Shown here in pieces: positions 1-64,000 of a stretch of DNA of 64,000 nucleotides. The position numbers and the translations under genes are program-made. Under the pieces are notes generated by a model, which did no database searches, had not been told where the DNA came from, and worked only from the letters and a program-made list of their open reading frames with translations. Each line of letters starts with the position of its first letter. Position 1 is the stretch's first letter. Source of the DNA: Parasedimentitalea psychrophila (GTDB lineage Bacteria > Pseudomonadota > Alphaproteobacteria > Rhodobacterales > Rhodobacteraceae); NCBI RefSeq assembly GCF_030285785.1, contig NZ_CP127247.1, forward strand, positions 4,611,501 to 4,675,500, read 5' to 3'.

Positions 1-795
1 TGGGGCCGTGTCGGGAAACAGAACTGCCAGGACACCGGACCAGTGACCCGTAAGCGGATGGAGACGATGGAGAACGAAATCCTCGAAAGATCGCTTGCGT
101 TTATCGACAAAGCCCACGAGGCCGACATGCCATTTTTCATCTGGCACAATATGCTACGGATGCACTTGTGAACGCGGCTGTCGGACCAGTGAAAGGTGGA
201 CGGGATGCAGGAGACTGATTGGGTTGTTGGTGAACTGCTTAAAAAGCTCGATGAGCTCGAAACCGCGGACAATACAATTGTCGTGTTTTACTCCGACAAC
301 GGCGCAGAGAAATTGTCATGGCCCGACGGAGGAACCAGCCCGTTCCATGGAGAAAAGGGTGAAATCTGGGAAGGCGGATTTCGCGCCCCTGCTGTCGTAC
401 GGTGGCCAGGCGTCGTCGAGCCCGGACGAATAAGCCATGAGATCCTCTATTTCGATGACCGCGGCTTACTGAATGCAGTGCGAATTAACGACTGGAAAGT
501 CCATTTCGCGATTGGTGGCCGGTGATTTGGAGGGACGATGGCGGCTCCGCAGAACTTCCCTCGGGTGACCAATTTGCGCATGGACCCTTTCGAGAATACC
601 ATTGCCAATATGGATCATCGGCCGATGTATTTTCGCTGAGTTGCTGACAAGATGTGGATTTATCAGCCGATGCAGGTGTTCGTCGGGAAATTTTTGCAGA
701 GTTTCGTGGAATTTTCCCAACGGCAAAAGTCATCGAGCTATAATGTGGGCGCGATCATGGAGCGTATGCAAAACGCCACACCTGTCGGCAGATAG
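1..795 (+). pseudogene. Sulfatase (arylsulfatase family) pseudogene, 3' part
   Basis: One reading frame from the window edge keeps sulfatase signatures: MPFFIWHNM near 130, a long match from MDGMQETDWVV (196) through VVFYSDNGAE and GEKGEIWEGGFRAP (to about 410), then a C-terminal block with VTNLRMDPFE (about 565) and a tail ending at the TAG at 793. The frame is broken by four TGA codons at 169, 190, 523 and 637. The segment between the trimeric core and the C-terminal part is much shorter than in intact relatives near 165-195 and near 450, so there are also deletions. The formylglycine active-site Cys/Ser region would lie upstream of the window. Intact members hydrolyse sulfate esters, often on marine algal polysaccharides. 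This copy is surely dead; the family call is firm. Confidence 0.85.
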
Positions 796-1269
796 GCTGG
801 GCCGCTCTGATAGGAGCGCTGGGCGTTGCGGCTGTGCTGGCTATGGTGTGGTTGCGGGAGGACCGCCGCTTGGTTGGAAATCCGTCATTGGCACCAGTGT
901 GGGGCATCAATGTTGGATGCCTCTCGCTATATCTGCCTTGTCATCCCATTTTCTGAAGTGCGGTATTATCGCTCCCATCCATTGCCTGCCCTCGCCGCCA
1001 GTTCCTGAATGAAGACGTCAGCTGAAAAACCGGAAGGAAAGCGGCGGCGGGATCGCAAACGACTGAAACTTTTAGGATTGTTGTCCATGTTGATCAGTTT
1101 ACGCCTGTTCCATGAGGCCTGAACGGACGCGCGGGGAAATGCCCGATCTTGCAGCGTGAACAGTCGCCGAACGCCAAAACAATTGTCACAACGCGACGGA
1201 ACGCCAAACCTTGCCAGTAGGCCCTGTTACTTGGGGAAAATCGAGACAATGAAATTGTGATGGCTGGGA
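796..1269. other. No intact gene; decayed sequence
   Basis: No supported gene. In one frame around 800-950 there is a hydrophobic stretch (ALIGALGVAAVLAMVWL) that looks like a membrane-protein fragment, and a 37-codon ORF runs from ATG 1009 to 1122 without a clear ribosome binding site. Both are more likely debris than genes. The stretch also holds the first copy of the 27-bp direct repeat at 961. Confidence 0.5.
961..987 (+). repeat. 27-bp direct repeat, copy 1
   Basis: This segment begins CGGTATTATCGC and ends in CATCCATTGCC. It matches 1804-1830 with only a couple of mismatches. The second copy abuts the left end of the IS5-family remnant. Confidence 0.7.
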
Positions 1270-1799
1270 ATGCTGATGGCTAAATCTCAATACGATTTTA
1301 CCGCTCTTTTGATGAACAGCACCAAAGAGGCGAATGACGCAAGGCATGCCCTTCACAAGTTAGCGGAAAATGGGCTGTTAGATCTTGAAGACGCGGTAAT
1401 CGCGCATAAGCACATTGGCGAAGTTCGGCTTGACCAGATGGTAAACTGGGAAGTTCCGGGCGCCATCGGAGGTGCTTGGTTGGGTATGTTGGTCACCGCA
1501 ATTGTTTCGATTGCGACAGGTGGGGTGGGGACCGGCATACTATTGCAGGGACTGTTGGAGGCCTTGGTACGGGCCTTGCAGCAGGTCTTTTGACTGACGT
1601 GGGTATTCCAGATGCCAAAATGAAAGGTATAGTCAACGCAATCAAAGGAGATGGTGCTGTTTTATTTGTCTTAGCCAAGACTGAAGACTCGGAGAAAGTT
1701 CTAGAGCGCATGGCGAAATTTGATGGCGAAGTGATTAGCACCACTCTTTCTCCGGATACCGAACGGAAAATCAACGCTGCACTAAAATCAGGTAGTTGA
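1270..1799 (+). pseudogene. DUF1269 family membrane protein, frameshifted
   Basis: The N-terminal part (ATG 1270 or 1276) reads LAENGLLDLEDAVIAHK and then a glycine-rich hydrophobic segment in one frame. The C-terminal part, from about 1545 to 1799, continues in another frame with GLAAGLLTDVGIPDAKMK and ALFVL-like LFVLAKTEDSEKV. Together they make one protein of about 176 residues with the DUF1269 layout: N-terminal alpha/beta part, Gly/Ala-rich membrane hairpin, then the TDVGI motif and a C-terminal alpha/beta part. A single-base shift lies at about 1530-1545, inside the hydrophobic hairpin. The function of this family is unknown. The upstream spacer shows only weak promoter-like sequence. 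The gene is probably dead unless the shift is a sequencing error. Confidence 0.75.
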
Positions 1800-1803
1800 G
1801 ACC

Positions 1804-1830
1804 CGGTATTATCGCTGCCATCCATTGGCT
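1804..1830 (+). repeat. 27-bp direct repeat, copy 2
   Basis: Second copy of the segment at 961-987. Its last bases overlap the first bases of the IS5-family terminal inverted repeat at 1827. Confidence 0.7.
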
Positions 1831-2339
1831 TGTTGCACAAATCGGATGAAAGGATTCACCTTGTGAAACCAGCCTGATAGCTGGCGACCGGGTTTGTGGA
1901 ACGCCTGCTGGAACTGGCAGGCTTGGACTGGGTAGGCTTGGACTGGGCTGTACCGGGCTGGGCTGTACCGGACTGGGCCGTACCGGACTTCAGCACCTTG
2001 TGTCGACGACAGAAGCTGCTGTCGGTTGCCATTCCCTGCCGGGGTTCAGTGGGGCCATTACACCTTCTGATTGACAGCCCCGGCAGACGATTGGTGCATT
2101 CTCTGAGAGGGGTATTGATGAACAATCACAAGAGATACCAGCAATCGAGGGGACGCGCAGCCGCATCGAAAACGCGCCTCTCAGCGCGAGACTTCGACCG
2201 GCAGGTCGCCGAGATCCAAATCCGTGCTGCGATCCTCAACGGTTTCACCGCGCTTGGCATACCCAAAACAGGGGCCGTAGGATAAATCCGTCCGGGGAAA
2301 GGCGAAGCATGCCCATCACTCTATTTGTACAACAATGCC
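1827..2339 (+). mobile_element. IS5-family insertion sequence remnant, internally deleted
   Basis: The left end GGCTTGTTGCACAAAT (1827-1842) and the right end ATTTGTACAACAATGCC (2323-2339) are near-perfect inverted repeats. Between them one open frame (1896-2285) joins two separate parts of an IS5 transposase. The first is the region around DFSTLCRRQK and GPLHLLIDS (to about 2075). The second is the extreme C-terminus with ARDFDRQVAEIQIRAAILNG and FTALGIP. Most of the DDE catalytic core is missing, so the protein cannot transpose on its own; the intact ends could still be moved in trans by a related transposase. The 55-codon ORF with a good ribosome site at 2118-2285 is this C-terminal relic, not a separate gene. 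Confidence 0.85.
1920..1991 (+). repeat. In-frame 15-bp tandem repeat inside the IS5 relic
   Basis: Two units encoding GLDWV/GLDW (1920 and 1935) are followed by three 15-bp units beginning at 1947, 1962 and 1977 that encode AVPGW, AVPDW and AVPDF. Intact IS5 transposases carry this Trp-Ala-Val-Pro-Asp motif once before the FSTL motif, so this is a local expansion that preserves frame. Confidence 0.8.
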
Positions 2340-2466
2340 CTGTCAGGCGCAAATACGGCCCCGTCCCGGCGGCCTTGATATGCCCTTATGCAGCGACCTG
2401 ACCTTATGCAATAAATGGCCCCCACAGCCTGGCTCATATTCCGCCGTCAGCTCCCGCTTTGGCCCC

Positions 2467-3612
2467 TCACGCCTGGGTGTCCCTCAACAGCGAGAGCGCC
2501 GCCGCCGGAGACAGGGGGGCTGGGCGTGCGCAACTGGTTGTCATTTCAATCCACTGTCTTGTTTCCCCCGCCGCCAATATTGCCGTCATCACGTCCACCG
2601 CATGCAGGGCCAGATCAATATTGCACCGATGAAGGCGGTCTTCGGAAATCGCCTGGGCCATTTCTGCAAGTCCTGCCGCACGATAGTTGGCCTGAAGCCG
2701 CCCATCGTTGTCTTCTTCATTCGCCACCCCAAAAGGATGATCACTGGCGGCAAGCACGGCAAAGTCATCGCCTTTGGTGGCCAGGGTCACCTCGCCACCA
2801 AAAAAGTTCGGGTCCGGCAAGGAAATCGTGCCCTGAGTGCCATAAAGCTCCATGTTGGGATGAGCGCTGTTCCAGACATCCCAGCTTGCACCAAAGGTGA
2901 CGATGGCGCCGTTTTCAAATTCCAGCAATGCATGGATGTTGGTCGGGGTCTCCACCGGCACGGTTTCCCCGTCGCGCGGCCCATTGGAAATGGTGCGGGT
3001 TGGGAAACTGGTGCCGGTCATCGCCGTCACCGCCCGAACCGGCCCAATCAGTTGGATCAGATTGGTGATATAGTAGGGACCAAGGTCCAGAACGGGGCCA
3101 CCCCCCGGCTGGAAAAAGAAGTCAGGGTTGGGATGCCAGTGTTCCATCCCATGCGACATCACATGACAGCTGCCTCCAATCACCGTGCCGATCTTACCAC
3201 CATCAATGGCCGCCCGTGCCAGTTGGTGAGACCCGCCAAAGAAAGTATCCGGAGCCGAACCAATGCGCAGCCCCTTAGCCGTGGCCAGATCACGCAGCTC
3301 CTTGCCATCGTCGAGGTTCAGAACAAACGGTTTTTCAGAATAGGCGTGTTTTCCCGCCTGCAGAATTTTCCGGGTAATTTCGAAATGCGCCGCCGGGATG
3401 GTCAGGTTCACAATGATGTCGATGTCATCCGCCTGTAACAGCGCCTCCACCGTATCTGCGCGAACATTATACTCTTGCGCACGGGAAATGGCCGTATCCA
3501 TGTTGATATCCGCCACCGCCCGAACTTCGAGACCACAAAACTTGGGCGCAAAATTCAAATAGGTGGTCGAAATGTTGCCGCATCCGATGATGCCAACGCC
3601 AAGTATATGCAT
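2467..3612 (-). CDS. Gfo/Idh/MocA family NAD(P)-dependent oxidoreductase
   Basis: The 381-residue protein has an N-terminal Rossmann fold (GVGIIGCGNIS, residues 4-14), the EKPF motif typical of the family (about residue 95) with the conserved lysine, and a C-terminal alpha/beta domain with GPYYIT and a DLGPY-type motif (about 175-185). Relatives oxidise or reduce a hydroxyl of a sugar or cyclitol with NAD(P). It is the last gene of a minus-strand sugar operon, 11 bases after the isomerase-like gene. In this context it probably oxidises the imported sugar or its derivative, perhaps at C3 as in ThuB- or DgpA-like systems; that specificity is inference. Start ATG 3612 follows a usable purine-rich site. 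Confidence 0.85.
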   Translation of the reverse strand: MHILGVGIIGCGNISTTYLNFAPKFCGLEVRAVADINMDTAISRAQEYNVRADTVEALLQADDIDIIVNLTIPAAHFEITRKILQAGKHAYSEKPFVLNLDDGKELRDLATAKGLRIGSAPDTFFGGSHQLARAAIDGGKIGTVIGGSCHVMSHGMEHWHPNPDFFFQPGGGPVLDLGPYYITNLIQLIGPVRAVTAMTGTSFPTRTISNGPRDGETVPVETPTNIHALLEFENGAIVTFGASWDVWNSAHPNMELYGTQGTISLPDPNFFGGEVTLATKGDDFAVLAASDHPFGVANEEDNDGRLQANYRAAGLAEMAQAISEDRLHRCNIDLALHAVDVMTAILAAGETRQWIEMTTSCARPAPLSPAAALSLLRDTQA

Positions 3613-3623
3613 TTGTGGTGTCC

Positions 3624-4367
3624 TTAGAATGCTGTGACCGCGTTCAACGACCGTGTCGCGAACCGCAGATGGTCATTTGGATTGTCATGTTCAATGACAT
3701 AGCGATCGACGCCCGCCGCCTGCAGCGCCGCGTGAATGGGCGCCCAACCGACAACACCGTGGCCGACATCAGACCAGCCATCCTCATCCAGGCCTGCGCC
3801 CTGAGCGGCGACATCCTTGATATGCGCCACCTTGATCTGGCTGCCATATTTTTGGATCATGGCCACCGGATCCTGCCCGGCCCGGATCACCCAGCCAATA
3901 TCCAGCTCCAGCTTCAGATCCGGTGACGCCTGCGCGATCACATCCAGAGCCGTTACCCCTGCCCCAAGATCCACCAGCTCAAAATCATGATTGTGCCAGC
4001 CAAAGACCAGCCCGGCATCCTGAATGGGTTTGCCTGCCTCGACCAGAGAGGTGGCAAAGGCCTGCCATCCAGCCAGATCTTTGGGGCGCTCCTCGGCAAC
4101 AATAAAGGGCGCAAAAACGGCCTCCATCCCAAACCGGTTGGCAAGGTCAATGACGCGCTGCGGGTCCGCTTCGATTTCGGCCAGACCAAAATGGCCCGTG
4201 GTCATCCGCAAGCCATTTTGCTGCAGAGCGGCCTGCAGACCGTCTGGGTCGCCGTAGAGCCCGCCGTAACCCTCCACTTCGGAGAAACCAGCGGCGGACA
4301 GCATGGTGAGCGTTTCAGCCAAGGCCCAGTTTCTGGAGCCATACATTTGATAGGAGATCGCGGGCAT
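3624..4367 (-). CDS. Sugar phosphate isomerase/epimerase (AP endonuclease-2-like TIM barrel)
   Basis: This 247-residue protein has the family's TIM-barrel landmarks: GYGGLYG near residue 33, the metal-binding HNHDFEL motif at about 126, LDIGWV at about 156 and the late IEHDNP motif near residue 226. His and Glu/Asp at these points bind a divalent metal in the fold. It follows the ABC ATPase gene and precedes the Gfo/Idh/MocA dehydrogenase. Pairs of this kind act on sugars or keto-sugars, as isomerase, epimerase or, with 3-keto intermediates, as lyases. The substrate cannot be fixed from sequence. The family name is secure, the exact reaction is not. Confidence 0.82.
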   Translation of the reverse strand: MPAISYQMYGSRNWALAETLTMLSAAGFSEVEGYGGLYGDPDGLQAALQQNGLRMTTGHFGLAEIEADPQRVIDLANRFGMEAVFAPFIVAEERPKDLAGWQAFATSLVEAGKPIQDAGLVFGWHNHDFELVDLGAGVTALDVIAQASPDLKLELDIGWVIRAGQDPVAMIQKYGSQIKVAHIKDVAAQGAGLDEDGWSDVGHGVVGWAPIHAALQAAGVDRYVIEHDNPNDHLRFATRSLNAVTAF

Positions 4368-4394
4368 AATGCCACCTTTCGTGATTTGAAATGG

Positions 4395-5483
4395 TCACAG
4401 ACGCATTTCTGATTTTTTGTCGAACAGCGAAGCACGCCGGGTGTCAATTCCAATGGGAAGATCATCGCCGCTGCGCACCTTGGAATGTCCGTCCATTCGG
4501 ATTCTGATTTGATCGCCGCCAAGGTCGGCATAGACTAGGGTGTCGGACCCCATAGGCTCCACCAGATTGACCTTGACGTTTGTCTGAACCGACGCGCGGC
4601 CTACCAATTCGCCGGTGACCACATGCTCGGGGCGAATACCGATGGTGGTTTCACCGTTTGAGGCCCCGCCGTTCAGGAATGTGTAGTCCTTCATTGGCAA
4701 TTTCAAAGCCCCGGCCGAAAACTCGGCATTTTCCAGATTGCCCTCAAGAAAGTTCATTGACGGGCTGCCAATGAAATCCGCGACATAGCGGTTCTGCGGC
4801 CGGTTATAGATCTCGTCCGGGGTGCCCAGCTGCATGATCCTGCCGCCTTTCATGATGGCAATCCGGTCCGCCAGTGTCATCGCCTCGACCTGATCATGGG
4901 TCACATAGATCATTGTGTTTTTCAGCTGCTGGTGCAGCCGCTTCAACTCGACCCGCAGATCCGCCCGCAACTTGGCGTCCAGGTTCGACAGCGGCTCGTC
5001 AAACAGAAAGACATCCACATCGCGCACCAGCGCCCGACCGATCGCCACCCGTTGACGCTGCCCCCCCGACAGCGCGCCGGGCTTGCGCTTCAATAGCGGT
5101 TCGATCTGCAGCACCTCAGCCGCCCGCGCAACCCGGTGTTTGATTTCAGCCCTGGGCACGCGCGCATTCTTGAGACCAAACGACAGGTTTCCCTCGACCG
5201 TCATCTGCGGGTACAGCGCGTAAGACTGAAACACCATGCCGATGCCCCGCTCGGAGGGCTCTTTCCAGGTGACGTTTTCGCCGTTGATAAAGATCTGCCC
5301 GTCGGTGATATCAAGCAGCCCGGCGATACAGTTCAGCAGCGTCGACTTACCGCAACCGGAGGAGCCGAGAAGCACCAGGAACTCGCCTTCTCCGATGTCG
5401 AGGTTCAGTCCCTGCAGGACTTTGACTTCGCCAAAATGCAGGTCGAGATCGCGGATCTGAACGGATAAGTTGGTGGCATTCAT
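4395..5483 (-). CDS. Carbohydrate ABC transporter ATP-binding protein (MalK/UgpC type)
   Basis: The 362-residue ATPase has Walker A GSSGCGKST (about residue 41), Q-loop FQSYALYPQMT, signature LSGGQRQRVAIGRAL, Walker B VFLFDEPLSNLD and the H-loop THDQVEAMTLADRI. The C-terminal TOBE/MalK-like regulatory domain follows (about 240-360, with IGIRPEHV). It energises uptake of a sugar across the inner membrane with the two permeases encoded just upstream. The gap to the permease gene is only four bases, so the genes are one transcript. CUT1-family importers use two copies of such a subunit. Confidence 0.93.
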   Translation of the reverse strand: MNATNLSVQIRDLDLHFGEVKVLQGLNLDIGEGEFLVLLGSSGCGKSTLLNCIAGLLDITDGQIFINGENVTWKEPSERGIGMVFQSYALYPQMTVEGNLSFGLKNARVPRAEIKHRVARAAEVLQIEPLLKRKPGALSGGQRQRVAIGRALVRDVDVFLFDEPLSNLDAKLRADLRVELKRLHQQLKNTMIYVTHDQVEAMTLADRIAIMKGGRIMQLGTPDEIYNRPQNRYVADFIGSPSMNFLEGNLENAEFSAGALKLPMKDYTFLNGGASNGETTIGIRPEHVVTGELVGRASVQTNVKVNLVEPMGSDTLVYADLGGDQIRIRMDGHSKVRSGDDLPIGIDTRRASLFDKKSEMRL

Positions 5484-5487
5484 GGGG

Positions 5488-6408
5488 TTAGCCTTTCACC
5501 GCGCCGGCAGCGATGCCACGCACAAATAGTTTTCCGGAAACGAAGTAGATCACCAGCGGCACCAGACTGGTCAGCAGGGTCGCTGCCATGTTGACATTGT
5601 ATTCCTTGACCCCCTGCACCGAGTTGACGATGTTGTTAAGCTGAACGGTCATCGGGTATGTCGATGGTTTGGTATAGATCACGCCAAACAGGAAATCGTT
5701 CCAGATTCCCGTCACCTGCAAGATCATAGCCACCACGAAGATCGGCACCGACATCGGCAGCATGATCCGAAAGTAGATGCCCCAGAACCCGGCTCCGTCA
5801 ACCCGGGCCGCCTTGAACAATTCCTCGGGCATTGAGGTGAAATAGTTGCGGAACAACAGGGTCAGGATCGGCATGCCAAACACCGAATGGACCAGAACCA
5901 ACCCCCATACTGACCCCATCAGCCCGATTTCGCGCAGCAGGATCACAATTGGGTACAGCATGGTCTGATAGGGAATGAACGCGCCGATGATCAGAATGGT
6001 AAAGAACACCTCGGAGCCCTTGAAGCGCCAGTTGGCCAGCGCATAGCCATTGATGCTGGCGATGGTGATGGACAGGGCAACCGATGGGATCAGGATCCGC
6101 ACCGAATTGCCAAAGCCACGACTTAGACCGTCGCAGTTGATCCCGGTACAGGCCTCGGACCAGGCCTTGACCCAGGGCTGAAAGGTGATGTCCACCGGCG
6201 GGCTAAAGATATTGCCCATGCGGATCTCGGGCATGCCTTTCAGCGAGGTCACAACCATCACGTAGAGCGGCAGCAGATAGTAGACCGAGATCAACATCAA
6301 TGTGCCGTACAGAAAGATGTTTCTGCGCGACAGACGGTTTTTGGGTTTGGCCCCACGTGGTCCCGCCATGGCGGCAGTGCCACCCGACAAGGGCGATGTA
6401 TCAGTCAC
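5488..6408 (-). CDS. Carbohydrate ABC transporter permease (MalG-like)
   Basis: An inner-membrane permease of about 306 residues with six predicted membrane spans. The first span lies around the ISVYYLLPLYVMV segment. The EAA loop that contacts the ATPase reads EELFKAARVDGAGFWGIYF. The chosen start is GTG 6408, because GGGGGAAAG lies just upstream and the start overlaps the end of the other permease by eight bases, a coupled arrangement; a TTG at 6429 is possible. The protein ends GAVKG, typical of MalG-type subunits. It forms the transmembrane channel with the preceding permease. Confidence 0.9.
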   Translation of the reverse strand: MTDTSPLSGGTAAMAGPRGAKPKNRLSRRNIFLYGTLMLISVYYLLPLYVMVVTSLKGMPEIRMGNIFSPPVDITFQPWVKAWSEACTGINCDGLSRGFGNSVRILIPSVALSITIASINGYALANWRFKGSEVFFTILIIGAFIPYQTMLYPIVILLREIGLMGSVWGLVLVHSVFGMPILTLLFRNYFTSMPEELFKAARVDGAGFWGIYFRIMLPMSVPIFVVAMILQVTGIWNDFLFGVIYTKPSTYPMTVQLNNIVNSVQGVKEYNVNMAATLLTSLVPLVIYFVSGKLFVRGIAAGAVKG

Positions 6409-7294
6409 GTTTCTTTCCCCCAAATTCAAGATAGGCCCAGGGCACTAGAATGATGATGACCGAGACCATCATCATGGTTGAGGCCGCAAATCCCTGGCCC
6501 AGGTTCTGGGCCTTGAACATATAGTCGATGACGTATTTTGCCGGCACTTCCGAGGAAATCCCCGGGCCGCCATTTGTCTGCGCAACAACCAGATCATAAA
6601 GCTTGATGATCCCACTGGAGATGATGACAAGCGCGGTGACAAACACCGGTCGCATCATCGGGACAATGACCTGAATATAGGTTTTAACCAGTCCGATCCC
6701 ATCGACGCGGGTGGCTTTCCAAATGTCCTCGTCTATACCGCGCAGCCCGGCCAGCATGATCACCATGACCAGCCCGGTTCCCTGCCACATGCCGGCAATC
6801 AGCACGCCGTAGATGACGATATCCGGGGTGTTCATCGGGTCAAAACTAAAGCTCTCCCAGCCCCATCCGCGCACCACCGCCTGAACCCCGAAATCCGGGT
6901 TGAGAATCCATTGCCAGGCCAGGCCGGTGACAACAAAAGACAAGGCAAACGGGTACAGGATAATGGTCCGAAAGGTATTCTCGAATCTGATCTTGCGGTC
7001 CAGCAACGCGGCTAGGGTAAACCCCAGAACCATGGTCAGGATCAGCGAACAGATGCCGTAGATCGCCAGGTTCTCAATAGAGATCATCCAGCGATGCGAC
7101 GACCATAACCGCTCGTATTGATCGAAGCCCACGAACTTGACTTTGGGCAGCAGCCGAGAGCCGGTGAAGGAATAGAAGACGGTCCAGGCCGTCCCCCCGA
7201 AAAAGACAACCATTGCTGTCAGTATCATCGGAATTGAGGCAATCTTGGCGCTTTTATTCCGAAACAGACCATTGGGCCGTTTGGCTGAATCCAT
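6401..7294 (-). CDS. Carbohydrate ABC transporter permease (MalF-like)
   Basis: An inner-membrane permease of about 297 residues, with a first span at the IPMILTAMVVFFGGTAW region and the EAA loop EDIWKATRVDGIGLVKTYI. The start ATG 7294 is chosen because a GGAGAA site precedes it and because an earlier start at 7390 would overlap the binding-protein gene. About 67 bases separate it from that gene. It partners the second permease and the MalK-type ATPase in a CUT1 importer. Confidence 0.9.
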   Translation of the reverse strand: MDSAKRPNGLFRNKSAKIASIPMILTAMVVFFGGTAWTVFYSFTGSRLLPKVKFVGFDQYERLWSSHRWMISIENLAIYGICSLILTMVLGFTLAALLDRKIRFENTFRTIILYPFALSFVVTGLAWQWILNPDFGVQAVVRGWGWESFSFDPMNTPDIVIYGVLIAGMWQGTGLVMVIMLAGLRGIDEDIWKATRVDGIGLVKTYIQVIVPMMRPVFVTALVIISSGIIKLYDLVVAQTNGGPGISSEVPAKYVIDYMFKAQNLGQGFAASTMMMVSVIIILVPWAYLEFGGKKRD

Positions 7295-7361
7295 GAGCGT
7301 TTCTCCGCAGATCAGGTGGAGCCCGACACCATCGGGCTCCTTCTTCGTTGCTGTGATGGTA

Positions 7362-8591
7362 TCAATCGGCGGTTGCGATGATATCCACATAGCGTGCCTG
7401 CGCGTCTGTGGCGCTCAGGTCCGAGGCCCAGAATTCGGCCATCAGATCCTCGATCTGGGTGGTCGAGTCTGCCGAAAGTGACATGTCATCTGACGGAAGT
7501 ACGCCGCCGGAGGCCAGAATTTCGAGCCCCTTTTGCATGCAGCTGTTGGCCGAGGACATGTCGATGTCACCGCGAACGGGCAGTGAGCCTTTGGCCAGGT
7601 TGAACGCGACCTGAACCTCAGGCGAAATCAACAGGGCTGCCAGCTCCAGCTGCGCGGCATGGACCTCGGGGTCATCAATTTTCGGGAAATAGAAGGCATC
7701 GCCACCGGTATCCAGAACCTGATTAATTCCAAGACCCGGCAGGCAGGTATAGTCCTGATCGGCAACCTGCCCGGCCACCTGGAACTCACCCTGGGCCCAG
7801 TCGCCCATGATCTGACCACCTGCCTTGCCGGTGATCACCATGTTGGTGGCAAGGTTCCAGTCCTGAACATTACTGTCACGCGCCAATTCCCGCGCATTGG
7901 CGACCGCTTCGAAGACAGACTTGTAGGACGCTCCGGCGGCGACCTCAGCGTTCTTGTTGACAGTAACCTCGCGCCAGTCATCAACTCCGGCGATGGCTAT
8001 GGTCAGCGTTCCAAATGCAATATTCTGCTGCCATCCCTGTTGGCCCATGGCCAATGGCACCAAGCCAGCCTTTTGCAAAGCGGGGGCAGCCGCAACAAAC
8101 TGATGCCAATCCTCGGGCACCTCGACCCCTGCGGTGTCAAAGGCATCATGGCTAAGCCAGAGCCACTGCGCCGAATGGATGTTCACAGGAACGCAGTAAA
8201 TGCGGCCGTCCAGCGTGCAGGAGTCCAACAGTGACGATGGGTTCACCAGGTCTTTCCAGCCGCCCGCCTCAGCAATCTCGGTCAGGTCAGTCATCAACCC
8301 GGCCTCAATCAACTCTTCGGATTGGCGCCCGTGGTTTAGCTGTGTCGCCGCCATCGGGTCGCCGCCCAGAATTCGGCTGATGATAATCGGGCGGGCAGTG
8401 CCACCTGACCCGGCAATAGCGCCGTCGACCCAAGTGTGATCGGTCTTGCCGGTAAAGGCCTTTGCCAGCTCGGACACTGCGGCGGCTTCGCCACCAGATG
8501 TCCACCAATGGGTCACTTCCAATTCAACAGCTCCGACACTGGTGCCAAAAATAATGGCCGCCGCAGACAGCAGTTTTGTTTTAAGTTTCAC
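7362..8591 (-). CDS. Carbohydrate ABC transporter substrate-binding protein
   Basis: The 409-residue periplasmic protein begins with a Sec signal peptide (MKLKTKLLSAAAIIFGTS, cleavage near VGA-VELEV). The mature start VTHWWTSGGEAAAVSEL is typical of family-1 sugar binders related to glucose/mannose and oligosaccharide receptors. WQQN and NTGGDA-like aromatic and acidic residues fit a sugar pocket. The start is GTG 8591, preceded by GGGAGGAGAG. It is the first gene of the operon and directly downstream of the palindromic operator. Substrate is unknown; a glucoside or a related hexoside is most likely. Confidence 0.9.
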   Translation of the reverse strand: MKLKTKLLSAAAIIFGTSVGAVELEVTHWWTSGGEAAAVSELAKAFTGKTDHTWVDGAIAGSGGTARPIIISRILGGDPMAATQLNHGRQSEELIEAGLMTDLTEIAEAGGWKDLVNPSSLLDSCTLDGRIYCVPVNIHSAQWLWLSHDAFDTAGVEVPEDWHQFVAAAPALQKAGLVPLAMGQQGWQQNIAFGTLTIAIAGVDDWREVTVNKNAEVAAGASYKSVFEAVANARELARDSNVQDWNLATNMVITGKAGGQIMGDWAQGEFQVAGQVADQDYTCLPGLGINQVLDTGGDAFYFPKIDDPEVHAAQLELAALLISPEVQVAFNLAKGSLPVRGDIDMSSANSCMQKGLEILASGGVLPSDDMSLSADSTTQIEDLMAEFWASDLSATDAQARYVDIIATAD

Positions 8592-8608
8592 AATTCTCTC
8601 CTCCCAGA

Positions 8609-8645
8609 TCTAAATCGTTATCGGTAACGCCTATATCGATTTAGA
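8609..8645. promoter_or_regulatory. Nested palindromic operator of the sugar operon
   Basis: A LacI-type near-palindrome GTTATCGGTAAC (8617-8628, central CG) sits inside a perfect 9-bp inverted repeat TCTAAATCG (8609-8617) / CGATTTAGA (8637-8645). The site lies 18-54 bases upstream of the binding-protein start and in the gap shared with the divergent lacI-type gene, so it is the likely target of that regulator. Confidence 0.7.
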
Positions 8646-8797
8646 TTGACCTGGCAAGAATTTTCTTTGTAAAGGTATGAATGTCAGACAGTCGCGTCCT
8701 GCCGCTGATCGGCCAGCCAAAACCCCGGCTATGAAATCAGTTGCAAAACGCCCCGACACTGGCAAATACGGGTTAATCCAAAGGCTTCCACGAACTG

Positions 8798-9850
8798 ATG
8801 ACCAACCGCGGCACCGATAAACCATCGACAACAAGCGGCGGCTTGACAGTGAAGCCAACGCTCAAGACGATTGCAACCCTAAGCGGCATGGCGGTGCCAA
8901 CCGTATCGCGTGCCCTGAACGATGCGCCGGACATCTCTGCGGCAACCAAGGCCAGGATTCGCAAGATTGCAGATGACATTGGCTATGTCCCCAATCGTGC
9001 CGGGCTCCGCCTGCGAACCGGCCGCACCAATGTCATCAGTCTGGTCATGTCCACCGAACAAGACATGATGAACCAGACTGCGCGACTGATTACCTCGGTC
9101 GGCAGTGGTCTGCGCAACACCCCGTACCATTTGAATGTGACGCCGTTTTTCCCGGGTGATGATCCAATGACGCCGATCCGGTATATTGTAGAAAACGGCT
9201 CCGCAGATGCCGTTATTCTGAACCAGGTCCTGCCCGATGATCCGCGGGTTGCCTACCTGATGGATAAGCAATTTCCCTTTGCAACCCATGGCCGTAGCAA
9301 CTGGCTTGATCAGCACGCCTATTATGATTTTGACAACGAAACCTTTGCCCGCCTGGGCGTCGAGGAACTGGTGAGACGGGGGCGCAAAAACATTCTGATG
9401 ATCGCGCCACCCATTGCGCAAAACTATGCTCAGGAAATGGTGCGCGGCGGCGAAGCCGCAGCGGCGGCGGCTGGCGTAAACTTTCGCTATTCCAAGATAA
9501 CCACTAGCGATAGCACCAATACCCAGATGCGCGAATGGGTTGCCGGAAAAGTGGCGGATGATCCGCTGATCGACGGCTTCATTTGTGGATCTGTCAACGC
9601 CACGATGGCGGCGGTCTCTGGAATGGAGGCCAAGGGATTGGTGGTGGGGAAAGACATTGATGTTGTGTCGAAAGAGGCGATCCCCTTCCTGAAATTTTTC
9701 CGCAAGGATATCCTGGTGATGCTCGAGGATGTTTCCGCGACCGGCGAATATCTGGCACAAGCAGCCATTCGGGCGGTGCGCGAGCCCAAGGCGTCACCAA
9801 TGCAATTTCTGGAAATTCCAAACGGCTTCATCTCGCTGGATCAATATTAA
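8798..9850 (+). CDS. LacI-family transcriptional regulator
   Basis: The 350-residue protein has an N-terminal LacI helix-turn-helix (TLKTIATLSGMAVPTVSRAL, then ARIRKIADDIGYVPNRAG) at about residues 20-65, and a periplasmic-binding-protein-like effector domain with GLRLRTGRTNVISLV at its start. It is divergent from the sugar ABC operon and shares a 206-base promoter region that contains the nested palindrome, so it probably represses the operon and releases it when the sugar or a derivative binds. Start ATG 8798 is the longest reading; a GTG about 48 bases later, just before VKPTLK, is an alternative. Confidence 0.9.
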   Translation: MTNRGTDKPSTTSGGLTVKPTLKTIATLSGMAVPTVSRALNDAPDISAATKARIRKIADDIGYVPNRAGLRLRTGRTNVISLVMSTEQDMMNQTARLITSVGSGLRNTPYHLNVTPFFPGDDPMTPIRYIVENGSADAVILNQVLPDDPRVAYLMDKQFPFATHGRSNWLDQHAYYDFDNETFARLGVEELVRRGRKNILMIAPPIAQNYAQEMVRGGEAAAAAAGVNFRYSKITTSDSTNTQMREWVAGKVADDPLIDGFICGSVNATMAAVSGMEAKGLVVGKDIDVVSKEAIPFLKFFRKDILVMLEDVSATGEYLAQAAIRAVREPKASPMQFLEIPNGFISLDQY

Positions 9851-9963
9851 CGCCCTGCCCCGCCCTGAAAATGCCCCAGCCCCAAACCGCTGACACTCGG
9901 ATTTGCGGCATAATCCACAGTGGCCGCAGGTTCAGGCGCTCAAATGGCTGCTCATTGATGCGC

Positions 9964-10017
9964 ATTTTTCGTGAAAAATCACTTGATAATTTCACGCACC
10001 ACCTCCATCGTGAAATT
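9964..10017. promoter_or_regulatory. Cluster of TTTCACG-type inverted repeats upstream of the XRE-cupin regulator
   Basis: ATTTTTC-GT-GAAAAAT (9964-9979) is followed by a perfect 9-bp inverted repeat AATTTCACG (9988-9996) / CGTGAAATT (10009-10017). A further TTTTTCACC half-site lies at about 10027. All lie within 100 bases of the GTG start at 10056, which suggests autoregulation of the operon. Confidence 0.6.
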
Positions 10018-10055
10018 CCAGGGTCATTTTTCACCAGCTCAGTCAGGAAATCTCC

Positions 10056-10625
10056 GTGAACAACCATGCTCCGCTCATCGCGTCACTGGGGGCTGACATC
10101 CGTGCCCTGCGCAAGGCGCGTGGGCTGACATTAAATGACATTGCCACCCGTCTGAACCGTTCGGTTGGCTGGCTTAGTCAGGTTGAACGGGATCTGTCAG
10201 AACCGACGATTTCTGACCTGCGCCAGATTGCCGGCTGTCTTGAGGTGCCGATGTCGATGCTGTTCGGCCATACCCATGCGCCAGACAACGAACAGGGATA
10301 TGTGGTGCGATCCGGGGCCCGCCGTCCAATGGGATCGGGCGAGGAAGGCCTGATCGAGGAACTTTTGTCACCGGATCTAACGGACGAGTTTGAAATGGTG
10401 CATTCCACCTTTCAGGCGCGCTCCAAGATGCAGACTCCGGCAGACCGACCAACGCAGGAGGTGGGCTATATCATATCTGGCCAGCTTGACCTGGTGATTG
10501 GCGGCCGGGCCTTCACCGTAGGGGCTGGCGACAGTTTCCGCATCCGCCATGAGGCCTATCACTGGGCCAACCCTTACGACGCGCCTGCGGTTGCGATCTG
10601 GGTGATCGCCCCACCGGTCTATTGA
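10056..10625 (+). CDS. XRE-family regulator with C-terminal cupin domain
   Basis: The 189-residue protein joins an N-terminal XRE helix-turn-helix (IRALRKARGLTLNDIATRL through VGWLSQVERDLSEPTISDL, residues 12-50) to a C-terminal cupin barrel (about 110-185, with VGYIISGQLDLVIGGRAF and RIRHEAYHWANP). Such PuuR/SutR-like proteins sense small amines, amino acids or sulfur compounds. GTG 10056 is the start; AGGAAA lies just upstream. The exporter gene begins four bases after its stop, so it heads an operon with the exporter, the GFA protein and the flavoprotein, and probably controls them. Confidence 0.9.
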   Translation: MNNHAPLIASLGADIRALRKARGLTLNDIATRLNRSVGWLSQVERDLSEPTISDLRQIAGCLEVPMSMLFGHTHAPDNEQGYVVRSGARRPMGSGEEGLIEELLSPDLTDEFEMVHSTFQARSKMQTPADRPTQEVGYIISGQLDLVIGGRAFTVGAGDSFRIRHEAYHWANPYDAPAVAIWVIAPPVY

Positions 10626-10629
10626 TGCC

Positions 10630-11256
10630 ATGAGTTTTGAAGCCTGGACAATATTTGCACTGTTCTGGGTGGTGTTTGTCACCACACCGGGGCCAAATGC
10701 GGTGAATTGCATCAGCAACGGCATGGCACTGGGCTTTACCAGGGCGATGATCGGCGTGTTGGCGATCCTGACCCAGGCCAGCCTGTTCCTGATCCTGTCA
10801 GCCCTGGGCGTGACGGCGCTGATTGCCGCCTCGCCAACCGGCTTTTTCATAGCCAAGCTGATCGGCGCCGGCTTCCTGATCTATCTGGGCATCCGCGGCT
10901 GGCTGAGTGCCACCAAGCCGCCCCCCATGGCCGAACGTCCGGCGCGACATGTCTACCTGCACGCCTTGGCGGTGGCCGTGATCAACCCCAAAAGCGTCGC
11001 CGGCTATCTCGCCGCCTTCTCGCAGTTTGTGCAGCCGGATGTGCCGGTGCTGCAGCAAATGGGGGTGATTATGCCAACCGCACTGGTGATCACCGCGCTG
11101 AGCTATACCGGTTACACCGCCCTGGGTGCAGGCCTGGGCCGCGCCGCAATGGCGGCGGTGTTCAACACTTGGATCCGCCGCACCATGGCCATCTGTTTCA
11201 TTGTCTACGGAGTTCTGCTGGGTGCCAGCAGCACTCCACATCTGGAGAGCTCATAA
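10630..11256 (+). CDS. LysE/RhtB-family amino-acid exporter
   Basis: A 208-residue inner-membrane protein with about six membrane segments. The N-terminal motif VVFVTTPGPNAVNCISNGMA carries the conserved PGP of the family. Members export amino acids or derivatives by proton exchange. It lies between the XRE-cupin regulator and the GFA protein, with a one-base gap to the latter, which suggests relief from a build-up of an amino-acid-like substrate or product of the flavoprotein. Substrate is not determinable here. Confidence 0.88.
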   Translation: MSFEAWTIFALFWVVFVTTPGPNAVNCISNGMALGFTRAMIGVLAILTQASLFLILSALGVTALIAASPTGFFIAKLIGAGFLIYLGIRGWLSATKPPPMAERPARHVYLHALAVAVINPKSVAGYLAAFSQFVQPDVPVLQQMGVIMPTALVITALSYTGYTALGAGLGRAAMAAVFNTWIRRTMAICFIVYGVLLGASSTPHLESS

Positions 11257-11628
11257 ATGATAAAGGGATCCTGCCTATGTGGCGACATCCAATTTGAAAC
11301 GGCAGCTGAACCACAGGGTGCATCCATGTGCCATTGCGGCCAGTGTCGCAAACAATCGGGCGGTATCTGGTCGTCGGCCTATGTCGCCGACAATGACCTG
11401 ATCATCACCGGTCCAGTTAGCTGGTACGCCGCCAGCGATCTGGCCAAACGCGGCAGCTGCCCACGCTGTGGGTCCTACCTGTTCTGGAAGGCCCATGACG
11501 AGGACACCACCAGTTTTGCCCTCGGCGCTGTCGACGGCGCCACCGGGTTAAAGATCAACAAACACATCTTTGTCGCCTCCAAGGGCGACTATTACGACAT
11601 CGCGGATGCTGTGCCGCAACAAGATTAA
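11257..11628 (+). CDS. GFA family (glutathione-dependent formaldehyde-activating-like) protein
   Basis: The 123-residue protein has the zinc-binding cysteine pattern of the GFA/CENP-V fold: GSCLCGDI near the N-terminus, MCHCGQCRK at about residue 25-35 and CPRCGSYLFWK at about 70. Members bind zinc and some bind glutathione. Its place before a dimethylglycine-dehydrogenase-like gene, whose reaction can release formaldehyde, suits a role in handling C1 units, but many GFA proteins do not act on formaldehyde. Family call is firm, role inferred. Confidence 0.88.
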   Translation: MIKGSCLCGDIQFETAAEPQGASMCHCGQCRKQSGGIWSSAYVADNDLIITGPVSWYAASDLAKRGSCPRCGSYLFWKAHDEDTTSFALGAVDGATGLKINKHIFVASKGDYYDIADAVPQQD

Positions 11629-11640
11629 GAAAGAACACCC

Positions 11641-14091
11641 ATGTCTGAATTCCCAACTAAAGCGCGCGTCGTGATCATCGGCGGCGGCGTCATCGGCACC
11701 TCGGCGCTGTACCATCTGGCCAAAAAAGGCTGGAGCGATTGTGTGCTGCTGGAAAAGAACGAGCTGACGGCGGGGTCAACCTGGCACGCGGCCGGCAATG
11801 TGCCAACCTTCTCGACCTCATGGTCGGTGATGAACATGCAGCGCTATTCCACCGAACTCTATGCGCGGCTGGGCGACGAAGTCGACTATCCGATGAACTA
11901 TCACGTCACCGGCTCGATCCGTCTGGCGCATACCAAGGAACGGATGCAGGAATTCGAACGGGCGGCCTCCATGGGGCGTTACCAGGGCATGGACATCGAG
12001 ATCCTGACACCCGAACAGACCAAGGAGCGCTATCCCTTCCTGGAGACCCATGATCTGGCCGGAGCGCTGTATGATCCCCATGACGGTGATATCGACCCGG
12101 CGCAGCTGACCCAGGCACTGGCCAAGGGCGCGCGTGACATGGGCGCCAAGATCCTGCGCTTCTGCCCGGCCACTGGCGTCACTCAGCACGGCGACGGAAC
12201 TTGGACCGTACACACCGACAAGGGCGATATCACTTGTGACTATGTTGTCAATGCCGCCGGGTATTACGCCCAGCGCGTTGGCGATTGGTTCAAGCCTTAC
12301 GGTGGCCGCACCGTGCCGATGATGGTGATGAGCCACCAATACCTGCTGTCCGAAGAAATCCCCGAGATCGAAAATTGGTCCAAGGCCAATGGCGGCAAAA
12401 AGCTGCCGCTGCTGCGCGATGTGGATGTGTCATACTACCTGCGCCAGGAAAAGCACGGCTTTAACCTTGGCCCTTACGAGCCGAGCTGCCGGGCCCATTG
12501 GGATACCCCAGAAGACCCGATGCCCGAGGATTTCTCGTTTCAGCTGTGGCAAAACGATCTGGACCGGATCGAAGACATCATGATGGACGCGATGGAACGG
12601 GTGCCCTCGCTGGCGACCGCAGGCATCAGCCGAGTCATCAACGGCCCAATCCCCTATGCGCCCGACGGGTTGCCGCTGCTTGGCCCGATGCCCGGTGTCA
12701 AAAATGCCTTTGAGGCCTGCGTGTTCACCTTTGGCATTGCCCAGGGTGGCGGTGCCGGCAAATGTCTGGCGGAATGGATCGTTGACGGCCAGACCGAATG
12801 GGACATGTGGGCCTGCGATCCGCGTCGCTATACCGATTACACCGATCATGACTACTGTGTGCAAAAGGGCATGGAGGTCTATGGCAACGAATACGCCATG
12901 CACTTCCCGCACCACGAATGGCCCGCCGCGCGCGACAAGAAGGTCAGCGCGGTTCATGCAAAGGTCAAGGATATGGGCGGCGTGATGGGGGCCTATAACG
13001 GTTGGGAACGGGCCAACTGGTTTGCCCAGGACGGCGATGACACCTCTGACGAGGCCACCCACACCTGGGGCCGCTCAGGCCCCTGGCAGCAGCGCATCAA
13101 GGAAGAATGCGAGGCGGTGCGTGACGGCATTGGCGTGCTCGATTTGCCGGGATTTTCACGGTTCAACCTAGCCGGCGAAGGCGCCGCAGAATTCCTGCGC
13201 GGTCTGGTCGCTGGCGGCTTGCCCAAGGTGGGACGGATGAACCTGGTCTACATTTCGGACAATCGCGGCCGCATCCTGACCGAGATGTCCTGCCTGCGTC
13301 ACGGCGAGGATCACTTTACCATGATCACCGCAGGCACGGCGCAGTGGCATGACTTTGAAATCCTGCGCAATGCCCTGCCCGACGGTTTGACCCTGAGTGA
13401 TCACACCACTGAATTCGGCACCATGATCGTCACCGGCCCCAAAGCGCGTGATCTGTTTGCCGGCCTCTCGGACGGTGATCTGTCGCTTGGCTGGCTGACC
13501 CATCAAAAGGCCACTGTGGCGGGTAAACCTGCCTTCTTGGTGCGGGTGTCTTTTGCCGGAGAGCTGGGTTGGGAAGTCCACTGTGCCAATCAGGATCAGC
13601 CTGCCATCTATGCGGCAATCCTTGACGCCGGGGCCAAGCCATTTGGCATGTATGCGCTGAACTCCTTGCGGATTGAAAAGGGCTATCGCACCTGGAAAGG
13701 CGATCTGACCACCGACTATTCACTGCTCGAAGGTGGCTTGGGTCGCTTTGTCAAACTGGACAAGCCGCAGGATTTCCCCGGCAAAGCCGCAATTCAGGCC
13801 GAGAAACAACAGGGCGTCAAAAAGAGCTTTGTCACCCTGATCGTCGATGCCGGAGCTGCCGACGCGCCCTATATGTCCTGTATCTGGAAAGACGGCGAGA
13901 TTGTCGGCGAGACCACCAGCGGAGATTGGGGCTACCGGGTAAACGCCTCGGTTGCGCTGGGCATGGTGCGGGCGGAGATTGCGGTACCCGGAACAGAGCT
14001 GGAGGTCGAAATCTACGGGGTGAAGTGCCGCGCTGTGGTGCAGGAAGACCAGCCGATTTGGGATCCGGCAAACGAACGCCTACGGGCCTGA
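11641..14091 (+). CDS. FAD-dependent dimethylglycine/sarcosine dehydrogenase-like protein with GcvT domain
   Basis: This 816-residue flavoprotein has an N-terminal DAO domain: FAD-binding VVIIGGGVIGTSALYHLA (about residue 9), the GSTWHAAG motif (about 46-53) whose histidine attaches FAD in DMGDH relatives, and PDGLPLLGPMPG at about 340. The second half is a folate-binding GcvT/aminomethyltransferase domain (from about 430; RVSFAGELGWEVH and ALNSLRIEKGYR). Such enzymes demethylate N-methylated glycines and pass the methyl group to tetrahydrofolate. It is the last gene of the operon headed by the XRE-cupin regulator. A marine substrate such as dimethylglycine from glycine betaine is plausible; the exact substrate is open. 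Confidence 0.9.
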   Translation: MSEFPTKARVVIIGGGVIGTSALYHLAKKGWSDCVLLEKNELTAGSTWHAAGNVPTFSTSWSVMNMQRYSTELYARLGDEVDYPMNYHVTGSIRLAHTKERMQEFERAASMGRYQGMDIEILTPEQTKERYPFLETHDLAGALYDPHDGDIDPAQLTQALAKGARDMGAKILRFCPATGVTQHGDGTWTVHTDKGDITCDYVVNAAGYYAQRVGDWFKPYGGRTVPMMVMSHQYLLSEEIPEIENWSKANGGKKLPLLRDVDVSYYLRQEKHGFNLGPYEPSCRAHWDTPEDPMPEDFSFQLWQNDLDRIEDIMMDAMERVPSLATAGISRVINGPIPYAPDGLPLLGPMPGVKNAFEACVFTFGIAQGGGAGKCLAEWIVDGQTEWDMWACDPRRYTDYTDHDYCVQKGMEVYGNEYAMHFPHHEWPAARDKKVSAVHAKVKDMGGVMGAYNGWERANWFAQDGDDTSDEATHTWGRSGPWQQRIKEECEAVRDGIGVLDLPGFSRFNLAGEGAAEFLRGLVAGGLPKVGRMNLVYISDNRGRILTEMSCLRHGEDHFTMITAGTAQWHDFEILRNALPDGLTLSDHTTEFGTMIVTGPKARDLFAGLSDGDLSLGWLTHQKATVAGKPAFLVRVSFAGELGWEVHCANQDQPAIYAAILDAGAKPFGMYALNSLRIEKGYRTWKGDLTTDYSLLEGGLGRFVKLDKPQDFPGKAAIQAEKQQGVKKSFVTLIVDAGAADAPYMSCIWKDGEIVGETTSGDWGYRVNASVALGMVRAEIAVPGTELEVEIYGVKCRAVVQEDQPIWDPANERLRA

Positions 14092-14176
14092 CATCCCGCA
14101 TATGCGCCAAGACCTTCCCATTCCGGCATTTGGTCTGGATTAAGGACTGATACGACGCGCGCAGTTACACAAAGCT

Positions 14177-14206
14177 CAGATGCCGGCCCCCAAAGGTCGG
14201 CATCTG
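14177..14206. terminator. Hairpin between convergent genes
   Basis: CAGATGCCG (14177-14185) pairs with CGGCATCTG (14198-14206). It lies between the plus-strand flavoprotein gene and the end of the minus-strand repeat protein, so it can serve both; the T-run is short. Confidence 0.6.
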
Positions 14207-14213
14207 ATTTGGT

Positions 14214-15545
14214 TCAGTTTTGCGGCTCGTCCATCGCATCATCCGTCCCGGCGTCAGGCACGACATCAGAGGCAGGCTCTGGATCAGCGGGTGCAGCGAC
14301 TTCGGGTTGCTCAGTGACTGATCCGTCTGCTTCGGCGGCAGGTGCTGGATCCGTCGGTGCTGCCTGCTGGGCTGGCGCGGCCACAGGCTCTGCGGCACCG
14401 GGCACGTCATAGCCCAACAGTGTCGCCGTCGGCGGGTCAATCACGCCCGAAGAGTCGAGCCCATTGTCATATTGCAACCACATCACAGCCGATTCCGTAC
14501 CGCTGCCAAACACCCCGTCCACGCTGCCAACATCATAGCCCGCGCCAACAAGCCGATTTTGCAGTTCTCGCACTGTTTCGCCACGGGTAAAGGGACTGGT
14601 CAGCCCCAGGCCAACAACCGATTGTGGCTGGCCCTGTTCAGCCGGAGGGTCCGACACGATCTCGTAGACTTTTTCATCTTCATAATAGGTTGAGCGATAC
14701 AAGACACCGTCGCACAGATAGAGGGTTTCCCCCTTCTCGGTGATCTTCTCGCACTCTTTATCCGACGGCAGCGAAGTGGTGTAGACCAGCGTCGAGCCGA
14801 TGATTGCCGCAGTGAAGAACCATCCCCAACCGGAATTGTAATGGTAGGGACCATAATGGTAGTGCGGCGGCCGGTGGTAGGGAGGCCGGTGGTAGGGAGG
14901 CCGATAGGCCGGTGGACGATAGCCGGGCGGGCGGTATCCCGGTGGGCGGTATCCTGGTGGGCGATGGCCCGGCGGGCGCGACCCAACCGGACGATGCCCC
15001 ACATTGGGTGGACGCGTTCCCGGAGGGCGTGAGCCAACGGGACGTGAGCCAACAGGACGCGACCCCGGAGGGCGGGCACCTACCGGGCGACTGCCGGCTG
15101 GGCGGCTGCCTGCCCCCGGGCGCTGCCCCGCAGCAGGCCGGGCGGGATTTACAGCAGATGGCCGATTGGGCCGTGTTGCCGGTTTCGCCGCAGGGCGAGT
15201 GGACGGCTTGCTGGCAGGACGTGTCGCAGGTCTAGATGCCGGCCGGGTTGACGGCTTACTGGCAGGACGTGTCGCAGGTTTAGATGCCGGGCGGGATGAC
15301 GGCCTGGTTCCTGTAGACGGTCGCGTTCCTGAAGAGGGTCGCGTCTTGGCACCTGAGGGCCGTGATCTTGGCGCACTGGAATAGCCACCTCGATTACCGC
15401 CACCACCGCCTCTGGCGCGTCCACCGCCGCCTCCGTGGCCTCTGGCATCAGCCATATCCGCACGCGGCGACAACCGCATGACACTCTCGGGCGAGGTGCC
15501 CACGGAGACTGCAAAAATAAGCACACCAATGAAAAACTGTCGCAT
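14214..15545 (-). CDS. Exported Arg/Pro/Gly-repeat protein (DUF6515-like) with peptidoglycan-binding domain
   Basis: The chosen start ATG 15545 gives a 443-residue protein with a signal peptide (MRQFFIGVLIFAVSVG). A Gly-rich patch is followed by a low-complexity region of RPASKPATRP-like and SRPVGSRPPG/YRPPGYRPP units (about residues 45-215). Next come a His/Tyr-rich segment (HYHYGPYHYN), a hydrophobic segment (FFTAAIIGSTLVY) and a small domain with a Cys pair (KECEKITEKGETLYLCDGV), as in DUF6515 proteins. A peptidoglycan_binding_1-like module (VRELQNRLVGAGYDVGSVDG) and an acidic Ala/Pro tail end it. It starts one base inside the stop of the DUF2092 gene (TGATG), so the two are translationally coupled. 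It is probably a cell-envelope protein; no enzymatic function is visible. Confidence 0.82.
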   Translation of the reverse strand: MRQFFIGVLIFAVSVGTSPESVMRLSPRADMADARGHGGGGGRARGGGGGNRGGYSSAPRSRPSGAKTRPSSGTRPSTGTRPSSRPASKPATRPASKPSTRPASRPATRPASKPSTRPAAKPATRPNRPSAVNPARPAAGQRPGAGSRPAGSRPVGARPPGSRPVGSRPVGSRPPGTRPPNVGHRPVGSRPPGHRPPGYRPPGYRPPGYRPPAYRPPYHRPPYHRPPHYHYGPYHYNSGWGWFFTAAIIGSTLVYTTSLPSDKECEKITEKGETLYLCDGVLYRSTYYEDEKVYEIVSDPPAEQGQPQSVVGLGLTSPFTRGETVRELQNRLVGAGYDVGSVDGVFGSGTESAVMWLQYDNGLDSSGVIDPPTATLLGYDVPGAAEPVAAPAQQAAPTDPAPAAEADGSVTEQPEVAAPADPEPASDVVPDAGTDDAMDEPQN

Positions 15546-16387
15546 CAGTTTTGCCCCCCTTGAAGGATGACATCCTCTGGCTTTGGCCAAGCCATCAGCT
15601 CAGCCTCTGCATCTGGGAAATAAGTGAAAACACCCTCCGGAATTTCCGGGTCGAAATTCCAATTGGTGAAGTAGGCCCGATACTGCGGCCACCCCTGAGT
15701 ATAGGGATCTGTGCCGACGATCATCATCAACTCAGGCTGATCAGGCTCCGTCGAAATCCAGATTTGCCAATCTGTATCATAGTTGGAAAAGGCCAGATGA
15801 TGGGCCTCGCGCCCGGCAATCCTGGTGGTCCCCAAATAGGCCGCTGCGGTCGCCTGATCAAGTAGCTCGGGCTGTGGTTCGGTGCTCATCACCTGCCAGA
15901 TCGGCAATCGGATATCGTAAGCCTCCTTGGCCCGGTCCGCCAAAGCATCAAAATCGCCGGTGAATTCGGTAGACACATAAGCGTTTTCTTCGACATCAAA
16001 AATTTGAAACTGCGCACCGTCAAAGAAATACTCGCGGGTTTCATCGCCAAACTCGGAATATCCGTAAAACCCAACCCCACGCTGCAATAGATTGGCGCCA
16101 CTGCGCATGTAGGTGATTTTTTCGCGACCATCGACCACCACGTCAAAGGACACAAACCAATCCATCGACAAAGCGCTCTGCTCCGCAAGGTATCTTGAGG
16201 CCGATGTCAAAATCTCGACGGCCTGTGGATCAAGAGGCACCGGGGGTGGCGGTTCATTTTCAGTTGCGGCGGCGCCTGATGATGCCAGCCCCAACCCTGC
16301 AGCAGCCACCGCAAAACACCACACCAAAGTTTGCCTACGGAGCACCGCCATAGGAAATTGCCGTTCCGGAAATTGATTTTGTACCAT
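15545..16387 (-). CDS. DUF2092 family exported protein
   Basis: The 280-residue protein starts with a signal peptide (AVAAAGLGLASSGAAATEN). The mature part has the layout of DUF2092: repeated beta strands typical of LolA/LolB-like shells, with MDWFVSFDVVVDG, YFFDGAQFQIFDVEENAY and WQIWISTEPDQPELMMIV. Such proteins are periplasmic and may bind lipid or hydrophobic ligands; function is unknown. It lies immediately upstream of and overlaps the repeat protein by one base, so both are made together. Start could be ATG 16387 or the internal MAVLRR 36 bases later. Confidence 0.82.
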   Translation of the reverse strand: MVQNQFPERQFPMAVLRRQTLVWCFAVAAAGLGLASSGAAATENEPPPPVPLDPQAVEILTSASRYLAEQSALSMDWFVSFDVVVDGREKITYMRSGANLLQRGVGFYGYSEFGDETREYFFDGAQFQIFDVEENAYVSTEFTGDFDALADRAKEAYDIRLPIWQVMSTEPQPELLDQATAAAYLGTTRIAGREAHHLAFSNYDTDWQIWISTEPDQPELMMIVGTDPYTQGWPQYRAYFTNWNFDPEIPEGVFTYFPDAEAELMAWPKPEDVILQGGQN

Positions 16388-16472
16388 TTGTCTAGATTAG
16401 TATTGATCGCTGCAATCACAAGGGAAATTGTTATTCTCAGCGTCAATTCGCCCAGTTGAGGGCCGGAGTAAT

Positions 16473-17792
16473 TTACCTGCCAATAACGATATCTGCCTGC
16501 AATCCGCCCAGATCCTGACTTGCGCCCAGGCGCAGGGCGCCGCCATGAGCCCGGGCGATATCGGCCACAATGGCCAGCCCCAAACCAACACCAGACCCCA
16601 GATCCTGATTGCGCGCCGGGTCCAACCGGGTAAAGGGCCGCATCGCCTCGCTGAACTGGTCCTGAGCAATGCCCGGGCCGTCATCCTCGACGCGAATACG
16701 CAACGACCGCTCCGTCAGCGCCACCGATACACGCGCCCGGCTGCCGTATCGCACTGCGTTTGATATCAGGTTGTCTATCGCCCGGCGCATTGCCCCGGGG
16801 CGCAGCATGACAGTGCCGTTGCTGCTCAACTCGCCCAGCATCACGTCCTGCCCCTCGCGGCGCCAGTTTTCTACAATCGAACTGACCAAATCCTGCGGAT
16901 CAGTGTCTTCTGGCTTGCTGGTTGAAACCCCATGTGAAAAATCAAGAAAGGCATCCAGCAGTTGCCGCATTTCATCAACATCCTGCATAAGCGGTCGGGC
17001 CTCCTCTTCCTCCAGCATCGCCAACCCCAGCTTCATCCGGGTCAACGGGGTCCGCAGATCATGACTGACCCCAGACAACATCAGCGTCCGTTGCTCGATC
17101 TGACGTTCGATACGGGCCCTCATATCCAGAAATGCGCTCCCGGCGATCCGCACCTCGGTGGCGCCTGTCGGCTTGTAGGTTACATTTCGCCCCCGGCCAA
17201 AAGCCTGCGCCGCGTCGGCCAGCCGCTTGATTGGCCGCAGCTGGTTGCGCATGTACAGAAAGCTGATGACCGACATGAATATGCTGAAAAACAACATTGT
17301 AACAATCAACTGGTGCGGTGACGATACCGTCAGTCGCCGTCGTTTGAAGCTAATTTCCAACGGCCCCAATCTGTTTGAAAAAATCAACCTGACCTGTTTG
17401 TCTTGCGAAAACTGGACCGCCAGGATCGGTGCGGAACTGTCGCGCAGAGCATCCCTTACCACCCGTCCCGAAAACTCATTCCATGCCAGCTCGTCCTGCG
17501 GCGGCAGTTCCGAAGCCTCCAGAAAGCGCAGCTCCATTCTCAGCGGGGCCAGCAAGGGGGCTGTTGCCTCCAGCATCGCCTCCTGGGTTGGACTGGCCGA
17601 GCCAAACGCTACAATCATTTCCATTTCCTGCAGGACCGTCCCGGTCATCTGCGTTGTGACTTCCTGCAAATGCCGTTGAATGAACGCATTGAAAACCACC
17701 AGTTGAAGCACCACGATGGGCAACATCATGATCAAAGCGGCCCGCCCGTACAGGCTGCGCGGCAGATAACGTTTGAGCCAGGGGAACAACAT
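16473..17792 (-). CDS. Sensor histidine kinase (EnvZ-like)
   Basis: The 439-residue membrane kinase has a first membrane span at about 15-35 (ALIMMLPIVVLQLVVFNAF), a periplasmic domain of about 115 residues, a second span near 165-180, a HAMP linker, a HisKA helix with the phospho-acceptor in SGVSHDLRTPLTRM (about residue 245) and an HATPase domain with NLISNAVRYG (N box), VEDDGPGI and GVGLGLAIV (G boxes). It phosphorylates a partner response regulator, but none is encoded beside it here, which is unusual for the EnvZ/OmpR type. Genes on either side are unrelated. Confidence 0.92.
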   Translation of the reverse strand: MLFPWLKRYLPRSLYGRAALIMMLPIVVLQLVVFNAFIQRHLQEVTTQMTGTVLQEMEMIVAFGSASPTQEAMLEATAPLLAPLRMELRFLEASELPPQDELAWNEFSGRVVRDALRDSSAPILAVQFSQDKQVRLIFSNRLGPLEISFKRRRLTVSSPHQLIVTMLFFSIFMSVISFLYMRNQLRPIKRLADAAQAFGRGRNVTYKPTGATEVRIAGSAFLDMRARIERQIEQRTLMLSGVSHDLRTPLTRMKLGLAMLEEEEARPLMQDVDEMRQLLDAFLDFSHGVSTSKPEDTDPQDLVSSIVENWRREGQDVMLGELSSNGTVMLRPGAMRRAIDNLISNAVRYGSRARVSVALTERSLRIRVEDDGPGIAQDQFSEAMRPFTRLDPARNQDLGSGVGLGLAIVADIARAHGGALRLGASQDLGGLQADIVIGR

Positions 17793-17876
17793 GGGATAAG
17801 CCTATAGAGCCCTGAAAGGACTGTGACACACAGACACCGGCAGGCGTTTAGATGGATTACAAAAGATCGAGGCACA

Positions 17877-18794
17877 ATGATGCAGGCTCCTGATGATTTC
17901 AACCCGGTCGCCGGAGTAGCCATTGAACTGGAGCCCGCTTTGCGGCGCATCCTGGCGGCGAACCCCTCCCCGATGACCTATCGCGGCACCAATACCTATT
18001 TGCTTGGGGAAACCGCGCTGGCGGTGATTGATCCGGGCCCGGCCATGCCTGCGCATCTGGCGGCAATTCTGGCGGCGGTTGGTCCTGGCCAGCATATTTC
18101 TCATATCATTGTCACTCACAGCCACCTCGACCACTCGCCCTTGGCGGCGGCGCTGCGTCAAAGCTGCGGTGCGCCGATCTATGCCTTTGGCGATGCCACC
18201 GCCGGCCGCAGCCCGATAATGTCAGAGCTGGACGCGGCTGGCCTGGTGGGCGGAGGCGAAGGCATAGACACTGCCTTCCGCCCGGACATTATTGTCGAGG
18301 ACGGCGCCCTGATCACCGGCGACGGCTGGTCGCTCGAGGTTATCCATACCCCCGGCCATTTGGGCAATCACATTGCACTGGCCTGGCAAGACGCCTGTTT
18401 CACCGCCGATCACGTCATGGGCTGGGCCAGTTCGCTGGTGTCGCCGCCAGATGGGGACCTGAGCCAGTTCATGGCCTCCTGCCACCGCCTGCGCGCCAGG
18501 CCGTGGCGGGTATTCCACCCCGGCCACGGCGCCCCGGTCACTGACCCGGCAGCGCGACTTGACTGGTTGATTGCCCACCGCACCGCCCGAGAACAGGCGG
18601 TGCTGGCCGAACTGGCAAAAAGCCCCGCCACCGCCCGCGACCTCGCCGAAAAAATCTACACAACAACCCCAGCGTCGTTACTGGCCGCAGCAGAGCGTAA
18701 TATTCTGGCGCATCTGATTGATCTGATGGGGAAATCACTGGTGGAGCCGATCGGAAAACTAACCGTCGATGCCACCTTCCGGCCTGCCAAGTAG
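17877..18794 (+). CDS. MBL-fold metallo-hydrolase (LACTB2-like)
   Basis: About 305 residues. The metal-binding THSHLDHS motif lies around residue 78, followed by further His/Asp ligands (GHLGNHIAL, ADHVMGW, FHPGHGAPV). A winged-helix-like C-terminal part (LAELAKSPATARDLAEKIY) matches the LACTB2/RNase-type group. The start ATG 17877 is chosen because GAGG sits just upstream; a longer reading from 17823 lacks a ribosome site and overlaps the divergent kinase promoter. The substrate is unknown: thioester, phosphodiester or RNA are all possible in the family. Confidence 0.86.
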   Translation: MMQAPDDFNPVAGVAIELEPALRRILAANPSPMTYRGTNTYLLGETALAVIDPGPAMPAHLAAILAAVGPGQHISHIIVTHSHLDHSPLAAALRQSCGAPIYAFGDATAGRSPIMSELDAAGLVGGGEGIDTAFRPDIIVEDGALITGDGWSLEVIHTPGHLGNHIALAWQDACFTADHVMGWASSLVSPPDGDLSQFMASCHRLRARPWRVFHPGHGAPVTDPAARLDWLIAHRTAREQAVLAELAKSPATARDLAEKIYTTTPASLLAAAERNILAHLIDLMGKSLVEPIGKLTVDATFRPAK

Positions 18795-18872
18795 GCGGCA
18801 CAAAATAATTTTGGAAATTCTCATTTCTTCTCTGGACGGTCAAGAATCCCGACGCTATATCACACCCACCGT

Positions 18873-18947
18873 TCCGGCGTAGCTCAGCGGTAGAGCAGTT
18901 GACTGTTAATCAATTGGTCGTAGGTTCGATCCCTACCGCCGGAGCCA
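18873..18947 (+). tRNA. tRNA-Asn (anticodon GTT)
   Basis: The acceptor arm TCCGGCG (18873-18879) pairs with CGCCGGA (18937-18943). The D-arm AGCTCAGCGGTAGAGC and the T-arm GGTTCGATCC are standard, and anticodon GTT is at 18905-18907. The CCA end is encoded (18945-18947). Its 3' end is the attachment site of the genomic island that follows. Confidence 0.97.
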
Positions 18948-18950
18948 ATT
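18931..18950 (+). other. Island attachment site (left), in the tRNA-Asn 3' end
   Basis: The 20 bases from CCCTACCGCCGG through the tRNA end plus AATT are repeated exactly at 37891-37910. This is the expected mark of a tyrosine-recombinase element that enters at a tRNA 3' end and rebuilds the gene. Confidence 0.88.
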
Positions 18951-19048
18951 TCCCTTGATTTTGCTATATAGGCAAAGAAACCAAGGGGTATTGGACCCTT
19001 TTGGGACACTAAAGCTGATGAAGCCCTCCCCTCACATACCTGCGGCGT

Positions 19049-19606
19049 TTGGATGCCCTCAAGTACAGAGACTTCTTGCTAAAACGGGCCTCCCCCAACA
19101 GCGTGACCCGCTACGTCAATGTCATCAGAGCAGTGGTGAACCACACAATCGACGAGCGTGGCCTGTCGGTTAGCAACCCTTTCCACAAATTGCAGATCAA
19201 AGGCGCCGGGAATACTGCCGGAGACCGCCTAGGGTTGAAGACAGTAAGCAGCGAGCGACGGCTGCCTATATCTGACCGATTGGTCGAAGCGTTACAGGAG
19301 CATAGAGAGAACAAGCTGGAGGAGGCACCAATTTTTGATCGGTATGGTCGCGACAAAGGAAATACTGCAGCCTCAGCAACGATGATGAAACGCTTCAGGA
19401 AAGTCATCTCTGACCCCAAGAAGGCGTTGCACAGCCTACGGCACAGGAAGAAGGACGACCTGAGAAACACCAGTTGTCCTGAAGAAATCAGCAAAGTGAT
19501 CCTTGGTCACAGCAACAAAGAGGTCGCTGCACGGTACGGAGCTGGGTTCAAAATTGACGTGTTGCGCGACTGGATGGACAAATCCAACCTAGAGAATGGC
19601 CTATGA
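19049..19606 (+). pseudogene. Tyrosine recombinase (integrase) remnant, copy 1
   Basis: The frame encodes 185 residues of a phage-type integrase with SLRHRKKDDLRN (the HxxR-type box region), the GHSN motif and a final ARYG that would carry the nucleophilic tyrosine. The N-terminal DNA-binding domain and probably the first catalytic Arg region are lost; the frame is closed by TGA at 19019 and the first usable start is a TTG. The stop overlaps the next ORF by ATGA. It sits just downstream of tRNA-Asn, as expected for the enzyme that once integrated there. It is unlikely to be active alone. Confidence 0.82.
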
Positions 19607-20940
19607 CACCCTCCGGGAATTCAGGAGCAGCCCCGCTCAAGTCGGATCCAACGACTGACGATATTCCTGCCCGCCCTTTCAACCCACATCGTTGCTGTGC
19701 CTCCACTGCCATGACGGCGCTGGTCCAGGACGTTCTGCGATTCATGGAAGGGTATGAAGCCTACTATAAGAAGCGCAAACGAAGACGGAATGCTGCTGCT
19801 CAAGCCACCTACGAAGCCACAGTTGAAGCTGTTGTGTGTGATTTGGTTCACCGCCAGTTGGAAGTTCTTGGTGGGCAAGTTCATGTCACCCAAAGCCACC
19901 AGATCCTGCGATCGAAATCCCGCTACAAAGATGTGGCGCTTGGCAAGACCCTTTCTGATATCCTGAAGGTAATGTCTGCCGAAGAGATGTCTTTCATCAC
20001 TTTGACAGCGGGAGAACGTAAGTTCACGATCAAAGATCAGGCTTTGAACGTTGCCGTCAGCGGAAAACAGACAGTTCTTGGCTCGGGATCTAGGCTTTTG
20101 CGCCTGATTGAAGGCTCATGCATCACCTTTGCTGACATCGGACGAACACCTGATGAAGAAGTCATTCTGCTGAGAGAGCCTAAACAACGGGACGATAAAC
20201 CCGGAAAACTGGTCGACTATGCGGACACAGAAGAGACCCCTACCCTCAGAGAGCAGGTGCAGGTCATCAACACTTGACTGGAAAAGACAGACGTCTCCTG
20301 CTCCCTCCTGGACATCAACTCTCATAATCGTCGTCTGAAGCGCATATTTAACAACTCTGACTTTGCGCAGGGAGGCAGGCTGTATGGCGGATTCTGGCAA
20401 CTTTTGAAACACTCTGAACGTCTTGAAAACATTATGCTGGGCGAGGAATACGTTGCAGAGCTCGACTACGGCCAGATGGGTCTCATGCTGCTTTATGGAC
20501 TTGAGGGGACAACGCCTCCAGAAGGCGACCTCTACGACCTGTCTGAATTTGGTATCCCGACAAGCTGTCGTCCTGGCGTCAAGAAGGTCATTCAGGCGGC
20601 TATTAACGCCAGTAAACCTCTGGGACGCATGCCCAAGCGAGCCAAGAAAACCATCCCAAAGAGGATATCACTGACTGAAATACTTGAGGCAGTCAGCAAT
20701 AGGCATCCACTTATCGTTCATCGATTTTTTGCAGGGGTTGGCATGCTGCTTATGCGGCAGGAATCAGACATCCTTGTTTCTGTTCTTTTGGCTCTGAAAG
20801 ACAAGAACATACCAGCGCTCCCCGTTCATGATGCTGTGCTTGTGCCTGGGGAGAACGATATTGAGGCTCAGGAGGTCATGATCCGGGTATTCAAAGAGCA
20901 TGTCGACCTGACCCCAGAAGTCAGTATTGAGCACCCCTAA
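19603..20940 (+). pseudogene. Family-A DNA polymerase-like protein, split by an in-frame TGA
   Basis: One continuous frame of 446 codons is interrupted only by TGA at 20275 (codon 225). The second part has three polymerase-like motifs: VAELDYGQMGLML (motif A-like, about 20455), a basic helix GVKKVIQAAINAS (motif B-like, about 20576) and ALPVHDAVLVP (motif C-like, about 20818). It also has GGRLYGGFWQ upstream of motif A. Related hypothetical proteins in rhizobia and roseobacters share this pattern, by my memory of the family. The first 42 codons lie in the duplicated repeat and may not belong to the ancestral gene. Two pieces could be made separately (19603-20277 and a TTG-start piece from 20404), but a broken gene is simpler. 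Polymerase activity is inference. Confidence 0.6.
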
Positions 20941-21239
20941 TAAACCAGGGGAGATATCAGTAAGCTATTAATAATATTACTAAATATTCATAATACAAGA
21001 AGAAGTATGCTTAATGAATAAGGTTACCCCTAACCCCACCTCATATATGGGACCCGTATGGGTTGTGACGCCTATCTAGCGGTGAAAAGCAGTCATTAGT
21101 CGTGATCATATGCAATGAGCAAAGTACGAAGGCCCCGATCTTTGCTCTGATCGATCCGACTGGTACTTTCTGCCCAATGCAGACCTTTGCGGAAAACGCG
21201 TCTAACGGCAGGTTCCAGCTGTGGTTTCAATGGGTCGTC
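20941..21239. other. Intergenic stretch without a gene
   Basis: AT-rich sequence near 20965-21000 followed by unrecognised sequence. No ORF with a believable start was found on either strand. The stretch ends at the left boundary of the IS30-like remnant. Confidence 0.5.
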
Positions 21240-21545
21240 GCAACACTCTAATCTTTTAAGAAAGATGGAGTGTATTGAATGAAGTATCGCACACGGACGT
21301 TTTATACGGACAAACAGAAGTCCGAGATGTGGGATCGCTGGCAACGCGGTGAGTCAATGAGTTCGATTGGACGTCACTTCAATCGTGCGTCGTCTTCGAT
21401 TTTCCCTCATTTGGCGCGAACGGGTGGGATCCGGCCCCTGATCGCACGCGGTAGCGATGGACCTTGAGCCTCATTGAACGGGAGGAGATTTCCCGTGGGC
21501 TTGTCGCAAAGCAGTCATTTCTCACATCAAATCCCCTGTCATTGC
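21240..21545 (+). mobile_element. IS30-family transposase remnant
   Basis: The frame from ATG 21279 encodes 62 residues starting MKYRTRTFYTDKQKSEMWDR and containing GESMSSIGRHFNRASSSI, the N-terminal helix-turn-helix of IS30 transposases. After a shift, LIEREEISRGLVAKQS follows at about 21470-21515, which is the next part of the same family. The DDE domain is absent. The sequence just upstream (CGTCGCAACACTC, about 21237) resembles the left end of such elements. No right end was found. Confidence 0.72.
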
Positions 21546-21722
21546 GCGGGCAAATCGCCAGCCTCGCGCAACAAATGACAGGTCAGATTACGCCAAAACA
21601 GAGGGGGTTCCTTTGGGGCTTATTGCAGATATCGGCCTTTGATACTTTTCGCGCCAATGCCACTAGGCGCGAACTATCTCTTACAGAGGCAAACCAACAC
21701 AGGCCTATCTGACCTAAGTGAT

Positions 21723-22637
21723 TTACGCTGACCCGCTTGTTTGTTTTTTTACATCCCACGAAACGGATGCAAAAAGTGTCTCTTTCGCATGAGTAAGGTG
21801 TTCACGAAAGGCAGCCTCAGTCTTATCGAGATCGCCTGTTTCAAGAGCTGCGATGATTTTCAAGTGCTGCTCTGCCGCGTCGTGGTTGCGCTCCATCTCG
21901 TCGATCTTGTTCCAACGGTAATGGTAGTGAAAAACCAGAGAAACCAACTCAAAAAAATCGCGCACGAACCTGTTTCCAAATCCGTCGATCCAAATACGAT
22001 GGAATTTTTCATCGAGACGCGGAAATTGTAAAAAGTCCCGCTCCATATTTTGTAACAGCAGAGTGTGTTCGGGTTTCAGGCAGATTGCCTTGTGGTGTTC
22101 ATCTGGTCCTGCACCCAAAAACTGTAAGAATGCCTGATGTTCAAACATCTCTCGAACCGTAAATAGCTCTTCCGCGAAGTCACGGGTAAATCCATTCAAA
22201 ATCCAATGCCGATTAGGCTTCTTTTCGATCAAACCAAAGCGCGAAAATCGTATCAGGAATTCGCGAACAACAGTCGAGTTGACTTCAAAGTGCTTGGCCA
22301 ATTCGCTCTCAATAATTGCTTCACCAGGTACCAGTTCACCTGCAAAAATGTATTCCATAAAGAGTGATGACAGCCGTTCAACGTTAGAAGCCGTTTCTTC
22401 TTCAGGGAAATATTCATTAGCCTTAGGTTTACGCAGAACCGTTTTGGAACGACCGGTCCATCGGATGATATTTGCCGCCTGCAAACCGTTCAGAATGCCC
22501 CGCACAGTGGTCCGGCTAACATCCCATCTACGTGACAACGCAGTTTCAGTTGGTAAGTCGCCCCCAAGCTCAGTTTCACAGACCAGGTCCAAAGCACGAT
22601 TATAGCCTTGGTTGTAGGTGCTGCTAGTTCGAGACAT
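21723..22637 (-). CDS. GntR-family regulator with two winged-helix parts and an FCD domain
   Basis: The 304-residue protein has two GntR-like winged helices. The first (residues about 5-70) holds LPTETALSRRWDVSRTTVRG. The second (about 88-150) holds ESELAKHFEVNSTVVREFL and EKKPN. A C-terminal FCD-type helical effector domain (about 155-290) has FTVREMFEHQAF, metal-site-like histidines (DEKFHRIW, NHDAAEQHLKII) and REHLTHAKE. Normal FadR-subfamily members carry one winged helix. The gene follows the SDR of the catabolic block on the same strand after 160 bases and is the best candidate to control it, with a sugar acid as ligand. Confidence 0.85.
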   Translation of the reverse strand: MSRTSSTYNQGYNRALDLVCETELGGDLPTETALSRRWDVSRTTVRGILNGLQAANIIRWTGRSKTVLRKPKANEYFPEEETASNVERLSSLFMEYIFAGELVPGEAIIESELAKHFEVNSTVVREFLIRFSRFGLIEKKPNRHWILNGFTRDFAEELFTVREMFEHQAFLQFLGAGPDEHHKAICLKPEHTLLLQNMERDFLQFPRLDEKFHRIWIDGFGNRFVRDFFELVSLVFHYHYRWNKIDEMERNHDAAEQHLKIIAALETGDLDKTEAAFREHLTHAKETLFASVSWDVKKQTSGSA

Positions 22638-22797
22638 CTTCTAAAGCTCCCACTGGTTGTTCTGATCGAAATTCACGTAACGGTGTTTCGGCGTCCGTAG
22701 TAGCAAGTCTTAGGTTTGCATTCGACCCGAATTTCTAAAAGTGTCATGACCCGTCAACCAATCCAAGGCGTCTTTGCCGATCGACGCTTGGCTGCAT

Positions 22798-23553
22798 CTA
22801 AAACCCTGTCGCACCTCCGCCGTCTACTAGCACGACCTGTCCGTTGATATAGCGTGCTGCTGGCGAGGCCAAGAAGGCGCAGCACCAGCCGATATCCTCA
22901 GGTTGCCCAAGATGGCCCATAGGAATTCGGCTCATGATTTTTTGTTGCCGGGCAGGATCACCTTTGGTCGCATTACGGTAGATATCAGTGTCAATCCAAC
23001 CCGGGGCCACGCCGTTTACGCGAATACCACGCGCAGCAAATTCAGCCGAAAGCCCCCGCACTACTCCGTTGATCGCTGTTTTCGAAATTGTATAGCCAGA
23101 GACCATAGGTTGACCGATATAAGCCGTCATCGACGAAAGGAATTGCACTGTGCCGCCCCGCTCTTCGGCCAGCATCCGACGGATTACGTGTCGGCTCAAC
23201 TCAAGCGCACCACGTACATGAACGTCGAAGACCTGATCAAAATCAGCCATCGTCTGGTCTTCAAATGGTTTTTTAAGGGTATTTCCAGCGTTGTTCACAA
23301 GGATATCAACGGGTCCCAAGTCAGCCTCAAAGGCGGCAATGGCGTCCATTTGGGTCAAGTCGCAGGGCGCAATCTCGCAGCCGTGCCCGATTTCCTCGGC
23401 AGCCGCTTTCAACACGTTTTCGCGACGTCCCGCGATCGCGACATTGGCGCCGCTCTGCGCAAGGCAAGATGCGATAGCGCGGCCCAAGCCAGTGCCTCCG
23501 CCAGTGACCAAGGCCCGCTTGCCTTCAAGTCCGTAAATGTCGCTCAGGCTCAT
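22798..23553 (-). CDS. SDR-family oxidoreductase (gluconate 5-dehydrogenase/KduD-like)
   Basis: The 251-residue short-chain dehydrogenase has the cofactor motif TGGGTGLGRAI (about residue 18), NNAGN (about 85), the catalytic Ser in FLSSMTAY and the YTISKTA box with Tyr and Lys (about 150-155). It resembles enzymes that oxidise or reduce keto groups of sugar acids. It overlaps the zinc dehydrogenase gene by four bases (ATGA). In the proposed route it would be a tagaturonate-type reductase; in an L-fucose-type route it would be a 2-keto-3-deoxy-sugar-acid dehydrogenase. The family is secure, the substrate is inferred. Confidence 0.88.
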   Translation of the reverse strand: MSLSDIYGLEGKRALVTGGGTGLGRAIASCLAQSGANVAIAGRRENVLKAAAEEIGHGCEIAPCDLTQMDAIAAFEADLGPVDILVNNAGNTLKKPFEDQTMADFDQVFDVHVRGALELSRHVIRRMLAEERGGTVQFLSSMTAYIGQPMVSGYTISKTAINGVVRGLSAEFAARGIRVNGVAPGWIDTDIYRNATKGDPARQQKIMSRIPMGHLGQPEDIGWCCAFLASPAARYINGQVVLVDGGGATGF

Positions 23554-24581
23554 GAATTGGCTCCCATATCGATCATAATCTTAAAAGTCTCGTTGCGGTG
23601 GGCGTTCCAATAGTCCAGTGCCTGATCGGCGTTAGACCATGGAAAAACTTTGGAGATCAGCTTGTCCGCGACCTGCGGTTGCCCTTGGAGATAGTCGATC
23701 ACAGCCTCAAAATCCGCGCGTGTCGCGTTGCGCGATCCACAGATGTCCAATTCCTTGAGGTTGAACAGCGTCGTGTCATAGCTGACCTCGGCCTTGGCGT
23801 AGCCCACATAGACCACGCGGCCGGAAAATGGAGCAAGGTCGATGGCAGAGCGGAACGTGGCAGGCAACCCAACCGCCTCGATAACGACGTCCGGGCCAGC
23901 GCCTCCCGTGAGGTCGTCCAGCCGTGCCGCGATATCCTCGTCGTTGGGATTGATGATGGCCTCTACGCCGAGGCCTTTAAGCGTCTCGCTTTTGCTGGGG
24001 GAAACTTCACTGACGATCGTGCGCGCACCCATGGCCTGTGCGCCCAAAATGGCACCGACGCCGATCATACCACCGCCCAAAACGAGCACCGTATCTTCGG
24101 CAGACACCCGCCCCCGCGCCACAGCATGGAAACCCACCGAAAGGGGTTCAACCAGTGCCAAATAGTTCGGCGGCAAGGTGTCGTTCAGGATCAAACGGTC
24201 CGCCTTAAGTACGATTTGGCTGCATAAGCCACCGTCTTGTTGCACACCCAGTGTTTTGTTGAATTGGCAGGCATTGACCCGCCCTTTTCTGCAGGACGCG
24301 CAGGTGCCGCAGGTCGTATAAGGAATGACAATAGCTCGTTTTCCGATGGCTAAATCCTCAGAAACGCCTGGACCGCGCGCAGCAATTGCCCCTCCGATCT
24401 CATGACCCGGAATACGGGGCAATTGAACCAAAGGATTAAGCCCGTTGTATGTGTTCAGATCGCTGCCACACAGTCCGACGTAATGGACATCCAGCAGCAC
24501 ATCACCAGCTCCAAGAGTGGGCGCGAGATCACCTTCGCGGAATTCAGAATGTCCGATTTTGTCGATGACGAGAGATTGCAT
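23550..24581 (-). CDS. Zinc-dependent medium-chain dehydrogenase (LgoD/sorbitol dehydrogenase-like)
   Basis: The 343-residue MDR protein has the catalytic zinc ligands in GLCGSDLN (about residue 38) and PGHEIGG (about 60), the structural zinc cysteines in TTCGTCASCRKGRVNAC (about 90-107), a catalytic Glu in VEPLSVGFHA and the Rossmann motif VLGGGMIGVGAI (about 168). It resembles L-galactonate 5-dehydrogenase and polyol dehydrogenases. It lies between the binding-protein gene and the SDR on the minus strand. A role in oxidising an aldonate such as L-galactonate to a keto-acid fits the context. Confidence 0.85.
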   Translation of the reverse strand: MQSLVIDKIGHSEFREGDLAPTLGAGDVLLDVHYVGLCGSDLNTYNGLNPLVQLPRIPGHEIGGAIAARGPGVSEDLAIGKRAIVIPYTTCGTCASCRKGRVNACQFNKTLGVQQDGGLCSQIVLKADRLILNDTLPPNYLALVEPLSVGFHAVARGRVSAEDTVLVLGGGMIGVGAILGAQAMGARTIVSEVSPSKSETLKGLGVEAIINPNDEDIAARLDDLTGGAGPDVVIEAVGLPATFRSAIDLAPFSGRVVYVGYAKAEVSYDTTLFNLKELDICGSRNATRADFEAVIDYLQGQPQVADKLISKVFPWSNADQALDYWNAHRNETFKIMIDMGANS

Positions 24582-24642
24582 TATTGGGCTTTCATGTTTG
24601 AGGTTTGACAGGCAGGCGTGTGCCCGCCTGTCAGATGTTGTG

Positions 24643-25554
24643 TTATTGGAACTCAGCGACGTTATCGGCTGTGATCAAAATACCGGCGATTGGCACCAGA
24701 GCGGGCGCTTCTTCGCCTTTGATGAGGTTAAGAAGGTTTTGGACCGACTGAACGCCCATTTGGGTGTTGTCCTGCTTGATTGTCGCGGACTGTTCACCTT
24801 CTGAGATTGCGACCAAATTTGCAGGGTTGCCATCGAAACCGACAATCACGAGATCATCAAGTTTGCCAAGCGCATCAGCTGCGGACACAGCAGCAAGCGC
24901 ACCCGGATCCCAAGCCGAGAAGATGGCTTTGATGTCTGGGTTAGACTGCAAGAAGTTTGTGGTCGTCTCAAACGCACAGGCATCTTGCCAATCACAGATC
25001 TGGAAGATGACTTCGTGACCAGCGGCTTCAGCAGCGATCAAAACGCCATCACGACGTGCATTGCCTGTTTGGTGCCCAGCGGAACCGCCAAGGATCAGAA
25101 CCGTGCCTTCGCCGCCAAGCTCGCCGACAATGTAGTCGCCTGCAATACTAGCAGCCGCAAGGTTGTCAGTCTGCACCAGGCTCGCGACATGTGAATGGTC
25201 GATACCCGTGTCCACGGCCACAACAGGGATGCCAGCTGTCGCTGCATTGTCGAGCGATGAGTCGAACGCGCGGTTGTCGACTGAGCCGATGATGATACCG
25301 TCAACGCCCATGTCGATGGCGCGATCAACGGCATCTTTTTGGGCGGCGGCGTCAGGGGACGACGCGGTCATATCGATGAATTCAACACCTTGGCGTTCTG
25401 CCTCTTCACTGGCAGCGTTCGCAACGCCGATCCAGAACGTGTTGTCTGTCGAATAGCCCGTGTATGCGATACGCAGATCTGCGGCGATGGCAGCACTGCT
25501 CATGCCAAGCACCAGAGCGGCGGCCGTTGCGGCGGTTTTAAGTTTAATAGTCAT
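24643..25554 (-). CDS. Sugar ABC transporter substrate-binding protein (RbsB/CUT2 type)
   Basis: The 303-residue periplasmic protein begins with a signal peptide (KTAATAAALVLGMSSAAIAA, cut before DLRIAYTG). The peripheral-binding fold is shown by VDGIIIGSVDN, VVAVDTGIDHS and VIVGFDGNPANL near the ends of the domains. It feeds the permease and ATPase encoded upstream on the same strand. CUT2 receptors bind monosaccharides such as ribose, fucose or galactose; the present ligand is likely the sugar degraded by the block. The gap to the permease gene is 58 bases. Confidence 0.9.
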   Translation of the reverse strand: MTIKLKTAATAAALVLGMSSAAIAADLRIAYTGYSTDNTFWIGVANAASEEAERQGVEFIDMTASSPDAAAQKDAVDRAIDMGVDGIIIGSVDNRAFDSSLDNAATAGIPVVAVDTGIDHSHVASLVQTDNLAAASIAGDYIVGELGGEGTVLILGGSAGHQTGNARRDGVLIAAEAAGHEVIFQICDWQDACAFETTTNFLQSNPDIKAIFSAWDPGALAAVSAADALGKLDDLVIVGFDGNPANLVAISEGEQSATIKQDNTQMGVQSVQNLLNLIKGEEAPALVPIAGILITADNVAEFQ

Positions 25555-25612
25555 TTAGTCCTCCCAGTTTAAGAATTGGCCCGTTTTGAGCCTGTTATTG
25601 CGCAGTGAAAGA

Positions 25613-26602
25613 TCACCGTGCCGATCGTCGCCAGACATCCCAGTAGACAGCCATGATGATAATCGCCCCGATTGCGATGCGCTGGTATGAAGTGCCGATG
25701 CCCATATATGACAGACCGACAATGATGGTTTGCATGATGAGCATGCCCAAAAGCGTCTTACCGACGCCGCCCCGTCCGCCGAACAGGCTGGTGCCGCCGA
25801 TAACAACCGCAGCGATGGCATAAAGCTCATAGCTTTGACCGCGTGCGGGCATGGCGAAGTTCAGCTTTGACACTTCGATGACGGCAGCGAGACCTGCCAA
25901 AAGACCGCCAAGCATGTAATAATAAATCCGGCTTTTCGCGATGGGAACGCCCGACAAGCGGGCAACTTCTTCGTTGCCACCAATGGCAAAGGCACGGCTG
26001 CCCAAACGTGTTTTGGTCAGGAACAATCCGGTCAGAATTGCCGCGCCAAACATGATGATCACCGGTGTGACATTGCCAGTCCCCAAAAACCTGAAGGCGT
26101 CTGGAAAGCGCGACAAATCACGGCCGCTGGCCAGAATTTCTGCAACGCCCTTGTAGGCCGTCAAGCCGCCCAAAGTGACGATAAACGCAGGCACCTTGGT
26201 GACAACCTGAATGGCACCATTCAGCGCGCCTAGCCCCGCGCCAATCAACAGCCCCAAACCGACGGCTGCAACTGGGCTCAAGCCCCATTCTGCCAAGAAT
26301 ATACCGACCGCGACGCCCACCACCGCAAAGATAGATCCTACCGACAGATCAAGCCCACCAGAGATCAGAACAATCGTTGTCCCGCATGCCAGAATGGCGA
26401 GAATAGAGGCCTGGCCGAAGATTGACAGCAACGTGTCTAAGCTGCGAAACGGCGGCGACATGACAAAGAAGAAAGTGTAGATAATGGCCAGTGCAGCAAC
26501 CACCTGCCAAATCTGCATAAAGCTGTGCTTGAGCAGATCAAAGCTGCTTGCTGCGCTGCCGGGGCTGGACACGGACGTCGAGCTGTTTTGAACCTGGCTC
26601 AT
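25613..26602 (-). CDS. Sugar ABC transporter permease (RbsC/CUT2 type)
   Basis: The 329-residue inner-membrane protein has eight or more hydrophobic segments and the CUT2 hallmarks GGLDLSVGSIFAV (about residue 105) and AIGGNEEVARLSGVPI (about 230). It overlaps the ATPase gene by four bases. It forms the channel through which the sugar passes, with the ATPase subunit on the cytoplasmic side. Confidence 0.92.
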   Translation of the reverse strand: MSQVQNSSTSVSSPGSAASSFDLLKHSFMQIWQVVAALAIIYTFFFVMSPPFRSLDTLLSIFGQASILAILACGTTIVLISGGLDLSVGSIFAVVGVAVGIFLAEWGLSPVAAVGLGLLIGAGLGALNGAIQVVTKVPAFIVTLGGLTAYKGVAEILASGRDLSRFPDAFRFLGTGNVTPVIIMFGAAILTGLFLTKTRLGSRAFAIGGNEEVARLSGVPIAKSRIYYYMLGGLLAGLAAVIEVSKLNFAMPARGQSYELYAIAAVVIGGTSLFGGRGGVGKTLLGMLIMQTIIVGLSYMGIGTSYQRIAIGAIIIMAVYWDVWRRSAR

Positions 26603-27381
26603 GCTTTGACCTCCGCAGCGGCGGCGCCGGTGATCAGGCCCACAAGCGTGTCGCCATCCACATCTTTCACATCGCGCTCGGCCACCAACCGGCCAAGGCG
26701 CAACACCATCACGCGGTCGCAGTAATTCAAGACATGCTCCATATTGTGAGTGATCATAATGACCGAAAGCCCGTGGTCTTTGAGCGACCGGACAAGGTCC
26801 ATCGCCATTTTGCTTTCGCGCACCCCGAGGGCTGCAGTCGGCTCATCCAGAATGGCGATACGTTTGCCAAACAGGACAGTTTTGGACAGGGCTACAGCCT
26901 GTCGCTGCCCCCCCGAAAACGCTTGCGCGTCACGGTAGATGTCGGCAATGCGCACATCCAGCTTGGCAAAAAGATCGCGAATTTCTGCATCCATCTTCTT
27001 AAAGTCGAGGACGCCAAAAACTCGGCCGAGCCAGTCGGACCGCACGATCTCGCGACCCAAATACACGTTCTTTGTGATCGAGATTTCGTTCACCAGCGCA
27101 AGATCCTGGTAGACCGTCTCAATGCCGGCGGCTTTCGCATCAGAAGGGCTATCGATTTGCAACTCCTGCCCGTCGAACCGGATCACTCCGGACGTGCGCG
27201 GAATCGCACCCGTCAGCGCCTTGATCAGCGTCGACTTTCCGGCACCATTGTCCCCTACGACAGCAAGCACTTCGCCCTCATAGAGTGTCAGATTGACGTC
27301 ATCCAATGCGACGACGCCTCCGTAGTGCTTTGATATGCCCTGTGCTTCTAGCACCGGTTGGGCTTGTCTCGTGTTTGTCAT
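26599..27381 (-). CDS. Sugar ABC transporter ATP-binding protein, single-domain
   Basis: Starting at ATG 27381, which has a strong GGGGGAAAGC site, the protein is 260 residues. It has Walker A VGDNGAGKSTLIKAL (about residue 39), the signature FSGGQRQAVALSK, Walker B IAILDEPTAALG and the switch histidine in VIMITHNMEHV. It is half the length of RbsA, which has two fused ATPase domains, so it must act as a homodimer, as in FrcA-like systems. It is first in the minus-strand transcription unit of the block. Confidence 0.92.
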   Translation of the reverse strand: MTNTRQAQPVLEAQGISKHYGGVVALDDVNLTLYEGEVLAVVGDNGAGKSTLIKALTGAIPRTSGVIRFDGQELQIDSPSDAKAAGIETVYQDLALVNEISITKNVYLGREIVRSDWLGRVFGVLDFKKMDAEIRDLFAKLDVRIADIYRDAQAFSGGQRQAVALSKTVLFGKRIAILDEPTAALGVRESKMAMDLVRSLKDHGLSVIMITHNMEHVLNYCDRVMVLRLGRLVAERDVKDVDGDTLVGLITGAAAAEVKA

Positions 27382-27506
27382 GCTTTCCCCCCAGCGCATA
27401 TGGCTGCAGTACGATGTTGTTATGTTTATTATCGATAAAAAACATTTTACTTGCCGTCAACTGTTTTTTTTGCAAAGTATACATTAGCAAATTGGGGAAA
27501 ACTAAC
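27382..27506. promoter_or_regulatory. Divergent promoter region of the sugar block
   Basis: The 125 bases between the ATPase gene and the small dehydratase subunit must hold both promoters. They contain a perfect palindrome TTATCGATAA (27429-27438) and the 6-bp palindrome GTATAC (about 27477) in AAAGTATACATT, a shape common in GntR/FadR operators. The region is AT-rich relative to its flanks. Regulation by the local GntR gene is inferred. Confidence 0.55.
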
Positions 27507-27818
27507 ATGCCAATAGAAGAACTGAATTTTGTCCGGCTGCTACATTTGCACCCTAAGGACAATATTGCAGTCCTTGCGCAGGACGGTAAGAAAGGCGCAT
27601 CGGCAAAACTGCAGGAAACAGAGCTAATACTCCCTTGTGACCTCCCAATGGGGCACAAGTTGGCGATTGGCCCGATTGGCAAAGGGACAGAGATTCTCAA
27701 ATACGGCGCACCAATCGGAACAGCCACATGCGAGATCGTGCCTGGCGATCATGTGCATCTACACAATATTAAAAGCCAATATACAGTAATTGAAGACATG
27801 GAGGCGGGCCAGACATGA
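27507..27818 (+). CDS. UxaA-type dehydratase small subunit (SAF domain)
   Basis: The 103-residue protein matches the N-terminal SAF domain of altronate/galactarate dehydratases (FVRLLHLHPKDNIAVLA, PMGHKLAIGPI, YGAPIGTATCEI, HVHLHN). ATG 27507 is chosen because GGGGAAAA precedes it. It overlaps the large-subunit gene by four bases (ATGA), so the two are made in step. Enzymes with this split form include sulfolactate sulfo-lyase (SuyA/SuyB) and sugar-acid dehydratases. The HVHLHN segment is likely part of the active site. Confidence 0.85.
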   Translation: MPIEELNFVRLLHLHPKDNIAVLAQDGKKGASAKLQETELILPCDLPMGHKLAIGPIGKGTEILKYGAPIGTATCEIVPGDHVHLHNIKSQYTVIEDMEAGQT

Positions 27819-29017
27819 GTGCACTAATGACAGGCTGGTTGCGAAATGACGGACGCAAAGGCATTCGCAACACAGTGCTCGTCGCATATTTGGTGGAGTG
27901 TGCGCATCACGTTTCCAAGAAAATTGCGCGTGAGTTTCCTGAAACCGACGTGCAAGTCATCGGATTTTCGGGTTGCTTTCCAAGCCCCTACGGGCAAGAC
28001 ATGATGGAGGCTCTTTGCACACACCCCAATGTGGGTGCGGTCCAGTTGGTGTCCTTGGGCTGCGAGAATTTTCGCAAGGCTGATCTGGTACGCGCAATTG
28101 AAGCCTCGGGTCGAACTGTCAATCTAATCACCATTCAGCAAACCGGCGGCACGCGCAGTGCTGTTGACGCAGGCCGGGCCTGGGTGCGTGATACCCTGGC
28201 TGCGCTCGCCCAGATCCCGCGCGTTCCGATGGAGCCATCAGAGTTGGTCATCGGCACCATCTGTGGTGGTTCGGACGCCACCTCTGGTCTGACGGGCAAC
28301 CCAGCAGCGGGACGTGCGTTTGATCGTTTGGTGACCGAAGGGGCCACCTGCATCTTCGAAGAAACCGGAGAACTGATCGGATGTGAACATGTCATGGCCG
28401 CCCGGGCGTCCACGCCAGCGCTGAGGAATGAACTGATCGCTACAGTCAAGAAAGCCGAACAATATTATGCCGCGATGGGGTACGGGTCTTTTTCGCAAGG
28501 CAACGCGACCGGAGGTCTGTCGACTATCGAAGAAAAATCTCTGGGCGCCTATGCCAAGTCAGGCGACAGCGAAATCTGTGGCATCTTGCGTCCAGCTGAA
28601 CGGGCTACCACCGGCGGGCTATATTTGCTTGATGTTGTTCCTGACGGTGCGCCGAAGTTCGGTTTTCCCAATATCAACGACACAGCCGAAATCATCGAGC
28701 TGATTTCCTGCGGCGCCCATGCGGTGATCTTTGTCACAGGGCGCGGGTCGGTTGTGGGATCGGCAATCTCTCCGGTGCTTAAAGTCTGCGCCAATCCGGA
28801 CACATATGCGCGCATGTCCGAAGACATGGATGTCAACGCTGGTCGTATTCTAACCGGCGACGCGACTCTGTCCGAGGTCGGGGATGAAATCTACAACAAG
28901 CTCGTAGCGCTCGGAACCGGCGAGATGACAGCGTCAGAAGACCTGGGGCACACCGAATTTGTCCTCACCTATAAAAATCCGACACAGGCCGAACCTGGCT
29001 GCCAAACTGCGACATAA
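27815..29017 (+). CDS. UxaA-type dehydratase large subunit (altronate dehydratase-like)
   Basis: The 400-residue protein matches the main domain of the UxaA/GarD family: GWLRNDGRKGIRNTVLV at the N-terminus, GFSGCFPSP, VSLGCENF, QQTGGT, GTICGGSDATSGLTGNP (about 145-160) and the late VIFVTGRGSVVGSAISPVLKV. Family members are Fe2+-dependent lyases that remove water from sugar acids such as D-altronate to give 2-keto-3-deoxy acids. With the small subunit it would form the complete enzyme. Substrate by context is an aldonate made from the imported sugar. Confidence 0.88.
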   Translation: MSALMTGWLRNDGRKGIRNTVLVAYLVECAHHVSKKIAREFPETDVQVIGFSGCFPSPYGQDMMEALCTHPNVGAVQLVSLGCENFRKADLVRAIEASGRTVNLITIQQTGGTRSAVDAGRAWVRDTLAALAQIPRVPMEPSELVIGTICGGSDATSGLTGNPAAGRAFDRLVTEGATCIFEETGELIGCEHVMAARASTPALRNELIATVKKAEQYYAAMGYGSFSQGNATGGLSTIEEKSLGAYAKSGDSEICGILRPAERATTGGLYLLDVVPDGAPKFGFPNINDTAEIIELISCGAHAVIFVTGRGSVVGSAISPVLKVCANPDTYARMSEDMDVNAGRILTGDATLSEVGDEIYNKLVALGTGEMTASEDLGHTEFVLTYKNPTQAEPGCQTAT

Positions 29018-29024
29018 GCGAGAC

Positions 29025-29984
29025 ATGATGTTATTACCGGATCACAAACTTTCCTTTGGCTGCGCCAGCGTAGCGGGCCTATTCAAACCCGTGAATTCTC
29101 AAGAGGCACATGATGTGCTGACCACAGCATGGAACGCGGGCATTCGCTATTTCGACACAGCGCCCCATTACGGCCATGGCGTGTCCGAGCGGCGTTTAGG
29201 TGATTTCTTGCGGGACAAAAGCGGTTGGGTGATTTCTACCAAGGTAGGCCGTATCCTTACGCCAGATCTGAACCCACCAAATATAGCGAATGGGCTTCAC
29301 AGTGCCCTGCCCTTTAAGCAAGAATTCGATTTCAGCTATGATGGGATCATGCGGTCTGTCGACGACAGTTTTCAGCGACTTGGGCTGAACCGGATCGACA
29401 TTCTCTATGTCCATGACATCGGTGACCCAGGCGCTGGCACTGACACCCCGCACCACCGCGCGCAGTTGTTGGATGGCGGCCACCGCGCGCTCAGCGATCT
29501 GAAATCTCAAGGCGTCATTTCATCTGTAGGGCTCGGTGTGAACACCGTCGAAATATGCGAAGGCTTGCTGGGGCAGATGGAGATTGACCTGATCTTGCTT
29601 GCTGGCCGCTACACCTTATTGGAACAAACAGCTGAAGTACGATTGTTCCCCTTATTGGAACAACACGGCGTAAAACTGGTAATCGGCGGTGTGTTCAATT
29701 CTGGCATACTGGCGACAGGTCCGGTGGCGGGTGCACATTACAACTACGCCCCTGCCCCGCAATCCATTCTGGACAGAACGACCCAGATCGAATCAGTTTG
29801 TGCCCGCCACAACGTGCCCATGGCAGCAGCGGCTTTGCAATATCCAGCACAAAGCCCGCATGTGGCGTCCACCCTGATTGGCACGTCCAAATCCAGTTCT
29901 CTTTTGCGCAATGTCACCCAGTTTGAAATGCCGCTGCCCACAGACCTTTGGGCGGACTTACGGCGCGAGAATTTGATAACCTGA
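29025..29984 (+). CDS. Aldo/keto reductase (L-fucose/D-threo-aldose 1-dehydrogenase-like)
   Basis: About 319 residues from ATG 29025, which follows the dehydratase stop by seven bases. The catalytic tetrad is visible: Asp and Tyr in FDTAPHYGHG (about residues 45-52), Lys in STKVGR (about 77) and His in YVHDIGD (about 128). LLAGRYTLLEQ (about 190) is typical of the subgroup that oxidises L-fucose, L-galactose or D-arabinose at C1 to lactones. It is thus the likely first step of the route. A longer start at 28959 overlaps the dehydratase gene and is less likely. Confidence 0.86.
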   Translation: MMLLPDHKLSFGCASVAGLFKPVNSQEAHDVLTTAWNAGIRYFDTAPHYGHGVSERRLGDFLRDKSGWVISTKVGRILTPDLNPPNIANGLHSALPFKQEFDFSYDGIMRSVDDSFQRLGLNRIDILYVHDIGDPGAGTDTPHHRAQLLDGGHRALSDLKSQGVISSVGLGVNTVEICEGLLGQMEIDLILLAGRYTLLEQTAEVRLFPLLEQHGVKLVIGGVFNSGILATGPVAGAHYNYAPAPQSILDRTTQIESVCARHNVPMAAAALQYPAQSPHVASTLIGTSKSSSLLRNVTQFEMPLPTDLWADLRRENLIT

Positions 29985-29994
29985 GGGCAACACT

Positions 29995-30834
29995 ATGATG
30001 ATCGATAGCCACCAACATTTCTGGTCATTGGCGCGTGGGGATTATCCCTGGCCGGATGAAAGCGTCGCCTCAATTTTTCGAGACTTCGGTCCGCAAGACC
30101 TGATCGAATTGCTTAAGGCATCGGGTGTGTCGCAGACCGTGCTTGTGCAGGCAACGGATAGTATCGCAGAAACGGAATTCCTGCTTGATATTGCCACCCA
30201 AAACAACTTCGCCAAGGGGGTCGTTGGCTGGGTCGATCTTGACGATGCCGCCGCGCCCACGTTTTTGGATAAGTTCGCGCAAAATGCGGCCTTCAAGGGG
30301 GTCCGGCCAATGTTGCAAAACATTGACGACACCAATTGGATATTGCGGCCAAATGTACTTGCCAATCTTGCCGAAGTGGCGGCTCGCGGATTGCGGATGG
30401 ATGCCTTGATCCTGCCGCGTCACCTGGAGGTTTTAGCACGGGTTGCAGAAGCCTTAACCGACCTGCCCATCGTGATTGACCATTGCGCCAAACCCATCAT
30501 CGCAAACGGCGCGGATGCCAGTGAAAACTGGCGCACAGGCATGGCAAACCTAGCGCGTTTCCCGAATGTTTTCTGTAAGATTTCAGGTCTTGCAACTGAG
30601 GTCGGACCAAGTTGGAGCGTTGACGGCCTTCAGCACGTGATTGATCATGTCATCGCGCAGTTCGGCCCCAAAAGGGTGATGTGGGGCAGCGACTGGCCGG
30701 TGATCAATCTTGTTGGCGATTACGGCAAATGGCGGCGCGCGTCTGATCAATTGTTCAATGGCTTAACCAAAGCCGACCGTGCCCGTGTTTATGGCGGAAC
30801 GGCTGCTCAGTTCTACGGTTTGGAGATCAAATAA
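29995..30834 (+). CDS. Amidohydrolase-family sugar lactonase (L-fuconolactonase-like)
   Basis: The 279-residue protein starts MMIDSHQHFWSLARGDYPW, which carries the metal-binding HxH motif and the aromatic pair of the L-fucono/L-rhamnono-lactonase group. Further ligands are seen in VIDHCAKP (about residue 160) and WGSDWPVIN (about 233). It hydrolyses the lactone made by the aldo/keto reductase to the free aldonate. Its stop overlaps the start of the kinase gene by one base (TAATG), so the genes are tightly coupled. Confidence 0.88.
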   Translation: MMIDSHQHFWSLARGDYPWPDESVASIFRDFGPQDLIELLKASGVSQTVLVQATDSIAETEFLLDIATQNNFAKGVVGWVDLDDAAAPTFLDKFAQNAAFKGVRPMLQNIDDTNWILRPNVLANLAEVAARGLRMDALILPRHLEVLARVAEALTDLPIVIDHCAKPIIANGADASENWRTGMANLARFPNVFCKISGLATEVGPSWSVDGLQHVIDHVIAQFGPKRVMWGSDWPVINLVGDYGKWRRASDQLFNGLTKADRARVYGGTAAQFYGLEIK

Positions 30835-32075
30835 TGACCCTTCGCATCGCTTGCATCGGCGAGCCCTTGGCTGAAATTTCTCATTACGGAGAAACTTTCG
30901 GCGTTGGCTTTGCAGGTGACACACTCAACACCGCGATCTACTGTGCCCGCGAAGCCAAAGGCCATGACATAGACGTCCAATACGTCTGCGCAATTGGCCA
31001 TGACGCCTTGTCAGAAGGTGCACTGAACTTAATGAGGCGCGAAGGACTGGGCACCAATTACGTCACGCGTGACCCAGCGCGGCAGATCGGCATATATGCC
31101 ATCCAGAACGACATTCACGGAGAGCGGAGCTTTCATTATTGGCGCGACAGTTCTGCGGCGCGCCAGATGTTTTCTACCGATGCCTCGCCTCATCTTAAAT
31201 CGATCAAATCGGCCGATTTGGTTTATCTGTCAGGCATAACCCTCGCGATCCTCAGCCAAGACGCGCGTGACAGGCTTTGGCGCGCCTTGGCTGAGCAGCG
31301 TGCATCCGGCTTAAAAGTTGCCTTTGACAGCAACTATCGGCCCAACCTCTGGGAAACACCAGAAATCGCTAGCCGCGAAATCGCCCGATTTTGGAAAATC
31401 ACCGATATCGCCCTACCCACGCACGAAGACGAAACCGCCCTGTTCGGTGATGCTGAGCGCAGGGCCATCCTCGACCGGATCCTCGCAACAGGGCCCAAAA
31501 CGGGTGCTCTCAAATGTGGCCAGGATGGTCCTATTCAGATTCCGCACTCCGCTGAGACTTCCAGTTACAAAGCCGCAGAAACGGTCATCGACACCACCGG
31601 TGCGGGAGACAGTTTTAACGGCGCCTACCTGGCCGCGATTGCGTCGGGCAAGCCCGAACGAACCGCTCTCGCCCTGGCACATGATTTGGCCCGCCGTGTG
31701 GTCGGGCATAAGGGCGCTATCCTACCGCAAAATCCGATACGGCCTGCGCAGCGTATGGGCAGTGTGATCGGCCTGAGGCCGGAAGACCTGGATGAATATG
31801 TAAAACTACACGCAAACGTCTGGCCCGGCGTGTTGGCGCGCCTGAAGGCCTCGCATTTCACAAATTATTCGATCTACCTCAAAGAACCAGAATGCCTGAT
31901 GTTTGGGTACTTTGAATACACTGGGGATGATTTTGACACCGACAACGCAGCTATTGCCAACGATCCGATCACACAGGACTGGTGGAAAGTGTGTGGTCCA
32001 ATGCAAGTACCACTGGAAATTCGCAACCAGGGAGAATGGTGGGCGGAAATGCGCGAAGTCTTCCACATGGACTGA
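30834..32075 (+). CDS. Fusion of PfkB-family sugar (KDG-like) kinase and RhaM-type sugar mutarotase
   Basis: The 413-residue protein has two parts. Residues about 1-300 are a PfkB kinase: GEPLAEIS at the N-terminus, YLSGITLA, FDSNYRPNLW, and the ATP/anion-hole motif DTTGAGDSFNGAYLA (about 245-260) with the catalytic Asp in GAGDS. It is close to 2-keto-3-deoxygluconate kinases. Residues about 308-413 form a dimeric alpha/beta-barrel mutarotase of the RhaM/DUF718 family: EDLDEYVKLHANVWPGVLARL, NYSIYLKEPECLMFGYFEY, DPITQDWWKVCGPMQ. The two parts normally occur as separate genes. It ends the plus-strand operon. The mutarotase would speed up anomer exchange for the first dehydrogenase; the kinase would phosphorylate the 2-keto-3-deoxy acid. 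Confidence 0.88.
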   Translation: MTLRIACIGEPLAEISHYGETFGVGFAGDTLNTAIYCAREAKGHDIDVQYVCAIGHDALSEGALNLMRREGLGTNYVTRDPARQIGIYAIQNDIHGERSFHYWRDSSAARQMFSTDASPHLKSIKSADLVYLSGITLAILSQDARDRLWRALAEQRASGLKVAFDSNYRPNLWETPEIASREIARFWKITDIALPTHEDETALFGDAERRAILDRILATGPKTGALKCGQDGPIQIPHSAETSSYKAAETVIDTTGAGDSFNGAYLAAIASGKPERTALALAHDLARRVVGHKGAILPQNPIRPAQRMGSVIGLRPEDLDEYVKLHANVWPGVLARLKASHFTNYSIYLKEPECLMFGYFEYTGDDFDTDNAAIANDPITQDWWKVCGPMQVPLEIRNQGEWWAEMREVFHMD

Positions 32076-32600
32076 GCTTCAACACCCAAGTTCACATGCG
32101 GCCCTTTTGATCCACGACTGCCAAATTAGACATTCCCTGCGTTACAGAAGATTAGGCAAGTGGGCTCCAACCAATCAAAAGCAGAGGAGGACAAGAACGG
32201 CCGGACTGGGCCGCTCGATTCATTCTGCAAAGCCATATTTCTGCGCGTTGCCTATTTCAGGCAAATGCGCAGCATTCTCTAAATGGAACCTCGACCGACC
32301 GTTGGCTCCAGACAACCAGCGGCCAGCAATGTTTGAAAGCAAAACCTTCACTACAGAGCCGAAATCCCTAATCTGACTTTGGCCTCAGGTACACTTCTGT
32401 CGGAAATTTTATGACTGCTGAATTTGGAGTTTTCAACACATTCCGCCCTTCGTGACTAGTTTCTGCGGCAGCAGCATAGTTAGTCCATCCGCTCACCTCA
32501 CGTCGCTTCAATGCCTGCTTTTCGAAAGACTGAAACCATCCAGGAAAACTGAGAAACACCAAGCATCTATACAAAAGTAACTCATCCTGGAGATGTATAG
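32076..32600. other. Intergenic stretch without a supported gene
   Basis: No clear gene in about 525 bases. A 68-codon minus-strand ORF (32368-32574, containing GWTNYAAAAETSHEGRNVLK) has no recognisable family and no convincing start. The last 20 bases hold the ribosome site of the next small gene. Confidence 0.5.
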
Positions 32601-32831
32601 ATGTTTACAACCTTCTCGCTACTTTTGGCAGTTGGGTGTGGTACCCGGCTAGCCGTAAACTGGGGACTGGAGCGGCGTTTCAACGTTGGTCTGTCAGTCC
32701 CACAGGCTCTCGCTGGTGCCTTGATCGTACTGGCAGGGCTACCTGACTGGCTCAAGCCCTTTGCCTACCCCCTGCCCCTCAGCTTTACGCTTGGGGTTCT
32801 TCTGCCCGACTTCCTCCTGGGGAGGAAATAG
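32601..32831 (+). CDS. Small predicted membrane protein
   Basis: The 76-residue ORF has GGAG eight bases before ATG 32601. It is strongly hydrophobic with two or three membrane segments (TTFSLLLAVGCGTRLAV, ALAGALIVLAGLP, SFTLGVLLPDFLLG). No family was recognised. It lies two bases before the next small ORF and upstream of the integrase, inside the island. The good ribosome site and the tight packing support a real gene. Function unknown. Confidence 0.55.
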   Translation: MFTTFSLLLAVGCGTRLAVNWGLERRFNVGLSVPQALAGALIVLAGLPDWLKPFAYPLPLSFTLGVLLPDFLLGRK

Positions 32832-32833
32832 AT

Positions 32834-33037
32834 ATGGCAAAGGCAATACACGGAGGGCCAGACCTCTCTCCTGGCCAGAAAGTCGTCATAACTGCCTTTG
32901 ACGATATCCCTGAGCACTCATTCGAAATCTCGGAGGTCTTTGACGACTGCGTAGGCGGTTATTCCCTGTCGGGACCACTGGCTGGCGAATATGGCGAGCC
33001 TGACTTTTCGATGATCCTAAGGGTTATCCAAGACTAG
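32834..33037 (+). CDS. Small hypothetical soluble protein
   Basis: The 67-residue ORF has GGAGGA before ATG 32834 and follows the small membrane-protein gene by two bases. It begins MAKAIHGGPDLSPGQKVVIT and has an acidic middle (FDDIPEHSFEISEVFDD). No family was recognised. Together with the preceding ORF it may be an accessory pair of the island, 107 bases upstream of the full-length recombinase gene. Confidence 0.55.
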   Translation: MAKAIHGGPDLSPGQKVVITAFDDIPEHSFEISEVFDDCVGGYSLSGPLAGEYGEPDFSMILRVIQD

Positions 33038-33144
33038 CAGGTGGGGAACGGCAGGGATCTTCCCTAACCAAGTATCCTGCTGTTCCCAATCAAAAAATCT
33101 CAATCACAAGCAAAACTGGGGCGAATGCCCCAGAAGGAGGACTT

Positions 33145-34392
33145 ATGCCTGCTACAATCAAATATGCCTATCTGAAGCAGCAAACATGGCTGTACCGGCG
33201 AAACTACCCCAAACACCTTCAGCCCTATCTTGGGCAGGCACTGAAGCGGACCCTGAAGACCGGAGACGCAAGAGTAGCCAAGGCTCGCGTTGTCGAGGTC
33301 AATGCCAGCTACGCCAAGGTCGTCCATGAGGCTGAAACACAGGTCAACTCAGCAAACGGACAGCCGATCGATCATCGCGTTGTAGTCACGGGGCCAACTA
33401 CAAAGTTCCAGCGCGCCACTGTTCTAGGCCAGGTTTCGGTCAGAGATCTGGCGCAGGTTTATTTACCCACTCGATTTGACGATCTTAGTCCAGGGGCCTT
33501 CAAGTCGGTACGGTTCAGCCTTGGCCTTCTGGTTTCATACTTAGGTCACAGGAAGATCAGCGACCTCAGCAGAACGGATGGTCAGACGTTTCTCGGACTG
33601 ATCGCCAAACTCTCCCCTGACGTTGCCAAATCCATTGCGGCCAAGGGGAAAAGTCTGAAACGGCTTGTAGCACTCTCCAAAGGGACAGGGAAAACGATCT
33701 CAACACAGACCCAGAAGCGGATCTGGAAACAAGTCTGCCAATTCCTGGATTGGGCGACGAGTGAAGGTCACACCGGCGGGCATTGCTTCAGTGCTCTGAA
33801 AGTATCAGGCAAAGTATCGGTGCAAAGTTATGCTGTCCTCTCTGATCCTGAGGTGACGACACTGCTAACGGCAAATGATCCTGACCTCACGCCCATACTT
33901 TTGCTCTGCTTGCTATCAGGTCTGCGCTCAGGGGAGGCCTGTGGGATCCTAGCTGAAGACCTCGTGACAAGGGACAATCACGGTATCTTTGTCAGGGTCC
34001 GACCAAACGGGATCAGAGGATTGAAATCCAAGGCCGCTGAGCGCGAAGTACCACTTCACGACCAATGGCTGCCAATCCTTCAAACTCTGCCCTGCGAAGG
34101 ACCCCTGTTCCCCGACCTCAGTGTTGACAGGGTCACCAAACGGTTCACGAGCTTGCGGCGGAAACTTGATCTGAGCCGTCCAGGATTGGTGTTTCACTCG
34201 ACCCGGAAGTGGTTCATCACCCAGTGTGAGCGGACCGGCGTCCCGGAACACTTTACTGCAAGTCTTGTGGGACACCAGTCAGCGCGATCAGAGAACAAAC
34301 TCACCTATGGGCTTTACTCTGCCGGGATCAGCGACAGCCAGAAACGTGAGATCGTGGATCAGGTGAAGTTGCCAGTAGCGGTACTGCTGTAA
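33145..34392 (+). CDS. Full-length tyrosine recombinase (integrase)
   Basis: The 415-residue protein has an N-terminal DUF6538-like arm (YLKQQTWLYRRNYPKHLQPY), a core-binding region (about 95-215) and a complete catalytic domain. The catalytic Arg is in LLSGLRSGEACGI (about residue 262), the HxxR box is in FHSTRKWFITQCER (about 350), the second His is in VGHQS (about 377) and the nucleophilic Tyr is in LTYGLYSAG (about 390). GGAGG precedes ATG 33145. It is the only integrase in the window that looks active, and may be the enzyme of the island or a passenger. Confidence 0.87.
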   Translation: MPATIKYAYLKQQTWLYRRNYPKHLQPYLGQALKRTLKTGDARVAKARVVEVNASYAKVVHEAETQVNSANGQPIDHRVVVTGPTTKFQRATVLGQVSVRDLAQVYLPTRFDDLSPGAFKSVRFSLGLLVSYLGHRKISDLSRTDGQTFLGLIAKLSPDVAKSIAAKGKSLKRLVALSKGTGKTISTQTQKRIWKQVCQFLDWATSEGHTGGHCFSALKVSGKVSVQSYAVLSDPEVTTLLTANDPDLTPILLLCLLSGLRSGEACGILAEDLVTRDNHGIFVRVRPNGIRGLKSKAAEREVPLHDQWLPILQTLPCEGPLFPDLSVDRVTKRFTSLRRKLDLSRPGLVFHSTRKWFITQCERTGVPEHFTASLVGHQSARSENKLTYGLYSAGISDSQKREIVDQVKLPVAVLL

Positions 34393-34482
34393 TGGGTTTT
34401 CTCAGATCCCTGACTTTGTGGCCCCCCAAAAAGAGCCGTAATCATCCAGTACGAAGGGGCCTTTCACAGAATACAGATCAAC

Positions 34483-34521
34483 ATTCCCGTCCGGGTGCCT
34501 TTGTTGGCATTCGGGCGGGAG
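34483..34521 (+). terminator. Hairpin downstream of the recombinase gene
   Basis: CCCGTCCGGGTGCC pairs imperfectly with GGCATTCGGGCGGG, 91 bases past the recombinase stop. A run of seven T follows 15-20 bases later (about 34540), so it may be a weak or displaced terminator. Confidence 0.4.
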
Positions 34522-34598
34522 TAACTCTTGCTATATTTTTTTGCCGTCTGGGACAGTGAATGTTTCGCTTGGATGGGTAGCGCCAAGACTAGGTTAGC

Positions 34599-35640
34599 TT
34601 ACTTGGCTTTTGTCGTTCGCAGCCAAAAGACCGTGCCATCGATGAATGCTTTTAATCGCTCTAAGTCCTCACCTTGAAATTTTGATGCACTCAATGCCGA
34701 TTGGGCGACTGGCAGTAAAGCTTCAAGGTCATAGATGTCGACGTCTGGAGCCTCCTTGATACTAAAGTATGCTCCATCGGAGCCTGTCGTTTCGGTCAGC
34801 AAGGCGGTGACTGTGCCCAATAAAAATGTGTGTTAGAATTTGCTGACTTAATGATCCATTTTTTGCACCGAACCTTTCCGTAAAAGTAGGCGTAAGCACG
34901 AATAGTCATCCATGTTTTCGGGTACTTAAGATACACCTCTGACGCCAAATCCTCGTCAAACAGCGGCTTGATTGCATCTCGAAATCTCTCCCAATCGGCT
35001 TTGCCTAACGGACTGTCCATGCGTTCCTCAGATGCACCTATCTCACCGAGCAGCCTGCCATAATCGCAAAAGGTTTCAATCCCATATGAGACTCTGCGTT
35101 TCACTTTCAACGCTTCAATCAAGGGGGCCGCAGCCTCGCCACTTGAATAGGTCTTTAGGATTTCCGCGATGAGCAGGTAGAGTACTTGAGATGGACCCAG
35201 TAGGGCGAACCCTCTCTTTGCCCTCATGCGGCTCACAGTCTCGCCAATCGAAAAGAGCGCGTTCAACAACTGTTGAGTTGGTTTAACAGCGTTCGGTTCA
35301 ATCATTCGATATTGAATTTCGGAGAACAGCTCGCCAATCATTGGATGACCGTGAGCGTCTTTCTTTGCCGCAAAATTTTCTAAAGCAAGACTCAATGCTT
35401 CTTCATCATCCAAGCTATCAAAAATCATCTGAATCGTAGCATAAGGAATAACGTCTTCTGATAAGCCAAATGCCATATAAGTTTGAAACGCGTTAGCATG
35501 GCCTATCCCTCGACGCCTGACCACCTGATGGTATGGTTCCGCCCGCGATTGTTCTTTTCCAGTTATCAATTTCGCGCGGTTTGGGAACAAACATGCCAAC
35601 AACGGTATTACAGACTTGTCGGGTAATCCCCCATTTTTAA
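34599..35640 (-). pseudogene. KAP-family P-loop NTPase, C-terminal fragment with a frameshift
   Basis: Two minus-strand frames together read the C-terminal half of a KAP NTPase. From 35602 down: CLFPNRAKLITGKEQSRAEP, RRRGIGHANAFQTYMAFGL, IPYATIQMIFDSLDDEEAL, GELFSEIQYRM. After a shift at about 34825-34845: GTVTALLTETTGSDGAYFSI and the final helices (34599-34820). The N-terminal Walker A part is missing; the fragment ends where IS3-family DNA begins (about 35640). KAP NTPases are often membrane-tied and found in mobile elements, with a suspected role in phage defence in several cases. This copy is broken. Confidence 0.72.
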
Positions 35641-35659
35641 CAGGGGGCGGTCGTAGAAT

Positions 35660-36382
35660 TTACGCGGCCATTTTCAGTTTCATTGCGGGTGTGATGCCGC
35701 CGAGGCCCATATTCGGGCGGTCATTATTGTAAGTCCATAGCCATTGTGTGGCAAAGTCCTGTGCCTCCTCTATGTTTTCGATGATATGTTGGTCCAACCA
35801 TTCATGCCTGACGGTGCGATTATAGCGCTCGATGTAAGCGTTCTGCTGCGGCTTTCCGGGTTGAATGTACTGGATGATAATACCTTGTTTCTCAGCCCAT
35901 TCCAGCAGCTTACCACTGATGTACTCCGGCCCATTATCGACCCGAATGGTTCCTGGTTTCCCACGCCATTCAATGATCCGATTAAGGCTGCGAATAACCC
36001 GTTCGGCTGGCAAAGAAAAATCGACCTCGATGCCCAAACCCTCGCGGTTAAAATCATCCAGCACGTTCAAGAGCCGAAACGCCCGACCATCCCCGAGGCG
36101 ATCCGCCATGAAGTCCATCGACCAGGTCATGTTCGGGGCGTCCGGCACTGCCAGCGCATCGGGTTTGTCCCGCTTTAACCGTTTCCGAGGTTTGATCCGC
36201 AAGTTCAGTTCCAGTTCGCAGTAAATCCGGTAAACCCTTTTGTGGTTCCACGAATGACCTTGCACGTTACGTAGATGCAGGAAACATAGCCCAAACCCCC
36301 AAGTCTTCCGTGCGGCCGTCAGCCCAACCAGCAGATCGGCAATCTCTTCGTTCTCATCGCTCAAGAGCGGGCTGTAACGATA
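35660..36382 (-). pseudogene. IS3-family (IS407-like) transposase OrfB, C-terminal fragment
   Basis: From the boundary at 36382 the frame reads [18 protein letters not shown], then [20 protein letters not shown], the DDE-type core ([48 protein letters not shown]) and ends in [15 protein letters not shown]. All three acidic residues of the DDE triad appear to be present, but the first part and OrfA are missing because another IS3-family element (36383-37613) replaces them. It cannot be functional. Confidence 0.85.
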
Positions 36383-36420
36383 TGGACCTGTCCCGCTTTC
36401 GTTCCGCCCCTTGTGCTCAT

Positions 36421-37278
36421 TTAGGCGGCGATCTTTTCAAAAGCCAAGGGACTTTTCCAGCCTAATGCCGAGTGTCTCCGGCGGGGATTATAGAACCCAT
36501 TAATGTACTCGAAGATGGCGATCTCAGCAGCCCTGCGGGTTTGCCAAGAGTGCCGCCAGATCAATTCCGCTTTGATGGTTTTGAAGAAGGTTTCCATTGC
36601 GGCGTTATCATAGCAATTACCCTTGCCGCTCATGGATACCTTGAAGCCATACCGGCGCAGGATTTTCTGGTAATCCTGCGAGCAATATTGGCTGCCCCTA
36701 TCAGAATGATGGATGCATCCTTTGGGCGGCCTGCGCAGGGTTATGGCCATGTTCAGCGCCCGTATGGCCAGATCGCGCTTCATCCGGTTGCTGACAGCCC
36801 AACCGACCACGCGCCTGGAGTACAGGTCCAGAACCACGGCCAGATAGAGCCAGCCCTCGCGGGTCCAGATGTAGCTGATATCAACAACCCATTTTTGATT
36901 GGGTCGATCTGCTGAGAAGTTCCGGTTCAGCAGGTTTGGCGTGATGTTGAACTTGTGATTGCTGTCCGTTGTGGCCTTGTACTTACGGGTTCTGACAACA
37001 GATATGCCGTTCTGGCGCATCAATCGGCCGACACGGCGGTGACCAATATCCAGACCAAGCTCTTTCAGTTCTTCGACCATTCTCGGTCGGCCGTAGCTCT
37101 GCAAACTCAGGCGGTGCTGCTCCCGGATGTGGGCCAACAGAACCATATCCCCACGTTGACGCTGGCAGGCAGGGCGTTTGCGCCAGGCTCGGTAGCCACG
37201 TGGGGTGACATCCACAATCCGGCAAAGTCGCTCTGTGGGAATGCTATTGCGGTGCTTTTCAACAAATGAAAACCTCAT
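36421..37278 (-). CDS. IS3-family transposase OrfB (DDE domain)
   Basis: The 285-residue frame holds the HTH_21 region ([22 protein letters not shown]) and the rve integrase core with [18 protein letters not shown] (first Asp), [12 protein letters not shown] (second Asp) and [20 protein letters not shown] (Glu). It is made as a fusion with OrfA by a -1 frameshift. The ATG overlaps the OrfA stop (ATGA). The frame is intact. Confidence 0.9.
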
Positions 37279-37550
37279 TTGCTTTGGTCCGCAAAGAAGA
37301 TTGTTGCTTTTTTTAGCAGCTCCCTCTCCTCACGTAGAAGGCGGTTTTCCCGGCGAAGGCGCTCGTTCTCATTGGCCAGTTCCTGATCCTCTTTCGAAAC
37401 AACGTCCGCGTCACGATAGGTTCTGATCCACTTGCACAGGGTGGACATACCAACCCCAAGATCGGAGGACACCTGTCGGCGGGTCAGCCCGCTGGTCAGT
37501 GCGATCCGCACTGCGTCGCGTTTGAATTCTTCGGATGGTCGTGGTGCCAT
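37275..37550 (-). CDS. IS3-family transposase OrfA (helix-turn-helix, leucine zipper)
   Basis: The 91-residue protein starts MAPRPSEEFKRDAVRIAL and has an HTH of the IS3/IS911 type (LTRRQVSSDLGVGMSTLCKW), followed by a coiled coil (QELANENERLRRENRLLREE). It binds the ends of the element and, when extended by frameshift, gives the OrfAB transposase. Confidence 0.9.
   Translation of the reverse strand: MAPRPSEEFKRDAVRIALTSGLTRRQVSSDLGVGMSTLCKWIRTYRDADVVSKEDQELANENERLRRENRLLREERELLKKATIFFADQSK
37308..37314 (-). promoter_or_regulatory. Slippery A7 run for programmed -1 frameshift
   Basis: The transcript strand reads GCTAAAAAAAGC near the end of OrfA. Such A-runs are the known -1 slippage sites of IS3-family elements and would join OrfA to OrfB. 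Confidence 0.75.
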
Positions 37551-37613
37551 GGTGTATCTCCTTTGGGGCAGAATATGCTCTCAAAGGGGCGGAACAATAC
37601 CGTGACAGGTCCA

Positions 37614-37890
37614 GAGTGTAGTTCGTCACTTATGCAACAATCGCAGCTGCATTCACCCTCGACATCTGAAGATAGGCACCCAGGCGCAAAATCTCCGTGA
37701 CCAACAACTCAGCAGGATCCAGGATTGGCCCCATCAGTAAAGGTTTTCCGGTGTCTTACTGTCTAGCTGTCTTACTGTCTCAAGGCTGAATGAAACGACT
37801 CCGGACCCTTTTCGGACCCTTTTCGGACCCTTTATTTTCAGATCACCGGATATAGTTTCATTAAAACAAGATGTTATTTAAAAAGTCGAC
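37614..37890. other. Short gene-free junction with an 11-bp triple repeat
   Basis: No gene was found. CGGACCCTTTT occurs three times in tandem at 37802, 37813 and 37824 (the last copy altered at its end). CTGTCTTACTGTCT occurs twice just before it (about 37752-37785). The sequence ends at the second attachment site. Confidence 0.6.
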
Positions 37891-37910
37891 CCCTACCGCC
37901 GGAGCCAATT
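37891..37910 (+). other. Island attachment site (second copy), tRNA-Asn 3' end repeat
   Basis: Identical to 18931-18950. Only the terminal part of the tRNA is present here, without the acceptor 5' strand, D-arm or anticodon arm, so this is an integration scar and not a gene. Confidence 0.88.
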
Positions 37911-38008
37911 CCCCTTGATTTTGCTATAAGTGCAAAGAAACCAAGGGGTATTGGACCCTTTTGGGACACTAAAGCTGATGAAGCCCTCCCCTCACATACC
38001 TGCGGCGT

Positions 38009-38566
38009 TTGGATGCCCTCAAGTACAGAGACTTATTGCTAAAACGGGCCTCCCCCAACAGCGTGACCCGCTACGTCAATGTCATCAGAGCAGTGGTGAA
38101 CCACACAATCGACGAGCGTGGCCTGTCGGTTAGCAACCCTTTCCACAAATTGCAGATCAAACGCGCCGGGAATACTGCCGGAGACCGCCTAGGGTTGAAG
38201 ACAGTAAGCAGCGAGCGACGGCTGCCTATATCTGACCGATTGGTCGAAGCGTTACAGGAGCACAGAGAGAACAAGCTGGACGAGGCACCAATTTTTGATC
38301 GGTATGGTCGTGACAAAGGAAATACCGCAGCCTCAGCAACGATGATGAAACGCTTCAGGAAAGTCATCTCTGACCCCAAGAAGGCGTTGCACAGCCTACG
38401 ACACAAGAAGAAGGACGACCTAAGAAACGCCAGTTGTCCTGAAGAAATCAGCAAAGTGATCCTTGGCCACAGCAACAAAGAGGTCGCGGCACGATACGGA
38501 GCTGGGTTCAAAATTGACCTGTTGCGCGATTGGATGGGCAAATCCAACCTAGAGAATGGCCTATGA
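38009..38566 (+). pseudogene. Tyrosine recombinase (integrase) remnant, copy 2
   Basis: Same 185-residue fragment as at 19049-19606, with the same lost N-terminus and the same ATGA overlap with the next ORF. Differences include RHKKKD for RHRKKD and GKS for DKS near the end. It is a relic of the enzyme that acted on this tRNA-Asn site. Confidence 0.82.
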
Positions 38567-38820
38567 CACCCTCCGGGATTTCAGGAGCAGCCCCTCTCAA
38601 GTCGGATCCAACGACTGACGATATTCCTGCCCGCCCCTTCAACCCACATCGTTGTTGTGCCTCCACTGCCATGACGGCTCTGGTCCAGCAAGGCCGCAGA
38701 CCTGCCCCCAAAAGCCGGGCCAGCTCAAGCATCAGTGTTGAACAGACTGAAATACAACGGCAATACGATCCTGAATGGATGTGTCAGGCTCCCCTGACCG
38801 GTCTTGAATGCCCCCCATAA
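38563..38820 (+). pseudogene. Truncated ORF fused to unrelated DNA after the repeat
   Basis: The first 42 codons match the start of the polymerase-like ORF at 19603 (SDPTTDDIPARPFNPHRCC). After the repeat ends at 38688 the frame runs on for about 43 codons of unrelated sequence to TAA at 38820. The polymerase-like part is absent here. This is a junction product, not a gene. Confidence 0.65.
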
Positions 38821-39780
38821 CATCAAACATTTTCCGTGCGCAGCGTCGGTCTGATCAGTCGATTGCGCAACAAAGAAAGACATCACGCCGTTAATGTTGA
38901 TATAGGCGGCAGCCCCGGAAACCTCCTCCGCCTTTGCCTGAATGTCTTTCTTTATTGCAATCCAAGATGGGTCGAGAAGGATGCTCCTTTCGTTGGCAAG
39001 ATATTCAAGAGCTGGCAGGGTGAGCTGACCAAATACGGATGCATCAATATCGTCTGACCCCTGCCCGTATTGGCACCCTCCGTGGTCAAGGGACCAGGCA
39101 AGGACACCGTGCGCTCTGGCCGTAGATCCCAATGGGTGAGAGCGGCGATATTGCCAATGGCTTTTCCTAAGACACCAGACAGCTGGCCCTTTGCTCCAGA
39201 CGCCTGATGTGCGCCCTGCGCCTTTGTCTTCACATAGCCTTCCAAAAGCAGGTTGACGCACTCCTCCTGGCCTCGCAGCACCTGCCCCTCGGTTACCGCT
39301 ACCAACCTAGGCGGAAAAACATCACTGCTGTTTTGGCCAAAACCGGGCGCCACGCCGAGATGTTTCCCAATATCTGTTTTGCCCGACCCGGTAGGAGCTT
39401 CGATAAAGGCAAAGCCGTATTCATAGATGGTGCCGGCGGCCTCATAGAGCCGTTCGGATTGGAACGCTGCAGGTTTTCGCCCTGTGGTTTGCGTGTTCTC
39501 AGAGACATCCCAAGGCTTGAAGTCAAGCAATTCGCCCCTTGCGCGCGCAAATCGACTTCATCACCAACGCTTAAACTTCGCTGTCCCAAGAAATACCTTT
39601 TGACCTGCTCGGGGAGAGGCCACCGCGAGTTTCGCATCTCGACGCTATTGTCAGCGTTGGAGCCAAAAGGCACTGGCGGCAAGGCAACAACCGATGGCCC
39701 TTCGCCCTCACAATCAACCTTGCCCCATATGTCGCGGGTCCCAATCGCCCCAGCCATCAAACGCCGCTGGGCTCTATAGC
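38740..39780 (-). pseudogene. Decayed gene with an ATPase/helicase-like Walker A, frameshifted
   Basis: On the minus strand an ORF start at about 39760 (GAIGTRDIWGKVDCEGEG) shifts near 39540 to a frame with KPAAFQSERLYEAAGTIYEY and then FIEAPTGSGKTDIGKHLG (about 39410). APTGSGKT is the Walker A form of DEAD/Cas3-like helicases. A further shift leads to LPALEYLANERSILLDPSW (about 38990), ending near 38740. The pieces are collinear, so this was one gene of about 340 codons or more. Which helicase family it came from cannot be settled; Cas3-like is only a possibility. No cas genes or repeats lie nearby. Confidence 0.5.
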
Positions 39781-39884
39781 ACGATGGTGTTTTGGCAATC
39801 CAGTTTTAGCCCGATACATAATGTGGATCGCAGCTATGGGTCGCCATTCGGGGTTGCCGACTGGCGACCCTGCGCAACAAAAAA

Positions 39885-39908
39885 CCCCGCGGTCAATTGG
39901 CCGCGGGG
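39885..39908 (-). terminator. Rho-independent terminator of rpsU
   Basis: CCCCGCGG (39885-39892) pairs with CCGCGGGG (39901-39908) around an 8-base loop; read on the minus strand it is followed by a run of T. It lies 36 bases past the rpsU stop. Confidence 0.9.
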
Positions 39909-39944
39909 GTTTTCAAACTCGTCAAAGCAACAGCGTGATTTACA

Positions 39945-40145
39945 TCACCCTTCGCGCTCCAGTTTTTTACGCGCCAATTTACGGGCACGACGGATCGCTT
40001 CCGCCTTGTTGCGCGCTTTTTTCTCAGACGGTTTCTCGAAATGCTGCTTCAGCTTCATTTCACGGAACACGCCTTCGCGCTGTAGTTTTTTCTTCAAGGC
40101 CCGAAGGGCTTGATCGACATTGTTGTCGCGAACGCTAACCTGCAT
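39945..40145 (-). CDS. rpsU: 30S ribosomal protein S21
   Basis: The 66-residue basic protein starts [20 protein letters not shown] and ends [13 protein letters not shown], as in S21. ATG 40145 with GGTGG upstream is chosen over a longer reading at 40181. S21 sits on the platform of the small subunit and helps mRNA binding. The gene is the first core gene after the island and has its own terminator. Confidence 0.97.
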
Positions 40146-40306
40146 GTGGGTTTCGCCACCTTTTCTAAAATCCAGCTGCAATGATTTGCAATAACCCGCC
40201 CCGTATCAAGATGATAGTGTTTTGTCGAGTCCGATGTGACGCGAATTGCACCGGGTGCAGCAATCGAACCACGTCCGGCGCCGATCCGACAGAGCAAAAT
40301 TGCCGC

Positions 40307-41140
40307 CTAGTTCAGCGCCCCGCTTTCTACCAGCCAATCCGCCATCCCGCGAATATTGAGATCCCGCCAGTTTTCATAATTCCCCCAATCGGCGTAGGCA
40401 CTAGTATCAAGCGAGGCGACAATCTCTTCGACACTGCTGCCCTGTTTCAACTCTGCCGTCACCGCATCCCGCAGCCACTCGACATATTGACGGTTCTCGG
40501 TGGCGTCGACCTTGCCACCCAGGGCGCCGTGGCCCGGCACCAGCACATCAAATTCAAGCGTTTCAACCACCCGGATCTGATCAATGTAGCCGCCAATATC
40601 AGCCCCCGGGAAATTCTTGAATGGCAGCCGCTTGGGCGTCACAACATCAACGATGAATGCGACGTTTTCGGGACGGATGACCAGCGCCAGCATGTCGCTT
40701 CCATGACCAGAGCCCAGCGCGGTTATTTCAAAGCTATGATCGCCGGAGGTGAAATTGCTCACCTCAGAGACCTGCGTGTCGGGGGTCACCCCGTCAATCT
40801 CCTCTGGCCCATTGGCGCCGGCAAAGACAGTTGCCGTGTCAGCGAATATCGCCCCACCAGAGGCATGATCGCCATGGCTGTGGCTATAGACCAAATGGGT
40901 TATCGGCGCATCCGTCAGTTTCGAGATTTCACTCTTCAGCCAGGCTGCGGCCTCGGCGTTGATCGGATCGCTGACAATGACACCCTCATCGGTGATCACA
41001 AACACCGAGAAGTGGAAGTTGTTTTGAAATCGCCAGACATCACCTTTGACATTGGTAATCGCACGTTGTGTGTCCTGCGCAAATGCAGGACTGGCAGCAA
41101 AAGCGAAAATCGCGGCCGCGGTCAGTGTTTTGACAATCAT
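40307..41140 (-). CDS. Periplasmic MBL-fold metallo-hydrolase
   Basis: The 277-residue protein has a signal peptide (MIVKTLTAAAIFAFAASPAFA) and the beta-lactamase-fold metal motif YSHSHGDHASGG (about residues 84-95), with later ligands in GSGHGSDM and VPGHGALGG. It resembles the SoxH/quinoprotein-relay group of exported MBL hydrolases, whose substrates are uncertain. It stands alone between rpsU and eno on the minus strand. Confidence 0.88.
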   Translation of the reverse strand: MIVKTLTAAAIFAFAASPAFAQDTQRAITNVKGDVWRFQNNFHFSVFVITDEGVIVSDPINAEAAAWLKSEISKLTDAPITHLVYSHSHGDHASGGAIFADTATVFAGANGPEEIDGVTPDTQVSEVSNFTSGDHSFEITALGSGHGSDMLALVIRPENVAFIVDVVTPKRLPFKNFPGADIGGYIDQIRVVETLEFDVLVPGHGALGGKVDATENRQYVEWLRDAVTAELKQGSSVEEIVASLDTSAYADWGNYENWRDLNIRGMADWLVESGALN

Positions 41141-41245
41141 GGCTTCTTCCCCTTCCGTATGGTTAGGGCAAGTTACCCCATCTCGGTCCGTTTCAGGATC
41201 GCAATGTTGTGATCGAAAATCCGGCTATGCTGATCTCGCACAAAA

Positions 41246-41273
41246 AACGCCCCAGACTTTCATCCGGGGCGTT
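41246..41273 (-). terminator. Rho-independent terminator of eno
   Basis: AACGCCCC (41246-41253) pairs with GGGGCGTT (41266-41273); read on the minus strand it is followed by a T-run. It lies 23 bases past the eno stop. Confidence 0.9.
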
Positions 41274-41295
41274 AAAATTGGTCTGATCTGTTGGC

Positions 41296-42609
<1,314 letters not shown>

Positions 42610-42642
42610 TCATAGGTAGACAGCGGGCAAATGTAAACCTCA

Positions 42643-42660
42643 GGTGTTATCGCTAACACC
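42643..42660. promoter_or_regulatory. LacI-type operator upstream of eno (CceR/PckR-like)
   Basis: GGTGTTATCGCTAACACC is an 18-bp palindrome except for the two bases next to the central CG, with the GTTA-CG-TAAC core used by LacI-family global carbon regulators such as CceR in Rhodobacter and PckR in rhizobia, which are known to control eno. It lies 70-87 bases upstream of the eno start. Confidence 0.72.
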
Positions 42661-42745
42661 CCCTTGCCCGTTCGCAGAGATCCGCAGAGCCCTCAGAAGC
42701 CCCACCTCATTGGATTGACCGGCAGGCGCCGTTATGTTTCGGTCC

Positions 42746-43630
42746 CTAGGCCGCAACCATCCCATTCGAACGTGCCAATCTGCGTTCGCGCAGAAAGGTA
42801 TACAAGCCAGAGCCAATGATCAGCGAAGCCCCGGCCAGTGTCATCATATCGGGACGTTCATCAAACATCACCATGCCCGCAAGAATCGAAAATAACAGTC
42901 GCGAGTATCGAAAGGGCGTCACCGCCGAGGCATCCCCCACCCGCATGGCCACCACAATGCCGTAATAGCCCATAACCCCAAACACCACGCCGCCAAAGAT
43001 CATCAGCGCCTGTGGGCTGCTCACCGCGCTCACCTCTCCGGGGACCAATACAAGCAGCAGTATTCCAGCCACGATAAGCGCCGCAAAGCCCTGAAAGCTT
43101 ACAACAGTTGACGACACCGAGGAATCCACAAACCGGGTTAGAAGATCACGAGCAGCAATGGCAAACACCGACAAAAGCACCAGTATAGAAGCCGGCTCAA
43201 AGCCGTCAAAACCAGGGCGAATAATCAACAGCACTCCGATAAAGCCAACCGAAATGGCGCTCCAGCGGCGCCAGCCCACCTGTTCCTTCAGGAACACTGC
43301 AGCGGCCATGGTGATCACCAGTGGCAAGGCCTGAAACACCGCTGCCACAGTTGATATATCAACCAGCGCCAGCGCTGTTGCAAAACACATCGCACCAACA
43401 GCCTCAGCCAGGGTCCGCAGCACCGCCGCAGGTTTCCACGCCGCTCTCGCCAGTAAATTGTGCCCCTTGTACCAGGCCAGGGCCGCAAACACGCTACTGC
43501 TGCCAAGTCCCAGAAGAATCAGGATCTGTCCCACCGGCATATCCGCCGACAGATGTTTGATAAACATATCTTCCAGCGTAAAGGCGGCCATGGACGCGAC
43601 CACCAGCAAGATACCGTTAAGATTGTTCAT
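42746..43630 (-). CDS. EamA/DMT-family transporter
   Basis: About 294 residues with ten hydrophobic segments in two EamA repeats (first half from NNLNGILLVVASMAAFTLEDM, second from about residue 150). The start ATG 43630 follows GGAG; an earlier ATG at 43672 is less likely. Members export small metabolites or amino acids. Substrate is unknown. It is monocistronic by position. Confidence 0.88.
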   Translation of the reverse strand: MNNLNGILLVVASMAAFTLEDMFIKHLSADMPVGQILILLGLGSSSVFAALAWYKGHNLLARAAWKPAAVLRTLAEAVGAMCFATALALVDISTVAAVFQALPLVITMAAAVFLKEQVGWRRWSAISVGFIGVLLIIRPGFDGFEPASILVLLSVFAIAARDLLTRFVDSSVSSTVVSFQGFAALIVAGILLLVLVPGEVSAVSSPQALMIFGGVVFGVMGYYGIVVAMRVGDASAVTPFRYSRLLFSILAGMVMFDERPDMMTLAGASLIIGSGLYTFLRERRLARSNGMVAA

Positions 43631-43831
43631 ACGCGCATCTCCATCAGAGGGATCGCCAGCCTGTGCTGGCACAATCCGACCAGAGCAACGACATTTTCAG
43701 CAACCACGCTCGCCCATTCGCGACAATCCGACACAACCAACGCAACAAGTCGTGCCGCACTGCATCACAGATATTGATGCACGCCCGATGCTCCCATTAG
43801 TGCTAGGATCTATCTATTTAGGAGAAATTCA

Positions 43832-44671
43832 ATGACATCATCCCTTCAAAAATACGAGACATTTCGCGATCTGCATGCCCGCCCCGGCGCATTTGTCATG
43901 CCCAACCCATGGACCGCTGGCAGCGCATTGATACTAGGCTCGCTGGGCTTCGAGGCCCTGGCAACAACCAGTGCAGGTCTGGCTTTTTCGATTGGCAAGC
44001 AGGATTCCGAAGGCGCCATCAGCCGCGATGAAATTCTGGCCAACGCCTGCGACATTGTCGCCGCCTGCGACCTGCCGGTCTCCGCAGACCTGGAAAATGG
44101 TTTTGGCGCTGCCGCCAAAGACTGCCAACAGACCATCCAGCAGGCGATGGATATCGGTCTGGTCGGCGGCTCAATCGAGGACACAACCGGCGACGCTGAC
44201 CGGCCCATCTACGATTTTGATCTCGCCGTCGAGCGCATCCAGGCTGCGGCCGAAACATGCGCAGGCAAACCCTTCTTGCTAACCGCCCGCGCCGAAAACT
44301 TCATCTGTGGACGGCCGGACCTCGCGGACACCATCGCCCGCCTACAGGCCTTCAGCGACGCCGGAGCAGAGGTGTTATACGCCCCCGGCCTGCCGGACCT
44401 GGCCTCGATCGCAACCCTGTGCCGCAACCTGGACAAGCCGGTGAATGTGGTCATGGGCCTAGGCGGGCCAAACTGGTCGGTGAGCGACCTTGCAGATACC
44501 GGCGTCAAACGCATCAGCGTCGGCGGCTCTTTTGCCCGCGCCGCCCTGGGCGCCCTGGTAAGGGCGGCAAACGAGATCCTCGAACAGGGCACCTTCAGCT
44601 ATGCGGATCAGGCCCTAAGCCACGCCGAGGCCAGCCGTTTCATGGCTCCGGGGACAGCCGGCAACAACTAA
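43832..44671 (+). CDS. Isocitrate lyase/PEP mutase-family protein
   Basis: The 279-residue TIM-barrel protein has FVMPNPWTAGSALILGSLGF at the N-terminus, the metal-site region SADLENGFG (about residue 85), GGSIEDTTGD (about 110), FLLTARAENF (about 148) and the late MGLGGPNWSVSDLADTGVKR. The family breaks or rearranges C-C or C-P bonds of alpha-hydroxy or keto acids. Members like this one, with no KKCGH motif, are of unknown substrate. AGGAG at 43821 precedes the start. Confidence 0.87.
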   Translation: MTSSLQKYETFRDLHARPGAFVMPNPWTAGSALILGSLGFEALATTSAGLAFSIGKQDSEGAISRDEILANACDIVAACDLPVSADLENGFGAAAKDCQQTIQQAMDIGLVGGSIEDTTGDADRPIYDFDLAVERIQAAAETCAGKPFLLTARAENFICGRPDLADTIARLQAFSDAGAEVLYAPGLPDLASIATLCRNLDKPVNVVMGLGGPNWSVSDLADTGVKRISVGGSFARAALGALVRAANEILEQGTFSYADQALSHAEASRFMAPGTAGNN

Positions 44672-44681
44672 CCACCCCCCT

Positions 44682-44710
44682 GGGGTTTCTTTTTGCCTAA
44701 AATACTCACT
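44682..44710 (-). repeat. Roseobacter-type intergenic repeat, copy 1
   Basis: The core TTTCTTTTTGCCTAAAATAC is one of five short related sequences in this window whose complement has the form ATATTTTTGGC-AGAA, often next to CCCC or CTCC. It lies between convergent genes. Confidence 0.6.
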
Positions 44711-44761
44711 CCAAGCCCGGCGCAGGCAGGCGCCCCAACGATGAAACGACTCCCGGTTCTT

Positions 44762-45175
44762 TTACCTCTTGCGGATTGGCACCCCGTAGAGTTCCAGCTT
44801 ATGGCCCTTCAGCTCATAGCCCAGCTTCTGGGCAATCTTTTCCTGCAACGCCTCGATGTCAGGATCCACAAATTCGATCACCTCACCGGAATTCATATCA
44901 ATCAAATGGTCATGGTGCTCGCGCTCGGCATCCTCATAGCGGGCGCGGCCATCGCCGAACTCCAACCGCTCCAGTATACCAGCTTCCTCAAACAGCTTGA
45001 CGGTCCGATAGACCGTCGCAATCGAGATACCGGCGTCCAGCGCACTGGCACGGGTATACAAGGCCTCCACATCCGGGTGGTCTACACTGTCCTGCAGGAC
45101 GCGGGCAATGATCCGGCGTTGACCGGTCATACGCAGGCCCTTGGCCTCGCAGCGGGAAATGATTGTATCAGTCAT
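44762..45175 (-). CDS. fur: Fur-family transcriptional repressor (Fur/Mur type)
   Basis: From ATG 45175, with GAGG upstream, the protein is 137 residues. It has the Fur winged helix (RMTGQRRIIARVLQDS through IATVYRTVKLFEEAGI), the metal-site HHDHLIDMNSGEVIEF (about residues 83-98) and a C-terminal dimer domain. The intact HHDH motif separates it from Irr. In alphaproteobacteria this clade mostly senses manganese (Mur) or iron. A longer reading from 45343 overlaps the divergent helicase leader and is unlikely. Confidence 0.88.
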   Translation of the reverse strand: MTDTIISRCEAKGLRMTGQRRIIARVLQDSVDHPDVEALYTRASALDAGISIATVYRTVKLFEEAGILERLEFGDGRARYEDAEREHHDHLIDMNSGEVIEFVDPDIEALQEKIAQKLGYELKGHKLELYGVPIRKR

Positions 45176-45540
45176 CGGCATCCTCTGTGCGCTCACATTG
45201 CGCTTGGTTGCCCTGTGTAACGAAAGAACAAGCGCCCGAAAACCGGATATAATCACAGAATGCCGGTTGACAAATACCTTATCCACAGCCATTTGGCCCA
45301 ACAGGTATCCCTCTCTGCCGCGTGAGCAGAGGCGTTCGGGCAATTTTGCCCCCTCCGAGACTCCGGTCTCCAGCGCCTACAGTGATATACCTGCGTTCCC
45401 AAAATCACGCGTGGGGCACGAGCAGACGACCGGCTCGCTGGCATACGGCCAGCTGCGCCCGAGGTCCCTGCCCCCAACTCGTCGCACAGGTTGCGACAAA
45501 ACCGGCCGTTGCATCTGCAAAGGCTGCGAAAGGATATGAC
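45176..45540. promoter_or_regulatory. Divergent promoter and long leader of the DEAD-box helicase
   Basis: The 365 bases contain TTGACA at 45267 and a strong hairpin, CCTCTCTGC/GCAGAGG (about 45309-45331), early in the leader that would run to the TTG start at 45541. Long structured leaders occur on cold-shock-type RNA helicase genes. No conserved ncRNA was recognised. Confidence 0.45.
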
Positions 45541-46848
45541 TTGAGCGAATTTTCTACAATGGGGCTTCCCGAGAAGCTTCTGGCCCGGATCGAAGCCATG
45601 GGCTTCAAAGACCCAACCCCGATTCAGTCGCACGCAATTCCGCATGCGTTGCAGGGCCGCGACGTGCTGGGCCTGGCCCAGACCGGCACCGGCAAAACCG
45701 CAGCCTTCGGGGTGCCGCTGATTGCTCAGATGATGCAGTATGAGCGTAAACCCGCTCCCAAGACCGTACGCGGTCTGGTTCTGGCGCCAACCCGTGAGTT
45801 GGCCAATCAGATCAGCCAGCAGATCAAAGGCCTGATGGATGGCTCATCGATGAGCGTCGGCCTGGTGGTTGGCGGCGTATCGATCAACCCGCAGATCCAG
45901 CGCATTGCCCGTGGCACCGACATTCTGGTCGCCACCCCCGGTCGTTTGCTGGACATTCTGGACCGCCGCGCCCTTAACCTTGGCTCCTGTGATTTCCTGG
46001 TGCTGGACGAAGCCGACCAGATGCTGGACATGGGCTTTATCCACGCCCTGCGCAAAATCGCCGCGCTGCTGCCCACCGAGCGCCAGACCATGCTGTTCTC
46101 GGCCACCATGCCAAAACAGATGAACGAGATCGCCGCTAGCTACCTCAAAAGCCCGATCCGGGTCGAAGTCTCGCCTCCGGGCAAGGCTGCCGACAAGGTC
46201 ACCCAAGAGGTGCATTTCATCGCCAAGGCGGAAAAGACTTCGCTGCTGAAAGAGCTGCTGTCCAAGCACACAGACGAGCGTTCGCTGGTCTTTGGCCGCA
46301 CCAAGCATGGCTCGGAAAAGCTGATGAAGACGCTGGAAAAGGCTGGTTTCTCGACAGCCTCGATCCACGGCAACAAAAGCCAGGGCCAGCGCGACCGGGC
46401 AATTGCGGCGTTTAAATCCGGTCAGATCAAAGTGCTGGTGGCCACCGATGTGGCGGCCCGCGGGCTGGATATTCCGGACGTCAAACACGTCTATAACTAT
46501 GATCTGCCCAATGTGCCCGACGCCTATGTGCACCGCATCGGCCGCACCGCGCGGGCTGGCAAGGACGGCGCAGCGATTGCCTTCTGTTCTCCCGATGAAA
46601 TGGGCGAATTGAAGGACATCCAAAAGGTTCTGGGCACCACCATTCCGGTGGCCTCGGGCACCCCTTGGGAAGTTCAGCCCGGCGCCAAGAAACCCAGTGG
46701 CGGTGGTGGCAACCGGCGTCGCGGCGGCGGCGGTGGCGGCGGTGGCCAGCGCAGATCTGCCGGCGGCGGTGACGGTGCCAAGCCCGGCGGTCAGAGTCGG
46801 CGGCGGCGCAGCGGTGGCGGCGGTGGCGGCAACCGGACCGCAGCTTAA
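45541..46848 (+). CDS. DEAD-box ATP-dependent RNA helicase
   Basis: The start TTG 45541 has AAAGGA upstream and gives 435 residues. The motifs in order are Q motif ([14 protein letters not shown]), Walker [50 protein letters not shown] and [13 protein letters not shown]. The C-terminal 60 residues are a Gly/Arg-rich tail ([19 protein letters not shown]) that likely binds RNA. It resembles RhlE-type helicases acting in ribosome assembly and RNA decay. Confidence 0.94.
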
Positions 46849-46885
46849 CTGCAGTGTGACCTCTGGTTAACCCAAAAACAATTCA

Positions 46886-46919
46886 AACCCCGCTCCGGTG
46901 CTCACCGGGGCGGGGTTTT
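46886..46919. terminator. Terminator shared by convergent genes
   Basis: AACCCCGC-T-CCGGTG (46886-46900) pairs with CACCGG-G-GCGGGGTT (46903-46917), followed by TTT. It lies between the helicase stop and the end of the minus-strand phosphodiesterase gene. Confidence 0.9.
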
Positions 46920-47618
46920 TCATGCGCGACGCAGGTCAGCCCAGACCGGCAGATGATCCGAGGCAATATGGGCCGGGCGTTCGCTGTAAACCCCATGCGC
47001 CGCCACCTGTAGATCCGGGCCAATGGCGATCCGGTCCAAGGCGCCAATGGGGCGCAGCGCCGGGAAACTCGGCTTGGGTACCAAAAAGGTCATTTCCGGC
47101 GCCAGATGATCCAGAACCGGGGCCCGCGACCACTCGTTAAAGTCACCGCCCCAGACCAAGGGTGTGTCATCAAAACTGGCGCTCTCGCGGGCCAGATGCA
47201 GCACCTGCTCGTGGCGCACTCTACCGGTCAGCCCAAGATGCGCACCGATCACCCGCAGCGGGCCGATGGCGGTGTCGAACCGCGCCCAGACTGCACCACG
47301 CGGTCCCAGCCCCGGCAGCTTGATGTGGCCATGATCGCGCATGGTCACCGAATCTGAGCGCCACAAAATCGCGTTGCCATGCCAGCCCAGAGAGCCCGCG
47401 CCGCCCAGGTTGGCAATCTGCCAGCCGGCCTCGTCCAGCACAAAATGCGGCAAGGCAGCGGGTCGCGGAGGCAGCCGCTTGTCGGCCTCTTGCAGCAGCA
47501 CGATCTGAGCGCCGGTGCCGTCGATCACCTGCAATGTGCGCCGCGGCCTGCGGCGCAGGTCCAGACCAACACATTTCTGAATATTGTAACTGGCCAGGCG
47601 CAGGGTTGGGACAGACAT
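46920..47618 (-). CDS. Endonuclease/exonuclease/phosphatase-family protein
   Basis: The 232-residue protein has the EEP fold signatures: LASYNIQKCVGLD at the start, the catalytic Glu in IVLLQEADKRL (about residue 42), HLGLTG (about 128), GGDFNEW (about 157) and the terminal ASDHLPVWADL with the catalytic His. Members cleave phosphodiesters in nucleic acids, lipids or inositol phosphates. Substrate is unknown. Confidence 0.88.
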   Translation of the reverse strand: MSVPTLRLASYNIQKCVGLDLRRRPRRTLQVIDGTGAQIVLLQEADKRLPPRPAALPHFVLDEAGWQIANLGGAGSLGWHGNAILWRSDSVTMRDHGHIKLPGLGPRGAVWARFDTAIGPLRVIGAHLGLTGRVRHEQVLHLARESASFDDTPLVWGGDFNEWSRAPVLDHLAPEMTFLVPKPSFPALRPIGALDRIAIGPDLQVAAHGVYSERPAHIASDHLPVWADLRRA

Positions 47619-47739
47619 CTAAATTCCTTTGGTTGCCTGAGTATTGGCTATTCTGCCGATCCGGTACAGGGCGGTTTGCTTTCAATCGAAACTACGCTCA
47701 AAAGGGGGGCTGTCTGCCCCCTCTTGGCCTCTGGCCAAT

Positions 47740-47770
47740 TCACCCCCGAGGATATTTAGAGCCAGATGAA
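47740..47770 (+). repeat. Roseobacter-type intergenic repeat, copy 2
   Basis: CCCCCGAGGATATTTAGAGC followed by CAGATGAA, the best match in the window to the family form CCCC-AGGATATTTTTGGCCAGA. Confidence 0.65.
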
Positions 47771-47775
47771 TGGGA

Positions 47776-49194
47776 TCAGGTGCCACAGAAGGTCGCCGGG
47801 ACCACCTGATCCGGGGTTGGCGGTAGGCGCAGGTCAGCCTGGTCAGGCTGCTGTGCAAAGGGCTGTGCCAGCACCTGATTTAAACGGTGAAACAGCGCGT
47901 AATCCCCCGCCACCGCGGCAGCTATCATCTGTTCGATCTGGTGATTTCGCGGGATATAGGCGGGGTTAGATCTGAGCATCAGCGCCTGTGAATCAGGTTC
48001 ATCCGCCAACCGCGCCTGCCAGCGGGCCTGCCAGCGCGCAAAGCCAGCGCGATCCGCAAAATGATCGCCACCACCGCCGGTCGCCAAAGAACGGAATGTA
48101 TTGGTGAAATCGCTTTGATTCTGGGCCATCAGGCTGAGCAGCTCAGAGATCAGCTGCAGATCCTCCGCATGGGCGCTCGAGAGGCCCAGCTTGGCGCGAA
48201 AATTTTGTTCCCAGTGCTGCTGCGTCAGCGCCGGCATGGCATGCACGATCTCGGTTGCCTGCTCCACCGCCTGCTGCGGATCGTCAAGCTGCTGGATCAG
48301 CGCTGTGGCCAGTTGCGCCAGGTTCCATACGGCAATTTCGGGCTGGTTATCATAGGCATAGCGGCCATTGCGGTCGATGGAGCTGAACACTGTTTGCGGG
48401 TGGTAGCGATCCATGAAGGCGCAGGGGCCATAGTCGATGGTTTCGCCGGCGATCGACGAGTTGTCCGTATTCATCACCCCGTGGATAAACCCCACCGCCA
48501 TCCAGTCTGCGATCAGCTTGCTCTGCGCATCGCGCACCGCGCGCAACAGATCCATCGGCCCCACTGCCTGCGGATAGTGACGTTGAATTGCGTAATCTGT
48601 CAGCTGTTTCAAACTGTGGATGTCGCCGCGACGGGCAAACACTTCAAAGCTGCCCACCCGCAGATGGCTGGAGGCCACACGGGTCAGCACCGCCCCCGGC
48701 AGGCCCCGCTCGCGCTGGACGATGTCTCCGGTTGCAACCGCCGCCAATGCCCGCGTGGTGGGGATACCAAGGGCATGCATGGCCTCGGAGACCACATATT
48801 CCCGCAGCACCGGCCCCAGCCAGGCGCGTCCATCGCCGCGGCGGGAATAGGGCGTGCGCCCGGAGCCCTTCAGCTGGATGTCGCGCCGCTGTCCGTCAAT
48901 GCCGACCGTTTCCCCCAGCAGTACCGCACGGCCATCGCCAAGCTGCGGGTTGTAGCTGCCAAACTGGTGCCCCGCGTAAAGCTGCGCCAGCGGCTCGGCC
49001 CCCTTGGGCAGCTGATTGCCGCCAAACACCTGTGCCATCTCGTCATTTTCACCTGGAGAGATCCCCAGCATTTGAGCCAGGTCCTGGTTAAAGGCAATCA
49101 GGGTCGGGGATTTCACCGGCTCAGGCGCTTGTTTGCTGTAGAACACCGGCGCCAGGCGGGCGTATGAATTGTCAAAGGGGATGTGCAGTTTCAT
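47776..49194 (-). CDS. selO: Protein adenylyltransferase SelO
   Basis: From ATG 49194 (MKLHIPFDNSYARLAP) the protein has 472 residues, the normal length for SelO (YdiU). Hallmarks are LAQLYAGHQFGSYNPQLGDG, QLKGSGRTPYSRRGDGRAWL, VIDWM-like ADWMAVGFIHGVMNTDNSS with the active-site Asn/Asp, and IDYGPCAFMD with the metal Asp. It moves AMP from ATP to Ser, Thr or Tyr of target proteins, with links to redox stress. A longer reading to 49560 overlaps the divergent cupin gene and is rejected. Confidence 0.95.
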   Translation of the reverse strand: MKLHIPFDNSYARLAPVFYSKQAPEPVKSPTLIAFNQDLAQMLGISPGENDEMAQVFGGNQLPKGAEPLAQLYAGHQFGSYNPQLGDGRAVLLGETVGIDGQRRDIQLKGSGRTPYSRRGDGRAWLGPVLREYVVSEAMHALGIPTTRALAAVATGDIVQRERGLPGAVLTRVASSHLRVGSFEVFARRGDIHSLKQLTDYAIQRHYPQAVGPMDLLRAVRDAQSKLIADWMAVGFIHGVMNTDNSSIAGETIDYGPCAFMDRYHPQTVFSSIDRNGRYAYDNQPEIAVWNLAQLATALIQQLDDPQQAVEQATEIVHAMPALTQQHWEQNFRAKLGLSSAHAEDLQLISELLSLMAQNQSDFTNTFRSLATGGGGDHFADRAGFARWQARWQARLADEPDSQALMLRSNPAYIPRNHQIEQMIAAAVAGDYALFHRLNQVLAQPFAQQPDQADLRLPPTPDQVVPATFCGT

Positions 49195-49251
49195 GCCCAC
49201 AACATATGCTTTGGATATAGAACTTCCAGCCATAAAGGAGCGCGCAATTCT

Positions 49252-49671
49252 ATGACGGCACAGGAGATTATCGCCAGGCTTGACCTGCAACCTCACCCCG
49301 AGGGTGGCTGGTACCGGCAGACCTGGCAGGCGGAAAATGAGGGCCGCGCCACTGGCACCTGCATTTATTTTCTGTTGGCCGCCAATGAGCGCAGCCATTG
49401 GCACCGGGTCGATGCCACCGAAATCTGGCTGTTTCATTGCGGCGCGCCGCTGGTGCTGTCGCTGGCGCCGACAGATCGTGGTCCGGCGCAGGACCATCTG
49501 CTGAGCCCGGACTTGCGTGAAGGTGAGCCCCAGATCATTGTCCCCGAAGGCCACTGGCAAGCCGCCCGTAGTACCGGAGACTATACCTTGGTCAGCTGTA
49601 CGGTGTCGCCGGGGTTTCAGTTTGACGGCTTTGAGCTGGCTGCGCCCGGCTTTGATATTGCGCCCAGCTAA
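49252..49671 (+). CDS. Cupin domain protein (DUF985)
   Basis: From ATG 49252, with AAAGGAG upstream, the protein has 139 residues. It begins MTAQEIIARLDLQPHPEGGW and carries HPEGGWYRQTW, SHWHRVDATEIWLFHCGAPL (metal-site histidines) and VSCTVSPGFQFDGFEL, as in DUF985/YML079w cupins. The reaction is unknown. The gene is divergent from selO with 57 bases between the starts. Confidence 0.9.
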   Translation: MTAQEIIARLDLQPHPEGGWYRQTWQAENEGRATGTCIYFLLAANERSHWHRVDATEIWLFHCGAPLVLSLAPTDRGPAQDHLLSPDLREGEPQIIVPEGHWQAARSTGDYTLVSCTVSPGFQFDGFELAAPGFDIAPS

Positions 49672-49683
49672 GCGTTACCCGAG

Positions 49684-50796
49684 CTAGCGATGCCCCGGCA
49701 CACTCACCACACCACCGCCGACACAGGCGCTGACCCCGGTGGTGCCGGGGGCCGAGGTGACCATGCCGCGGGCAACCCGCACTGCCAGATAACCAAAGGC
49801 CTGCGCCTCGAGCATGTCACCGTCCAGACCGACCTCTTCAATGGGTTGCACCGGGCAATCCAGCGACACTGAAAGCATCTGCATCAGCACCGGGTTATGA
49901 CGGCCGCCGCCGGTGGCCAACACCACCCTCGGCTGCTCCGGGCAATGCTGCATTCCCTGCGCCACTCCGGCGGCGCACATCGCGGTTAGTGTCGCTGCGG
50001 CATCTGCGTCGCTCAGCTCTCCAACCAGCGAGATCATTTCCGAAAAATCGTTACGATCCAGCGATTTAGGCGGAAGTTTTGAGAAAAAAGGTTCAGCCAG
50101 GAACAATTCGAGGGCGCCGGTTTCAACAGTGCCGCCTTGCGCAATCTTGCCGCCTGCGTCCATCTCCAGCCCCAGCCGGGCCTGCATCAGATCATTCACT
50201 GGCGCATTGGCCGGGCCGGTGTCAAAGGCCAGCAATGCGCCCGGTTGCTCAGCCGTGTCCAGACGCGGATCAACATAGGTGAGATTGCCAACACCGCCGA
50301 GGTTAAGGAAACAAACTGGCTGGCGCAGGTTCAGATATTTGGCACAGGCAAAGTGAAAGAACGGCGCCAGTGGCGCCCCCTCGCCGCCCATTGCCACATC
50401 GTCTGAGCGAAAATCCCAGACCACCGGTTTGCCAAGTTTCTCGGCCAGCGCGGCGCCGTCGCCCACCTGAAAAGTGCCCTGCTGACGCGGCGCATGGGCC
50501 AGCGTCTGGCCGTGAAAACCGGCTATATCATAGTCTGAAAAACCGGCCATCAGCTCGCCATGGGCCGCATCGACCACCCGCGCCGCCGCCGTGGCCGCCG
50601 CGCCGCCCCAACATCCCAACCCGGCGCGCAGGATCTCTCTCTCAGCCTTTGAGTAGCCCCGGTAAGCTGAGTCCCCGAAGCCATAGATCTGGCTGCCGTC
50701 CGTCTCAACTATGGCAGCATCAACGCCGTCCAGCGAGGTGCCGCTCATTGCGCCCAGTGCTTTCACCACACCTGTTTTGGAAATGGCATTGCTCAT
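49684..50796 (-). CDS. anmK: Anhydro-N-acetylmuramic acid kinase
   Basis: The 370-residue enzyme has the sugar-kinase ATP motif [17 protein letters not shown] (about residue 16), [11 protein letters not shown] (about 90), [18 protein letters not shown] (about 135) and [11 protein letters not shown] (about 170). It phosphorylates and opens anhydroMurNAc, returning cell-wall sugars to MurNAc-6-phosphate for recycling. It is divergent from tyrS. Confidence 0.94.
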
Positions 50797-50936
50797 TCTC
50801 AGCCCCTTTTGCTGCTGCCGGATCTACTCTGCCCGTTAACCATCCTTATAGGATAGTGTTTTTCTCTCGAAAACCTGTTCCCACTGCCGCAATTGCGTTT
50901 TATACAGGCCGACGCAATCCATAGCCGAGGCACATC

Positions 50937-52199
50937 ATGACCTACCATCCCAAATCGGAATTCATGCGCGTAATGATAGAGCGCGGGTATCTGGCCGATT
51001 GCACCGATTATCAGGGGCTGGACGAAGCCCTGATGACCCCGGGCCAGCCTGCCTATATCGGTTTTGATGCCACCGCCAAATCGCTGCATGTTGGATCGCT
51101 GATCCAGATCATGATGCTGCGCTGGTTGCAGAAAACCGGCCACAAACCAATCACCCTGATGGGCGGCGGCACCACCAAGGTGGGCGATCCGTCGTTTCGT
51201 GCGGATGAGCGGCCGCTGCTGACCGATGCGCAGATTGACGATAATATCGCCGGCATCAAGCGGGTGTTCTCGGCCTATGTTGACTATAGCGACGACAAAA
51301 ACGGCGCGGTGATGATCAACAATGCCGAATGGCTGGACGGGTTGAACTACCTGGAATTTCTGCGCGACATTGGCCGTCACTTCTCGGTTAACCGGATGCT
51401 GGCGTTTGAATCGGTGAAGTCACGACTGGACCGCGAGCAATCGCTCAGCTTTCTCGAATTCAACTACATGATCTTGCAAGCCTATGATTTCATGGAGCTG
51501 CACAGCCGCTATGGCTGTATCCTGCAGATGGGCGGATCGGACCAGTGGGGCAATATCGTCAATGGTATCGACCTGACCCGCCGCACCATTGAGGGGGAGG
51601 TGTTTGGCCTGACCTCGCCGCTGCTGACCACCTCGGATGGCAAGAAGATGGGCAAATCTCTGTCTGGCGCGATCTGGTTGAACCCCGACATGCTGTCACC
51701 TTATGAATTCTGGCAGTTCTGGCGCAACACCACCGATGCCGATGTTGGCCGCTTCCTGAAGCTCTATACAGAGCTGCCGATCGAAGACTGTGATCGTCTG
51801 GGGGCGCTGCAAGGCTCTGATATCAACGCGGCCAAGATCCGCCTGGCAAACGAAGTGACGACGCTGCTGCACGGTGCTGACGCCGCCGCAAAGGCCGAGG
51901 CCACCGCGCGTGAAGTCTTTGAAAAAGGCGGCATTGGCGGTGATCTTCCAACTGTGACGCTGTCGGCTGCGGATCTGGGCGATGGTATCTCTATCGTGCA
52001 GTTGATCGTAAAATCCGGGCTGGCGAAAACCGGCAAAGAGGCCAAGCGTCTTATTGCTGAGAGCGGTGCCAAGCTGGATGATGCGCCGCTGACCGACGCC
52101 GGGCTGATGATTACCGCTGATGCGCTGACCTCGCCGATCAAGCTGAGCGCCGGTAAAAAGCGCCACGCGTTGGTACAGCTCGACGGCCAAAATACCTGA
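50937..52199 (+). CDS. tyrS: Tyrosyl-tRNA synthetase
   Basis: The 420-residue class I synthetase has [20 protein letters not shown] (HIGH-like, about residue 45), [12 protein letters not shown] (about 195), the KMSKS-like loop KKMGKS (about 235) and a C-terminal S4-like RNA-binding domain ([20 protein letters not shown]). It charges tRNA-Tyr. Length and motifs are normal. Confidence 0.97.
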
Positions 52200-52203
52200 A
52201 TGG

Positions 52204-52240
52204 ACATCACTGGTCCGCAGTCTCTTCGGGCCAGTGATGT
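52204..52240 (+). terminator. Hairpin after tyrS
   Basis: ACATCACTGG (52204-52213) pairs with CCAGTGATGT (52231-52240), four bases after the tyrS stop. The T-run is short, and the hairpin could also serve the small minus-strand ORF. Confidence 0.65.
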
Positions 52241-52264
52241 TTATGGCCGCCAGGCCCCCGTGGA

Positions 52265-52402
52265 TCAGCCCAGCAGCCAGGCTATGCCATTCAGTAAGAT
52301 GAACACGGGCACCGACAGCGCCGTCGCCAACAAAAATGCGGCGGCTCTGGTCATCCGAGGAGCGGGCGCCGAGAGACCCATGATTTTATATTGATTTTTC
52401 AT
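52265..52402 (-). CDS. Small predicted membrane protein (45 residues)
   Basis: A short ORF on the minus strand from ATG 52402 to TGA 52265. It begins MKNQYKIMGLSAPAPRM and has one long hydrophobic segment (AAAFLLATALSVPVFILLNG) near its end. It fills the gap between tyrS and the acyltransferase and is convergent with tyrS. The ribosome site is weak (GAGACC just before ATG). Composition and a sharp charged-then-membrane layout favour a real gene, but there is no known family. Confidence 0.45.
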   Translation of the reverse strand: MKNQYKIMGLSAPAPRMTRAAAFLLATALSVPVFILLNGIAWLLG

Positions 52403-52447
52403 GGTCTCATTAACCAGCATTTAGGTTTCAACAGCGTTAATGGGCTC

Positions 52448-53392
52448 ATGTTTGATTTTATGCCAGCAGATGTCATGCCCCGCCCCATACAACGCGCCAC
52501 TCCTATCCGCTCCATCGCCCAGTCGCCAGAATTTGCGCGCGCCTTACGTTATCGCGGCCAAGCGCCGCTGATTCTTGACCAGCTCAACAATACCCTAGTC
52601 ATGCGTCGGCGCATTGGGCGGTTTTTGGATGTCGCCATGGTCAACCGTGCGCCGATCGACAAGCCCCTGCGGCTGCTGGAAATGTTGCAGGAACAGGGCC
52701 TGCGCCGCACCCCCGTCATCCTGTCCCCCGAAAGCCCAACCCCGGATCTGGCCAGGCTCGGTGCCGTCCCGGTGATGAGCCCGGCCCGGATTGCCCGGCT
52801 GGATCTGACCGCCCCCAAGGAGCAGCGCCGCGCCGCCCTTCACCAGAAATGGCGGAACCGGCTAAAACATGCCGAATCGCAGGGCCTGAGGGTGAGCCGC
52901 CAGACCATGCCGGTGGACCCGGCCCATTGGTTGTTTCAGGCCGACGCCAAACAACAGGGCCAGCGTGGCTATCGCAACTGGCCGCAGGATCTGACCCTGG
53001 CCTATGTGCGTACAAACCCCGGCAAGGCAAAACTGTTTCAGGCCTTTGAGGGCAACGACAGCGTCGCCGCCGTGCTGATCCTTTGTCATGGCACCAGCGC
53101 CAGTTACCACATCAGCCATTCCACCGATCGGGGCCGCGCGTTGTCAGCCCATAATCTCCTAATGTGGCAAGCCATCAACTGGTTGGCCGCAAACGAATAC
53201 ACCGAACTGGATCTCGGGCTGATCAATACCGAAGATGCGGCGGGGCTGGCCCGCTTCAAGCTCGGAACCGGCGCCCAGTTGCACACTCTGGGTGGCAGCT
53301 GGCTTTATTGGCCGCCAATGGGGCGCCTGTTGCGGCCACTGGCAGCACTCGATCGCCAGGTAATGACGCCCCGGAAAACTGGACAGCTCTAG
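52448..53392 (+). CDS. GNAT/FemAB-like acyltransferase
   Basis: About 314 residues from ATG 52448. The second half has the FemAB-type GNAT fold: KEQRRAALHQKWRNRLKHAE, FQAFEGNDSVAAVLILCHG, ASYHISHSTDRGRALSAHNL and YTELDLGLINTEDAAGLARF. Such proteins transfer aminoacyl or acyl groups; substrate is unknown. The start is uncertain: in-frame ATGs at 52391, 52448 and 52460 all have weak ribosome sites. Confidence 0.72.
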   Translation: MFDFMPADVMPRPIQRATPIRSIAQSPEFARALRYRGQAPLILDQLNNTLVMRRRIGRFLDVAMVNRAPIDKPLRLLEMLQEQGLRRTPVILSPESPTPDLARLGAVPVMSPARIARLDLTAPKEQRRAALHQKWRNRLKHAESQGLRVSRQTMPVDPAHWLFQADAKQQGQRGYRNWPQDLTLAYVRTNPGKAKLFQAFEGNDSVAAVLILCHGTSASYHISHSTDRGRALSAHNLLMWQAINWLAANEYTELDLGLINTEDAAGLARFKLGTGAQLHTLGGSWLYWPPMGRLLRPLAALDRQVMTPRKTGQL

Positions 53393-53443
53393 GCGCATGT
53401 GATTATCTGAACGCCTGTTCAGATAGCACAAGGACCTGCGCTC

Positions 53444-54199
53444 ATGAAATTGTCGACCACAGCCGCCGTCATCACGGGCGGCGCTTCGGGACTGGGCGAA
53501 GCCACCGCACGTCACTTCGCCGAAAACGGAGCCCAAGTCACAATTCTGGACCGGGACGCCGAGCGCGGCCCAGCCATCGCCGCTGAAATCGGCGGGCACT
53601 TCATCCAGACCGATGTTACCGACGAAACTTCGGTCCTTGCAGCGATCCAATACGCCTCCGGCAAGATGGGGAAGATTACCGCCTGTGTGAACTGCGCCGG
53701 CATCGCTTATGGAATCAAAACTGTTGGCCGCGACGGGCCGCACCCGCTGGACGCCTACCGGCGCACCATCGACATCAATCTGGTCGGAACCTTCAATGTG
53801 GCGCGCCTCGCTGCGGTGGAAATTGCCAAAAATGAGCCCGAGCCAGACGGTGCCCGTGGGGTGATCATCAACACCGCCTCGGTTGCGGCTTTTGACGGTC
53901 AAAAAGGTCAGGTTGCCTATGCCGCCTCCAAGGGCGGTATCGTTGGCATGTGCCTGCCGATGGCCCGCGATCTGGCCTCCACCGGCATTCGGGTGATGAC
54001 CATTGCGCCGGGAATCTTCATGACCCCGATGCTGGCCGGCCTGCCCGAAGAGGTACAGCAACAACTGGCCGAAGATGTGCCGAACCCGGCCCGTTTGGGC
54101 GACCCCTCCGAATATGGCCGCACCGCCGGTTTTATTGTCGAGATGGGCTATCTGAATGGCGAAGTTATCCGTCTCGACGGTGCCTTGCGCATGCGCTAG
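53444..54199 (+). CDS. SDR-family dehydrogenase (3-hydroxyacyl-CoA dehydrogenase type-2-like)
   Basis: The 251-residue protein has [17 protein letters not shown] (about residue 9), VNCAGIAYG (about 85) and the catalytic Ser and Tyr-Lys in [20 protein letters not shown] (about 145-165). The extended [15 protein letters not shown] segment and the late [11 protein letters not shown] match the HSD10/short-chain 3-hydroxyacyl-CoA dehydrogenase group. It would act in fatty-acid or branched amino-acid oxidation with NAD. It has its own short promoter gap. Confidence 0.86.
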
Positions 54200-54233
54200 C
54201 GCGTAAAAAAAAATCAGGCAGCAGGAGACCAAA

Positions 54234-54788
54234 GTGGCAAGAACCGAACGCGAAAAGATGCAATCCGGTGACTGGTACTGCTGCCTGGATCCGGAACTGG
54301 ACGTTTTACGTCACGCGGCACGCGGCGCTGTTCACCAGCACAACATTGCGGCACCTGACCAAAACACCCACTTAAGCCCGCCACTGGCAAACCTGTTTGC
54401 CGCCCATGGCAGCCACTGTTTTATTGAGGCGCCGTTTCACTGCGCCTATGGGATCAACATCTCCCTTGGTGATAACGTCTATCTGAATGCCGGCTGCACA
54501 ATTTTGGACAGCGCCCCAGTCACCATCGGCGACCGCTGTATGTTTGGCCCTAATGTGCAAATCTACTGCGCCCAACACCACAAAGACGCGGTATTGCGCA
54601 GCCAGGGCCAGGAAATTGCCCTTCCCGTCACCGTCGGTCACGACGTCTGGATCGGCGGCGGTGCAATCATCATGCCCGGTGTCAGTATTGGTGACAGGGC
54701 CATTATCGGAGCCGGGTCTGTGGTCCTGCGCGATGTCACAACTGGAACAACCGTTGTCGGCTCACCGGCCCGGGCCCTTGCCAGCTAG
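54234..54788 (+). CDS. Sugar O-acetyltransferase (maltose acetyltransferase/NodL-like)
   Basis: The 184-residue left-handed beta-helix protein starts at GTG 54234, after CAGGAG. It has the Mac N-terminal domain (REKMQSGDWYCCLDPEL), hexapeptide repeats (INISLGDNVYLNAGCTILDS, VTIGDRCMFGPNVQIYCAQH with the catalytic His) and the coil end IGGGAIIMPGVSIGDRAIIG. It moves acetyl from acetyl-CoA to a sugar hydroxyl. Confidence 0.92.
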   Translation: MARTEREKMQSGDWYCCLDPELDVLRHAARGAVHQHNIAAPDQNTHLSPPLANLFAAHGSHCFIEAPFHCAYGINISLGDNVYLNAGCTILDSAPVTIGDRCMFGPNVQIYCAQHHKDAVLRSQGQEIALPVTVGHDVWIGGGAIIMPGVSIGDRAIIGAGSVVLRDVTTGTTVVGSPARALAS

Positions 54789-54818
54789 AATAGACCAAAA
54801 CTCCCGAATCCCCCCAGC

Positions 54819-54847
54819 TTCATCTGGCTATAAATATCCCAGGGGTG
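54819..54847 (-). repeat. Roseobacter-type intergenic repeat, copy 3
   Basis: TTCATCTGGCTATAAATATC followed by CCAGGGG, reverse orientation of the family motif. Confidence 0.6.
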
Positions 54848-54922
54848 AATGGGGCGCCAATTCATTGGCTCCCCAGAGGGGGCAGCGCCCCTCCCTGTTT
54901 TTGTAAATTGGCTGATGCAGAC

Positions 54923-56728
54923 TCAGCCGCCGGCCTTTTCCTCCAGCACCATCCATTCTTCCTCCGAGGCCGCCAGTTTCTGCTGCCGCTGCTCCAGCGC
55001 CTCATTGGCCTTCTTGAACTTCACCGGTTGCTTGGTGAACAGATCAGGGTCCGCCATCAACCCCTCCAGCTTGGCAATTTCCTGCTCCAGCCGATCAATC
55101 TCCGCCGGCAGCGCCTCCAGCCGGTGTTTTTCCGTAAACGAAAGCCCCGAGACCGCCTTAGCCTCTTGCTTGGCCTTGCCCTTAGAGCCTTTTACCCTTT
55201 CGGGTTTCTCCCCTGCGACAGGGCCACGCTGGAACAGATAATCGCTCCAGCCACCGGCATAGGCCGTGGCATTGCCATCGCCCTCCATGGCAATGGTGGT
55301 GGTGGCCACCCGGTCGAGAAAATCCCGATCGTGACTGACCAGCAGCACAGTGCCGTCGTAGCTGTCCAGCAGCTCCTGTAACAGATCCAACGTTTCGATA
55401 TCCAGATCGTTGGTCGGTTCATCCAATACCAGCAGGTTGCTTTGCCGCGCCATCAGTTTGGCCAGCAGCAACCGCGCCTTTTCGCCCCCCGACAGGGATC
55501 GCACCGGCGCCCGTGCCTGGCTTTCGTCGAACAGGAAATCCTTCAGATAGCCAATCACGTGTTTGGGCATACCGCGCACCATCACCTGATCTGCCTTGCC
55601 CGATACACCCATCTCTGGATCCGTGGTCAGGTTGTCCCAAAGGCTCAGGTCCGGGTTCAGCTGATCGCGCGCCTGGTCGAACATGGCGATTTCCAGCTTG
55701 GTGCCCTGGGTGATGGTGCCCGCATCCGGCGTTTCCAGTCCCAAAAGCATTTTCAGCAGCGTGGTCTTGCCCACTCCGTTGGGGCCGACAAAGGCCACCC
55801 GGTCGCCGCGCTGCACCTTCAGCGAAAAATCCACCACGATCTGCTTGTCGCCAAAGCCCTTGGTGACGCAATCCGCCTCGATCACCTTGCGCCCCGATTT
55901 GGGCGAGGTGTCCAGTGCGAAATCCGCAGTTCCCTGACGTTTGATCTGACCCGCGCGCTCTGCCCGCAGCTCCCCCAGCGCCCGCACCCGGCCCATATTT
56001 CGCTTGCGCCGCGCACTGATGCCTTCGACCGCCCAGCGGGCTTCCGACTTGATCAGCCGGTTCAGCTTGTGGCGCTGCATGTCCTCTTCTTCCCAGATGG
56101 TATCGCGCCAGGCTTCAAAATCCTCAAATCCCTTTTCCTGCCGCCGCACCTGGCCCCGGTCGATCCACAGCGTGGCGCGGGTCAGGGCCCGCAAAAACGC
56201 CCGGTCGTGGGAAATCAGCACATAGGCGGCGCGGGTGCTCTTCAACTCCCGCTCCAGCCAGCCGATGGCCTGAATGTCCAAATGGTTGGTCGGCTCATCC
56301 AGCAGCATCAGATCAGGTGATTCGGCCATCAGCTTGGCCAGTGCCGCCCGGCGGCGCTCACCGCCTGAGGCGGTTGCAACCGATCGCGCCGGATCGAACT
56401 TCAGCCCTTCGCCCGCCCGCTCAACCTTATACAGCTCACCAGGGTCCAGCTCGCTGCAGGCAAAATCGCCCAAGGTAGCAAAACCCGCCATGGACGGGTC
56501 CTGCTCCATATAGCCAACGGATCGCCCCGGAGGGATGACAATTGTGCCTTTGTCGGCTTCAACCAAGCCGGCCATAACCTTCATTAGGGTGGATTTACCC
56601 GATCCATTTCGGCCAACCAGCGCCACACGGTCGCTGGGTTGGACCACCAGATCAAGATCGGAAAACACCGGATCGCCACCAAAGGTCAGCGCAATACCGG
56701 ACATCTGCAAAAGAGGAATACGTGCCAT
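54923..56728 (-). CDS. ABC-F family ATPase (Uup-like)
   Basis: The 601-residue soluble protein has two ATPase domains. The first has VGRNGSGKSTLMKVM (about residue 37), SGGERRRAALAKL and LMLLDEPTNHLD. The second has VGPNGVGKTTLLKML (about 325), LSGGEKARLLLAKL and LLVLDEPTNDLD. A linker follows the first domain, and a C-terminal coiled coil (about 535-600, LEALPAEIDRLEQEIAKLEG) resembles the Uup DNA-binding tail. It acts on ribosomes or at DNA repair intermediates, not in transport. Confidence 0.94.
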   Translation of the reverse strand: MARIPLLQMSGIALTFGGDPVFSDLDLVVQPSDRVALVGRNGSGKSTLMKVMAGLVEADKGTIVIPPGRSVGYMEQDPSMAGFATLGDFACSELDPGELYKVERAGEGLKFDPARSVATASGGERRRAALAKLMAESPDLMLLDEPTNHLDIQAIGWLERELKSTRAAYVLISHDRAFLRALTRATLWIDRGQVRRQEKGFEDFEAWRDTIWEEEDMQRHKLNRLIKSEARWAVEGISARRKRNMGRVRALGELRAERAGQIKRQGTADFALDTSPKSGRKVIEADCVTKGFGDKQIVVDFSLKVQRGDRVAFVGPNGVGKTTLLKMLLGLETPDAGTITQGTKLEIAMFDQARDQLNPDLSLWDNLTTDPEMGVSGKADQVMVRGMPKHVIGYLKDFLFDESQARAPVRSLSGGEKARLLLAKLMARQSNLLVLDEPTNDLDIETLDLLQELLDSYDGTVLLVSHDRDFLDRVATTTIAMEGDGNATAYAGGWSDYLFQRGPVAGEKPERVKGSKGKAKQEAKAVSGLSFTEKHRLEALPAEIDRLEQEIAKLEGLMADPDLFTKQPVKFKKANEALEQRQQKLAASEEEWMVLEEKAGG

Positions 56729-56787
56729 GGCAGCCTGCTACCGCGCTGCCTCAGGCAGGTCAACGCCAACTCCCCGTCATCCGGCTG

Positions 56788-56812
56788 TTTTCTTCTTGTC
56801 CTAAATACCTAA
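56788..56812 (-). repeat. Roseobacter-type intergenic repeat, copy 4
   Basis: TTTTCTTCTTGTCCTAAATA followed by CCTAAAA, a degenerate copy between two minus-strand genes. Confidence 0.5.
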
Positions 56813-57555
56813 AATTCCCCGGCCAGCCCCCGCAGCAGACGTTGGCGAGAGGCGGGAATCGCGCCGATCTCCAAGCCGGTAAAGACATGCAGCGTGTTTA
56901 AATCCGTATCCACCACCGCATGATCGCTGACCCAGCCGCCCATCATCAAATAACTGCGCAACAGGGGCGGCACCTCAAGAAAGACCTGTGGCGCCTTTAG
57001 AACGGGCTGTTGCAGTTGCCCAAACCGCACCAGATTTGCCGCCTTGGCCTGGGGTCGCCAGCGCTCTGGTGCAAGATGTCGCTGTTGCAAAACCGCAAAG
57101 GCATTCAAATGACGACCAACCTCTGTGCCTTCAAAAGACGAGCAGCCAAACAGCATTTGCGCGCCGTGGCCGTCAACGATGCGGGTCAGTGCCGCCCAGG
57201 CCAGGCGCAGTACATCCGGGTCGCTGCGGCTTGGGTCACTGCAAAACCGTCCAACTTCAATCATCGGATGCGGGTAATCCGCCAGCCGGGACAGCCCATA
57301 GAACTGCGCCGAATAGCTGTGCGGGATCTCCCGGCCATCCGCCAGTTGCAGAACCCGAAAGCAGCAAACCAGATCCGCTGATGAGATCTCCTCGATCAGG
57401 ATATGGCAACACAGGGCATCAAACCGGTCCAGATCGCTGTGGCCGCTGCCAAAACACAGGCTTCGCAACGCCTGGGCGGCGGCCAGATCCTTTTGCCCGG
57501 CAGAAAACCGGGCCCGATAGCGACCCCTGCTCAGAATCTCCGGGCGCTTTGACAT
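56809..57555 (-). CDS. olsB: Ornithine-acyl-ACP N-acyltransferase (OlsB-like)
   Basis: The 248-residue GNAT-type protein has the OlsB layout: YRARFSAGQKDLAAAQALR near the start, FRVLQLADGREI, YDLS-like YGLSRLADYPHPMIEVGRFC (about 85-105) and a late domain with LRSYLMMGGWVSDHAV. It attaches a 3-hydroxy fatty acid to ornithine, the first step of ornithine-lipid synthesis. OlsA is not nearby, as is common. Ornithine lipids replace phospholipids at low phosphate. Confidence 0.85.
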   Translation of the reverse strand: MSKRPEILSRGRYRARFSAGQKDLAAAQALRSLCFGSGHSDLDRFDALCCHILIEEISSADLVCCFRVLQLADGREIPHSYSAQFYGLSRLADYPHPMIEVGRFCSDPSRSDPDVLRLAWAALTRIVDGHGAQMLFGCSSFEGTEVGRHLNAFAVLQQRHLAPERWRPQAKAANLVRFGQLQQPVLKAPQVFLEVPPLLRSYLMMGGWVSDHAVVDTDLNTLHVFTGLEIGAIPASRQRLLRGLAGEF

Positions 57556-57615
57556 GGCGAACCCCGATAAACCGCTGCGACCTGCCGCCTGCTGGCAACA
57601 GGCTGCTGCTCCCGA

Positions 57616-58083
57616 TTAATCAACCAGGCCACCGGGTGAAATATTGCCAATGCTGCCCAGCAACTGCCGCAGGAATGTGCTATCCTGAATGCCAGAACTG
57701 GTCACCCGGCGCTCCAAGGGTATCACCTGGCCATATTCAAGACCAAAGCGTTCAACACCGCTGACCACCCCGGAGCGATCAAAACTGATGGCCACCAGTT
57801 CCCGCGACACCGGTTTTGGTTGACTGGGGCCATAATGCCGCAATCGGGTGGCGATATAGTAATAGCCGCTTTCGTCCAGAACCCCCGACGATGACGGTGC
57901 GCCAATGGTTTCAGCAACCGAATCACGCGTATCAACACCAACGACAACCTCGGCGAGATCCTCCTCAGTCGGCACATAGCCGTGGTTGCGGTATTGTGCC
58001 GTGCAGCCCGCAACGGCCACACCTGCCCCAACCAAAACCACAATTCTGATTGCCGATTTAAACCAATCTGCCCTTGCCAACAT
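57616..58083 (-). CDS. bamE: Outer-membrane assembly lipoprotein BamE
   Basis: The 155-residue protein has a lipoprotein signal (VLVGAGVAVAGC, lipid Cys at about residue 27) and the SmpA/OmlA fold: GYVPTEEDLAEVVVGVDTRD, VAETIGAPSSSGVLDESGYYY and VSFD-like VAISFDRSGVVSGV. It is part of the BAM complex that inserts beta-barrels in the outer membrane. It is divergent from the DUF177 gene, a common arrangement in this order. Confidence 0.93.
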   Translation of the reverse strand: MLARADWFKSAIRIVVLVGAGVAVAGCTAQYRNHGYVPTEEDLAEVVVGVDTRDSVAETIGAPSSSGVLDESGYYYIATRLRHYGPSQPKPVSRELVAISFDRSGVVSGVERFGLEYGQVIPLERRVTSSGIQDSTFLRQLLGSIGNISPGGLVD

Positions 58084-58168
58084 GCTGTTCTCCCGTCGCG
58101 GCTTGATAACGCCTTTGATCCCGATTACCTAAACCCGGCCTCCGGTTCAAGAAACGAAAGTTCACCCA

Positions 58169-58705
58169 ATGACTGACAGCCTCGCCCTACGCGTTGCCGA
58201 TCTGCCGCAAAATCGCCCCACCACCTTTGATATCCGACCGGATATCGCCATGTTGACAGCCCTGGCCAAGGAACTGGGGCTGCGCGGTTTGCGCAAGGTA
58301 AAATTCGCCGGCAAGATAGAAGCCCAGGATCGCCATGACTGGTTGCTGACCGCCACTCTGGGAGCGACAGCCCTGCAAAACTGCGTGATTTCGCTGGATC
58401 CGGTCACCGCGCGTATAGATATACCGGTAAAGCGATATTTTCTGGCCCGAGCAGAGACCAGCGACGAACCAGAGGTGGAAATGCCCGAGGATGACAATGT
58501 CGAGCAGCTACAGAGCCACATCGACCCCTACGCCATCCTGATCGAGGCGCTGGCGCTGGCGCTGCCCCAATACCCGCGAAAAGAAAGCGCCGAACTGGGC
58601 GAGTCTGTCTATACGGAACCGGGCCAGGCCCCCATGCGGGACGAGGATACCCGGCCCTTTGCCGGCTTGGCGGACCTGCAAAGCAAACTGAAACCGAATC
58701 AATAA
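58169..58705 (+). CDS. DUF177 (YceD-like) protein
   Basis: The 178-residue protein has the DUF177 C-terminal signature: PYAILIEALALALPQYPRKE followed by an acidic end and RPFAGLADLQSKL. It is encoded just before rpmF, as in many bacteria, where YceD-type proteins affect 23S rRNA levels. About 224 bases separate it from rpmF, with no gene between. Confidence 0.9.
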   Translation: MTDSLALRVADLPQNRPTTFDIRPDIAMLTALAKELGLRGLRKVKFAGKIEAQDRHDWLLTATLGATALQNCVISLDPVTARIDIPVKRYFLARAETSDEPEVEMPEDDNVEQLQSHIDPYAILIEALALALPQYPRKESAELGESVYTEPGQAPMRDEDTRPFAGLADLQSKLKPNQ

Positions 58706-58929
58706 CCGGTTTTTTCTCTCTCTGGGCCGGATCAGCTCTGGCCCTCGCCGCGCCGCTCGCCTAAAAACTCTTGCATCGTGTCGGATTCGCAGTATTTTCG
58801 CGCGCTCACCGGAATTATGGTTGGACATCGGACGGGCGGCAGCCTAAACGCACGTCACACCGTTTGAAACGGACAACGAAATCAGCCTTGGGATCTGCCC
58901 TATGGCGCTAATAGACAAAGGTTGAGACC

Positions 58930-59130
58930 ATGGCTGTCCAACAGAACAAAGTATCCAAATCGCGTCGCAACAATCGTCGTGCGCACGATTCTCTGGTTGC
59001 TGCAAACCCGAACGAATGTTCGAGCTGTGGCGAGCTGAAGCGTCCGCACCATGTTTGCCCCTCCTGCGGCAACTACGGTGAAAAAGAAATCGTCGCTATG
59101 GTCGACGAAATTGACGAAGACGCGGCGTAA
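58930..59130 (+). CDS. rpmF: 50S ribosomal protein L32
   Basis: The 66-residue protein starts [20 protein letters not shown] and has a zinc-ribbon with two Cys pairs ([18 protein letters not shown]). It belongs to the large subunit. It precedes plsX in the conserved lipid-synthesis block. Confidence 0.97.
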
Positions 59131-59166
59131 GTCACGTCCCACGCTCATTTTGCAGGCAGGTTACCC

Positions 59167-60267
59167 ATGACGGACCAAATCGATCCATCTAAAGTAACGG
59201 CCAGCCGAATAACAATTTCGGTCGACGCCATGGGCGGAGATGCCGGTCCCGCAGCTGTGGTGGCCGGCATTGCTTTGTCTGCTGAGAAAAACCCCGATAT
59301 CGGGTTTATCCTGCACGGCCCTGTGGAACAGCTGAAACCTCTGGTCGCCAAAATGCGCGGCCTGACTGACCGGGTAGAAATCCGCGATGCGCGCGAGGTT
59401 GTCTCGATGGAAGACAAGCCCAGTCAGGTTATGCGCCACGGCAAGAAGACCTCCATGTGGTCTGCGGTTGAATCGGTAAAAAAAGGCGAGGCCGATGGCG
59501 CCGTCTCTTGTGGCAACACCGGCGCATTGATGGCGATCAGCATGATCCGACTGCGCAAGCTGCCCGGCGTCAACCGACCGGCGATTGCCATTCTTTGGCC
59601 ATCGCGAAACCCGCAAGGGTTCAACGTGATGCTGGATGTCGGGGCTGATGTACGTGCCGACGCCCAGGACCTTCTGCAATATGCCCTGATGGGCACCTCC
59701 TACACCCGCAATTCAATGGATATCGCCCGCCCCCGGGTTGGACTGCTGAATGTCGGAACCGAAGAACACAAAGGTCACGCCGAGCTGAAAGAGGCCTATT
59801 CGCTGATCTCCGATCATGCGGAACGCGGCAATTTTGACTTTGTCGGCTTTGTCGAAGGCAGCGATATTCCCGGTGATACCGCCGATGTGATCGTCACCGA
59901 CGGTTTTACTGGCAATGTCGCCATCAAAACCGGCGAAGGCACTGCCAGCCTCATTCGCATCACCCTGCGCGAGGCCTTCACATATTCGATCCTGTCCCGT
60001 TTGGCCGCGATCTTTGCCCTGCCGTCGCTCAATCGGCTGTCCAAAAAGATTGACCCGCGACGTGTCAACGGCGGCGTTTTTCTTGGCCTGAACGGAACAA
60101 TTGTAAAATCCCATGGCGGTGCAGACGCCACCGGGGTGTCAGCCGCGGTTAAGCTGGCATTCCTTCTTGCCCAACAGGGCTTTGCAGAAAAACTGGCGGC
60201 ACGGGTTGCATCCTCCGCCCCGCTTACTCAAAGTGAACTTGACTGTGTACCCACAGAAGTCACCTAA
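59167..60267 (+). CDS. plsX: Phosphate acyltransferase PlsX
   Basis: The 366-residue enzyme has the start ITISVDAMGGDAGPAAVVAG and later KPSQVMRHGKKTSMWSAV, SCGNTGALMAISMI, LDVGADVRADAQDL and VTDGFTGNVAIKTGEG. It makes acyl-phosphate from acyl-ACP for phosphatidic acid synthesis. It sits 36 bases past rpmF and before fabH. Confidence 0.96.
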   Translation: MTDQIDPSKVTASRITISVDAMGGDAGPAAVVAGIALSAEKNPDIGFILHGPVEQLKPLVAKMRGLTDRVEIRDAREVVSMEDKPSQVMRHGKKTSMWSAVESVKKGEADGAVSCGNTGALMAISMIRLRKLPGVNRPAIAILWPSRNPQGFNVMLDVGADVRADAQDLLQYALMGTSYTRNSMDIARPRVGLLNVGTEEHKGHAELKEAYSLISDHAERGNFDFVGFVEGSDIPGDTADVIVTDGFTGNVAIKTGEGTASLIRITLREAFTYSILSRLAAIFALPSLNRLSKKIDPRRVNGGVFLGLNGTIVKSHGGADATGVSAAVKLAFLLAQQGFAEKLAARVASSAPLTQSELDCVPTEVT

Positions 60268-60293
60268 ACACTAAGACTGAAGGCAACTATAGA

Positions 60294-61265
60294 ATGACGC
60301 GACGTGCTGTGATTACCGGTGTAGGGCATTATCTTCCCGAGCGTGTGGTCGAAAACGCGGAGTTCGAAGCCTCGCTGGAAACCACCGACGAATGGATCCG
60401 ATCCCGCTCCGGCATTGAGCGCCGCCATTTTGCGGCCGAAGGTGAAACCACCTCGGTTCTGGCCACCAATGCCGCCAAGGCCGCATTGGCTGATGCGGGC
60501 ATCAAGGCCGACGACATCGATGCCATCGTGCTGGCCACATCAACCTCCGACCTGACCTTTCCATCTGCCGCAACCATGGTGCAGGCGGCGCTGGGGATGA
60601 CCCGGGGCTTTGCCTTTGATGTGCAGGCCGTCTGTGCCGGATTTGTCTATGCCCTGAGCAATGCCAATGCGCTGATTCTATCGGGTCAGGCCAACCGGGT
60701 GCTGGTGATCGGCGCCGAAACCTTTAGCCGCATCATGGATTGGACCGACCGCTCAACCTGCGTGTTGTTTGGCGATGGCGCCGGCGCGCTGGTGCTAGAG
60801 GCCCAAGACGGCGCAGGCAGTACCGAGGACCGCGGGATTTTGTCCACCGACCTGAACTCGGACGGGCGCTATAAAGATCTGCTTTACGTCGACGGAGGTG
60901 TCTCCACTCAGAACACTGGGTTCCTGCGGATGCAGGGCAACCAGGTGTTCCGCCACGCGGTGGAAAAGCTGGCCTCGACCGCTAATACCGCCCTGGGCAG
61001 GGCCAATCTGACCGCCGCCGACGTCGACTGGATCGTGCCCCATCAGGCCAATATCCGCATTATTCAGGGCACCGCCAAGAAAATGGGCCTGAGCATGGAC
61101 AAGGTTGTGGTGACGGTTCAGGACCACGGCAATACCTCTGCCGCCTCCATCCCACTGGCACTGTCGGTGGGAAAACAGCGTGGCCAAATCAAACAAGGGG
61201 ACCTGATTGTCGCCGAAGCAATTGGTGGTGGCCTGGCCTGGGGAGCAGTGGTTCTGCGCTGGTAA
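60294..61265 (+). CDS. fabH: 3-oxoacyl-ACP synthase III (FabH)
   Basis: The 323-residue thiolase-fold enzyme has the catalytic Cys in FDVQAVCAGFVYAL (about residue 112), the His in DWIVPHQANIRII (about 249) and the Asn in QDHGNTSAASIPLAL (about 279). TDEWIRSRSGIERR is near the start. It starts fatty-acid synthesis from acetyl-CoA and malonyl-ACP. Confidence 0.97.
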   Translation: MTRRAVITGVGHYLPERVVENAEFEASLETTDEWIRSRSGIERRHFAAEGETTSVLATNAAKAALADAGIKADDIDAIVLATSTSDLTFPSAATMVQAALGMTRGFAFDVQAVCAGFVYALSNANALILSGQANRVLVIGAETFSRIMDWTDRSTCVLFGDGAGALVLEAQDGAGSTEDRGILSTDLNSDGRYKDLLYVDGGVSTQNTGFLRMQGNQVFRHAVEKLASTANTALGRANLTAADVDWIVPHQANIRIIQGTAKKMGLSMDKVVVTVQDHGNTSAASIPLALSVGKQRGQIKQGDLIVAEAIGGGLAWGAVVLRW

Positions 61266-61355
61266 GCGATTGCGCGAATTGGGCCTCTGCAAATCATTGA
61301 TATTGACAGGGAAAATCTCTACGCCCTATTATTTGTAAAACAAGGGGATTTGGTT

Positions 61356-61658
61356 ATGAGTGACACGACTTTGACTCGTATGGATTTAAGCGAAGCGGTT
61401 TTCCGCGAAGTTGGCCTGTCGCGCAACGAAAGTGCGCAACTGGTTGAAAGCATGCTTGGCCATATGTCTGACGCATTAGTCCGCGGTGAACAGGTGAAAA
61501 TCTCGTCTTTTGGCACCTTTAGCGTGCGAGACAAATCGGCACGCATCGGCCGCAATCCAAAGACTGGCGAAGAAGTTCCCATTCAACCACGCCGAGTTTT
61601 AACCTTTCGGCCTTCGCATCTGATGAAGAACCGTGTCGCTGACGGCAACCGGTCATAA
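61356..61658 (+). CDS. ihfA: Integration host factor subunit alpha
   Basis: The 100-residue protein from ATG 61356 has [40 protein letters not shown] and the DNA-intercalating proline in [17 protein letters not shown]. It bends DNA as a heterodimer with IHF beta. GGGG lies upstream. Confidence 0.96.
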
Positions 61659-61672
61659 CGGGACCAGATCAC

Positions 61673-62548
61673 ATGTCAAAATCACCAGACGCCTTTCGCA
61701 CCATCAGCGAAGTTGCGGAATGGTTGGGGATTCCGGCGCATGTGCTGCGCTTTTGGGAAAGCAAATTCACCCAGATCAAGCCGGTCAAGCGAGCGGGTGG
61801 GCGACGCTATTATCGCCCCGCCGACATGATGCTGGTGGGCGGCATCAAACACCTGCTGCACGACGACGGCAAGACCATCAAGGAAGTTCAGGCTCTGCTG
61901 CGCGATCATGGCATTGCCCATATCTCTGACAGGTCGGCCTCGCTGGAGCAGACGACGGATCCGATGCCGGTGATCGAAGTGGAGGCCAGTGTTGGCGATT
62001 TCTCCAGACAGCCGCAGTTGGTTTCGGTGCAAGAGAAAATGCCGATGAACCTCGAATCGCAGCAGCCCAGTTCCCGGCCCGAATGGGGCGCAGAGGCCGC
62101 GGACATTCAATCGGAGCCGGTGGTCGACCCGTTGCCCGAAACCAATGTTCAGCCCGAGCCAGTACCGGACTCTGTACCAGCTTATGTACCGGGCTCTGAA
62201 TCGGAGCCGCAGGGCGACTCGGATGCGGGTGCCCCGGCTGAAACATCGCAAGGCGCCAGTGAAACGCAAGACCCCAGTGAAACGCCCGACAACCCCGGTG
62301 GCAGCCCAGATTCCCCGGCTGAGGTGATGGCTGAGACTGGCTCCGAAACGGCCGCAGCGACAGGGCGTCCTCGAATCATTGAGATAGACGACACCGCCGA
62401 TGACGCACTGAGCGTCAGCCATACAGGGGTTCTTGCGCAATTTGCCGGCATCACCTCGCTGCCCCGGTCTTCACAGGCCGAGGCGCTGATTTGCGCCGAT
62501 CAGCTGCGCTCCCTGGCCAGTCCTCAGAACAATCCGACAGCCAATTGA
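61673..62548 (+). CDS. MerR-family regulator with long acidic/proline-rich tail
   Basis: The 291-residue protein has a MerR helix-turn-helix at residues 1-90 ([39 protein letters not shown]). About 150 residues of low-complexity Glu/Pro/Ser/Asp tail follow ([28 protein letters not shown]), then a short ordered end ([20 protein letters not shown]). The first part and the place after ihfA are conserved in alphaproteobacteria; the tail is not. Its target is unknown. Confidence 0.85.
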
Positions 62549-62607
62549 AAAAAGACTGATTTTGCCTCTTGCCCCTGCCCTCAGATACAGTAAAACGCTC
62601 TCAATAA

Positions 62608-62684
62608 CGGGCTATGGCGCAGTCTGGTAGCGCGTCCGTCTGGGGGACGGAAGGTCGCAGGTTCGAGTCCTGCTAGCCCGACCA
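62608..62684 (+). tRNA. tRNA-Pro (anticodon GGG)
   Basis: The acceptor CGGGCTA (62608-62614) pairs with TAGCCCG (62674-62680). The anticodon stem TCCGT/ACGGA holds the loop CTGGGGG with GGG at 62642-62644, and the T-arm is GGTTCGAGTCC. CCA is encoded at 62682-62684. Confidence 0.96.
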
Positions 62685-62690
62685 TACAAA

Positions 62691-62720
62691 AACGCCCGGG
62701 TGAGTGATCACCCGGGCGTT
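62691..62720 (+). terminator. Terminator after tRNA-Pro
   Basis: AACGCCCGGGTGA (62691-62703) pairs with TCACCCGGGCGTT (62708-62720), a 13-bp stem followed by TTG. Confidence 0.92.
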
Positions 62721-62829
62721 TTGTATATCAACAGCCCCCAACCGCATGCGGGATCAATTGCATAGCGCCCAAAAATAGGCCAGCATCACCGGGCGTTCCG
62801 TCTTGGAGCTGCATTTAAAGGAACCAGTC

Positions 62830-63903
62830 ATGACCGGTGTATTGCCCAGCCAAGCCATTGAAAAAATGCTTGAACACGGTGAGATCACCGTCAGTGAACC
62901 CACCGTGGACGGGCAAATTCAGCCGGCCAGTCTGGACCTGCGGCTGGGCCATGTTGCTTACCGCGTCCGGGCCTCGTTTCTGGCCGGTGAAGGTCAGAGC
63001 GTGGCCGACCGGCTCCGTGAATTTGAAATGCACCGCATAGATCTGAGCCAAGGGGCAGTGCTGGAAAAAGGCTGCGTCTACGTGGTGCCGCTGATGGAGC
63101 ACCTGTCCCTGCCCGAGCATATCGCCGCAGTGGCAAACGCCAAAAGCTCAACCGGACGTCTGGACCTGCTGACCCGTACCATCACCGATGGCAGCGCCGA
63201 ATTTGACCGGATCAAACCGGGCTACTGCGGGCCGCTCTACGCTGAAATCTGCCCGCGATCGTTTTCCGTGCTGGTGCGACCGGGAATGCGCCTGAACCAA
63301 ATTCGCTTCCGCAGCGGCCAGGCGGTGCTGACGGACGCCCAATTGAGCGCGCTGCACCAACACTCCCCCCTGGTGGACGGCCCGGCGCTCATTCAGGACG
63401 GTCTGGGCTTCTCGGTGGACCTGCAACTGCCCGGCAGCGACCTGGTCGGCTATCGCGCCAAACCCCATACAGGTGTGATCGATCTGGACCGGATCGGCGC
63501 CTATGATCCGCGCGACTATTGGGAAGAGGTCCGCAGCAGCGAGGGACGCATCATTCTGGACCCCGGCGCCTTCTACATCCTGGTCAGCCGCGAAGCCGTC
63601 CACATCCCGCCTGAATACGCCGCTGAAATGGCGCCTTATCTGGCCATGGTCGGCGAATTCCGGGTCCATTACGCCGGCTTCTTTGATCCCGGCTTCGGCC
63701 ATGACGCGGCGGGCGGCGCGGGCTCCCGCGGGGTTCTCGAAGTGCGCTGCCACGAGGCGCCCTTTGTGCTGGAACATGGCCAGATCGTCGGCCGCCTGGT
63801 CTATGAAAAAATGGCGCAGGTGCCAGAGCAACTCTATGGCTCCGGCATCGCCTCCAATTATCAGGGCCAGGGGCTCAAGCTGTCAAAACATTTCAAATCC
63901 TGA
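62830..63903 (+). CDS. dcd: Double-length dCTP deaminase (2'-deoxycytidine 5'-triphosphate deaminase)
   Basis: From ATG 62830, with AAAGGA upstream, the protein has 357 residues, about twice the E. coli enzyme. The first half has the Dcd signature PASLDLRLGHVAYRVRASFL and AKSSTGRLDLLTRTITDGS (about 100-118). The second half repeats the jelly-roll fold (GRIILDPGAFYILVSREAVH, GEFRVHYAGFFDPGFG). It turns dCTP to dUTP for dTMP synthesis, and may be bifunctional. This long form is usual in alphaproteobacteria. Confidence 0.93.
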   Translation: MTGVLPSQAIEKMLEHGEITVSEPTVDGQIQPASLDLRLGHVAYRVRASFLAGEGQSVADRLREFEMHRIDLSQGAVLEKGCVYVVPLMEHLSLPEHIAAVANAKSSTGRLDLLTRTITDGSAEFDRIKPGYCGPLYAEICPRSFSVLVRPGMRLNQIRFRSGQAVLTDAQLSALHQHSPLVDGPALIQDGLGFSVDLQLPGSDLVGYRAKPHTGVIDLDRIGAYDPRDYWEEVRSSEGRIILDPGAFYILVSREAVHIPPEYAAEMAPYLAMVGEFRVHYAGFFDPGFGHDAAGGAGSRGVLEVRCHEAPFVLEHGQIVGRLVYEKMAQVPEQLYGSGIASNYQGQGLKLSKHFKS

Positions 63904-63948
63904 CTCCAGCTCAGATCTGCCACTCCGCCTGCGCCGCCCTGTTGCCAT

Positions 63949-63980
63949 TCTTCTTGTCAAAAATACCTCCGCCGGAGGCC
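63949..63980 (-). repeat. Roseobacter-type intergenic repeat, copy 5
   Basis: ATTCTTCTTGTCAAAAATAC followed by CTCCGCCGGAGG. It lies just after dcd. Confidence 0.6.
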
Positions 63981-64000
63981 CAAAAACAAAAACGCCCGGC

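What the first reader, a model, noticed from the sequence alone, without database searches (positions are those of the whole stretch)
21723..32075. Island-borne block that could be a complete L-galactose route through altronate to KDPG
The enzymes line up as a path: mutarotase domain, aldo/keto reductase (C1 oxidation), lactonase, LgoD-like zinc dehydrogenase (L-galactonate to tagaturonate), SDR (to altronate, in place of UxaB), split UxaA dehydratase (to KDG), PfkB kinase (to KDPG), plus a CUT2 importer and GntR control. Known pieces of this path are spread over several systems; having all of them in one mobile block with a split dehydratase would be new to me. L-galactose is found in red-algal polysaccharides, which suits a marine host. 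The L-fucose route explains AKR, lactonase and SDR, but not the LgoD-like enzyme or the kinase.
Basis: partly seen in the sequence, partly recalled or inferred. Interest (0 to 1): 0.78.

Follow-up and report, generated by a model that had tools for sequence, protein, structure and literature searches.

The report
Mosaic island operon for L-galactose catabolism
A marine-type bacterium carries, on a mobile island, a hybrid gene cluster that most likely imports the rare sugar L-galactose and burns it through altronate; the route itself is known, but this version seems to be put together from two different systems and uses unusual enzymes for several steps.

Summary
Window 21723-32075 holds two intact divergent operons: GntR regulator, SDR, zinc dehydrogenase (ZnDH) and CUT2 importer; split UxaA-type dehydratase, aldo/keto reductase, lactonase and a KDG-kinase/mutarotase fusion. 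They lie in a 19-kb island between 804-bp direct repeats that start in a tRNA-Asn.

(1) Three same-genus genomes, without this ZnDH, carry another cluster joining LgoD-like, UxaB-like and full-length UxaA-type enzymes to a similar lactonase and the same fusion. (2) In Primorskyibacter sedentarius a UxaB-like reductase stands in for the SDR. (3) The host has a separate L-fucose cluster and no other clear KDG kinase.

The claimed novelty does not hold: Luteolibacter has a proven L-galactose route by these steps, mostly in one cluster. What appears new is the assembly: regulator-to-AKR genes are Cognatishimia/Shimia-type, whereas kinase-mutarotase (and probably lactonase) side with the genus's other cluster; an RraA-family gene common in the former is absent, and the kinase is present. 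Verdict: new variant of a known kind.

The parts
21723..22637 (-). GntR/FCD regulator (two HTH matches), probable local regulator
   Evidence: Pfam GntR 52.9 bits (2 stretches), FCD 51.4 bits
22798..23553 (-). SDR, proposed D-tagaturonate reductase (C5) giving D-altronate
   Evidence: Pfam adh_short_C2; Rossmann and YxxxK motifs; a UxaB-like reductase stands in for it in L062
23550..24581 (-). Zinc-dependent MDR dehydrogenase, proposed L-galactonate 5-dehydrogenase
   Evidence: Pfam ADH_N/ADH_zinc_N; 34% to E. coli LgoD; zinc motifs present; a homologue of 40% or more lies within 8 kb of the split dehydratase in 25 of 97 loci, with the SDR in 22
24643..25554 (-). CUT2 sugar-binding protein
   Evidence: Pfam Peripla_BP_4; nearest solved proteins are mostly ribose- and allose-binding
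25613..26602 (-). CUT2 permease
   Evidence: Pfam BPD_transp_2
26599..27399 (-). CUT2 ATPase (single ABC domain)
   Evidence: Pfam ABC_tran
27438..27468 (.). Candidate operator: inverted repeat AAAAACATT-N13-CTGTTTTT type between the divergent operons
   Evidence: consensus with at most 2 mismatches in 11 of 18 window-type loci, 37-76 bp from the ATPase match; 1 such hit in 1.80 Mb of 95 control loci; motif chosen after seeing these loci
27507..27818 (+). Small (SAF-like) subunit of the split UxaA-type dehydratase
   Evidence: start at 27507; 34% to the E. coli UxaA N-terminus; found in 96 of 97 related loci
27815..29017 (+). Large subunit of the split UxaA-type dehydratase, proposed D-altronate dehydratase
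   Evidence: Pfam GD_AH_second and GD_AH_C; 4 cysteines invariant with E. coli UxaA and GarD; in a 13-row clade of ZnDH-associated rows only
29025..29984 (+). Aldo/keto reductase, proposed L-galactose 1-dehydrogenase
   Evidence: top 5 solved relatives are L-galactose dehydrogenases; start (29028 or a TTG at 28959 also possible)
29995..30834 (+). Amidohydrolase lactonase, proposed L-galactonolactonase
   Evidence: NCBIfam L-fucono-1,5-lactonase 199 bits, cut-off 400
30834..32075 (+). Fusion protein: KDG kinase domain (aa 1-302) plus L-fucose-type mutarotase domain (aa 305-413)
   Evidence: NCBIfam KdgK 282 bits, cut-off 400; solved ketodeoxygluconokinases and L-fucose mutarotases 7byu/7byw among the best matches
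33145..34392 (+). Tyrosine integrase of the island
   Evidence: Pfam Phage_integrase
18873..18947 (+). tRNA-Asn(gtt), integration site
   Evidence: ARAGORN
18926..19728 (.). Left 804-bp direct repeat, with an integrase fragment 19049-19606
37886..38688 (.). Right 804-bp direct repeat, with the same fragment 38009-38566

Best explanation
The block is an L-galactose utilisation system on a tRNA-Asn island, with a mosaic origin. A CUT2 ABC importer brings in the sugar, and the mutarotase domain equilibrates its anomers. The AKR oxidises C1 to the lactone and the lactonase opens it to L-galactonate. The zinc dehydrogenase oxidises C5 to D-tagaturonate and the SDR reduces C5 from the other face to D-altronate, so the pair acts as a C5 epimerase. 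The two-subunit dehydratase makes KDG, the kinase domain makes KDPG, and a chromosomal KDPG aldolase finishes. The GntR protein probably acts at an inverted repeat between the divergent operons. Shown: gene content, intact motifs, island setting, co-occurrence and mosaic phylogeny. Inferred: every substrate, the order of the C5 epimerisation and dehydration steps, and the regulation.
For: AKR: the five best solved relatives are all L-galactose dehydrogenases. Lactonase: L-fuconolactonase-like. Mutarotase: best solved relatives are L-fucose mutarotases, and L-fucose is 6-deoxy-L-galactose. Kinase: KdgK-like; a C6 kinase needs a 6-OH, which L-fucose-derived acids lack; no other clear KdgK in the genome (next PfkB 27%). 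Three KDPG-aldolase-family genes lie elsewhere. ZnDH homologues lie within 8 kb of the split dehydratase in 25 of 97 loci, 22 of them with the SDR, and the association needs at least 4 changes on the dehydratase tree. Swaps: in L062 a UxaB-like reductase (tagaturonate reductase model, 172 bits, cut-off 359) stands in for the SDR. In G007 ZnDH and a UxaB-like gene lie about 5-6 kb from a uronate isomerase gene (589 bits, cut-off 387), the type of enzyme that makes tagaturonate. The 3 same-genus genomes examined, plus G193 and G211, have LgoD-, UxaB- and UxaA-like genes with a related lactonase and the same kinase-mutarotase fusion. The same steps are proven in Luteolibacter (PMC12632266; abstract, introduction, first part of the results, section on steps after tagaturonate, and discussion read).
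Against: No enzyme was assayed. ZnDH, SDR, lactonase and kinase all miss the curated NCBIfam cut-offs (174/376; SDR best model 'glucose 1-dehydrogenase' 201/215, KduD 181/338.85; 199/400; 282/400 bits), although 0 of 15 genomes searched, and 1 of 14 controls, passed the KdgK cut-off. The UxaB-like stand-ins also miss theirs. Related split dehydratases sit in 26 of 97 loci with L-fucose genes and 47 with neither set, so this family is not specific to altronate. A published family member preferred D-arabinonate (100%) to D-altronate (12%), L-fuconate (5.6%) and L-galactonate (2.4%) (PMC6336799, passages). In G007 a sensor-kinase-like gene and another regulator stand between ZnDH/UxaB and the isomerase. 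The host has no GH16 match, so a red-algal polymer source is unsupported. The binding protein's nearest solved relatives bind ribose or allose.
Confidence: 0.66

Rival explanations
1. Dehydration comes first: the split dehydratase acts on L-galactonate to give L-KDGal; ZnDH and the SDR then epimerise C5 through the 2,5-diketo acid to KDG, which the kinase phosphorylates.
For: Split dehydratases in L-fucose clusters presumably act on L-fuconate, which has the L-galacto configuration (26 of 97 loci); PMC6336799 (passages) names a heteromeric L-fuconate dehydratase and an L-galactonate dehydratase from gene context. The SDR scores 181 bits on KduD, which works on 2-keto-3-deoxy acids, and a chain deposited as 2-deoxy-D-gluconate 3-dehydrogenase is among its top three solved relatives.
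Against: In L062 a UxaB-like reductase stands in for the SDR, and in G007 ZnDH and a UxaB-like gene lie near a uronate isomerase gene: both point to tagaturonate. The genus's other cluster uses the LgoD, UxaB and UxaA types. The one published family member with figures is better on D-altronate (12%) than on L-galactonate (2.4%) (PMC6336799, passages).
Confidence: 0.17
2. The block is an L-fucose or D-arabinose pathway (non-phosphorylating) and the kinase and zinc enzyme are incidental.
For: AKR, lactonase, mutarotase and split dehydratase all have L-fucose-pathway relatives; a published AKR accepts D-arabinose, L-fucose and L-galactose (PMC6336799, passages).
Against: The block lacks the KDF dehydrogenase and FAH hydrolase that mark L-fucose clusters. 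The host has them in a separate cluster with an enolase-type dehydratase (L146). A 6-deoxy acid cannot be phosphorylated at C6. Only 1 of 97 loci has both gene sets near the dehydratase.
Confidence: 0.07
3. The block serves another sugar or sugar acid of similar shape (L-gluconate/L-glucose or D-idonate), as in Paracoccus strain 43P, with C5 epimerisation by two dehydrogenases.
For: 43P uses the same logic: C5 epimerisation by LgnH and LgnI, dehydratase, kinase, aldolase (PMC12632266, introduction read). The 43P proteins themselves were not compared here.
Against: The kinase is KdgK-like (282 bits on the KdgK model, 102 on the KDG/KDGal model), and AKR, lactonase and mutarotase all point to L-galacto sugars.
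Confidence: 0.05

Closest known systems
Luteolibacter sp. LG18 lgu cluster (PMC12632266)
   Same: AKR L-galactose dehydrogenase, L-galactonate dehydrogenase, tagaturonate reductase, altronate dehydratase, KDG kinase, KDPG aldolase; the same intermediates
   Different: LguC is annotated as an altronate oxidoreductase and LguB is one gene; the kinase lies outside the cluster and works better with PPi; no lactonase, mutarotase or importer is named in the lgu cluster; a different phylum. Sequences were not compared here
Other cluster of the same genus and of G193/G211 (L186-L188, L169, L170)
   Same: Lactonase 59-62%, kinase-mutarotase fusion 65-71% and 72-77%, AKR, GntR, CUT2
   Different: LgoD-like, UxaB-like and full-length UxaA-type enzymes instead of ZnDH, SDR and split dehydratase; 4 of the 5 loci also carry the L-fucose KDF dehydrogenase and FAH hydrolase
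Cognatishimia/Shimia/Roseobacter-type clusters (11 loci: L032, L052-L060, L180)
   Same: Importer (where present), ZnDH, SDR, GntR, split dehydratase and AKR at 42-88% identity
   Different: 10 of 11 carry an RraA-family gene next to the SDR; 8 of 11 a mutarotase gene that is not fused to a kinase; no KdgK gene near
Halomonas / Chromohalobacter L-galactonate loci (PMC5507952, passages)
   Same: lgoD, uxaA and uxaB (or uxaF) in one locus with L-fucose/L-fuconate genes
   Different: TRAP importer for the acids, other enzyme types
Heteromeric L-fuconate dehydratase of Paraburkholderia mimosarum (PMC6336799, passages)
   Same: UxaA/GarD-family dehydratase made as two subunits
   Different: Assigned by its authors, from gene context, to L-fucose metabolism

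Membership tests
L-galactose pathway via tagaturonate/altronate (Luteolibacter / P. vulgatus kind) | Genes for C1 dehydrogenase, C5 dehydrogenase, C5 reductase, altronate dehydratase-type enzyme, KDG kinase and KDPG aldolase in the genome | tested here: met
   Enzyme classes; the aldolase is elsewhere on the chromosome
L-galactose pathway via tagaturonate/altronate (Luteolibacter / P. vulgatus kind) | Enzymes act on L-galactose, L-galactonate, tagaturonate, altronate and KDG | not testable with these tools
   Needs assays
LgoD equivalog (best model NF007489) | Score above the curated cut-off | tested here: not met
   174 bits, cut-off 376; 34% to E. coli LgoD
UxaB (mannitol dehydrogenase family tagaturonate reductase) | Mannitol_dh domains | tested here: not met
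   The window protein is an SDR; UxaB-like proteins occur in L062, G007 and the other cluster
UxaA/GarD dehydratase superfamily | GD_AH domains and the four conserved cysteines | tested here: met
UxaA/GarD dehydratase superfamily | SAF domain in the same chain (usual form) | tested here: not met
   Separate gene at 27507-27818; the two-gene form holds in at least 96 of 97 relatives
KDG kinase (KdgK) | PfkB fold, GAGD motif, KdgK best hit | tested here: met
   curated cut-off not reached (282 of 400 bits)
L-fucose pathway (KDF dehydrogenase + FAH hydrolase type) | KDF dehydrogenase and FAH hydrolase in the block | tested here: not met
   Absent in the window; present in L146 elsewhere in the genome
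tRNA-integrated genomic island | tRNA 3' end duplicated, integrase, atypical composition | tested here: met
   the repeats are 804 bp, longer than a usual att site, and hold integrase fragments

The most novel reading that the evidence does not exclude
The RraA-family protein next to the SDR in most Cognatishimia/Shimia-type relatives is an unrecognised aldolase that cleaves unphosphorylated KDG (and its RraA cousins beside other split dehydratases cleave the matching 2-keto-3-deoxy acids). In the window lineage a recombination replaced the lactonase-mutarotase end by lactonase plus kinase-mutarotase fusion from a different L-galactose cluster, and the RraA gene was lost. That switched one operon from a non-phosphorylating to a phosphorylating Entner-Doudoroff branch. 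The SDR would then be a tagaturonate reductase outside the UxaB family.
Probability: 0.3. Interest if true: 0.62.

Novelty: new variant of a known kind. Interest (0 to 1): 0.47.

Why it matters
L-galactose is a minor but real sugar of marine and plant polymers (recalled), and few bacterial pathways for it have been proven. The locus offers natural swaps (SDR for UxaB-like, split for whole dehydratase, kinase present where an RraA-family protein is absent, RhaM-type for FucU-type mutarotase) that make the functions of three poorly assigned protein families directly testable. It also suggests how a catabolic operon can be rebuilt by recombination between two non-homologous systems for what is probably the same substrate.

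Tried and rejected
Tried without result: the Watanabe 2019 Mol Microbiol paper on L-galactose (10.1111/mmi.14259) and PMC6996899 are not held, so what I recall of the former (an Acidovorax route with C5 epimerisation by two dehydrogenases) is recall only; its title was seen in the reference list of PMC11199699. PMC6952198 gave no passages for the terms, and PMC3141670 only reference-list matches. PMC5385347 and PMC6946681 (passages) added nothing used here. A palindrome search upstream of the genes gave no site shared by all; the inverted repeat came from reading those sequences by eye and was then scanned. The promoter and terminator scan was uninformative: 11 promoters found against 7.4 expected, 10 terminators against 12.4. 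The lactonase tree alone does not place the window firmly (fork support 54/32; unresolved).

Considered and rejected: frameshift artefact for the split dehydratase; L-fucose pathway (markers absent here, present elsewhere in the host); the island as a source of algal-polymer degradation (no GH16 match in the genome; 7 sulfatase-family matches, one with inner stops at the window's edge, none inside the island).

The 97 loci are these plus L180, after leaving out seven loci that duplicate others (L063, L114, L174, L176, L178, L179, L181), the window, reference loci and L175 and L182; L050 gave no hit and L177 no UxaC in the stretch fetched. L051, a near-copy of the window's block, is among the 97. 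The locus without a small-subunit match is L097, which has an ORF there. For one search, six duplicates were dropped (L176 was left in and equals L101). For one search, L039, L062 (its AKR extraction was empty and crashed) and a second lactonase of L057 were left out, and L033 was in the trees but not in the tested groups. In one search, 95 control loci, without the duplicates that had inflated; with 3 mismatches the controls have 8 hits in 5 loci.

Results against the kinase/RraA swap: the relation is only suggestive. RraA-positive G311 and G451 also have strong KdgK matches (273 and 254 bits), G210, G352 and G364 score 202-212, and only G315 and G337 have none above 140 bits. L054, L033 and the two Geminicoccus loci (L069 is only 4 kb long) have ZnDH and SDR but neither the RraA gene nor a kinase near by. 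A second RraA subfamily (at least 40% identical to that of L097) occurs in 49 of the 97 loci, many with L-fucose or unassigned genes, so RraA-family genes accompany the split dehydratase widely and not the L-galactose type alone.


Full report
OBSERVATION. The window lies at G000:C1:4611501-4675500 of a 5.0-Mb genome; the nearest named record with this block is a Rhodobacteraceae MAG (L051). Signature motifs are intact: catalytic and structural zinc motifs in the dehydrogenase, Rossmann and YxxxK motifs in the SDR, GAGD in the kinase (the meaning of these motifs is recalled). The dehydratase large subunit keeps four cysteines that are invariant across E. coli UxaA, GarD and the other rows aligned (C29, C54, C83, C150; 9 rows). 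PMC6336799 (passages) reports four conserved cysteines as the likely iron site of this superfamily; I did not map its numbering onto ours. The small subunit starts at 27507 and overlaps the large one by 4 bases (and sequence). The mutarotase is the C-terminal 109 residues of the kinase protein.

ISLAND. An 804-bp direct repeat, 96.9% identical, stands at 18926-19728 and 37886-38688. It begins inside the 3' end of tRNA-Asn 18873-18947 and includes the same fragment of a tyrosine integrase on both sides. An intact integrase is at 33145-34392, and transposase genes with rve domains lie at 35660-37278. GC falls from 0.575-0.59 in the flanks to 0.46-0.56 inside. In the three same-genus genomes examined, identity to the window at this site stops at the end of the tRNA (position 18947). 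All three also have a further copy of the tRNA or its 3' end 14-16 kb downstream, so the site looks like an integration hotspot. The MAG L051 has the block 97.8% identical over 13.3 kb.

WHAT THE ENZYMES RESEMBLE. The five best solved relatives of the AKR are L-galactose dehydrogenases. The lactonase's best model is L-fucono-1,5-lactonase, below its cut-off. The mutarotase domain's best solved relatives are L-fucose mutarotases (7byu, 7byw). The kinase domain is KdgK-like and no other clear KdgK is in the genome; the next PfkB protein is 27% identical. Three KDPG-aldolase-family genes exist elsewhere; one lies beside what look, by eye, like other Entner-Doudoroff genes (L148). The zinc enzyme is 34% identical to E. 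coli LgoD. The SDR has no decisive match: its best model is a glucose 1-dehydrogenase subfamily (201 bits, cut-off 215), and KduD and gluconate 5-dehydrogenase models score 181-186 bits, below their cut-offs.

RELATIVES. A scan of genome contigs gave 80 named loci of the dehydratase large subunit, the best 80 of at least 580, and family- and order-level searches gave further unnamed ones. After removal of duplicates, 97 loci outside the window were scored within 8 kb of the dehydratase. 96 have a small-subunit match. 25 have a ZnDH homologue of at least 40% identity: 22 with the SDR, one with a UxaB-like gene, two with neither. 26 have the L-fucose markers (KDF dehydrogenase plus FAH hydrolase), 1 has both sets and 47 have neither. 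A KdgK-like gene is near only in L051. The ZnDH association needs 7 changes on the dehydratase tree, 4 of them forced by starred branches, against 21.9 in shuffles (quick tree). The window sits in a fully ZnDH-associated clade of 13 rows (support 100).

WHICH C5 ROUTE. L-galactonate and D-altronate share C2, C3 and C4 (PMC6336799, passages), so they differ at C5 only, and two dehydrogenases acting in turn can epimerise one into the other. Three comparisons favour epimerisation before dehydration. First, Primorskyibacter sedentarius (L062) has ZnDH (64%), split dehydratase (71%), AKR, lactonase and GntR but no SDR match in the 21-kb locus; a UxaB-like reductase (172 bits on the tagaturonate reductase model, cut-off 359) lies between dehydratase and AKR. 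Second, in G007 ZnDH and a UxaB-like gene lie about 5-6 kb from a uronate isomerase gene, whose product with galacturonate is tagaturonate; other genes stand in between, so this is weaker. Third, three same-genus genomes (G313, G564, G570), which have no ZnDH match at E <= 1e-75, carry elsewhere a cluster of lactonase, kinase-mutarotase fusion, UxaB-like, AKR, GntR, CUT2, LgoD-like and full-length UxaA-type genes; G193 and G211 have it too. The full-length fusion was found in 3 of 295 sampled family genomes (the host, G193, G211) before the same-genus ones were looked at. Steps of this kind are proven in Luteolibacter: LguA on L-galactose, LguD on L-galactonate, LguC on tagaturonate, LguB on altronate, LguH on KDG (PMC12632266; abstract, introduction, part of the results and discussion read). 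The opposite order is not excluded, because related split enzymes sit in L-fucose clusters.

WHY NOT L-FUCOSE. The block lacks the KDF dehydrogenase and hydrolase. The host has them in a separate chromosomal cluster with an enolase-type dehydratase and its own mutarotase (L146). A C6 kinase is of no use for a 6-deoxy acid (inference).

MOSAIC ORIGIN. Against Roseobacter sp. H9 (L052) the window's ATPase, permease, binding protein, ZnDH, SDR, dehydratase large subunit and AKR are 71-88% identical, GntR 66% and the small subunit 60%, but the lactonase is 51% and the mutarotase 65%. Against the same-genus cluster the lactonase is 61-62% and kinase and mutarotase 69-71% and 76-77%, while AKR is 47%. 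Trees agree for the ends and are softer for the lactonase. The mutarotase groups with that cluster (99/94 starred), and the seven fusion kinases form one clade (93/93). For the lactonase, a clade of the window with eight Cognatishimia/Shimia-type rows is rejected (AU p 0.0024) and one with the genus type is not (p 0.417), though the free tree shows neither. For the AKR, a clade with the genus type is rejected (p 7e-38) and one with the Cognatishimia/Shimia type stands (90/90). The junction therefore most likely lies between AKR and lactonase. The host lacks the genus's other cluster: its only strong kinase match is on the island, and the orthologue of one flank of that cluster (L186) is present without it. 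The flanks in L187 and L188 do not match that place, so the cluster's site differs between sister genomes and this is not proof of loss.

KINASE VERSUS RraA. An RraA-family gene, of a subfamily at least 40% identical to that of L053, lies near the dehydratase in 15 of 97 loci, all 15 with ZnDH, usually next to the SDR. It is absent from the window; the host's only RraA match is 24% identical and lies in what looks, by eye, like an aromatic-degradation cluster. The window has the kinase instead. A second RraA subfamily is present in 49 further loci, so 64 of 97 split-dehydratase loci have an RraA-family gene: the family seems tied to the dehydratase's product in general. RraA folds include metal aldolases, and one member acts on a 2-keto-3-deoxy hexarate (PMC8563752, passages). 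That the protein cleaves KDG is thus a reasonable but untested idea; the genome profile of KdgK is only suggestive (see Tried and rejected).

REGULATION. An inverted repeat AAAAACATT-N13..15-AATGTTTTT lies at 27438-27468 between the divergent operons. With at most 2 mismatches it is found in 11 of 18 window-type loci, 37-76 bp from the ATPase match, and in 14 of 18 with at most 3; it occurs once at 2 mismatches in 1.80 Mb of 95 control loci. The five loci of the other cluster type have none. The motif was defined on these loci, so the control measures background only.

NOVELTY. The route is known, so 'a complete L-galactose route' is not new. Nine searches of open-access papers (lists capped, for instance 12 of 458 shown) listed no paper whose title or abstract start treats an L-galactose pathway in this family, a KDG kinase fused to a mutarotase, or an SDR as tagaturonate reductase; subscription papers are mostly not held, and two relevant ones could not be read. 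Filed as a new variant of a known kind.

Noticed in passing
L062:13310-14827 (Primorskyibacter sedentarius): A sulfatase gene follows directly after the AKR of this L-galactose-type cluster, and its mutarotase is of the FucU type; this hints at sulfated L-galactose as a source there.
   Followed up: partly
21723-22637: The GntR protein shows two separate GntR helix-turn-helix matches before its FCD domain, an unusual layout.
   Followed up: no
L182:8174-10144 (G210): A second AKR-ZnDH-SDR trio (62%, 41% and 43% identity), about 9-10 kb from the main cluster: possibly a paralogous route for another sugar.
   Followed up: no
18873-18947 and sister genomes L191-L193: tRNA-Asn looks like an integration hotspot in this genus; sister genomes carry other 14-16 kb stretches that end in a further copy of the tRNA or its 3' end.
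   Followed up: partly
1-441: The window starts inside a sulfatase-family match with two inner stops (G000:C1:4611324-4611941), probably a decayed gene.
   Followed up: no
L190:9413-10767 (G007): A KDG kinase gene lies directly beside a FucU-type mutarotase gene: the same pairing as the window's fusion, with another mutarotase family and not fused.
   Followed up: partly
L071-L094 and others, UxaN/UxaC loci: 47 of 97 split-dehydratase loci, many in Bosea, have neither L-galactose nor L-fucose markers; their substrate is unassigned. Many have an RraA-family gene.
   Followed up: no
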